Origin: a virus | DNA length: 31,563 bases | Strand: one strand, 5' to 3' | Virus record (IMG/VR): IMGVR_UViG_3300020454_000042 | Span: 1-31,563 of that record | Shown: in pieces, positions 1 through 31,563 of the stretch | How positions within the stretch are numbered: position 1 is the first letter of the stretch | How the letters are laid out: each line of letters opens with the position of its first letter | Translations under genes and position numbers: made by a program | Notes under the pieces: model-generated | What the model was told of the DNA's origin: nothing | Seen by the model: the letters and a program-made list of their open reading frames with translations, nothing else | Databases searched by the model: none

Positions 1-9
1 AAGGATATT

Positions 10-240
10 ATGTTAAGAAAATTTATATGTAAAGTAACCCATTATAATCTTGGTGAAGATTCAATTGAGAGAGAGCATATAGTATATATGCCTCAGCAAG
101 AGTATGATACTTCAGGTTCAAGATATCGTAATCATAATTGGGTAGAAAAGAAACTAGAAGAAAAGATAGGTAAAAAATATGATGATGGTAGCTATTCATC
201 TAAATGGTACATTAATCGTATTTACCAAGAGAGGATATAA
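10..240 (+). CDS. Small unknown early protein (76 aa)
   Basis: First gene visible in the early plus-strand cluster. The ATG follows an AAGGA-like ribosome site at 2-6. The protein is polar and basic, rich in Tyr, Lys and Glu, with no membrane segment and no motif I recognise. Its stop overlaps the ATG of the next small frame at 240. Any promoter lies off the left edge of the window. Function unknown. Confidence 0.7.
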   Translation: MLRKFICKVTHYNLGEDSIEREHIVYMPQQEYDTSGSRYRNHNWVEKKLEEKIGKKYDDGSYSSKWYINRIYQERI

Positions 241-407
241 TGAAATCAAAAATTAAAGGTATGACAGATACAGAGTATACTGCTCATATGAAACATTTGG
301 CTATCTTTACAGATTGCAAGGAGGTAAAAAATGTACCGAGTAATACTAAAGGGAAAGTTCAAAGAAAGACCAATAAATCTAGCAAGAGCAGTAAAGCTAA
401 TATATAG
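240..407 (+). CDS. Possible small overlapping gene (55 aa)
   Basis: The ATG at 240 overlaps the upstream stop codon (TAATG arrangement), so translation could be coupled. The frame runs 55 codons and has a Lys/Ser-rich C-terminus. It overlaps the next gene (start 331) by 77 bases. That gene has a much stronger ribosome site, which lies inside this frame. The low-complexity C-terminus may simply reflect the other reading frame, so this call is uncertain. Confidence 0.4.
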   Translation: MKSKIKGMTDTEYTAHMKHLAIFTDCKEVKNVPSNTKGKVQRKTNKSSKSSKANI

Positions 408-630
408 GCAAAATTTTACTGGTTCACTTCGTAAAGAGAACTTATCCTGGTGGAAACAATATTGGATAAAGCCTGTATATTTACAGATAATATATCCAAA
501 GAAAGGATGGATAACTTTAGTAAAAGTATATCGAGAAGGTATACCATCAATCAGAGTAATAACTAAACCAACCAGCTCATCTAAGAGGGAGCTGCTTGTT
601 TATGATAAATTATATGGAAAGGAGGCGTAA
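331..630 (+). CDS. Basic unknown early protein (99 aa)
   Basis: The start is chosen from a near-perfect Shine-Dalgarno AAGGAGGT at 318-325, six bases before the ATG. The protein is basic and rich in Trp, Tyr and Lys, with no membrane segment. A Trp/Tyr-rich stretch lies near residues 40-63. The stop overlaps the ATG of the XRE regulator by one base, so the two are probably co-translated. No family recognised. Confidence 0.72.
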   Translation: MYRVILKGKFKERPINLARAVKLIYRQNFTGSLRKENLSWWKQYWIKPVYLQIIYPKKGWITLVKVYREGIPSIRVITKPTSSSKRELLVYDKLYGKEA

Positions 631-1007
631 TGGGTAGAAGAAAAAGATTCAACCAATTACCAGGTGCTAAACAGTTAGCTAAACAATTATTGTTGCACAG
701 AGTATGGAATGGATACTCACAAGAAAATGTAGCTGATGTATTACAAGTAACATTCCAACAATATCAGAAGATAGAAAAATGTGAGAACAGATTGTATGCA
801 GAACAACTGATAGCAATATGTAGACATTTTAAATGGGATCCTAGCATTATTATGTTAGCAGATCCACGTGCTACTCTTGATGAATGGGTTGAAAATAAAC
901 CAAGAGGTCAAAGAGCAGGTATTGATAGTAGTAGTAAAAGAATACTGAATAAATGGTATCGAATAGATATCAATGCCGAAAGTAATTATTTTAACGAAAG
1001 GAAATGA
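630..1007 (+). CDS. XRE/Cro-type helix-turn-helix regulator
   Basis: The 125-residue protein has an N-terminal helix-turn-helix at about residues 13-72. The pattern is a basic helix, then YSQENVADVLQVTFQQYQKI, then an E-N-R turn, which matches the Cro/C1-type (XRE) domain. After the domain comes an acidic/aromatic linker and a basic Ser/Lys-rich tail. It lies third or fourth in the early cluster, behind a GGAGG ribosome site at 621-625. It probably represses or activates phage early genes. No integrase or second repressor is visible, so a classical lysogeny switch is not supported. The DNA-binding role is family knowledge; the target is unknown. Confidence 0.85.
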   Translation: MGRRKRFNQLPGAKQLAKQLLLHRVWNGYSQENVADVLQVTFQQYQKIEKCENRLYAEQLIAICRHFKWDPSIIMLADPRATLDEWVENKPRGQRAGIDSSSKRILNKWYRIDINAESNYFNERK

Positions 1008-1008
1008 T

Positions 1009-1212
1009 GTGGGAATTATTAATATTGTCAGAGTTATTGCTTATAGCGTTACAGGTCTCATCGTAAGAAAAAGTTGGAATTGGCTCACTGCCGATGTCGA
1101 TCCAATTCCTGGAACGAAAGAATTTGATGATGAATATCGTCAAGTACGTAGTAAATATCTACGTTTACGTAAACGAAAGGAAGAACATGAAACGTATAGA
1201 AAAAGCAGGTGA
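1009..1212 (+). CDS. Small protein with hydrophobic N-terminus (67 aa, GTG start)
   Basis: I prefer a GTG start at 1009 over the in-frame ATG at 973. The GTG is preceded by AAAGGA at 997-1002 with a six-base gap and begins just after the regulator's stop, whereas the ATG lies 35 bases inside the regulator gene. Residues 2-19 are hydrophobic and may be a membrane anchor. The C-terminal half is highly charged (Arg/Lys/Glu). No family recognised. Confidence 0.6.
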   Translation: MGIINIVRVIAYSVTGLIVRKSWNWLTADVDPIPGTKEFDDEYRQVRSKYLRLRKRKEEHETYRKSR

Positions 1213-1366
1213 TGTGCTTATTAAAGCGTTCACATTACCAATCAGAGTGTGTGTTGGTCTGTACAAGTGTATTGAAAAGAATACACCTGAAAGACTTGAA
1301 ATGCCATTCGAAATTAAAAGAAAGGAGGATACTGATGGAAGAAACAAAGAAACTACCAGTTGCTGA
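1187..1366 (+). CDS. Small unknown protein (59 aa)
   Basis: The frame is open further upstream to 1094, but the ATG at 1187 has GAAAGGA at 1175-1181 and suits the packed layout. It overlaps the previous gene's end by 26 bases and the next gene's start by 32. It contains a short hydrophobic, Cys-containing stretch near residues 10-24, followed by a charged tail. No family recognised. Confidence 0.5.
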   Translation: MKRIEKAGDVLIKAFTLPIRVCVGLYKCIEKNTPERLEMPFEIKRKEDTDGRNKETTSC

Positions 1367-1616
1367 AAGAGTTACTAAATCAACTATGGGTTTGACAAAG
1401 TGGTTTATGGAACAATACTTTCAAACTTTTGAAATGGTAAGTAAAGATCCAAGATATAAAACTTTACCACCATATAATCAAACTTCTTGTATAGCTACTA
1501 TCATGATTGCAACAAATGCAGTCAAAGATAAAATGCGTGAAAAAGATGCAAGAGAAACTGCTGAGATATTGGAAACAATGTCTAAAGTAGATCAACAAAC
1601 AGGAAAGGTTGCTTAA
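1335..1616 (+). CDS. Unknown early protein (93 aa)
   Basis: The open frame extends upstream to 1209. The ATG at 1335 is clearly the start, because AAAGGAGG lies at 1321-1328 and the upstream residues are Cys/Leu-rich out-of-frame text. The protein looks helical, with an aromatic N-terminal half and a charged amphipathic C-terminal half. The stop overlaps the ATG of the 204-residue protein by one base. No family recognised. Confidence 0.75.
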   Translation: MEETKKLPVAERVTKSTMGLTKWFMEQYFQTFEMVSKDPRYKTLPPYNQTSCIATIMIATNAVKDKMREKDARETAEILETMSKVDQQTGKVA

Positions 1617-2230
1617 TGACTGATAAAGTAATGAGACCTATACGTAAAGAAGAATATGCGTATTGGGATTATAATACTGATTCAGAATATGAAGCTAGAA
1701 AGTCTAGTCTGAAATCGGAAATGATTGATGAGATTGATGAAATCACAGAACAAAATCATTTGAAGTTTCAGGCTAGATTAAAGCTTGATACTGATATGCA
1801 GGATATAAGAAACAAACATAAAGCTTATCATGATTTTGTTACTAACAAAAATATGATGGAGCAACAACTTAAAAATGATCTAGATAGGTCAGTTGATAAG
1901 ATGTATGACAAGTTAATTACTTGGAATAAACAAAGAAAGTGGCTTACTGATATAACTAGAAAACTTATCAGTGATCCAAAAGATCATGAAGCTCTAATCA
2001 AGAAATTATGTAGAGAAGAAACTGAGAAAGCATATTATGCTGGACCAAAAGGTAAAGCATTACAGCTCTTAGAAATATCTAAGAAAAGAGCTAAACATAT
2101 TCTTAACTCAGGACTACCTCTTAACGTAGCAGTAATGAGAATAGCTGAAGAAGGTGCTAGTCAAAAGATTAATTTTGAAATACCACAAGATGTATTCAAT
2201 CCTGCTTTTGCTATTACTAATAAGAAATAA
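1616..2230 (+). CDS. Charged helical/coiled-coil early protein (204 aa)
   Basis: This is the largest gene in the first early cluster. Residues 20-130 are almost entirely charged and helix-forming, and heptad-like spacing suggests coiled coil. The rest includes a basic Ala/Lys-rich segment near 145-160. No catalytic motif or membrane segment is visible. Translation is coupled to the preceding gene by the one-base stop/start overlap, and a strong stem-loop follows the stop. Function unknown; a scaffold-like or host-protein-binding role would be a guess. Confidence 0.8.
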   Translation: MTDKVMRPIRKEEYAYWDYNTDSEYEARKSSLKSEMIDEIDEITEQNHLKFQARLKLDTDMQDIRNKHKAYHDFVTNKNMMEQQLKNDLDRSVDKMYDKLITWNKQRKWLTDITRKLISDPKDHEALIKKLCREETEKAYYAGPKGKALQLLEISKKRAKHILNSGLPLNVAVMRIAEEGASQKINFEIPQDVFNPAFAITNKK

Positions 2231-2236
2231 ACTATT

Positions 2237-2271
2237 GGCTATTGCCCAATCTCGAATGGTTGGGCAATGCC
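2237..2271 (+). promoter_or_regulatory. Stem-loop upstream of a ribosome site
   Basis: ATTGCCCAA (2241-2249) pairs perfectly with TTGGGCAAT (2260-2268). GGC/GCC extends the stem past one bulged T at 2240. No U-tract follows, so it is not a standard terminator. It sits directly before CTAACAG, a ribosome site and the ATG at 2288. A similar arrangement occurs before 7730 and near 4641. It may be an RNA processing site, an attenuator, or a stabiliser of the downstream message. Confidence 0.55.
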
Positions 2272-2287
2272 TAACAGAAAGGTTGTT

Positions 2288-2521
2288 ATGGAAGAAAATA
2301 CGCAAGACAAAGTAAATACTATGATTGCAAAACACATTGATAAAGTGTCTGATCTTAGTAGATCACAAAGTAAAGTAATATTGAATCATGATGATAGAAT
2401 TAAAGATGTAGTAAAAAGTGTAAAGTTTTTAGCTATGACTCAAATTGCTACTCTTATGATTCTTGGTCTAATTCATGCTACACATTCAGGTTGGTTTGAC
2501 AACATAGGATGGTTACAATGA
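2288..2521 (+). CDS. Small membrane protein (77 aa)
   Basis: The ATG at 2288 is chosen over the in-frame 2267 because GAAAGG at 2277-2282 precedes it and 2267 lies inside the upstream stem. The charged helical N-terminal half (about residues 1-48) is followed by one hydrophobic segment at about 50-66, then a short aromatic tail. This coiled-coil-plus-membrane-anchor layout resembles the XhlA-like protein at 11973, but I see no real sequence match. Stop and next start overlap as ATGA. Probably an inner-membrane protein of unknown role. Confidence 0.65.
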   Translation: MEENTQDKVNTMIAKHIDKVSDLSRSQSKVILNHDDRIKDVVKSVKFLAMTQIATLMILGLIHATHSGWFDNIGWLQ

Positions 2522-2676
2522 AATTAGATGATCAAGAAAAAATATTAAACAAAGCATCTGATAAAGCTGTTGCACAAATAATTAAAGAGAGGAAAACTTC
2601 TCGAAGAAATTTAATTAAAGAGTGGTTTAGATTTGCAGAGCTTGTCAGTAAACAAATTAAGAAATATTTATCATAG
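2518..2676 (+). CDS. Small basic helical protein (52 aa)
   Basis: The ATG overlaps the preceding stop codon (ATGA at 2518-2521), so translation is probably coupled. The protein is Lys/Arg-rich and looks wholly helical, with no membrane segment or recognised motif. The frame fills the gap between the genes at 2288 and 2684 exactly, which is the main support for it. Confidence 0.6.
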   Translation: MKLDDQEKILNKASDKAVAQIIKERKTSRRNLIKEWFRFAELVSKQIKKYLS

Positions 2677-2683
2677 GAGTTAT

Positions 2684-2881
2684 ATGAAAAAAAATAAAAA
2701 AATATGTCCAGAAAGTAATGTTTACATGTATTACAATGATAAATGGAATATTAAATTGTTTATCAATGCTAATAATTTTGACGAAGCAATGAGCTTATTT
2801 GATATATGTGACTTTGATAATAGAGATGAATGGTCAATATATTTAAGATGTGGAGCTCGACCAACGAAAGGTAAACGATGA
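2684..2881 (+). CDS. Small unknown protein (65 aa)
   Basis: The start is at ATG 2684, after TAGGAG at 2674-2679. The upstream ATG at 2633 lies in the previous gene and has no ribosome site. The N-terminus is Lys-rich, the middle is Tyr/Asn/Asp-rich, and the C-terminus is basic. The stop overlaps the next ATG (2878). No family recognised. Confidence 0.6.
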   Translation: MKKNKKICPESNVYMYYNDKWNIKLFINANNFDEAMSLFDICDFDNRDEWSIYLRCGARPTKGKR

Positions 2882-3066
2882 GTAAATTAATGGAAACAAA
2901 TGAATTAATGTTAGCTATCGAACAGATGCTCATTAAAAACTTAAATGCCTCAATAATTGCACATGGTCAAGCAACAGTTGATACTTGTGCAGCTGATTTT
3001 CAATGTATTATTGATGGTAAAACTTATAACATTGAAATACAACAATCGGAGGAAGATGATGATTAA
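2878..3066 (+). CDS. Small acidic unknown protein (62 aa)
   Basis: ATGA overlap with the gene before. It is predicted to be helical at the N-terminus, with a short beta-rich stretch and an acidic tail ending in Glu-Glu-Asp-Asp-Asp. The tail-coding region also supplies the ribosome site CGGAGGA for the next gene, so the two are tightly coupled. Function unknown. Confidence 0.6.
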   Translation: MSKLMETNELMLAIEQMLIKNLNASIIAHGQATVDTCAADFQCIIDGKTYNIEIQQSEEDDD

Positions 3067-3424
3067 AGTACCTAAAGATGTGCATAAAGCATTGGGCATT
3101 ATGCTAAAATATAAATTAATAAATGAAGCTGGTATGTCAGCATATTTAGCTAAATTTATTAGACGTGAAAGTACACCACGTGTAGTACAGTTACCTAAAC
3201 CAAGAGAAGCAACTGCAGCTCTTGAAAGAACATTAGTAGATATTACTAATGGAATTAGCAATCAAGCATTTGATGTAAAAGAAATGACATCAAAAGTAGA
3301 ATCTAGAGTTGGTAAAACAACTGATAGTGCTGTTAGATATGTACTAGGTTTAATGGTTCAAAAAGGTCTTATAGAACAAATACATTCAGATGGTAGAGTT
3401 CTATTTGGTAAAAAATATAAATAG
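3059..3424 (+). CDS. Winged-helix-like DNA-binding protein (121 aa)
   Basis: The frame is open from 2957, but the start is ATG 3059: CGGAGGA at 3047-3053 lies five bases upstream, and the residues before it are Leu/Val-rich out-of-frame text. The C-terminal half (about residues 70-121) reads as helix, helix, then a Gly-containing hairpin ending in a basic tail. The stretch TTDSAVRYVLGLMVQKGLIE resembles the recognition helix and wing of winged-helix proteins. The N-terminal half is basic and Pro-containing. A regulatory DNA-binding role is inferred from this pattern alone. Confidence 0.6.
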   Translation: MIKVPKDVHKALGIMLKYKLINEAGMSAYLAKFIRRESTPRVVQLPKPREATAALERTLVDITNGISNQAFDVKEMTSKVESRVGKTTDSAVRYVLGLMVQKGLIEQIHSDGRVLFGKKYK

Positions 3425-3432
3425 GAGGATAA

Positions 3433-3777
3433 ATGTATAAATTACATATATGGAAATCTGCCATTGAGCATGGTTTACCTATAAGAGATGAAGAAACATA
3501 TGAGTTTACAAAAAAACCTACTTTTTCTGATATGTATCCATTATTAGATTGTGATATGATTGAAATTTTACATGGATATGATAAGACTATATCTAATAGA
3601 ACTTTTGATATTTATTGTGATGAAGAAAGTAAAATGAAAAGTTCTTTTGTAAAAAATGATAGAGCAACAGATGCATGGTATCGTTGGCAAAAAAGAACAG
3701 GTAGAACCTGTGTACCAGGTGATTTCATTGCAGGTAATGTTGCTATCATAGAAAAGGTAAAGGATGAAGCAGCGTGA
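3433..3777 (+). CDS. DUF3846-like protein (114 aa)
   Basis: It has a perfect ribosome site TAGGAGGA at 3423-3430. The C-terminal half shows a pattern I associate with DUF3846: an I-Y-C-D-E-E turn, then KNDRATDAWYRW, then a Gly-Asp-Phe-Ile-x-Gly-Asn-Val-Ala-Ile ending. The family occurs in phages and mobile elements and has no known biochemical role. The 14-base overlap with the next gene suggests coupled translation. The family match is moderate and from memory of the pattern. Confidence 0.6.
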   Translation: MYKLHIWKSAIEHGLPIRDEETYEFTKKPTFSDMYPLLDCDMIEILHGYDKTISNRTFDIYCDEESKMKSSFVKNDRATDAWYRWQKRTGRTCVPGDFIAGNVAIIEKVKDEAA

Positions 3778-4021
3778 AAAAATAAAGAATCCAGAGCCTC
3801 GTAATTTAAGCGAGGTTCTGAAAGAATGTCATGATTTAGTTGCTCAGTTGAGAGTAAAGTTAAAACTTAAATGTGATGATATACTTCAACTACGTAAAGA
3901 TCTAGATATGGCAAAAGAAGAAACTCAATTAGCTGAACTTAGATACAATACATTAAAAGATGCAGTAGATAAAGCAGCTAATGATAAACTTAACAAAGCT
4001 AGAGGAGAACTAAATGACTGA
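3764..4021 (+). CDS. Coiled-coil protein (85 aa)
   Basis: Residues 15-80 are a continuous Leu/Lys/Glu-rich helix with heptad-like spacing, suggesting a coiled-coil dimer. It has no membrane segment or catalytic motif. It is embedded between overlapping neighbours on both sides (14 and 8 bases). Function unknown. Confidence 0.65.
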   Translation: MKQREKIKNPEPRNLSEVLKECHDLVAQLRVKLKLKCDDILQLRKDLDMAKEETQLAELRYNTLKDAVDKAANDKLNKARGELND

Positions 4022-4256
4022 TCAAACTAAACATAATATTGATCATTTGCATACAAAAAATAAATCAAAAGGTCATGAGATTCGTAAAGCAGAAGATGCT
4101 TTAAGTGATGCTATGGAATCATTGTCTGTAATAGATAATGCTATATCTTGTGGATTTTTGTTTGACAGACATTCTTTGATATTGCAAGAATGGGCAAAAG
4201 AATATCGTGAAGAAATAGAAAGATGCAAAATGTTTTTAGAAAATACAGGAGAATAA
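4014..4256 (+). CDS. Helical unknown protein (80 aa)
   Basis: The ribosome site GAGGAG at 4002-4007 lies inside the previous gene. The N-terminus is His/Lys-rich, and two predicted amphipathic helices follow around a short Cys/Phe-containing turn at about residues 44-52. It overlaps its upstream neighbour by eight bases. No recognised family. Confidence 0.62.
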   Translation: MTDQTKHNIDHLHTKNKSKGHEIRKAEDALSDAMESLSVIDNAISCGFLFDRHSLILQEWAKEYREEIERCKMFLENTGE

Positions 4257-4257
4257 A

Positions 4258-4419
4258 ATGGCAAATGAAGGACAATGGAAAGCTCTTGTTGCTAGTAAGC
4301 AATTAGAAATAGATAAACTAAAACGTATAATAAAGGAAATGGAAAATGAAAACAGACAGCGAAGTTCTTCGGATAGAAAAAAGAATACGAGGACTAAACA
4401 GAGTGACGTCAGCGATTAA
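4258..4419 (+). CDS. Possible small basic protein (53 aa)
   Basis: The ATG lies one base after the previous stop, with CAGGAG at 4247-4252 as ribosome site. The first 30 residues form a charged helix; the rest is Arg/Ser/Lys-rich and low in complexity. The last 74 bases overlap the next gene in another frame. The overlap resembles the 240/331 pair, and only one member of each pair may be fully functional. Confidence 0.5.
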   Translation: MANEGQWKALVASKQLEIDKLKRIIKEMENENRQRSSSDRKKNTRTKQSDVSD

Positions 4420-4555
4420 TGATTTATCTATCTATGGTATTTTCTATGGTAACTATCCTGAATTAGTTAGAGTATTAGAAGATGCAAAAGATCATGTTAA
4501 AGTAGAATTAAAACAATCTAAAGAAAGATTAGAAATTATTTCTGCTAGTGAATAG
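4346..4555 (+). CDS. Unknown protein, last gene of the first early cluster (69 aa)
   Basis: The ribosome site AAAGGA at 4333-4338 precedes the ATG at 4346. Two charged helices flank a short aromatic Gly/Tyr segment near residues 29-38. The gene ends just before a 120-base run of stem-loops at the convergent junction. No recognised family. Confidence 0.65.
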   Translation: MKTDSEVLRIEKRIRGLNRVTSAINDLSIYGIFYGNYPELVRVLEDAKDHVKVELKQSKERLEIISASE

Positions 4556-4565
4556 AATTCTATTT

Positions 4566-4603
4566 AAGCCCTGGTATACCCATAAATAATTGCTGCTGGG
4601 CTT
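4566..4603. other. Stem-loop 1 of the convergent junction
   Basis: AAGCCC (4566-4571) pairs with GGGCTT (4598-4603) around a 26-base loop. It is the first of three stem-loops in a row between the converging genes at 4555 and 4679. On its own it is weak; its interest lies in the series. No U-tract follows on either strand. Confidence 0.4.
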
Positions 4604-4613
4604 CATGTAGATA

Positions 4614-4639
4614 CACCCATCAGGGAGACTTGGTGGGTG
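4614..4639. other. Stem-loop 2 of the convergent junction
   Basis: CACCCATCA (4614-4622) pairs with TGGTGGGTG (4631-4639): nine pairs, one of them G-T, around an eight-base loop. It is stable on the plus-strand RNA and slightly weaker on the minus. It lies immediately before CTAATAG and a ribosome-site-like GAGAGGTTGTTATG, the same order as around 2237-2290. Confidence 0.5.
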
Positions 4640-4640
4640 G

Positions 4641-4682
4641 CTAATAGGCATGGAGAGGTTGTTATGACCTCGTGCCTATTAG
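4641..4682. terminator. Bidirectional terminator-like hairpin between converging genes
   Basis: CTAATAGGCA (4641-4650) pairs perfectly with TGCCTATTAG (4673-4682), with GAGGT/ACCTC as a likely inner stem. A perfect ten-pair outer stem works equally on both strands and separates the plus-strand early genes from the converging minus-strand genes; the stop codon of the minus gene lies in the stem. There is no clear U-run, so termination may need Rho or the hairpin may act as a message 3' end. Confidence 0.55.
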
Positions 4683-4981
4683 ATTTCTGTAATCTTAACT
4701 ATCCAAGATTTAGGTATCATAGTACGATCACCAAAGGTTATTGTACCATCATCTTCTTTATCGTAACTTGCAAATAACTTTATTGATTTACGATCTTTAG
4801 AGAAGATCCAACCTTCATTAACTGGTGTAGCCAGTTTCATATTTTTAAATTCTTTATCAGATGCCCAAGCTGAATCACTTACACAATCTACCCATTCAAC
4901 TCTAACTTTGGTATAAGGTATATCATTAGAGTCCTTGTCTCTAACTGATTTCTTTTTTTTAGTGTAACGTCTTTTTGTCAT
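4679..4981 (-). CDS. Unknown phage protein (100 aa)
   Basis: It has a Lys/Arg-rich N-terminus (residues 1-16), then an alternating beta-type pattern. The centre is VRVEWVDCVSDSAWAS and the end is FGDRTMIPKSWIVKI, a layout I have seen in small hypothetical proteins of other phages. It looks like a small beta-barrel-like domain, with no catalytic residues identified. It is last in the minus-strand group, and its start overlaps the end of the gene at 4959. Function unknown. Confidence 0.7.
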   Translation of the reverse strand: MTKRRYTKKKKSVRDKDSNDIPYTKVRVEWVDCVSDSAWASDKEFKNMKLATPVNEGWIFSKDRKSIKLFASYDKEDDGTITFGDRTMIPKSWIVKITEI

Positions 4982-5222
4982 GAGCTGCCCATATATAGTG
5001 TTCTACTTCGTCAAAAGGTACGATTGTTTCACCTTCTTCTTCAAAAACTAATTGTAAGTATGTGCTATAGATAATGGCAAGTGCCATTGCGTCAGCAGCT
5101 TTTAGTGTAAGATGAGGATTTTGTTCTTTAATAAAATCACCTATAGCATCAGCTTTTACATTGCTGAGAAATTTATCAGAGTAAGCTTTGCTTCGCTTTG
5201 GAAATTTTAATATTTTAGTCAT
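4959..5222 (-). CDS. Small helical unknown protein (87 aa)
   Basis: A basic N-terminus is followed by predicted helices with an Ala-rich middle (about residues 40-58) and an acidic C-terminal part. The ribosome site AGAGGT lies about nine bases before the ATG. It overlaps the following gene by 23 bases, as expected within one operon. No family recognised. Confidence 0.65.
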   Translation of the reverse strand: MTKILKFPKRSKAYSDKFLSNVKADAIGDFIKEQNPHLTLKAADAMALAIIYSTYLQLVFEEEGETIVPFDEVEHYIWAAHDKKTLH

Positions 5223-5258
5223 ATTTACACGTACCTCTGGCGAGGATAACTTAAATAA

Positions 5259-5681
5259 CTATTTGGGTTGCAGTAGAAAATCAATGTTTTTTTTAATCTT
5301 AGGTACAAGTTTATTATAAACTTTAATCCAAAGTAATGAATCATCATAAAAAAAGTTCTTATTTTTCCACATTTTGTAGTAATGATCATAAAAAATACCA
5401 CATATTGATATAGGATCAATATCTAATTTGGACCAAAATTGTCTTTCAGACATCCCACAGTTGTGTAATTGATGATGATGTTTGACACACAAAGGTATTG
5501 TAAATTGATCACCTACCTTTTGTCCTATACCTCTATGTTGTGCATATTGTATATGATGTGCATTACAGCCATTTTGTTGACATATTATACAGGGATTACT
5601 TGCTACCCATTTCAGGTAGTTTTTGTCTTTTATTTTGAGTTCCTTGTCCTTTGATAGTGTTATGCACTTTTTTGTACCCAT
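5259..5681 (-). CDS. Ref/DUF968-like HNH nuclease (140 aa)
   Basis: The zinc/nuclease core is easy to see. Cys31-x2-Cys34 is followed by His42-His43, a Gly-Ile-Gly-x-Lys loop, and then Ile-Pro-Leu-Cys65 with His68-70 and Leu-His73. The order PC-x2-C, HH, GxGxK, D, IPLC, HHxxLH and a later FW matches the P1 Ref (recombination enhancement function) and DUF968 families. P1 Ref is a RecA-dependent DNA nuclease. The gene overlaps the upstream DUF6456-like gene by 86 bases, and no strong ribosome site precedes the ATG, so the start is uncertain. Likely role: recombination, or cutting of structured DNA. Confidence 0.78.
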   Translation of the reverse strand: MGTKKCITLSKDKELKIKDKNYLKWVASNPCIICQQNGCNAHHIQYAQHRGIGQKVGDQFTIPLCVKHHHQLHNCGMSERQFWSKLDIDPISICGIFYDHYYKMWKNKNFFYDDSLLWIKVYNKLVPKIKKNIDFLLQPK

Positions 5682-6096
5682 AATATATTGCCAATCTAGC
5701 TAAACCTTCATGTGTTCTATTTGATGCTTTACGTTCTGTCAATCCAAGAATGTGTGCTATTTCAATTATTCCATGATTAAACCAGCAAAATAACTTCATA
5801 CATTCTGCAAAAGATTTACCTATTTGTTCATCACAATCTTTGACTGCCATAGCAGCTCCAAGAGATGATGATATAAAATCAGTACTGGAACCATCTACTC
5901 TATCTTTTAAGTAATTTCCTGTACTGCCACCCATAAGTTCACACATTAATCTATATCTAGAACCTGCTTCATATTCTTCCATAGATATAAGTTTACGATG
6001 AAACATATACATTAGACGAGATTCTCTAATGTTTAACCAAACTTTTTTCTTGTCTCTAATAGTAGAAATAAGTTCAGGTTTTTCTATTTTACGCAT
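5596..6096 (-). CDS. DUF6456-like regulatory protein (166 aa)
   Basis: The frame is open to 6183, but I choose ATG 6096, which overlaps the stop of the upstream gene by eight bases. Two parts match my memory of DUF6456, found in alphaproteobacteria and their phages. The first is an EEYEAGSRYRLMCEL segment near residues 38-52. The second is a C-terminal half with a conserved Cys-Trp-Phe, then ILGLTERKASNRTHEGLARL, which looks like a helix-turn-helix. The family's function is not established; DNA binding or late-gene control is inference from the helix-turn-helix-like end and its position beside the DnaA-like gene. Confidence 0.62.
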   Translation of the reverse strand: MRKIEKPELISTIRDKKKVWLNIRESRLMYMFHRKLISMEEYEAGSRYRLMCELMGGSTGNYLKDRVDGSSTDFISSSLGAAMAVKDCDEQIGKSFAECMKLFCWFNHGIIEIAHILGLTERKASNRTHEGLARLAIYYGYKKVHNTIKGQGTQNKRQKLPEMGSK

Positions 6097-6415
6097 ATGT
6101 ATTTGTATAGTTATCTTTTGCTTTATCAACAAAAGATCTAAATTTGTCATTAGTATTATACAATTTGTATAATCTAAATACACGATTTTTATTACAACAA
6201 TGATGACGAGCTATAAGGCTTTTACACCCATACGCTTTCGTAGGGTGCAATAGCCAAGACAATATAATAGATAAGTTGTATAAATTATAATGTTGTTTGT
6301 CAGTTATTGCTGATTTACCTTTTAACATATCTATTGGTATGTTATAGGTATTGCTTATATATTTTTGAATATTAATAACCATGAGGAGATAATTATGAAA
6401 ATTAAATATAGACAT
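6089..6415 (-). CDS. DnaA domain IV-like DNA-binding protein (108 aa)
   Basis: The best start is ATG 6415, four bases after a strong GGAGG (6420-6424 on the complement). Residues 13-36 and 45-98 resemble the C-terminal DNA-binding domain of DnaA. A first helix ends in Y-N-I-P-I-D-M-L; a hydrophobic helix follows; then a basic R70-H-H segment aligns with the Arg-Asp-His-Ser-Thr signature; then comes a helix resembling DnaA's last helix (FRSFVDKAKD). No AAA+ ATPase domain is present. It may bind DnaA-box-like DNA to recruit or block host replication. The gene overlaps the divergent nuclease gene's start by 21 bases. The family match is a pattern call. Confidence 0.5.
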   Translation of the reverse strand: MSIFNFHNYLLMVINIQKYISNTYNIPIDMLKGKSAITDKQHYNLYNLSIILSWLLHPTKAYGCKSLIARHHCCNKNRVFRLYKLYNTNDKFRSFVDKAKDNYTNTYA

Positions 6416-7156
6416 TCTGCCTCCAAGACTAATACGTTTATTGATAGTCCACCATTTTGGATTATCAATGAATTATTTGATTTTGAGTCAGAACCAAATG
6501 CAAGAATGGTAATGGGATTGGCAGCTGAGGATGCTGCACATCATGCATTATCAAACCAAATCAATGATCAAGATACTATCACAAAGAGAGCTTTTGAACA
6601 ATATACGAGTGAACACAAAAGAGATCTAACAGAAAGTGAATGTGATTGGTCTGGTATCATTGCTAATAAGTTTGTTGAAAACTTAAAAGAATTTGGTGAA
6701 GTCAAATCATTTCAAAATGAAAAACAAATATCTGGTGAAAAATATGGTCTAAAGTATGATGTAATAGCTAAAACTGACTTTGAGTTTGATGAATGTATCG
6801 TAGATACAAAAGCTACAGCATATATTAGACGATTAAAAGCAGGTCATGTAGATCCTAAATGGTATCCAAAACCTGCTGATATACGTCAACAATGTCTATA
6901 CAGAGATATGTTTGGTAAGCCTACAATGTTATTATATTGTTCTCCAAAAGATGTCTATGTTGCAGATATGGTAGATCGTACAGATTTGGGTGATATTATT
7001 AATGCTATGAAGCATATCGAACATATACTAGAAATATGTAAAACTAAAGATGACGTTGTTCGCATATTTCCTTTGATATGCGACAACTTCAGATGGAAGG
7101 GTAGTCCTGGATCTGAAGAATTTGCTAAAGAAATCTGGACGAAAGTATTGAAATAA
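6395..7156 (+). CDS. PD-(D/E)XK nuclease, Cas4/RecB-like (253 aa)
   Basis: The start is ATG 6395, six bases after GAGGAG at 6383-6388. Motifs appear in the usual order for RecB-type PD-(D/E)XK nucleases. Gly41-x3-Glu45 comes in an Ala/His-rich helix. Asp122 (KYDV) is followed by Asp137-Thr-Lys139 in CIVDTKAT, the catalytic strand, and by a Gln165-Gln-x2-Tyr169 helix. Length fits single-domain phage exonucleases, and there is no helicase domain. It leads the second plus-strand cluster and is followed at once by an SSB-like gene, a typical recombination pair. Likely role: processing DNA ends during phage recombination or replication, or degrading host DNA. Confidence 0.82.
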   Translation: MKIKYRHSASKTNTFIDSPPFWIINELFDFESEPNARMVMGLAAEDAAHHALSNQINDQDTITKRAFEQYTSEHKRDLTESECDWSGIIANKFVENLKEFGEVKSFQNEKQISGEKYGLKYDVIAKTDFEFDECIVDTKATAYIRRLKAGHVDPKWYPKPADIRQQCLYRDMFGKPTMLLYCSPKDVYVADMVDRTDLGDIINAMKHIEHILEICKTKDDVVRIFPLICDNFRWKGSPGSEEFAKEIWTKVLK

Positions 7157-7218
7157 GTTATAGATTTGCAATGCAAAAGTTTGGAAAAATACTAAATAAA
7201 ATAAACAGGAAGGTTCAT

Positions 7219-7653
7219 ATGGAAAATGAAACATTCGAATGTTCGTTTCGTAAAGCATTCGAGAAAGATGATGGTGGTGTAACTGTATACGTTACTAAAG
7301 ATGATGGTACAGATATGACTATTTATGGTGAAGCTATTGGTACTCAAAGATGGCAAAAAGGTGCTAGATTGAAGATTGCAGCTCAACCAGTAAGAACAAG
7401 TAAATCAGGTAAGCAGTATCAAACTGCAAGTATGATTGAATTGTTAAGTGGTGAAGTTGCTGTACCAAGTGGTGCAACATCAAGTGCTACAGGTAAAGAT
7501 ACTGCTGCACAATGGAAAGAAAAATACAGATTAACTATGAGTAATTTATTATCTGCTGCTATACAATCTGGTAACGTAAATTTTGATGAGATTGATGGTT
7601 ATGTACGTAAGATATTGAATGCTCAATACGATGGAGACGAGGCTCCATTTTAA
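7219..7653 (+). CDS. SSB-like single-stranded DNA-binding protein (144 aa)
   Basis: The start is ATG 7219, after AGGAAGG at 7207-7213; the frame is open upstream to 7171. Residues 1-75 alternate in a beta-rich pattern compatible with an OB fold (short strands with a Gly-Asp-Gly turn). The linker region is Ser/Thr/Gly-rich. The last residues are DGDEAPF, matching the acidic tip ending in Pro-Phe of bacterial SSB proteins, which binds partner enzymes. I see no clear sequence match to a named SSB. The neighbouring nuclease strengthens the call. Likely role: coating single-stranded phage DNA and recruiting host recombination or replication enzymes. Confidence 0.6.
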   Translation: MENETFECSFRKAFEKDDGGVTVYVTKDDGTDMTIYGEAIGTQRWQKGARLKIAAQPVRTSKSGKQYQTASMIELLSGEVAVPSGATSSATGKDTAAQWKEKYRLTMSNLLSAAIQSGNVNFDEIDGYVRKILNAQYDGDEAPF

Positions 7654-7656
7654 CAG

Positions 7657-7687
7657 AATCATTTATCTCCCTCTAGAGTTAATGATC
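7657..7687. other. Weak stem-loop after the SSB-like gene
   Basis: ATCATT (7658-7663) pairs with AATGAT (7681-7686) around a 17-base loop that itself holds the palindrome CTCTAGAG. It lies in the 76-base gap after the SSB-like gene. It is too weak and too AT-rich to call a terminator, but it lies close before a stronger stem-loop. Confidence 0.3.
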
Positions 7688-7690
7688 GTT

Positions 7691-7714
7691 GCTGGGTGGG
7701 TGCTCCCTGCCCAG
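7691..7714 (+). promoter_or_regulatory. Stem-loop upstream of the 7730 gene
   Basis: CTGGG (7692-7696) pairs with CCCAG (7710-7714). A T-G pair and GGG/CCC (7698-7700 with 7705-7707) continue the stem past one bulged T. The loop is TGCT. No U-run follows; instead TAACAGAAAG and the ATG at 7730 come next, the same order as at 2237-2290. It is likely an RNA element acting on the downstream message. Confidence 0.5.
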
Positions 7715-7729
7715 TAACAGAAAGATTTT

Positions 7730-7939
7730 ATGGACTTGATACTTCTAAATGATGGAGTGTATAGTCTAGTATCAATCACAAAAGAAATGTTGAAAGAAAT
7801 TGAACTCTTTACTGAGGTCGATTGCTTTGATTTATGTGATATATTAAGACTACACTTGACAACATATTATGATGAAATAAATCGACACGTGATGAATGAT
7901 GGAACAGGAGATTTTTTCGGATGCATTTGTTCAAATTAG
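7730..7939 (+). CDS. Small acidic unknown protein (69 aa)
   Basis: A GAAAGA-like ribosome site (7719-7724) precedes the ATG. The protein is acidic, with Leu/Asp-rich helices and Cys residues at 32, 36, 65 and 67, but with no clear zinc-binding spacing. It follows the stem-loop leader described at 7691. No family recognised. Confidence 0.6.
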   Translation: MDLILLNDGVYSLVSITKEMLKEIELFTEVDCFDLCDILRLHLTTYYDEINRHVMNDGTGDFFGCICSN

Positions 7940-8070
7940 AACTAGAAATGATGGGTATAAACACTTATAATAGGGATGATTTGGTTTTAAAATTATATAA
8001 ATTATATTTAAGAAAGGATAAAAGTGATTACAGAAAAGAGATTGGAAGAATCCTTAAAATATCTTGCTGA
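7921..8070 (+). CDS. Possible small basic protein (49 aa)
   Basis: ATG 7921 begins inside the previous gene's end and has GGAG at 7907-7910, ten bases away. The frame fills the 84-base gap before the next gene and overlaps it by 47 bases. It is rich in Lys, Leu and Tyr and probably helical. No family recognised. Without this frame the gap would be non-coding. Confidence 0.4.
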   Translation: MHLFKLELEMMGINTYNRDDLVLKLYKLYLRKDKSDYRKEIGRILKISC

Positions 8071-8350
8071 TACAGATGAAGAATCTGCAAGTGCTAATGC
8101 TAATGTTAAATATTTAGATAGATTACTTAAACGTAAAAAAGCATTACACATAACAGGTAATAAAGAGGATAAAAGTATATCTGCAAAAGAACAAACATAT
8201 TATGCTAGTGATATATATAAATCAGCAGTAGATGAATTGTTTGATGCAGAAGTTAAATCTAATACATTAGATAATAAGAGAGATAAAGAAGCTCTTATTA
8301 TAGATTTATTTAGAACATTAGAAGCTAGTAGAAGGAAAAATAATATATGA
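8024..8350 (+). CDS. Helical unknown protein, GTG start (108 aa)
   Basis: The start is GTG 8024, with AGAAAGGA at 8011-8018 and a five-base gap. There is no upstream ATG in frame with a ribosome site. The protein is highly charged and helical, with a Tyr/Ala-rich region near residues 60-75. Its compact, Lys/Glu-rich, Cys-free composition resembles small phage proteins that act on nucleoid or repair complexes, but I recognise no family. Confidence 0.62.
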   Translation: MITEKRLEESLKYLADTDEESASANANVKYLDRLLKRKKALHITGNKEDKSISAKEQTYYASDIYKSAVDELFDAEVKSNTLDNKRDKEALIIDLFRTLEASRRKNNI

Positions 8351-8508
8351 GAAAAATAAAAAGCTGGGCAATAGTTGTTAATTATGAAGGTGACGAAGAA
8401 GATGTAACTTATAATTTAACTACATTACCTGATAGTATATCAGGACCAATAGATGATTATTTAACAGAATTAGAATTAGATGATGATTTACAAGAGAAGA
8501 AAGAATAA
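8347..8508 (+). CDS. Small acidic unknown protein (53 aa)
   Basis: ATGA overlap with the previous stop (8347-8350). A short basic N-terminus and one predicted beta strand are followed by an acidic Asp/Glu/Leu-rich remainder. The size and acidity would fit a DNA-mimic-like or inhibitor protein, but there is no direct sign of it. Placement exactly in an otherwise empty stretch supports it as a gene. Confidence 0.55.
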   Translation: MRKIKSWAIVVNYEGDEEDVTYNLTTLPDSISGPIDDYLTELELDDDLQEKKE

Positions 8509-8511
8509 TAT

Positions 8512-8613
8512 ATGACAGTAGGATTAGGTATAGGTATGTTTACTTATAATATGATTTGTTTAATGATAGGTGCTATCATTGTATATTATGTAATTAAAAA
8601 TAATGATCTATAA
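8512..8613 (+). CDS. Small membrane peptide (33 aa)
   Basis: ATG 8512 lies three bases after the previous stop. About residues 4-28 form a Gly/Ile/Val-rich membrane segment, with a short Lys-Asn-Asn-Asp tail. The upstream sequence is GA-rich but has no strong ribosome site. The overlap with the next start (8603) and gap-filling position support translation. Probable single-pass inner-membrane peptide; function unknown. Confidence 0.45.
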   Translation: MTVGLGIGMFTYNMICLMIGAIIVYYVIKNNDL

Positions 8614-8785
8614 ATTTAGAAGATGGGTTATTTTACCTGCGTATGCTGAGATTATTATTTCAGCAAACTCTGATAAAGAAGCCTTAAAAATAGTACAAGC
8701 TATAGATCCACAAACTTTAAATTGGCAAGAAACAGATCCTGCTGATCAACGAATGACCTATGAAGTCATAGATGAGAAGTCCTGA
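8603..8785 (+). CDS. Small unknown protein (60 aa)
   Basis: The ATG overlaps the end of the previous membrane peptide. The N-terminus is basic and aromatic; residues 18-34 look like a strand-helix pair (IIISANSDKEALKIVQ), and the end is acidic. The stop region overlaps the following gene by 14 bases. No family recognised. Confidence 0.55.
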   Translation: MIYKFRRWVILPAYAEIIISANSDKEALKIVQAIDPQTLNWQETDPADQRMTYEVIDEKS

Positions 8786-9071
8786 ACAAAGAATGTTTCT
8801 TAATGTAATAACCCAAGCAGTGCATGATGCAGCATATAAAGGTTATGATCGTTATTATGAATATCATAGAGATCAAGCAATATCTTGGCTTACCAGTAAT
8901 TCACAAGATTTTAGAGCTATATGTGTATTAGCAGATTTAGATCCTGATTATACATATTTAAAAATGGTTAAAGCTATAAAGAGTGATATAAAACAATTAC
9001 GTAAAAATTATTATAAAAAACAAAAACCAGAACGAGAAAATCGTCCTGGTCGATATAGATTGAAGTTCTAA
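8772..9071 (+). CDS. Helical phage protein of unknown function (99 aa)
   Basis: The N-terminal half is helical (MFLNVITQAVHDAAY). A mid segment includes RDQAISWLTSNSQDFRAICV followed by an L-D-P-D-Y turn. This arrangement of a Trp-containing helix, an Ala/Cys-rich helix and a turn resembles small hypothetical proteins I have seen in proteobacterial phages, and may form a helix-turn-helix. The C-terminus is strongly basic. It overlaps the DUF3310 gene by one base. Possible DNA binding is inference. Confidence 0.62.
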   Translation: MRSPEQRMFLNVITQAVHDAAYKGYDRYYEYHRDQAISWLTSNSQDFRAICVLADLDPDYTYLKMVKAIKSDIKQLRKNYYKKQKPERENRPGRYRLKF

Positions 9072-9313
9072 TGACTGATATAGATATGTTTAAAGATATG
9101 ACTTATGATACACTTAATAAACAAGTAGATGGGAATCATTATTCAAAGATGAAGGTTCAACCAGCATACTTTATTAATGAAAATAATTTACCATTTGCCG
9201 AAGGCAATGCTATTAAATACATTTGTCGTCATAAAAGCAAAGGTAAAAAAAAAGATATAGAAAAAGCTATTCACTATCTAGAAATGATTATAGAAAGAGA
9301 TTATAGTGCTTGA
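9071..9313 (+). CDS. DUF3310 family protein (80 aa)
   Basis: Residues 18-75 match the DUF3310 pattern closely. The order is VDGNHYSKMKVQPAYFINEN, then an F-A-E-G-N-A-I-K-Y-I-C-R-H-K block, then KGKKKDIEKAIHYLEMIIE. This family is common in phages, sometimes fused to nucleotide-metabolism enzymes, and its function is not settled. It is the last gene of the second plus-strand cluster and is followed immediately by an intrinsic terminator. The start overlaps the previous stop by one base. Confidence 0.88.
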   Translation: MTDIDMFKDMTYDTLNKQVDGNHYSKMKVQPAYFINENNLPFAEGNAIKYICRHKSKGKKKDIEKAIHYLEMIIERDYSA

Positions 9314-9435
9314 CTATGGTGCAACATTTGTTGCTCTTTTTTTCTATCATAGAGTCTTTTATTTTTGACAATTTTATTTTTAAAATGTTTTAGCTGTTTA
9401 GCAATAGGATTTCTTTTTTTATTTGCTTTTATCAT
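9301..9435 (-). CDS. Small very basic protein, last late gene (44 aa)
   Basis: The frame runs 44 codons from ATG 9435, which lies inside the end of the upstream gene (17-base overlap). The product is almost all Lys, Arg, Asn and Gln, with KRNPIAKQLKHFKNKIVKNK in the first half. I have seen similar short Lys-rich proteins with a central Asn-Pro-Ile-Ala-Lys in other marine phages, so it is probably real. It could bind nucleic acid. It converges on and overlaps the DUF3310 gene by 13 bases and carries that gene's terminator on its other strand. No ribosome site is seen, so translation would depend on coupling. Confidence 0.6.
   Translation of the reverse strand: MIKANKKRNPIAKQLKHFKNKIVKNKRLYDRKKEQQMLHHSQAL
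9321..9344 (+). terminator. Rho-independent terminator for the second early cluster
   Basis: GCAAC (9321-9325) and GTTGC (9330-9334) form a perfect five-pair stem with an ATTT loop, followed by TCTTTTTTTC (9335-9344). This is the cleanest intrinsic terminator in the window. It stops plus-strand transcription after the DUF3310 gene. The same bases are coding on the minus strand (the 44-residue gene at 9301-9435). Confidence 0.82.
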
Positions 9436-9640
9436 TTAATATAAGTTTTTTAATTGATTTTTCACCCATATATATTTCAGTTTCTGCCATAGAAACAATA
9501 CATCTATATTCAACATTAGAACCAACATCTCTATTAGCTACTCTTTTACCACGTAAACATTCTGACATAGATGGTTGTATTCTATGTTCTTTTATTTCAT
9601 GATCTACAATCATTAAGAGTGCTATTACTTGTTCTATCAT
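9419..9640 (-). CDS. Unknown late protein with conserved-looking Cys pair (73 aa)
   Basis: A short hydrophobic start (about residues 3-12) precedes a polar domain with Cys28 in ECLRGKR and Cys48 in YRCIVS. The layout, hydrophobic start plus a small Cys-containing domain, may mean export to the periplasm or an anchored accessory lysis protein. The TAATG stop/start overlap couples it to the membrane/coiled-coil gene upstream. I have seen similar small genes beside marine-phage lysis clusters but know no function. Confidence 0.6.
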   Translation of the reverse strand: MIEQVIALLMIVDHEIKEHRIQPSMSECLRGKRVANRDVGSNVEYRCIVSMAETEIYMGEKSIKKLILNDKSK

Positions 9641-9975
9641 TAGTGATTACCATTTAGTTTTTTTTGTAACATATCTACCTGTTCTTTAAGGTGATCTATG
9701 TTTACTTTATTATATCTTGATGCTTCAATTTCTTTTTCAATAGATTCTATTTGTCCTGCAAGATGTTCTATTAACATAAACATTTCTAAGTTTTTTGGTT
9801 CTTGCTCAGCTTTTTTTAAAAGATCAGCTTGAAAGAGAGTATCTGAAGTTTCTAATTTATTAAGTCTTTCAACTATACCAAAGTATGCCCACACACCTAT
9901 AGCAACTGCTGCAACAAGTGCAATCAGATTTCTAATTGGTAGAGATACGTTTGTGTTTTCGTTTAGTTTCACCAT
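9640..9975 (-). CDS. Membrane-anchored coiled-coil protein, possible inner spanin (111 aa)
   Basis: A short polar N-terminus is followed by one hydrophobic segment at about residues 14-33. The rest is a Glu/Lys/Leu-rich helix with heptad-like spacing to the C-terminus. This N-in, periplasmic coiled-coil layout is that of inner-membrane spanins (Rz-like), which join inner and outer membranes in the last step of lysis. No outer-membrane lipoprotein (Rz1) frame was found inside it, so the spanin call is inference from topology and the neighbouring lysis genes. Confidence 0.55.
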   Translation of the reverse strand: MVKLNENTNVSLPIRNLIALVAAVAIGVWAYFGIVERLNKLETSDTLFQADLLKKAEQEPKNLEMFMLIEHLAGQIESIEKEIEASRYNKVNIDHLKEQVDMLQKKLNGNH

Positions 9976-10099
9976 GAAATATTGGTAGTGATTTACCAGA
10001 TGTATAGAAACATTTAAGACAATACTTGTAATTGTCGAATACTACATATCTGTGTAAAAGTTTTTTTTTACAAGTTTTACATTTAGAGTGGTCAATCAT
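9932..10099 (-). CDS. Zinc-ribbon-like mini protein (55 aa)
   Basis: ATG 10099 overlaps the holin stop codon (ATGA), and the frame runs 55 codons into the start of the next gene (44-base overlap). Two CxxC knuckles are visible, Cys7-x2-Cys10 and Cys27-x2-Cys30, 16 residues apart, as in four-Cys zinc ribbons. The C-terminus is basic. It probably binds zinc and perhaps nucleic acid. Its place inside a lysis cluster is unexpected. Confidence 0.65.
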   Translation of the reverse strand: MIDHSKCKTCKKKLLHRYVVFDNYKYCLKCFYTSGKSLPIFHGETKRKHKRISTN

Positions 10100-10473
10100 T
10101 TCTTTCTCATAATATCAGCACCTTTAAGACCATAGATAGCACTAACTACTCCAATAAATATAGCTTGATACCAATATGGTAAGTTCTTAAAGTATTCAAA
10201 AAACAGATCTATTCGATCACGTATCGTTGGATCGTCAGAAAAAACAGACCAGCCCAATAAAATAATAGGAACAGAAATGAGAATAAGGACAAACTCGTCT
10301 TTGTAACCTTGATCATTACTCTCAATAATTTTCGCTTTATATTCAATTTCGCCTTTAGCCATACGTTCAGCATGTACTCGCTGAGCATCTGACATTAATT
10401 GTTTTGTTTTTTGTTTGTTCTGATAAATATGAGAGGCTGTTTTAACCCCTAAAGATAATAAATTCAACCACAT
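10096..10473 (-). CDS. Holin, GTA-type 3TM family (125 aa)
   Basis: The charged N-terminal helix (residues 15-60) is followed by two clear membrane segments at about 61-78 and 102-117; a weaker hydrophobic stretch lies at residues 2-10. The GYKDEFVLILISVPIILLGW segment and the LPYWYQAIFIGVVSAIYGLK ending closely resemble the holin family found in gene transfer agents and marine phages. Holins form the membrane hole that starts lysis. It lies downstream of the endolysin-like gene. Membrane location is plain; the exact number of spans is not. Confidence 0.78.
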   Translation of the reverse strand: MWLNLLSLGVKTASHIYQNKQKTKQLMSDAQRVHAERMAKGEIEYKAKIIESNDQGYKDEFVLILISVPIILLGWSVFSDDPTIRDRIDLFFEYFKNLPYWYQAIFIGVVSAIYGLKGADIMRKK

Positions 10474-10474
10474 A

Positions 10475-10603
10475 TTATTTTTTTAGTTTATGTTTGTTTA
10501 ATTTCATAAATCGTCTATTAACACGTTTATGCCATGCCCAAACTTTAATTTTAATAGCAATACCCTCTATGATGCTGAGGATATAGTCGGTAATCCTTCC
10601 CAT
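10475..10603 (-). CDS. Small basic amphipathic protein (42 aa)
   Basis: The frame starts at ATG 10603 inside the 3' end of the endolysin gene (37-base overlap) and ends one base before the holin ATG. Residues 5-24 form an Ile-rich amphipathic or membrane-associated helix, followed by an Arg/Lys-rich tail. The upstream AAGGGA is rather far (12 bases). It fills a 93-base gap precisely. It may be a lysis accessory peptide, for example a holin partner, but only position suggests that. Confidence 0.5.
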   Translation of the reverse strand: MGRITDYILSIIEGIAIKIKVWAWHKRVNRRFMKLNKHKLKK

Positions 10604-11013
10604 GCTTTATACATCCCTTCTACGATTAACTCATCATCATAAGGTTGCATACCATTTTCCATTTGTATAATTGCTTTTACAAGTGGTAGGTAATCTTCCA
10701 TACTATTATTAAGTTTTACATCTTTTTCTTTTTCAAGTTTTTTACACACAAATTCAACATACTTATCAGTAGAATTTTCTGATGGGGGTGCCCATCTATA
10801 AATTATTTCATCAATAGTAGCTTTTTTATGAGTAAATCTATATGTAAGAAGTATTCTCTGTAGAGCTCTTATGCCCATTACAGCTTCATCAAATATACAA
10901 AAAGTTGGATCTGTCTGTTCAGCAGACAAACCATCCCAATCTGTACCTAATTTAATATTACCTGGATTTTTATTTCTAATACCTCTAGGTAATTTTTCTA
11001 TTCCATCTGCCAT
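10567..11013 (-). CDS. Peptidoglycan-degrading virion/endolysin protein (148 aa)
   Basis: Residues 10-29 read RGIRNKNPGNIKLGTDWDGL, and residues 35-58 contain T-D-P-T-F, F-D-E and GIRALQRILLTY. The Arg-Gly-Ile-Arg-Asn-x-Asn-Pro-Gly-Asn-Ile block is the hallmark of a family annotated as structural protein P5 or muramidase-like lysis proteins in many phages. The rest has the helical Trp/Tyr-rich look of the lysozyme-like fold. There is no signal peptide, so release would need the holin. It overlaps the metallophosphoesterase gene by 29 bases. The catalytic residue cannot be assigned from sequence alone. Confidence 0.76.
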   Translation of the reverse strand: MADGIEKLPRGIRNKNPGNIKLGTDWDGLSAEQTDPTFCIFDEAVMGIRALQRILLTYRFTHKKATIDEIIYRWAPPSENSTDKYVEFVCKKLEKEKDVKLNNSMEDYLPLVKAIIQMENGMQPYDDELIVEGMYKAWEGLPTISSAS

Positions 11014-11689
11014 TGTCTTTTAAAACCATTGGGATTAATTTAGGCAATCCATCAATGATAACTCCTGTTCCTATTACTGGTCTAGACTTCTGAAGTTTAT
11101 TATATTCAAAAGCTAAACTTTTCATGTTAATTAAACACCCAACTTGCATACCCCAAAGTAGTTCATTGGGATTACTCCAATAATCTATTTTGTAGCAGGT
11201 ATGATAGTGCCCCTGCACTGTACACATACCATATTGTTGAGCAACTTTTAAAACATCTTTGTATTTACCATGACAGAAATATATTTTCTGTCCATTAGAT
11301 GCTTTTAGAATTAGATCCTCATGCCATGTCCAACCTTTACCTACACCTAACATATGATTATATGATTTAAAAACTTCGTGTGGTAAACCATATCTAGTAG
11401 CTTTTCTAAATACTAAACTACCATGATTAGAGTCCATAACATATTGTTTTGGAAATAATTTTTCTAAATCTTTAAAAAATTTTCTAGCAACCTGCAGCTC
11501 ATGACTTGGTGAATATAATCCTGGATGAGAATCATGAAATGAAATACTATGCCAATCCATCTCATCACCTATATTAACAACTGTATCAGGTTTATATTTT
11601 TTTTTGATAGCAGTTAAAAAGTCTATTGTATCTATATGATGATAAGGAGCATGTTGATCACTTATCACAAGTATTGATTTTCTTAACAT
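10985..11689 (-). CDS. Calcineurin-type metallophosphoesterase (234 aa)
   Basis: All the metal-binding motifs of the family are present in order: Asp11-x-His13 (SDQHAP), Gly41-Asp42 (IGDEMDWHS), Ser87-Asn88-His89, Cys139-His140-Gly141 and Gly160-His161-x-His163. The expected GNH[DE] motif reads SNHG. These enzymes hydrolyse phosphate mono- or diesters, and in phages the natural substrate is rarely known. The gene sits between structural and lysis genes, downstream of a 50-base gap holding a possible promoter, and has no clear ribosome site. It may act on nucleotides, RNA ends or a signalling nucleotide. Confidence 0.88.
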   Translation of the reverse strand: MLRKSILVISDQHAPYHHIDTIDFLTAIKKKYKPDTVVNIGDEMDWHSISFHDSHPGLYSPSHELQVARKFFKDLEKLFPKQYVMDSNHGSLVFRKATRYGLPHEVFKSYNHMLGVGKGWTWHEDLILKASNGQKIYFCHGKYKDVLKVAQQYGMCTVQGHYHTCYKIDYWSNPNELLWGMQVGCLINMKSLAFEYNKLQKSRPVIGTGVIIDGLPKLIPMVLKDNGRWNRKIT

Positions 11690-11710
11690 ACAATGTTTTA
11701 CAACTTAAAG

Positions 11711-11738
11711 TTTATATAGTCTAGAGTGTAAGGTACAA
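11711..11738 (-). promoter_or_regulatory. Possible sigma-70-type promoter for the metallophosphoesterase/lysis genes
   Basis: On the minus strand TTGTAC (11738-11733) and TATAAA (11716-11711) are separated by 16 bases, a usable -35/-10 pair (four and five of six consensus bases). They fill most of a 50-base non-coding gap, one of the few in the late region. Expected transcription starts near 11704, leaving a short leader of about 15 bases and no ribosome site before ATG 11689. In AT-rich DNA such matches are common, so confidence is low. Confidence 0.35.
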
Positions 11739-11739
11739 C

Positions 11740-11976
11740 TTATATAGGTTTACCTTTTGGTAATAATATTTCTTTTTCAGCACATATAAATTTCATGTAT
11801 ATACCATGTTCATTTATATCTTCTCTACCTATTTCTTTAGCTTTATTTATTGATTCTTGATGTCCTGCATTAAGACAAGTATACATATCATCATAATACG
11901 TATCTAATTCAATAGGATTTATGCAATCTCCTGTAATATAGGAACACATAATCATAAATAATGCTATTTTTGTCAT
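11740..11976 (-). CDS. Small exported Cys-containing protein (78 aa)
   Basis: Residues 1-17 form a short signal-like stretch (MTKIALFMIMCSYITGDC). The mature part is acidic with further Cys residues near positions 34 and 64, so a disulfide in the periplasm is possible. The hydrophobic core is short, so secretion is plausible rather than certain. The ATGA overlap couples it to the XhlA-like gene. Possible lysis or superinfection role by position only. Confidence 0.6.
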   Translation of the reverse strand: MTKIALFMIMCSYITGDCINPIELDTYYDDMYTCLNAGHQESINKAKEIGREDINEHGIYMKFICAEKEILLPKGKPI

Positions 11977-12176
11977 GCAAAAATACTTGTTACTAGAAAT
12001 AATACTTGTGCTGCAACACCTAAACCAACAGCTGTTAAGATATATTGTATTCTATCTATATCTTTTTGCATATGTGCTAGGTGATTGTTTTCTATAGTAT
12101 CAATTCTTTGATTGATAAGATCTATAGCTCCATGTATTTTAAGAATTTCTTCTCTATTTTCTGTTGCTCTACTCAT
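11973..12176 (-). CDS. XhlA-like membrane protein (67 aa)
   Basis: The N-terminal 45 residues form a polar coiled-coil-like helix with Ile/Leu at regular spacing. Residues 47-65 (LTAVGLGVAAQVLFLVTSI) form a C-terminal membrane anchor. This is the layout of the haemolysin XhlA family, which helps holins in several phages. The match is by topology. It lies between the 1075-residue injected protein and the lysis genes, with stop/start overlaps on both sides. Confidence 0.62.
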   Translation of the reverse strand: MSRATENREEILKIHGAIDLINQRIDTIENNHLAHMQKDIDRIQYILTAVGLGVAAQVLFLVTSIFA

Positions 12177-15100
12177 TAAAATAATGTCTTATAAGGATCT
12201 CTTATAAGTCCTTTCGTTTTATATTGTGTATATCTTGGTCCTTGATATCTAGGATGTCCAAGTTGTCCTAACACAAAATCAACAGCAGTATCAGATGCAA
12301 GATCTAAGGATAATCCTTGTTCTTGTAATCCTTCTGCTACGTTTCGTGATGCAGACTGTAACCAAATAGGTAAGAATCTCATACCTACATGACCACCTAT
12401 TTTTAGTCCTTTTTCAATCGCCTCATCATCTTTTTTAGTAATATTTGGACTCCACTTAGTAGTCAAGTATTGTTTATTAGTTAATACTTCTATTGTTGTT
12501 CTAGGTAGAGAACCAATCTTTTTAAGACCAGTTGATTGTGGATCTGTTATCCAATGGAAAGGCTCCATTAATTGTTTAGAAAATGTGAGTACTTCGCCAT
12601 TTCCTAAGTCAATTCTTGTTGGATCTGTATTCTCTAATATTGAGTGTCCACTAAATATATAGTTTAGTGCAGATCCTGCTACAGCATACGTAAGTGCAGC
12701 TCTAGCAAAATAGTATTGATACATTCTACGTAATGCAGGATCAGACTCAAAGTTAGGTAATGACTTAGCAATAATCCTAATATTAGATATTGTCCAATCA
12801 GGAGCAAATAAAAGTAATTGCATATAACCTCTAGATGCTGGTTGTAACGTAGTTTGTGCTAATCTTTTAAGTGTATCAGATTGTATTCTGTTCGCTAATT
12901 GTTCCCAATTTTGTCCACCAAATGCATCATTAGCAAATGTAGCAGCTTTAGTTGCTTTACCATATATTTGTGCCTGAGTATCACCAGGCATAACTCTTAA
13001 TAAATTAGGTCTACCCATCAATGTAGGTGCATCTAATACTGTAAGAAATGTGTGAAGCTTAGCTGCTGTAAAAATTCTATCCCATGTAATAGTATCAAAC
13101 CATCTAAATACTTTTTCTACTCTATTATTTGTAGATACACCAAAGTGTCTTTTTAAGAATGGATCTAATCCTCTAAGATTATAATAGAATCTATCAAATC
13201 CTGTATCTTCAGGTACTGATATTTGTAATCCTACACCTTGACCAAATCTTACTACATCATCATAACCTGCTGTACGCAGTTGATCTATAGCATGACCAAA
13301 GTCTTTTATATACGCTTTTGGATCTTGAACAGATTTAAGTATTTCTGGTTTAGATCTGGGATCTAATGTTTTTTTAATAAAGTTTGGTTTAGCTCCTGCA
13401 AACCATAATGATTCTACTAATGCACCAGCATGAAAGAATGAAAAACCTACTGCTAGTCTTTTCATCATTAAGTTGGTTGTAAAGAGTGCACCCATTAATG
13501 CACCTTCATCAGTAGCATCAAACACCATTCTTAATGAATTAATCATACCTTTATGTACTAATACAGAATCAGTTCTATCTGCAAAGTATGGATGTTTAAA
13601 TTCTGTATAATTAGTATCATCAAAAGTTTTTTTGACGTTGTTTCTAATTATTAATGGTTTTTTAGATATTTCTGTAAGTTCTAAATTTTTTATTACAGCT
13701 CTCGTAGAGAGTGCTTTACCTGCTGCAAAAGTATACATTCTTACCAGCTCAGCTGGATCATCTTTACCTAAACGTATTGTAAATCCTTTTTGTAATCCAT
13801 GATTTATATCACCAAATACACCACGTTTAGCAAATTGAAACTTACCTGATGGACCAGTTACAATCCCTGTATCAAAGTCTTTTACAAATCTAAATGGTTG
13901 TGCTTTTGGATTATATTCATTCCAAAGCAAAGGTAGATAATTAGTTCTTTTATTAAATACTAATTTTTCACCACCTGCACCAAATATATTATAATATTCA
14001 TTAAAAATTTTTTCTATAGTTTTAGCTGCTTCAGGTAGATTTTTATCTACAGCTCTAAGCTCATCTAAAGTAATAGGTTTTAGTTTACCATTATATCTAA
14101 ATGTTTTTCTATCTACTCTAGCTTTTGTAAGATAATAAAATAATAATCTTCTTGAATCTATAGCATCAGGTATTTTAGATTTAATTACATTAGATAATTC
14201 TTGTGCTGCTGAATTTAATCTAACTGTGCTTAGTCTAGCAGCATCTAATGTAGCTTCACCTGATAGTGCTGCTTCTTCAAAATCTTTTGGAAGTTTTCTA
14301 AGTTGAGATCCTAATAATCTACTAGCACCATATATTGCTGCACCTATACCAAAACCTTTAGCTGTTGCTACAAGTTTTTCATCTGGTGATGTAAGAAATT
14401 GTGCTGTACCAAAGATAGCTCCAACTGCTCCTGCTCTTTTTAATGCAGTAGCAAGTGCCATATCTTTGCCATTTTCATTAATTTGTCTAAGAGCTGCTGT
14501 TACATCTGCCTTAATTAAGTCAAACTTTTTAGGATCAGATATAGTACCAGCTTCTTTTCTAATTATTTCTATTAGTTCATCTACATTTCTATAGATACCT
14601 TGTTCATTGAAATCTACTAACTTCTCTGCATTCTGATTATACTTGTCAAATACTTTTCTATGAGCTGCTTCTATTCTGGCTCTGGGTACTCTAGTTAATC
14701 TACGAACAAGCTCACCAGTTCCTGCAAAACCTACTGAAAACAAAGCTCCTGCTGTAGCTCCTATAGTAGTTTCTATAGATGTTCTTTTTGGATCTAGGTT
14801 TGCATTTTCACCTAACTGAAATGTAGTAGAAAATACTAATGGTGTAGCTAGTGTAGCTGTTGCACCTACTTTTAGATCAGATGCTATTTTAGCTTTTAAT
14901 CTTTTGTATTGTAAATTTTTACCACGTTTTAACTTAATAGAATTTACTACACCTCTACCAAGTCTACCCCATCCTAAAGGCATAAATAATAGCCAAGGAT
15001 CAGCAACAATCATATTTACAAGTTCAGCACCAAATAGTTTAGGATTTTGTTTTACCATATTCCCAACTTCTTTGATATCTATATTCATTGGTCCTTCTTC

Positions 15101-15403
15101 TAAAAGATAACCAAATCTATTTAATTTACGTTCTGCTTCTTTATAGACTTTAGATCCTGCTTGATCAGGATTGTTTTGTATATATTGTAATGCTTCTTGT
15201 GCTTGTTTCTTTTTAGTATTACCAGTAAGCCATTGATACAATGATGCTGGTAGTGATTCTTCTCTAATAAGATCTATAGGATTACGTAATGACTGAAAGA
15301 ATCCAGGAGTTTTATCTTGTACTGGTTCTTTTAAACCATCAGACAAACCTTTGATTGGATCCTTCAACTTAAATTCTTCAAGATGAAAGTCATTATGTGG
15401 CAT
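12176..15403 (-). CDS. Large internal virion (ejection) protein (1075 aa)
   Basis: This is the largest gene in the window. The protein is mostly helical and basic, with several Gly/Ala-rich hydrophobic stretches, for example near residues 131-150 (MIVADPWLLFMPLGWGRLG), around 180-230, and a helix containing GFSFFHAGALVESLWFAGAK. I see no lysozyme motif. Large late proteins with membrane-active segments at this place in podophages, next to other internal proteins, are usually carried in the head and injected with the DNA (like T7 gp16). Translation starts directly after the stop of the Lys-rich gene upstream. The ejection role is inference from position and composition. Confidence 0.72.
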   Translation of the reverse strand: MPHNDFHLEEFKLKDPIKGLSDGLKEPVQDKTPGFFQSLRNPIDLIREESLPASLYQWLTGNTKKKQAQEALQYIQNNPDQAGSKVYKEAERKLNRFGYLLEEGPMNIDIKEVGNMVKQNPKLFGAELVNMIVADPWLLFMPLGWGRLGRGVVNSIKLKRGKNLQYKRLKAKIASDLKVGATATLATPLVFSTTFQLGENANLDPKRTSIETTIGATAGALFSVGFAGTGELVRRLTRVPRARIEAAHRKVFDKYNQNAEKLVDFNEQGIYRNVDELIEIIRKEAGTISDPKKFDLIKADVTAALRQINENGKDMALATALKRAGAVGAIFGTAQFLTSPDEKLVATAKGFGIGAAIYGASRLLGSQLRKLPKDFEEAALSGEATLDAARLSTVRLNSAAQELSNVIKSKIPDAIDSRRLLFYYLTKARVDRKTFRYNGKLKPITLDELRAVDKNLPEAAKTIEKIFNEYYNIFGAGGEKLVFNKRTNYLPLLWNEYNPKAQPFRFVKDFDTGIVTGPSGKFQFAKRGVFGDINHGLQKGFTIRLGKDDPAELVRMYTFAAGKALSTRAVIKNLELTEISKKPLIIRNNVKKTFDDTNYTEFKHPYFADRTDSVLVHKGMINSLRMVFDATDEGALMGALFTTNLMMKRLAVGFSFFHAGALVESLWFAGAKPNFIKKTLDPRSKPEILKSVQDPKAYIKDFGHAIDQLRTAGYDDVVRFGQGVGLQISVPEDTGFDRFYYNLRGLDPFLKRHFGVSTNNRVEKVFRWFDTITWDRIFTAAKLHTFLTVLDAPTLMGRPNLLRVMPGDTQAQIYGKATKAATFANDAFGGQNWEQLANRIQSDTLKRLAQTTLQPASRGYMQLLLFAPDWTISNIRIIAKSLPNFESDPALRRMYQYYFARAALTYAVAGSALNYIFSGHSILENTDPTRIDLGNGEVLTFSKQLMEPFHWITDPQSTGLKKIGSLPRTTIEVLTNKQYLTTKWSPNITKKDDEAIEKGLKIGGHVGMRFLPIWLQSASRNVAEGLQEQGLSLDLASDTAVDFVLGQLGHPRYQGPRYTQYKTKGLIRDPYKTLF

Positions 15404-16069
15404 CTAAACTTTCTTTTTCCTTTTTAAGAAATCGCCTCTAGCTGTGTTAATAAATGTTTTACCTGATTTAGGATCAAAATATTCTCTATCATCAAGACCC
15501 ATTTGTTTTAATACACTTTGTGAAATACTTTTTTGTTTTACTGCAACATCTTTTTTAGCAAATGGACTTGCTTTAGTTCTACTTGTGAATTTTTCCATAG
15601 TTTTTCTAAATACATTTTCTGATTTAGTAGTAGCTGTTTTGTATGATTTTAATGCACCTTTAGATTTTGCTAATTTTAATATAGGTTTAGATGTAGGTAA
15701 ACCTGAACCTTTAAATATACCAGCTTGTTTTTGTTTTAAAGATGGAGCTGTTGGAGTTTTAACTTTTAATTTTCTACCTTTAATACCAGTTGCTGTTCTT
15801 AATCTTGATCTACTAAGTTCTTTATTTAAAGTTTTAAAAAACTTTTTATTCATAGTTTTAAGTGCAACACTTTCAGCAGCTAGATCACCAGTAGCTCTTT
15901 GTGATAAACCCATAAACTCAGGCAAATCACCTAATAGTTTTCTTTGATTAGCTTTAACAGTTTCATTTGACATAACAGATGTAAATCTGCTTGGTGTTTT
16001 TTGTGGTTTAAGTTTTTGTACACCTTTAAACTTTTTACTTATACCTGTTATTTTAAATTTTTTGATCAT
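15404..16069 (-). CDS. Lys-rich internal virion protein (221 aa)
   Basis: The protein is strongly basic, with Lys/Arg/Thr/Ser-rich low-complexity stretches throughout, no hydrophobic segments and no recognised domain. The C-terminus ends FLKRKKKV. It lies between the 373- and 1075-residue virion genes and ends one base before the latter's start, so it is probably part of the same ejected set. The high charge would suit contact with packaged DNA. Its antisense frame (15444-15947) is a composition artefact. Confidence 0.68.
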   Translation of the reverse strand: MIKKFKITGISKKFKGVQKLKPQKTPSRFTSVMSNETVKANQRKLLGDLPEFMGLSQRATGDLAAESVALKTMNKKFFKTLNKELSRSRLRTATGIKGRKLKVKTPTAPSLKQKQAGIFKGSGLPTSKPILKLAKSKGALKSYKTATTKSENVFRKTMEKFTSRTKASPFAKKDVAVKQKSISQSVLKQMGLDDREYFDPKSGKTFINTARGDFLKRKKKV

Positions 16070-16076
16070 TATACTC

Positions 16077-17198
16077 CTAGTCGAAATACTCAGGAAACTT
16101 AGCTTTTAATATTTTCATAGCTCGTTCCTTAGATACTTTTTGTAATTGTGGGTTTGATGCTAATAGCATACTAAATACTTGTGTGTCGTCATTTGATACA
16201 ACTTCACCTGTTTCTTTTGGTATAAATACTTCTGGTCCAGCTTCACCTACAAGATGAGCTTTACCTGCATGAGCTGTGCCACCATGTTCTAATTTTTTAA
16301 GTGTATCATCTGTAAATAAACCTCTAAACCAAGCACTATTTCTTTGTATAACACCAGATTTAACAAGTTCTTCCATAATTTTAATTTTATCATCTACTCT
16401 TATAATTATAGGTTTTCCAGCTGCTTTTAATTCAGATTGTTTTTTTGCTAATTTAGCTTGATATTGTACTGCTATTTCTTCTACAGCTCTATCATAATCA
16501 AGTCCTGGATTTCTACTTCCTTTATTTTTATCAAAAAAGTTTGCAACTTTAGCACCAAAGTTTTCAAACCAATTACCTTCAGATATACCAACTTTACCAA
16601 GTAAATTTTTAACTTCTGATATATCAGCAGCAGTAGCTTGTATTGGTTCTTGTTTTCTAGATTCTATAATTTTTTTATATTGTTGTGATACAGCTCCTGC
16701 TTTAATTACATTATCTAATGCACCAGCTCCTAATGATTTACCTTCAGCACCAGCTTGTAAAAATGCTAGTCCTATTGTAAATGCAGGATTAGACATTAGT
16801 CCTTCAAATCCACCTTTGTCTTTCCAAGTAGCAGCTGCTTTATCTAAATCAGTACCAGCAAGATTTGCTAATTTACTTAAAAAATTATTATCATTTGAAT
16901 ATTGTGTACCACTTCCACCCATAACTATAGGATCTGTAGGTGTAGAATCTTGTTTAGGTATTTTATCAGTTTTATTTTGTTTTAATATATTTTGTGGAAC
17001 AATAGATGTAGGAAATATATTACCACCAGGTTGAGTTAATGGCGAACCACCTTTTCTTTCTCTTAAACTTGCTTTAATTCCATCACCTAATGATGTATTA
17101 AAATCAGAGTCCATATTAGAAAAATCATCTTCCATTCTATTATCTATACCCTGTAATTTTTTTAATATATCACCATATGTATCTGTTAATAATCCCAT
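16077..17198 (-). CDS. Internal virion protein with tape-measure-type C-terminal motif (373 aa)
   Basis: The polar N-terminal third has Gly/Asn/Ser-rich linkers. A middle Ala/Gly-rich segment (about residues 117-180) is followed by a charged helical region. Residues 315-334 read HLVGEAGPEVFIPKETGEVV, a motif common near the ends of phage tape-measure and tail-associated proteins. No long tape-measure coiled coil is present, as expected for a short-tailed phage. It probably belongs to the internal or ejection proteins. Start is one base inside the end of the upstream gene. Confidence 0.7.
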   Translation of the reverse strand: MGLLTDTYGDILKKLQGIDNRMEDDFSNMDSDFNTSLGDGIKASLRERKGGSPLTQPGGNIFPTSIVPQNILKQNKTDKIPKQDSTPTDPIVMGGSGTQYSNDNNFLSKLANLAGTDLDKAAATWKDKGGFEGLMSNPAFTIGLAFLQAGAEGKSLGAGALDNVIKAGAVSQQYKKIIESRKQEPIQATAADISEVKNLLGKVGISEGNWFENFGAKVANFFDKNKGSRNPGLDYDRAVEEIAVQYQAKLAKKQSELKAAGKPIIIRVDDKIKIMEELVKSGVIQRNSAWFRGLFTDDTLKKLEHGGTAHAGKAHLVGEAGPEVFIPKETGEVVSNDDTQVFSMLLASNPQLQKVSKERAMKILKAKFPEYFD

Positions 17199-18217
17199 TA
17201 TAATATTCCTTTATTTAAACTTCTTTGTTTTAACCAGTTGTAAAATGGACTTTGATTTACAGCTAGTTGTCCAATAGCTGAAGAAGAATTTAATATTTGT
17301 TTTTGTTTTGCTAAAGATTTTGTATATTCAGTTTGAAAATCAAACTTAAATTTATTAGCACTATTACCAAAAAATTTAGCTGCAACACTATCTATTCTAT
17401 TTGCTGCTGAACTTTCAGCTAATTTAACATCTTCTGGTACATCATAAAATCTATTATCACCATCATCTGATGAATTATCTGATCCTTTTAATGAATCAAA
17501 ATATCCAGTATCTTTTAAAAAATCATGTTCTGGTGTGTTTTCTATTAATGTTGCATTTGGATCAAATGCTCTACCATTAGCAATATAAAAATCTCTTGAT
17601 CTTGGCATACCAAATTTATCAGTACCTTCAATCCAACTTGATCTTCTATTTTTATTAGCTGCATTTGCAAAAGGTGATAATATTTCTTTTAATGCGTTAG
17701 CTGTAAGAAAAGGACTGTTTGATTGCAAAATTCTTTCCATAGAAGTTTTACCACTTATAGCATCATTTACATTTACACCTGAGTTTACAAGATCTACAAT
17801 ATTTTTTGCTACAGCTTTATCTTGTTGAGATTGAGACATAGCAGTATTATATTGATTACTTTGTTGTCCTTGAAATGCAGAAGTAGATCCACCTCCACTC
17901 GATTGTGATCCACTATCATCTCTCCCTCTATCCATATCTCTTGATACATCTCCACCAGCTCTGTTTTGACTTGAATCTCTTGATCCAAAACCATCAAAAC
18001 TAAGTAATCCTGATGCACCTACATTAGGCTTACCTTTTAGTGATCCATGTATATTAGCATCTAACAATAAACTTTTTTCAGCATTTGTAATATATGCTAA
18101 TTCTGTAGATGGACTTGAAGGTGATGACTTCCAATACTTAGGAGCTGTAACTTCTTTAGTTTTACCTAAATAATTTTTTACACCTCCTTGCATTGCAAAG
18201 TCTTTTTCTAATAACAT
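17198..18217 (-). CDS. Structural/internal protein, Ser/Asn-rich (339 aa)
   Basis: The first half is low in complexity (Gly/Ser/Asp/Gln runs, about residues 70-130). The second half looks helical, with a Phe/Lys-rich end and a C-terminal QSPFYNWLKQRSLNKGIL tail. There is no recognised domain. It sits within the block of virion genes and overlaps the next by one base, so it is likely another internal protein. The frame at 17809-18018 lies inside it and is a shadow. Confidence 0.65.
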   Translation of the reverse strand: MLLEKDFAMQGGVKNYLGKTKEVTAPKYWKSSPSSPSTELAYITNAEKSLLLDANIHGSLKGKPNVGASGLLSFDGFGSRDSSQNRAGGDVSRDMDRGRDDSGSQSSGGGSTSAFQGQQSNQYNTAMSQSQQDKAVAKNIVDLVNSGVNVNDAISGKTSMERILQSNSPFLTANALKEILSPFANAANKNRRSSWIEGTDKFGMPRSRDFYIANGRAFDPNATLIENTPEHDFLKDTGYFDSLKGSDNSSDDGDNRFYDVPEDVKLAESSAANRIDSVAAKFFGNSANKFKFDFQTEYTKSLAKQKQILNSSSAIGQLAVNQSPFYNWLKQRSLNKGIL

Positions 18218-18224
18218 TTTATTC

Positions 18225-18320
18225 CTATAATATTGCTAAAACAATAATGATAACAGCTATAACTGCACAAGTTGTTTTATGTTCTTTAACTATGTGTGGT
18301 ATATGATCTTTTAGTTTCAT
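18225..18320 (-). CDS. Small single-span membrane peptide (31 aa)
   Basis: The ATG overlaps the stop of the upstream structural gene (TAATG) and the frame ends just before the next gene. Residues 1-16 are Lys/His-rich, and 17-31 are a hydrophobic membrane segment (TCAVIAVIIIVLAIL). It is too short for most automated calls. A membrane peptide inside the internal-protein block could help form the ejection channel or be a lysis helper; both are speculation. Confidence 0.55.
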   Translation of the reverse strand: MKLKDHIPHIVKEHKTTCAVIAVIIIVLAIL

Positions 18321-19048
18321 TATAATAACCCTCCTAATAATCCAAAACCTGCACCTATTGCAGCTCCATATGGAGTGCTCATTCCCATCATAGAAGCTAG
18401 TGATCCTCCAGTTAAAGCTCCACCAGCAGCCATAGTAACAGGATTGGCACTTGGTTGTTGAACTGAACCCATAGTTGATGGTAAACCAAAAGCTATTGGT
18501 GATACAGTTTGTTGATATTGTTGTAATGCAGCCATTGGAGCTAATTGTCTTTCAGCTTGTATATCTTCTAAAGCTCCTCCAACAGCAGTTAAACTCGGTA
18601 CTTGTTGAGCTGTTTGTAATTGTCTATTTCTTTCTCTTTCTAATTGACTAAATGCTAATGGTAATGCTCTATCTGCAACTTGTGAAATAACAGCAGATTG
18701 TGCTCCCATACTTGTAGGTGTTCTACCTGCACCACTAAACTGACCTGCAACATTTGTATAGATATCTTGTCCAGCTTGTGCAATCAAAGGAGATAAAAAA
18801 GGATTAGTAAACTTGCCTTGTATAGTATCCATAATTTGTTGGTTAGCAGCTCCTGCTATTTGTTCTTGTGCAGCTAAACCATCTAGTGTTTGTTGTGATG
18901 GTGGTACATAACCAGTACCTGCTGGTCCTTGACCATATATAGTTCCAGCTTCAGATATAATCTGATTTAAAGCTGGTTGTGCTGGTGCATAAGGTTCTAC
19001 TCTACTTGTTGTAGTAGAAGTTCCTCCACCTCCTCCTCCAAATGACAT
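18320..19048 (-). CDS. Gly/Gln/Ala-rich virion protein, probable ejection protein (242 aa)
   Basis: It begins with a run of six Gly residues and a Ser/Thr-rich stretch, then YGQGPAGTGYVPPSQQTLDG near residues 38-57, a block I have seen in structural proteins of marine podophages. The middle is Ala/Gln-rich and helical; the last 40 residues are Gly/Ala/Met-rich and hydrophobic. The layout suggests a small injected protein (compare T7 gp14 by position, not by sequence). Confidence 0.7.
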   Translation of the reverse strand: MSFGGGGGGTSTTTSRVEPYAPAQPALNQIISEAGTIYGQGPAGTGYVPPSQQTLDGLAAQEQIAGAANQQIMDTIQGKFTNPFLSPLIAQAGQDIYTNVAGQFSGAGRTPTSMGAQSAVISQVADRALPLAFSQLERERNRQLQTAQQVPSLTAVGGALEDIQAERQLAPMAALQQYQQTVSPIAFGLPSTMGSVQQPSANPVTMAAGGALTGGSLASMMGMSTPYGAAIGAGFGLLGGLL

Positions 19049-19049
19049 A

Positions 19050-19478
19050 TTATTTTTTCTCCTTATTGTGTTTTTCTAATAATACATGACTTTCTTTAAA
19101 ACCAAAGGGTTTAAGTACACGTTTCCATCCAGGTCTCGCTACTAACTCTAATAAATCGCAGTTGTTTTGCCATGCAAAATCTTCTACTTGTTTTATTAGA
19201 TGTTGCCATTTTTCACGATGATTACCAGTCATGATTTTAATATTTAAACATCGCTGTAATGGTCTTTGTATTATTTCTGTAACTACTACTCCATAATACT
19301 TTTTATCTTGTGAATCCCAAAGAATCCATAATTGCATCTTATTATCTAAGATCCATTTTTTTATATGTTCTGCTCTAGCATATCCATTAGATCTAGCTAG
19401 GGCATCTGCAATATTTTGTGATACCATATCCCAAGCATCATTAACATTTTCTGTTGGTATTCTAACCAATTCAATCAC
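19050..19478 (-). CDS. GNAT-like protein in the virion cluster (142 aa)
   Basis: The strand/helix order is compatible with an acetyltransferase (GNAT) fold: an N-terminal helix pair, then LWILWDSQDKKYYGVVVTEI, a strand with N-I-K-I-M-T, a helix, and C-terminal FGFKESHVLLEK. A T7 gp13-like protein of similar fold occurs in the same place in T7-type late clusters. The usual acetyl-CoA loop (Q/RxxGxG/A) is not obvious, so it may have lost activity. Its role is possibly virion assembly. Confidence 0.6.
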   Translation of the reverse strand: MIELVRIPTENVNDAWDMVSQNIADALARSNGYARAEHIKKWILDNKMQLWILWDSQDKKYYGVVVTEIIQRPLQRCLNIKIMTGNHREKWQHLIKQVEDFAWQNNCDLLELVARPGWKRVLKPFGFKESHVLLEKHNKEKK

Positions 19479-19795
19479 GTTATTTCTAAATAAGACACAA
19501 CAATGTGTAACTGATTACCAGCTGACGCTTGTGCTTTAAGTTCTTGTCCTTCTTGTATTATTAATGGTTGTGTAAGTAATTCTTTAGTTTGATTAGCAGA
19601 TAAACTTTCACTTTTAAATAAACTAAAAATGTTAGCAGACTCAACTAATGTAATATCTATAGTTGGTGTAGAACCTGTATCTTCAGATACTAATATAGAT
19701 TTTATAATACAAGTAGATCCAGTAGGTACGTTAAGTAACACTACTAGACCTGTTGACGTTAAATCTGCTTTTACATTTTTGTATGTATTAGCCAT
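19475..19795 (-). CDS. Beta-rich virion protein (106 aa)
   Basis: The whole protein alternates polar and hydrophobic residues, as in a small beta sandwich. It starts MANTYKNVKADLTSTGLVVL, an opening I have seen in small structural proteins of marine phages, and ends with a VVSYLEI strand. It is probably a tail or head surface protein. Overlaps on both sides (four bases and one base) place it in the late operon. Confidence 0.65.
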   Translation of the reverse strand: MANTYKNVKADLTSTGLVVLLNVPTGSTCIIKSILVSEDTGSTPTIDITLVESANIFSLFKSESLSANQTKELLTQPLIIQEGQELKAQASAGNQLHIVVSYLEIT

Positions 19796-20013
19796 TAGAT
19801 AACTATAGTATTAGCTTCTTCTTCAGTTAATGCTTCACCTGCCATAAGTTTAGCTCTAGCACTATTTTTTAAGTTTTGTTTAGCAGTTTGTTCAGCTTCA
19901 AATTCAGAAAGTTTAGTTTCTGCTCTAGCTTTTCTTTCTGCTATTTCAGCTTCACTTCTTTCTACTTCTGAAACTTCATTAGTTTGTGTATTAATTATTA
20001 TTCCTTTTTCCAT
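19795..20013 (-). CDS. Small acidic coiled-coil protein, fibre-cassette partner copy A (72 aa)
   Basis: The centre is a Glu/Ala/Arg-rich helix. The C-terminal AKLMAGEALTEEEANTIVI matches the ending AKLIAGEPLTEAEADTLVI of the protein at 21218, so the two are paralogues. Each copy lies directly downstream of a fibre gene (this one after 20018-20899, but with the other copy lying between two more genes). A fibre chaperone or connector role is inference from this pairing. Confidence 0.68.
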   Translation of the reverse strand: MEKGIIINTQTNEVSEVERSEAEIAERKARAETKLSEFEAEQTAKQNLKNSARAKLMAGEALTEEEANTIVI

Positions 20014-20017
20014 GTTA

Positions 20018-20899
20018 TTATCCTTTTATTCCATAAATTGCTACATGGCCACCATGAAAGTTATTTGAGTTAGTAGCAAATCTTAAACCACTATATGCAG
20101 TTGTAGAAATAACTCCACCTAAACCATTGTTTGTTCCTGCTGTTCCATTATTTGCTTCAGCATTTTGAATAAATATTGCTTCAAAAGTACAATATTTATA
20201 TTTACTGTTATTAGGATTAGTAAAAGTCATTCTTCCTAAGTGACCAGTATTTGTTCCCCCATTCATATTCCAAGTATTAATGGGTCTAAAACCTTGTGCA
20301 TCACTTTGCGACCAATTTGATGGACCACTAATAGCAGATAACTGATTTGTTATTTGTTGTGCTTTTGAATAATAAGTAATGGAAGTATCGTGTGAATTAT
20401 CACTAGCTTTTAAATATCCAACTTCTGGCCAAACACCTGAATCAGTACTTATTAAATCTGTATATCTTAATTCATAGTGTTTATAAGTACTTGTAAAACA
20501 ACCTTGAAAGTCAACATAAGACGCAGGTGATGAAAATGTATGTGAAGCAATTTTTACAAAATCTGATGATACTGTTCCATATTCTGGAGCTGTTGCACCA
20601 CTATTAACTTGTAATACTTGACCTGCAGTTCCAATAGCTAGTCTTTGTAATCCACTTCCATCTCTGTAAAGTACATCACCTTGTGTTGTTAATGTAGCAC
20701 CTACATCTGTACCATCTGTTCCTTTAGCTGCTAATTTTGTCCAATAGGTAGCATTGGAAGTAGCATTGCCTGTTGAAGCTAGTATACAAATGAATGTTTC
20801 ATCCCCATGAGTGACGATATCATCAACTACATAAGCAGTAGCACCATTATAGGCACCTCTGAATACTGGCTTAATTCTACCTAAATTTATTGTTGCCAT
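20018..20899 (-). CDS. Tail fibre/receptor-binding protein A (293 aa)
   Basis: The N-terminal 60 residues (Gly-Arg-Ile-x-Pro, then an A-Y-x-G-A-T-A-Y-V-V-D-D-I-V block) resemble the CBM5/12-like carbohydrate-binding modules often found at the start of marine phage fibres. They align with the start of the protein at 21450. Then comes DVLYRDGSGLQRLAIGTAGQ, shared in type with repeats of the 765-residue fibre. The remainder is Ser/Thr/Asn-rich beta structure ending in HVAIYGIKG. Likely binds host surface sugars. Confidence 0.75.
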   Translation of the reverse strand: MATINLGRIKPVFRGAYNGATAYVVDDIVTHGDETFICILASTGNATSNATYWTKLAAKGTDGTDVGATLTTQGDVLYRDGSGLQRLAIGTAGQVLQVNSGATAPEYGTVSSDFVKIASHTFSSPASYVDFQGCFTSTYKHYELRYTDLISTDSGVWPEVGYLKASDNSHDTSITYYSKAQQITNQLSAISGPSNWSQSDAQGFRPINTWNMNGGTNTGHLGRMTFTNPNNSKYKYCTFEAIFIQNAEANNGTAGTNNGLGGVISTTAYSGLRFATNSNNFHGGHVAIYGIKG

Positions 20900-20919
20900 T
20901 TATATTTTCTCCTTTGTTG

Positions 20920-21216
20920 TTAGACTGTCACAAACAGTTCACCATCTGAGTTCACTGAGAATGTAAGTCCTTTTTTACTAAAAAAGCTCTCATCAAATAA
21001 ATCTGTTTGAGAACTATCGTTTGTAGCTACTGATATATTATCAGAGCCATTTGTTTTTGTAAGAATAAGATCCTCTTTTTGACTACCAGTACCATTAGTT
21101 TTTTTAAAACCATATAGATCTGTATTACCTAATGATTCCTGTGTAGAAGTAGCAATTTCTGCTAATTCTATCTTACCACTGCTGATCATGTCAGCTAAGT
21201 CTCTTGCTCTTGTCAT
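20920..21216 (-). CDS. Small fibre-associated protein (98 aa)
   Basis: It starts MTRARDLADMISSGK, an opening I have seen in fibre-related proteins of marine phages. The last 45 residues are related to the end of the 765-residue fibre: both have Gly-x-Asp-Asn-Ile-Ser and finish with LTFSVNSDGELFVTV here, FTFSLNSNGRLIATV there. The shared end may be a folding or attachment tag. It lies between the two fibre cassettes. Confidence 0.66.
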   Translation of the reverse strand: MTRARDLADMISSGKIELAEIATSTQESLGNTDLYGFKKTNGTGSQKEDLILTKTNGSDNISVATNDSSQTDLFDESFFSKKGLTFSVNSDGELFVTV

Positions 21217-21217
21217 A

Positions 21218-21439
21218 TTATATTACCAAAGTATCTGCTTCAGCTTCAGTTAATGGCTCTCCTGCTATTAACTTAGCTTTAGCACTAGCTTTTAAATCTT
21301 TTTGCTCTTGTTCTTTTTGGTCAGCTTCAAGTGAACTTGCATCAGCTTGTTCTTTATCAGCTTTTAGAGCATCGATTTCAGCTTGTGTTACTTCTTCCTC
21401 AATAATACCATTTGGTGTTATTTTTTTATGATGTGCCAT
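21218..21439 (-). CDS. Small acidic coiled-coil protein, fibre-cassette partner copy B (73 aa)
   Basis: A short His/Lys-rich start is followed by a Glu/Gln/Ala-rich helix and the ending AKLIAGEPLTEAEADTLVI, nearly identical to that of the paralogue at 19795. It follows the 332-residue fibre gene by ten bases. This repeats the fibre-then-small-helical-protein order seen with copy A. Likely an assembly partner of the fibre; inferred, not shown. Confidence 0.68.
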   Translation of the reverse strand: MAHHKKITPNGIIEEEVTQAEIDALKADKEQADASSLEADQKEQEQKDLKASAKAKLIAGEPLTEAEADTLVI

Positions 21440-21449
21440 ATTTTACTCC

Positions 21450-22448
21450 TTATTTTTTAAATCCATACAAAGTCATTCGACCAGATGTAATTGTTCCTGA
21501 AATAGGATATAATTTCCAACCAGTAACAGCTGTTGTAGTGTTTATTTGAAAATGACTATCTTCATGTGTTCCTGCATATCTACTTCCACCATTTGCTGTA
21601 TCTCCACCTCTATACGATATATTGTAAGATCCACTAATATTATTTGTATGACCTGCACTTGGAAGTTCTATTGTGCCATTCATATTGTGACCAGTTTGTG
21701 AAGTTCTGTATTGGTACTTACCTCGACTTGTTCTTTCCGACCTACCAATTTGCAATTGATTATCGTAACCACTTGTATATCCAAATATAGGTGCATTTTC
21801 TTGCCTTGAAAAATAATATCCTGCACCATCGTAATAATCAGTAAATACATGTTTAACACCTGCATAAACTGTTGATGCAATTTCACCAGAACTATCTAAT
21901 GCTCTCATATTAACATATGTAGTAGTACTAAAAACTATGTTTTGAAAAACAATTTTATAATGACCATAAACTGCATCATTAAAAAATCCATCTACTTGCA
22001 ATGATGCACTTGAACTTGCAGCTACTGTAGCAAGAACATCTACGTTTCCTGATCCTGCAACACCAGACGCTAGTTTTGTCCAGTAAGTAGTATTAACTGT
22101 ACCTGTTGTTTGTGGTGCTTGGTTTGTTGAACCTTGCACAGCAACAAATGTGTGTGTTCCATCTGAGTCGTATTGAACAATATCGTTTTTATTGTAAGCA
22201 GTTGCACTTGACCAAGTACCTTGATTAGTGCTTGAAACTGCATTTCCTCTTGCCATCAAATTCCAGTACGAAGTATTTATAGTACCATTAGTTGATGGTG
22301 CTTGATTTGTTGATGCAGCTACTGCAACATAAGATGAAAATTCACCATTGTCTAAATGTTGAACGACATCTTTTGCTGTGTAACTAGTAGCACTTGACCA
22401 AGTGCCTTTTTGTGTAAACGAAATTTTACCTATGTCGATTGTCGCCAT
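21450..22448 (-). CDS. Tail fibre/receptor-binding protein B (332 aa)
   Basis: Two tandem copies of a CBM5/12-like module fill residues 1-130. Each reads G-T-W-S-S-A-T-(S/A)-Y-x3-D-(V/I)-V-Q and ends with a S-T-N-Q-A-P and T-Y-W/S-Y-W stretch. The C-terminal half is Ser/Thr/Tyr-rich beta structure ending SGRMTLYGFKK. The ribosome site AAGGAG lies nine bases upstream. The first module aligns with that of fibre protein A, so one arose from the other or they share a donor. Likely binds surface polysaccharide. Confidence 0.76.
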   Translation of the reverse strand: MATIDIGKISFTQKGTWSSATSYTAKDVVQHLDNGEFSSYVAVAASTNQAPSTNGTINTSYWNLMARGNAVSSTNQGTWSSATAYNKNDIVQYDSDGTHTFVAVQGSTNQAPQTTGTVNTTYWTKLASGVAGSGNVDVLATVAASSSASLQVDGFFNDAVYGHYKIVFQNIVFSTTTYVNMRALDSSGEIASTVYAGVKHVFTDYYDGAGYYFSRQENAPIFGYTSGYDNQLQIGRSERTSRGKYQYRTSQTGHNMNGTIELPSAGHTNNISGSYNISYRGGDTANGGSRYAGTHEDSHFQINTTTAVTGWKLYPISGTITSGRMTLYGFKK

Positions 22449-22497
22449 TTTTTTATTTCTCCTTATGTTATTTCGTTAATTATTTATATACTTATTG

Positions 22498-24795
22498 TTA
22501 AACTGTAGCAATAAGTCTACCATTACTATTTAAGCTAAATGTGAAGCCACTAGCAGCAAATAAAACGTCATCGAAAGCGTCATATTCAGTTGCACTTATA
22601 TTATCAGCTCCTTGATTTGTAGTAGTAACTCTTACTGAGTTATCAGCAGGAACAGGTGTATTAGCTTGACCACCCATACCTGAATGTGAACTGCAGTAAT
22701 AGTAAAGCGTTGGAGCTCCACTAGCTACTACAATCGTAACTTGTGTTGATGAATTTACAGTAACTCCTGTTGTGTAAGCACTTGTATTTCCACTATCTGT
22801 TGAAAATCTAAATGGATGTGCTGAAGGATGTGTAAATACATAAGTATTACCTTCATATAATTCTAATGTTTTTTGTTGAACACCATCAATAAAATATTTA
22901 TTACCACTTCCAGTACTTTGAACTGATACAGCAATATTTATTGTTGATGGATTGTAATACATTTCTAAACCATAAACTTCTGCTGAAGAAGCATTTGAAT
23001 ATTCTAATGCTGTTCCTCCTGAATTTACGACTAAAGCTTGTCCTGCTGTACCTAATGTACTTAATCCTGTACCACCATCAGATATTCCAAGAATTCCACC
23101 AAATCCAGGTATATCAGCAAACTCTAATCCATTAGCTGAGCTATTAACTCTAAGAACTTGATTAGCAGATCCTATTGATGTAAGTCCAGTACCACCTTTT
23201 GTAGTTGGTACAGTTGGTAAACGATCTGTTCCTAATAATCCTGATGTAATATTTGCTGCATTTATAGCTGCAACATTAAATGTTCCAAAAGCTACTAAAT
23301 CTAAAATATCACCAGAAGCTGCACCAGATGCTAAAACAACAGAGTTACCTGATGTTACTGTAACGTCAGTTCCATTTACAAGTTTAACACCATTAAGATA
23401 ACAATCAATAAATGGTGAATCATAATTAAGTGAATTTCCTGCTGAGTCAGCTCCTGTAAATGTAGTTTGACCAGCAGTAGCTGTATATTGAAATCTTGCA
23501 GATGTTCCATTAACGCTGCTCCCTGCAGACGCCCACCCAGATGATTTATAAACTTTTAATTCATTAGCAGTAGTATCAAAATATAAATCACCAACATCGA
23601 GACTACTAACTGGAGCAGATGATGCTATTCTATATCTTTCAGCAAATGAGTTTATACCTGATAAGTTATTAGATACATTAGTTACATGACCACTAGATTC
23701 TGCTGATGCAAGAGCTGATAATCCTGATATTCCTGCAAGTGTAGCAATATTGTTTGTTGGAGTTATTTGTCCAGCAACTGTATTGATATTTGTGGTATTT
23801 GCTCCAGCAGCAGATATGTTAGTTGCATTAGCAGCAACAGTTGATACTTCAGTTGCTTTTGGAACTAATCTTACAAATGTGTAAGTATTAAGTGTAGTTG
23901 TAGTTTCTACTAATAATCCAAAGCCTGAAGCAAATGTAGCTGCAGCTCCACATCCATTTATAGTTACTGTTGAGTTTCCTACTGTTCCATTTGAAATAGT
24001 AATAACTCCAGATCCATCAGCTGTTAATCCAGTAGATAAAGCTGTGATACTTACTATAGTACCAGCTCCATCATTTACATCTGGATTAGTATTTGGAAAA
24101 CTTGTTTCATTTGCTATAGGTACAAATCCACCTACGTCATCAACAAGATCTATAATTCTAGCAGATATAGCAGCAGTTGTTGCTACTTTAGTATCTGAGT
24201 TACTCCAAGTATCTCCTGATGCTATTGTTTCTGTAGAGTCTTGTCTAAAATATCTAGAGTCAGACGCAGATGTTGTAAATACTGTAGTATCATCAGGTGT
24301 ATGTGCTGAATGAGAAGAATTATCTACTAATAATCCTGAAGATAAATTTGCTCCTGTAATAATACCAGTAGGTATAGAGTTATTTGTTTTTGATAAAATA
24401 CCTACATAAATAACTAAAGATTCATTTTGTAAAGATCCTGAATCCCAAGTTACGTTTACTGTTGTATCTGTAGAAAAAGATGAACTAGCTATTGTTCCAA
24501 CTATTGTTCCTGTAGATGATCCTACAGCTTTTACCCTTCTACCAGCATGATAGAATGATGTTACATTAGCTCCAGCAACAGTAAATGATGTTCCACTAAC
24601 ATATGCAAAAGTGTGTGCTCCATCACCATCACCATAAATTACCCATTGAGAGTCATTATAAAACTCTCTAATATCAGCTGTAATAGCTCTGAAGGCATTG
24701 TTTATGTTAGAAGGTAACATACCTTCAGCTATATTAACACCTCCTACTGAGCTGTTATTACTAGCTGTTGTACTATAATTTTTTATTCCTGCCAT
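22498..24795 (-). CDS. Large tail fibre with plastocyanin-like domain (765 aa)
   Basis: The N-terminus (about residues 15-60, including INIAEGMLPSNINNAFRAIT with flanks) is typical of marine podophage fibres that attach to the tail. The long middle is Ser/Thr/Val-rich beta structure. Two repeats of the type GGTGL-x3-G-x-A-x-Q lie at about 534-560 and 574-600. Residues 610-715 look like a cupredoxin: His660 in SAHPFRFS, then YYYCSSHSGMGG with Cys701, His704 and Met707. The final 40 residues match the 98-residue protein at 20920. Likely the main receptor-binding or tail-spike subunit. The copper-site residues are seen; metal binding is untested. Confidence 0.8.
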   Translation of the reverse strand: MAGIKNYSTTASNNSSVGGVNIAEGMLPSNINNAFRAITADIREFYNDSQWVIYGDGDGAHTFAYVSGTSFTVAGANVTSFYHAGRRVKAVGSSTGTIVGTIASSSFSTDTTVNVTWDSGSLQNESLVIYVGILSKTNNSIPTGIITGANLSSGLLVDNSSHSAHTPDDTTVFTTSASDSRYFRQDSTETIASGDTWSNSDTKVATTAAISARIIDLVDDVGGFVPIANETSFPNTNPDVNDGAGTIVSITALSTGLTADGSGVITISNGTVGNSTVTINGCGAAATFASGFGLLVETTTTLNTYTFVRLVPKATEVSTVAANATNISAAGANTTNINTVAGQITPTNNIATLAGISGLSALASAESSGHVTNVSNNLSGINSFAERYRIASSAPVSSLDVGDLYFDTTANELKVYKSSGWASAGSSVNGTSARFQYTATAGQTTFTGADSAGNSLNYDSPFIDCYLNGVKLVNGTDVTVTSGNSVVLASGAASGDILDLVAFGTFNVAAINAANITSGLLGTDRLPTVPTTKGGTGLTSIGSANQVLRVNSSANGLEFADIPGFGGILGISDGGTGLSTLGTAGQALVVNSGGTALEYSNASSAEVYGLEMYYNPSTINIAVSVQSTGSGNKYFIDGVQQKTLELYEGNTYVFTHPSAHPFRFSTDSGNTSAYTTGVTVNSSTQVTIVVASGAPTLYYYCSSHSGMGGQANTPVPADNSVRVTTTNQGADNISATEYDAFDDVLFAASGFTFSLNSNGRLIATV

Positions 24796-24802
24796 TTTTC
24801 TC

Positions 24803-24949
24803 CTAACTCATGAACCAAGCAAAAGCTTTGTCATTCTCTGTATTATTTTTATTAATTAATTCGTTCACACTTTGTTCTAATTGTCTTTGAAAAAATTCTT
24901 GTGATTCAAACGAATATCTTACATTATCTATATCATTATTATCACTCAT
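24803..24949 (-). CDS. Small acidic protein before the large fibre (48 aa)
   Basis: ATG 24949 overlaps the stop of the gp10-like gene (ATGA), and the frame fills the 150-base gap before the fibre gene. The product is rich in Asn, Asp, Glu and Phe and is probably helical from residue 15 on. The TAGGAG at its end serves as ribosome site for the fibre. It may be a small tail-assembly factor. No family recognised. Confidence 0.6.
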   Translation of the reverse strand: MSDNNDIDNVRYSFESQEFFQRQLEQSVNELINKNNTENDKAFAWFMS

Positions 24950-26406
24950 CTTATTCCTGCTTTACTTAATACAAAATCTACTCCTTGTGCATGAGTAAAT
25001 GTTGTCTTTGATGGTATTTTAACATTAGCTCTAATATATCTTCCTGATTTTCTAACTGGATTCATACCACTACTATTTTGTGTTACTGATGTAGATTCAG
25101 ATTCATTATCAGCAACTCTTTCTCTTGTCTTTACTGTTAATGTAGATATTGCATCTACGATTGGTCTAACTCCAGTTATATTAGCTCTAAGTCCTGCAAA
25201 AGGTTCTAGTTCTGCTGTTTCTACTTCACATTCATTAGAATTTCCAGAAAATATAGCTGCTTTATAATTTTCATCTATAGCTCCTAAAAACATTTGACCA
25301 CCATTCCAAAAGTCTGTGTCAAGAGCTGCATTAATGTTTTCTAAGTTTTCAGATATAATATCCATTAACTCTACTGTAAAAGCTCCAACAAATTGTGGAA
25401 AGATTACACTTGTATTAGCTTCTGCTAATGACCATTTTTTAGTAGCATAATTATATATAATAATTCTATCACATAATCCTGATGCATTAGGTGATGTATT
25501 AATACTTGGATATGCCCATAATGCTAACTGATTAAATGGATCAACAGCTGCTTTAATTTTATCTGTATATGCTTTATTTAAATCTAAATCAAAAAATCTA
25601 TTTACTTTTTCTGCACCAATAGGTGTTATTGTATCTCCTGATAATTGATAGAATCCATCATCAGAATAAAAGAATACATTTCTATTATCTTGACAAACTG
25701 TTTGTCCATAAACAGCTCCTCTGTTTGGTGATATAACTGATAATCTAAATACTACAGATCCACCAACAAAGTCCATACGAATGATTTGATTTTGTCTAAA
25801 TACATATCCTATCTCTCCAGATGTAATATGTACTATTCTACCACCTGATCCAGGCAAATCTTGAAAGTCTGCTTGTTTACCTTGCCATGTAGTAAGATCA
25901 TTAATACCTGACCATTGTATTCTATTTGTTTTTGTAGGTTGATTACCTGTAACAAAAAAGTCTCGAATAACTCCTGATACTCTAAATGTAGGTAATGATC
26001 CTGCTGTAACTATAGAACTTAAATCAGCAAAATTTGTAGATGTACCCATTAAAAAAAATTGTGGTGCATCAACTCCATTACTAGCAATTACATAATTACC
26101 AAATTGTGTAAATGTAATAAAATCTGTATTTGTACCAGTAAGTCCTGATTTTCTAGATGTAAATGTTCCTGTAGCTAACTGATATAAATTAGTATTTGTT
26201 GCAACAAAATTAAAAATATTATTAGAGTTATCTCTAAATGAACCTGCACCTCTAGCATTTGCACCTATATTATTTGTAGTATAGTCAACTAAAGATGGAA
26301 ATCTTTTATATGTATTTAGTGTATGATATACATTAGTAGCTACATTAGCACCTGGTTTTAAATGTTCAGGTTGATCAGGTAGCCATTCTCCAAAAGGTAC
26401 TTGCAT
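24946..26406 (-). CDS. Tail hub/stabilisation protein, P22 gp10-like (486 aa)
   Basis: A beta-propeller-like protein with repeated aromatic Gly/Asn turns. It starts PFGEWLPDQPEHLKPG, and later has IQWSGINDLTTWQ, then FRQNQIIRMDFVGG and FFYSDDGFYQLSG. These resemble the P22 gp10 tail hub/packaged DNA stabilisation proteins and T7 gp12-type nozzle proteins of short-tailed phages. It follows the adaptor gene with a one-base overlap, the usual order. Role: seals the portal-adaptor channel and carries the fibres. Confidence 0.75.
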   Translation of the reverse strand: MQVPFGEWLPDQPEHLKPGANVATNVYHTLNTYKRFPSLVDYTTNNIGANARGAGSFRDNSNNIFNFVATNTNLYQLATGTFTSRKSGLTGTNTDFITFTQFGNYVIASNGVDAPQFFLMGTSTNFADLSSIVTAGSLPTFRVSGVIRDFFVTGNQPTKTNRIQWSGINDLTTWQGKQADFQDLPGSGGRIVHITSGEIGYVFRQNQIIRMDFVGGSVVFRLSVISPNRGAVYGQTVCQDNRNVFFYSDDGFYQLSGDTITPIGAEKVNRFFDLDLNKAYTDKIKAAVDPFNQLALWAYPSINTSPNASGLCDRIIIYNYATKKWSLAEANTSVIFPQFVGAFTVELMDIISENLENINAALDTDFWNGGQMFLGAIDENYKAAIFSGNSNECEVETAELEPFAGLRANITGVRPIVDAISTLTVKTRERVADNESESTSVTQNSSGMNPVRKSGRYIRANVKIPSKTTFTHAQGVDFVLSKAGIR

Positions 26407-27071
26407 TATCTATTCCTATAAAATGATAAATCTGTTTGTACATCTGTTCTTTGTGTAACAGGTGCACCTCCATATGTATCATGTCTGTCATTATTTTCAC
26501 ATCTTTCTAATGCTGTAGAATACATTTGTAACCATTGTGATAATTGTGTTTGATCTATTCCACCAAGAAAGTTGGCAGCATGATACAAAGATCCATACAA
26601 ATATATTGCTGGATGTTTTGTTAAGATATAATTTGATGTATTAGAATCACTAAGCTCTGATATAGCTTTGTAGTATGATAACTTACCAGTATAAGAAACA
26701 TCAGGAGCAGGACCAAATCTGAATTTTTCAACTTCATTGTCACTCTCTATTGTATAACATCTGGGTCTACCAGTTCTTGATCCACCTTTTATTTCAAACA
26801 TATTATGTGGTGTAATATATTCTAATGGATATTTAGTTGATGATGATAATATATAAAATGATCTTACAGCTAAAAAACCTGTAGGAACATTTACTTGTTC
26901 AGCATTAATGGTAACATCATCTTGTTGTTCCATTTGTCTGATTCTTAACTTAGCATTAAAGTCAGCTTCTGTTAGTTTAATAAAATCATCTTGTATCTCA
27001 GTAGTGAGATCTGATCTATTTAAGAAGTTTGCTATAGATGCTTTTAATTCTGAATATGTTGATAATGCCAT
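26406..27071 (-). CDS. Head-tail adaptor protein, gp4/gp11-like (221 aa)
   Basis: A helical N-terminus containing ELKASIANFLNRSDL is followed by a beta-rich middle (VPTGFLAVRSFYI, then a Tyr-Pro-Leu-Glu-Tyr block). The C-terminal helix is typical of the adaptor proteins that form a ring below the portal (T7 gp11 or P22 gp4). It lies directly upstream of the gp10-like gene and downstream of the small head genes, as in related podophages. Confidence 0.78.
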   Translation of the reverse strand: MALSTYSELKASIANFLNRSDLTTEIQDDFIKLTEADFNAKLRIRQMEQQDDVTINAEQVNVPTGFLAVRSFYILSSSTKYPLEYITPHNMFEIKGGSRTGRPRCYTIESDNEVEKFRFGPAPDVSYTGKLSYYKAISELSDSNTSNYILTKHPAIYLYGSLYHAANFLGGIDQTQLSQWLQMYSTALERCENNDRHDTYGGAPVTQRTDVQTDLSFYRNR

Positions 27072-27409
27072 TATAAATTCCCACTAGCTGTTCTAAAATA
27101 TCTAAACTCATTACTATTAAGTTTAGTTCTCATAATTTTTTTTTGTACTTCTTTAGGTAAAGCAAACCAATTATTGCTACCATTATATTCTTTTGCCCAG
27201 ATCTGTAGTACTAATGGAGGTACACTAGCTACTCGTTTCATTTCTTTAGCACTAGACAAGTATCCATTATCATGATTATAAAGCTCTTTATTTCTTTTCA
27301 ACAAAGGATTTACATTTTGTTGATTATTAATAGTTAGCTTACCATCTGACTCTTGAATATACTTGGTTTTTATACCACCATCGTATTCTACAGATCGAAC
27401 TTTTCCCAT
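27071..27409 (-). CDS. Head-completion-region protein (112 aa)
   Basis: A Lys/Asn-rich N-terminal half is followed by a helical Pro/Leu segment, then SNNWFALPKEVQKKIMRTKL and a Tyr-Phe-Arg-Thr ending. Proteins with this layout, ending in an Asn-Glu-x-Arg-Tyr-x-Arg-Thr-type tail, occur between capsid and adaptor genes in marine podophages as I remember them. Function is not established; connector or head-closure is inferred from place. Confidence 0.65.
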   Translation of the reverse strand: MGKVRSVEYDGGIKTKYIQESDGKLTINNQQNVNPLLKRNKELYNHDNGYLSSAKEMKRVASVPPLVLQIWAKEYNGSNNWFALPKEVQKKIMRTKLNSNEFRYFRTASGNL

Positions 27410-27678
27410 TACTCTGTCAATTCAGTTACGTATAAATTTACAGTTCCTATTACAGCAACTTTTTCACCTTCAGATACTTTAAAGTATTCTGATGATTTAG
27501 ATTCTAAAAATATTTTAGAAGTTGTTGCTGTAGGATTAACTCCAAACTCAATATGACAATCTGCATCTGGTACTACTCTAACATATTCTACGTTAGAACC
27601 AAATGCTGATGATTGAGCTGAAGATCCTGATGAATTAACTTTTTGTGTAGTAACAGGTCTCATCGCAATGTGTGACAT
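27409..27678 (-). CDS. Small beta-rich virion protein (89 aa)
   Basis: It has a Ser-rich N-terminal third and a short beta-sandwich-like remainder with regularly spaced Val/Tyr/Phe. The stop overlaps the next start by one base. Its place among head genes suggests a capsid surface or connector protein. No named family recognised. Confidence 0.62.
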   Translation of the reverse strand: MSHIAMRPVTTQKVNSSGSSAQSSAFGSNVEYVRVVPDADCHIEFGVNPTATTSKIFLESKSSEYFKVSEGEKVAVIGTVNLYVTELTE

Positions 27679-27686
27679 GTTACTCC

Positions 27687-28034
27687 TTATCTTCTAATTA
27701 CAAAAGTTACGTTAAGTTTTTTTGCTCCAGTAGATCCACCATCAGTAAGCATTTCGATAGCTTGATCTTCTTGGATATCATTTGCTGCTGTAGGTTCTGC
27801 TGTATCTATATCACCAGCTGCTGAACCTGAATGTGCAACAGTTATTGCACCACCAGTAACAGCAGTTCCACCTATTTCAAAAGTGATTGCTGCATTACCA
27901 CCAGAGATTGCTCCCTGTAATGATGTAATAATTTTAATTATTTTACCTGAATCAGGCACTGGTACAAAAGTTGATGATGCTGTGCTGATGTCAGCAATTT
28001 CAGCATGTAAAAAATAGTCGTTTAATGTTCTCAT
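27687..28034 (-). CDS. Probable capsid decoration/head fibre protein (115 aa)
   Basis: The first gene after the capsid stem-loop, with ribosome site AAGGA. The whole protein is Gly/Ala/Ser/Thr-rich beta structure (for example IKIITSLQGAISGGNAAITF) with an acidic region near residues 75-95. Such small beta-rich proteins right after the major capsid gene are often decoration proteins on the head. The call rests on position and composition. Confidence 0.6.
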   Translation of the reverse strand: MRTLNDYFLHAEIADISTASSTFVPVPDSGKIIKIITSLQGAISGGNAAITFEIGGTAVTGGAITVAHSGSAAGDIDTAEPTAANDIQEDQAIEMLTDGGSTGAKKLNVTFVIRR

Positions 28035-28095
28035 TATATTCCTTAAATGTTCCGATCTTAACCTTCTCTCAGATCTTCATTTTTATAGAATCTGC

Positions 28096-28126
28096 TGGGG
28101 GAGCAGATTTATAGGTTACTCCCCCA
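28096..28126 (-). terminator. Strong stem-loop after the capsid gene
   Basis: TGGGGGAG (28096-28103) pairs perfectly with CTCCCCCA (28119-28126) around a 15-base loop; seven of eight pairs are G-C-rich in an AT-rich genome. It lies 14 bases beyond the capsid stop codon on the minus strand. No U-run follows on that strand, so it probably acts as a partial terminator or message-end stabiliser that keeps capsid levels above those of downstream genes. Confidence 0.65.
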
Positions 28127-28139
28127 AACAGTTTAATTA

Positions 28140-29081
28140 TTATGATGTAGTCAAGTCTGCAACTAATCCAGATGCTTTTTCGTTTCTAGACTCTAAAGTC
28201 GCTTCAACTAAAAGCTGTCTCTTTTCAGAGTCACCAGTTTTTGCAAGTTCATGCATACTGAAGTCTCTTAGGAACGCTATTGCAAAGTAGTTCATGTCTA
28301 ACACATATGCATCTCTATCTCTAGAGAATCTGTTAGGTACTACTTGTAATTGACCAAAATCAGATGCGTATACATCTACAGAAGTGTATAATGTAGCGTC
28401 TGCACCTGCATCAAATCTAGTTGAATTACCAGTAAATCCTGATAATTTTTGTTTGTTAAATGGTCCTACCATGATCATGCTAGGTTCACCACCTTCATTC
28501 CAAACTGATTTGATTACTGATTTTAATTGTGCTTCTGTGAAAGCTCTTTGAGTTCCATCAGTTCTTGCTGTATTACCAGCTGAACCAGATGCACCACTTG
28601 CACCGAAAACGTCATTAGTTGCGATCCAAGATCCTAATGTTCCCATTTTTCTAGCAGTTGAAGATCCACCAGTTTCTTCTGCAATGTTTCCAGTTACAGT
28701 AGCTTCCATGTCTCTTTTTAACTCTTTTGCTTTCTTAGCAATTTGATATGCTAACTCAGATGCTCTACCTGCTTTGTCTACTGACTCTTGTGTTCCTGTG
28801 ATTACAACAGTTTTGTCCATAATCTGTGAACTATTAGAAAGTCTAGAAGTTGCAGAAACTGCATCTAAAGTTGCTTCATCCCCTTCAATAACAGCGTTGT
28901 TAGTAACTGCTGCTGCTAAAGAGTCTGTTTGCCATTCGTGAAGAACTGCAGTAGCTTTTGTCTTAGCTGCTGAGCTGATGAATGGCGTATCTGTTGGTGA
29001 GATACTGTAGATTACATCAGAAAGATCTTCTCTTTCACCGACTGAATCATACGTATCAAACGTGTTAGTTGGTTGTGCCAT
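28140..29081 (-). CDS. Major capsid protein, SU10/DUF5309-like (313 aa)
   Basis: The length (313) and the opening QPTNTFDTYDSVGEREDLSD, followed by a Ser-Pro-x-Asp-Thr-Pro-Phe block, match the SU10-type (DUF5309) major capsid proteins of marine phages. The middle has an Ala/Lys helix and a Gly-Ser-Thr loop. The end reads FLRDFSMHELAKTGDSEKRQ, the typical P-domain end of HK97-fold capsid proteins. Ribosome site AAAGGA. It lies between scaffold and decoration genes. It builds the icosahedral head. Confidence 0.86.
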   Translation of the reverse strand: MAQPTNTFDTYDSVGEREDLSDVIYSISPTDTPFISSAAKTKATAVLHEWQTDSLAAAVTNNAVIEGDEATLDAVSATSRLSNSSQIMDKTVVITGTQESVDKAGRASELAYQIAKKAKELKRDMEATVTGNIAEETGGSSTARKMGTLGSWIATNDVFGASGASGSAGNTARTDGTQRAFTEAQLKSVIKSVWNEGGEPSMIMVGPFNKQKLSGFTGNSTRFDAGADATLYTSVDVYASDFGQLQVVPNRFSRDRDAYVLDMNYFAIAFLRDFSMHELAKTGDSEKRQLLVEATLESRNEKASGLVADLTTS

Positions 29082-29084
29082 TGT

Positions 29085-30071
29085 TTATTTCCTTTGTTGA
29101 GATTTAAGATTAATAATGTCAAGTATCGCAGAAGAAGCATCATTGATGTTTCCTGATTTACGTAACTTGCCAATTTTATTTCTTATTTGCTCTCTACCAG
29201 AACTTGTTGATGACTTTGCAACACCAGGTTTAACAACCTTTGGAGCATTAGCTACTTTTTTTTGAACGATAGGTCTTTTATCTTTCAAAGATTTATAACT
29301 CATTGCATCCTTTGCAATCATAAGAAATCTATGATCTGCAAGTGATCCTATCTCCTCATCTGAAAATCCATATCCTCTAAGAGAATTACGCATATTCATT
29401 TTGAATTGATCTGCTTTATTTGGATCGCTATACTCTGGTATTTTTGTTGCTGCTAACTCTTTCTGTGTTTCAAGGAAATCACTATATTGTTTAGCCTGTG
29501 CTTCTCTAGCTTTAGCTTTAACACTATCAAGTTGCATTTGTTGTTGTCTTAATTGATAATCCAACTTTGCAGCTTGTGAAGGATCTTCTTCATATAATTT
29601 TTGAAGATCTGCACTTCCTTGTCTTTGTCTGACAGTTGCGTCAGCAGTTGCTATAAGTTCATTCAACTCTGTTAGTTTTGCATCATAAGATTGACGTAAA
29701 CTATTTTTTTGGGATTCAAGATCTCTCTTTTCCATACCCAAAGAATGAGTTTTTTGTCTATAATCTGAGTCTCTAGAATATCCAGCTTTCAGTTCATCAA
29801 GGCTTACCTCAATCTCTTGACCATTTACTTTTAATCGGTGGAGATTAGGTTCTTGTGATTCTGTTTGTGTTTCTTCTGTTACCTCAGTATTTTCAGTTTC
29901 CTGCTCAACTGGAGCTGCTTCAGACTCAGCTTGGCTCTCTGGAGTTTCCTGTGTCTCAGTACTTACAGGCTCTGAAGGTTCTGCTTTAGTTTCAGTTTCT
30001 TGTTGATCTTTTGGATTCAATATTCCTGAAATTTTTTCAGCAGCACCATCTATATTAGATTGTTCTGACAT
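29085..30071 (-). CDS. Scaffolding protein (328 aa)
   Basis: The N-terminal 80 residues are extremely acidic (Glu/Thr/Gln/Pro-rich). A Leu/Gln/Lys-rich helical region (about 95-215) suggests a coiled coil, and the C-terminal third is basic. This acidic-to-basic layout directly upstream of the capsid gene, three bases apart, is typical of phage scaffolds that guide shell assembly and are then removed. No protease gene is visible. Confidence 0.8.
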   Translation of the reverse strand: MSEQSNIDGAAEKISGILNPKDQQETETKAEPSEPVSTETQETPESQAESEAAPVEQETENTEVTEETQTESQEPNLHRLKVNGQEIEVSLDELKAGYSRDSDYRQKTHSLGMEKRDLESQKNSLRQSYDAKLTELNELIATADATVRQRQGSADLQKLYEEDPSQAAKLDYQLRQQQMQLDSVKAKAREAQAKQYSDFLETQKELAATKIPEYSDPNKADQFKMNMRNSLRGYGFSDEEIGSLADHRFLMIAKDAMSYKSLKDKRPIVQKKVANAPKVVKPGVAKSSTSSGREQIRNKIGKLRKSGNINDASSAILDIINLKSQQRK

Positions 30072-30112
30072 ATCGTTCCTTTCATGGTTGACGAATTTGA
30101 AGTTGCGTTAGC

Positions 30113-30373
30113 TTAACTTCTTTTATTTAATTGATCTAACTCATCCTGAGTTAGTTTTCCACTTGTCATGATACTTTGTAAATGACCTCTGATTTTGTCT
30201 ACAAGATTGTAGGCTACCCAAAGATATGTACGTTTATCATCTTCAGTGAATTTTGTATTAAAGATTTCTTGTTTGTATATTTCAAGAAGATCTTCAAATG
30301 CTGTCTTTAGAAGGGGATCGTTCAGAAGTTGTTCTGCTCTCTTGCCCTCCCTGATCTGTTTTTCCTTGTCCAT
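30113..30373 (-). CDS. Small helical protein between portal and scaffold (86 aa)
   Basis: It starts inside the 3' end of the portal gene (80-base overlap). It has a charged start, then KRAEQLLNDPLLKTAFEDLL, a Tyr/Phe-rich acidic segment, and an ending with Gly-Lys-Leu-Thr-x-Asp-Glu-Leu-Asp. This order recalls small unnamed proteins next to portal genes in many marine phages. It may help portal or scaffold assembly; its function is not known. Confidence 0.7.
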   Translation of the reverse strand: MDKEKQIREGKRAEQLLNDPLLKTAFEDLLEIYKQEIFNTKFTEDDKRTYLWVAYNLVDKIRGHLQSIMTSGKLTQDELDQLNKRS

Positions 30374-31563
30374 TATTAAAGAATTGTTTTTGTCCTTTTA
30401 CTATTTCTTTCATTAAGTCACCTGCTTTATTTAGATCAGTTTGTTCTAACATTGATCTACGTTTTAAGTTGGCTTCATCAATTTTGCTACCATATTTTAA
30501 TTCAAGTTCTTTAATTTTCAACTCAAATTCTAACATAGCTTGTCTCATTCTTGCCTCAATTTGTTTTATATCAGTTTCAGCTTTTAGCTGAGCTCTTTGA
30601 TTTTCACCTTGTACCTGTGCAAGAGTTACTTTTTCAAACTCTGTTGGAGGTTTAGGTGGTAATTGTGGCATTTGAGATGCACCAACGTCAGGATCCATAA
30701 AGAAAGGTTCTACACTATTTAGACCTGCATGTTCAACTAATTTTTTCAAAGAATTGTATACGTTTCTTAAATTAACCATTGGTCCATATACATTCTGTTG
30801 AAGTTGTATAGCTTCCATTTGTCTTTGTAAAATAGCATTAGTTAAGATTAATTGTTGTTCTTTTGAACCAGAACCCAATCCTACTTGGACTGTAACATTA
30901 ATTCTATCTTTCCATTCGTAAGGTCTCATTGGTATATACTTACCTCTGATTCTTACAATTTTTTCTTTTTGTTGATATTTACATACCAACTCAAACATTT
31001 TAAGTGCTAGTTCTCTAACACCTGTTTCTGCAAATATTCTAGCAATCAACTCCATTCTCATTTGAGATTGAGTTAATACTTGGTTCATACCAGTTGCAGT
31101 TTTTTGATTTAATGAATCTGCATTTAAACCTTGTGATGTTCTACTTACACCTGTTCTAGTTTCTTTTACAGAATCTAAATAAGCTAACATACCACTAGCT
31201 TGTTCTGTAATTGGTTGTGCTTGTATAGGCATCATTACATTACCAGGTGGTTGTTTAGTTCTAACTATTCCTCCAGGACGATTAGTTAATAAATCATCCA
31301 TAGCTACTTGACCATCTTGTACTGCAACTCTGTTATTATTAGTTAGATACATATTATCTAACATTTGTCTCATAACAGTAGATTTAATTAATTGTATATC
31401 TTCTACTAATTCTGCAATAGATCTACCATGAAATCTATGAGGCATGATAACTGGTGTCATAGATATAAATGGCATTGTATCCATTTCTTCTATACTTAAT
31501 AATTTTTTAGAATCACCAGCTACACAAATCTTTACAAGTTCTGATTTACCATCATCATTAAGA
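30294..31563 (-). CDS. Portal protein, P22-like, 5' end cut by the window (at least 422 aa)
   Basis: The frame is open through the right edge, so the ATG at 31484 is internal and the true start lies outside. The visible part includes FHGRSIAELVEDIQLIKSTV, a Gly-Gly-x-Val-Arg-Thr stretch, a SLNQKTATGMNQVLTQSQMR helix and a Glu/Gln/Lys-rich C-terminal helical region, all typical of P22-type podophage portals. The portal ring is the DNA entry point of the head and contacts the terminase and adaptor. Confidence 0.83.
   Translation of the reverse strand, partial: LNDDGKSELVKICVAGDSKKLLSIEEMDTMPFISMTPVIMPHRFHGRSIAELVEDIQLIKSTVMRQMLDNMYLTNNNRVAVQDGQVAMDDLLTNRPGGIVRTKQPPGNVMMPIQAQPITEQASGMLAYLDSVKETRTGVSRTSQGLNADSLNQKTATGMNQVLTQSQMRMELIARIFAETGVRELALKMFELVCKYQQKEKIVRIRGKYIPMRPYEWKDRINVTVQVGLGSGSKEQQLILTNAILQRQMEAIQLQQNVYGPMVNLRNVYNSLKKLVEHAGLNSVEPFFMDPDVGASQMPQLPPKPPTEFEKVTLAQVQGENQRAQLKAETDIKQIEARMRQAMLEFELKIKELELKYGSKIDEANLKRRSMLEQTDLNKAGDLMKEIVKGQKQFFNNGQGKTDQGGQESRTTSERSPSKDSI

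Follow-up and report, generated by a model that had tools for sequence, protein, structure and literature searches.

How does a phage genome that encodes no replicase gain access to the replication machinery of its host? SAR11-phage-related phages are among the most numerous at sea, and several of their groups lack a replicase; to our knowledge, the route by which such genomes reach the host replisome is not known. The stretch analysed here (the window) is a viral record of 31,563 bases, a linear fragment that starts in early genes and stops inside a portal gene. It contains a compact group of DNA-handling genes between the early and late regions. The ORF map and the features of this group are as follows.

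10-4555, plus strand: early genes (ORF map).
4679-6415, minus strand: first part of the block (ORF map).
4679..4981, minus strand: 100-aa protein (phrog_25889), function not assigned; constant block member.
4959..5222, minus strand: 87-aa protein, function not assigned; constant block member.
5259..5681, minus strand: HNH endonuclease of the DUF968 (YdfU-like) family, 140 aa (PF06147 above the cut-off; phrog_96).
5596..6096, minus strand: 166-aa basic protein with a C-terminal helix-turn-helix-like stretch, IIEIAHILGLTERKASNRTHEGLARL (phrog_21451; weakly DUF6456-like, below threshold).
6089..6415, minus strand: predicted stand-alone DnaA-domain-IV-fold protein, 108 aa, without an AAA+ domain (fold by model); GGAGG precedes the start codon.
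6395-9313, plus strand: second part of the block (ORF map), with late genes on the minus strand thereafter.
6395..7156, plus strand: putative RecB/Cas4-like PD-(D/E)XK nuclease, 253 aa (motifs; profiles below significance).
7219..7653, plus strand: SSB-like protein, 144 aa (OB-fold model, two C-terminal helices, acidic tip ...YDGDEAPF).

Five of these ORFs had been singled out as a replication and recombination set by an earlier, sequence-only reading, and the ORF list contains all five where that reading placed them. They are part of a seven-gene block spanning 4679-7653. Relatives were retrieved from IMG/VR using three block proteins plus the SSB-like protein, which yielded 227 loci; many of these share contigs, and the number of distinct 1.1-kb contexts is 99. 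All seven genes were visible in 183 of the 227 loci, and gene order and strands (a-b-c-d-e-f+g+) were identical in every relative reaching far enough, with no exception among the 227. Each of the five named genes had a dN/dS of 0.10-0.35 in six comparisons, which indicates purifying selection. Given this invariant order and the low dN/dS, the block is a real, co-inherited unit.

Three gene starts were corrected. The start of the 166-aa gene was corrected to 6096 because the sequence upstream is not open in several relatives, the nuclease gene was taken to begin at 6395 with an ATG behind GAGGAG, and an alignment of 20 relatives placed the start of the SSB-like gene at 7219. The gene for the 108-aa protein (start 6415) and the nuclease gene (start 6395) lie head-to-head with 21 coding bases in common, so the promoter of each must lie within the other gene. 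The overlap at 6395-6415 is kept in relatives.

The individual assignments of the other named proteins changed to different degrees. The HNH protein passed the cut-off for DUF968 (PF06147, 56.6 bits against 27.8, E 4e-15) and fell below that for the RecA-dependent nuclease Ref (PF16786, 20.2 bits against 26.9). Its initial description as Ref-like is therefore replaced by DUF968, which leaves a Ref-type, RecA-dependent role without support. The HNH core is like that of the E. coli YdfU-type DUF968 nucleases of lambdoid phages (E 4e-15, 30-50% core identity), whereas the window protein is short (140 aa) and its C-terminal part is unrelated. A DUF6456 identity for the 166-aa protein, also suggested from the sequence, stayed below threshold (PF20057, 14.6 bits against 26.3) and was dropped along with the former gene start; the protein also gave a weak match to a sigma-factor chain.

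The case for a RecB-type nuclease is divided: the RecB/Cas4 PD-(D/E)XK motif series (E45, D122, D137-x-K139, Q165-x3-Y169) is invariant in eight relatives, but no profile match was significant (phrog_69 exonuclease, E 0.037; none in Pfam or PDB). The proposal of an SSB-like protein with an acidic tip is borne out by the model, which predicts a five-stranded OB barrel (pLDDT 74), and by the tip ...(D/E)xPF, in which D138, P143 and F144 are conserved in at least 90% of 20 relatives. Bacterial SSBs, PriB and tRNA synthetase OB domains tie as structural matches to residues 1-84 of the model (Z about 9), and the protein had no SSB sequence match in Pfam, PHROG or PDB.

None of the window proteins scanned matched a polymerase, helicase or primase, in agreement with the sequence-only reading, and no ORF in the early region exceeds 263 codons, the length of the longest one. 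The part of the genome missing from the window was read in two near-complete relatives, G1 (38,669 b) and G2 (36,757 b), whose breaks lie at different places and which jointly cover the whole circle of genes. Their stretch from portal to early genes encodes both terminase subunits (large and small) together with small proteins, none longer than about 150 aa, and a PHROGs scan of 16 proteins from it returned no replication enzyme. The search of the missing part, made through these two relatives, thus also found no polymerase, helicase or primase. Since none is seen in the genome as read through the relatives, reliance on the host replisome is a sensible reading. To this extent the earlier idea of a takeover of the host replisome is supported; its specific mechanism, a decoy or recruiter, is not.

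By its structural genes, the closest isolate is Pelagibacter phage HTVC106P, whose genome is complete. The structural genes are homologous (head protein 57%, tail protein 71%), and HTVC106P likewise has no annotated polymerase or helicase. Unlike these genes, the replication and recombination block of the window has no homolog among HTVC106P proteins. Non-homologous look-alikes occur in HTVC106P (MN698244.1, L065) at 4658-5257, 5241-5609 and 7170-7808, all annotated as hypothetical. They are, in that order, a probable single-strand-annealing-like protein (phrog_11717), a protein of 122 aa whose last residues are IPF, and a possible PD-(D/E)XK protein. The most conserved non-structural protein seen was a 234-aa metallophosphoesterase (window 10985-11689, minus strand), which is 94-97% identical among relatives and 52-57% identical to those of other pelagiphages and of Methylophilales phages. 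Relatives of the capsid came mostly from Alphaproteobacteria, at identities of at most 57%, and SAR11 is a plausible host. No member of the 108-aa family was found in 84,980 genomes at the search sensitivity used.

What could such a block do? The computed features are a conserved gene block, predicted DnaA-IV and OB folds, the lack of a polymerase, helicase and primase, and a lost DnaA-box signature. Beyond these we infer DNA binding by the 108-aa protein, its target site and replication role, and the identity of the host. Our preferred reading, to which we give about an even chance, is that the block is the early DNA-handling set of an HTVC106P-related marine podovirus, in which the host carries out synthesis and the 108-aa protein recognises a site specific to the phage. 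Under this proposal, the host replisome (DnaB, primase and polymerase) would perform phage DNA synthesis and the phage would supply accessory functions only: two helix-turn-helix-type proteins (the DnaA-derived DNA-binding domain and the 166-aa protein), two nucleases (the DUF968 HNH and the RecB/Cas4-type enzyme) and the SSB-like protein with its OB fold. The 108-aa protein would bind, via its helix-turn-helix, a phage-specific DNA site rather than DnaA boxes. Once bound, it would tag either the origin of the phage or an operator for the loading of host factors. Both nucleases, together with the SSB-like protein, may process ends and single strands, leading to recombination-dependent replication or concatemer formation.

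The strongest rival to this proposal is a role as a transcription switch. The 108-aa and 166-aa proteins would then be early transcription regulators (an operator-binding repressor or activator, or a late-gene switch) that use a DnaA-type fold merely as a helix-turn-helix, while replication would be started by host DnaA/DnaB or by recombination, independently of both proteins. We regard the two parts of this reading together as a real possibility that falls short of being probable. One operon encodes the two helix-turn-helix-like proteins side by side and diverges from the nuclease and SSB operon; such an arrangement suits a switch equally well. DUF968 genes in lambdoid phages adjoin antitermination-Q annotations, and the divergent block of HTVC010P-type phages holds annotated transcriptional regulators. 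Against a switch, the predicted fold is specifically that of DnaA domain IV and no generic helix-turn-helix, and phage proteins of the same fold are annotated as replication initiators, although an annotation is no test.

How well the DnaA domain IV fold is established bears on both readings. Profile searches did not recognise it: PF08299 (Bac_DnaA_C) had no match in the window, in the 108-aa protein or in 15 relatives, the protein itself had no Pfam, PHROGs or NCBIfam match, and the 15 family members had none in Pfam. A PDB profile search of the protein returned a cyclodipeptide synthase as its sole match, which we judged to be chance. An AlphaFold2 model built with the 15 relatives reached a pLDDT of 78 and a pTM of 0.68, with low confidence around the helix-turn-helix (pLDDT below 50 at residues 65-75). 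When this model was compared with the PDB using VIA-align, six DnaA entries (five species) were the top six, with Z of 9.3-6.3: M. tuberculosis 3PVP (9.3), E. coli 1J1V (8.5), A. aeolicus (7.9, 6.8 and 6.3) and B. subtilis (7.8). The next fold scored 3.8. The tool's own note warns that chance can account for a Z below about 13 when helical bundles are compared, values of 8-13 being frequent, and we base the fold claim on the consistency of the hit list and on the gap of 2.5 Z units.

Foldseek also placed M. tuberculosis DnaA domain IV as the top two matches, with E-values that are weak when taken alone (1.3 in PDB, 0.09 in BFVD), and the named top matches in BFVD were mostly phage 'DnaA C-terminal' proteins of 100-180 aa. 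An hhalign comparison with a small DnaA-IV alignment paired the motif NIQK...YNI...LKGK at a probability of 33%, a weak result from one comparison. The protein is basic (pI 9.7), and its entire length of 108 aa includes neither an AAA+ ATPase domain nor domain I. We conclude that its predicted fold is that of DnaA domain IV, with a Trp-repressor-like helix-turn-helix. The initial guess of a DnaA-domain-IV-like protein thus holds at the level of model and fold search, where no different fold emerged. That the protein is instead a small helical helix-turn-helix protein unrelated to DnaA, matched through a coincidence of modelling, seems to us quite improbable. Such a coincidence would fit the missing sequence match to DnaA or to the HTVC010P protein, the moderate pLDDT and the tool's note on chance scores of helical models (often Z 8-13). 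It fits poorly with the ranking of each listed DnaA entry above each other fold by a gap of 2.5 Z units, with the named top matches in BFVD, an independent library, being mostly phage DnaA C-terminal proteins, and with the hhalign alignment of the N-terminal motif to DnaA.

In E. coli DnaA, the box-reading residues, which we take to be R407-Q408 and D433-H434-T435-T436 (1J1V complex), have no R-Q or D-H-T-T equivalents in the 108-aa protein. Its recognition turn reads C-N-K-N-R-V where DnaA has G-R-D-H-T-T-V, and none of 28 family members has D-H-T-T. The helix-turn-helix of the family is invariant at K65-S66-x-I-A-R70...N77-R78-V79-x-R81, with the recognition-helix residues N77, R78, V79 and R81 invariant in 28 relatives. 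From the altered turn and these invariant residues we infer that the 108-aa protein likely binds DNA and that canonical DnaA-box recognition is not likely. The exact box TTATCCACA is absent from the window, and relaxed boxes (TTWTNCACA) number 4 against 6.3 expected, a deficit within chance. Boxes were not enriched in three near-complete relatives either, and the same holds for HTVC010P-type genomes.

Least likely of all, and highly improbable in our view, is the suggestion that the protein acts on host DnaA boxes as a decoy or competitor, silencing host oriC or redirecting DnaA: a DnaA-IV fold without an ATPase would suit it and a scarcity of boxes would spare the phage, but the D-H-T-T and R-Q residues are absent, boxes are not enriched in the window or the three relatives, and their low number (relaxed, 4 against 6.3) is within chance. 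A recruiter acting on DnaA boxes is unlikely as well.

A different box distribution was seen in Methylophilales phage Venkman (MT375522.1, L066). This genome has five exact boxes TTATCCACA against 0.46 expected, four of them at 0.05-1.8 kb (52, 365, 1758 and 1790) and one at 38.6 kb (38614), and no stand-alone DnaA-IV-type protein is annotated in it. Direct recruitment of host DnaA is a possibility in Venkman.

Replicase-less phages with a stand-alone DnaA domain are already on record, by annotation, in the HTVC010P type. All HTVC010P-related genomes list DnaA among their proteins (Chen et al. 2019, PMC6811365). Phages of this type are reported to have no DNA polymerase, and Skadi to be also without genes for helicase and primase and to rely on enzymes of the host (PMC10504331). 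In these pelagiphages (HTVC010P at 27001-27531, Skadi, Greip, HTVC203P and others) we found a DnaA-IV-only protein of 170-180 aa with no ATPase, whose gene has a nuclease gene, a single-strand annealing protein gene and a regulator block nearby. The window shares with them a short DnaA-domain-IV protein without an AAA+ ATPase, predicted in its case from the model, in a phage without polymerase, helicase or primase, and the closeness of its gene to a nuclease operon and to a regulator block. The HTVC010P protein, however, scores 62.7 bits with PF08299 (cut-off 31.5) and retains D-H-T-T, whereas the 108-aa protein lacks D-H-T-T and lies below Pfam recognition. BLASTP between the 108-aa and HTVC010P-type proteins gave no alignment at E <= 100. 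The gene partners differ as well: the window gene adjoins a DUF968 HNH gene, and a profile search found no Erf-type annealing protein in the window block.

The 108-aa protein also resembles, in size and fold, the uncultured-Caudovirales proteins in BFVD/UniProt annotated 'Chromosomal replication initiator, DnaA C-terminal', many of which are 100-180 aa long. Unlike those proteins, the window family is recognised by no profile, and most top rows showed 11-17% identity over the structural alignment. What is new here is a divergent variant: a second lineage, with a signature-less DnaA-IV version that sequence profiles miss and with different gene partners. A more specific history is that the phage took a DnaA DNA-binding domain, dropped its ATPase and box specificity and re-targeted it to its own origin, leaving a 108-aa adaptor that hands DNA to the host replisome. 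We put this forward tentatively, as an unlikely scenario.

Where might a phage-specific site lie? The block yielded no origin, iterons or binding site, and the window contained no convincing iterons or tandem repeats. GC skew in the window tracks the gene strand. Outside the window, the junction of the late block and the early genes is occupied by some 370-410 nt of conserved non-coding sequence, at 1131-1498 in G1 (L068) and 12188-12600 in G2 (L070). It is rich in dyad symmetries, and the surrounding 502 nt are 72% identical between the two. This stretch is the best candidate for an origin, control or packaging site of the phage group.

A second conserved non-coding element lies within the window (4556-4645, plus strand), directly 3' of the stop codon of the last early gene. 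It consists of AATTCT, a variable stem with an interior of 20-120 nt, AGATA and a 9-bp hairpin with the invariant loop GGGAGACT. Versions occur in relatives, for example at L223 143-230, L228 380-469 and L122 9985-10076, and also in some loci where no block gene was found. Across 19 versions the hairpin pairs almost perfectly while seven of its nine pairs vary, mostly on both sides, and the same interior is combined with different hairpins. Rfam recognised no known RNA family in the window and had no match to the element at 4556-4645, which looks like an undescribed structured RNA or a DNA cruciform.

Returning to the preferred reading, the block shows the same solution as in the HTVC010P type in a lineage whose version is missed by sequence profiles. 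Its conserved, minimal DnaA-derived protein, with altered recognition residues, is a concrete and testable candidate for an origin- or operator-binding factor.
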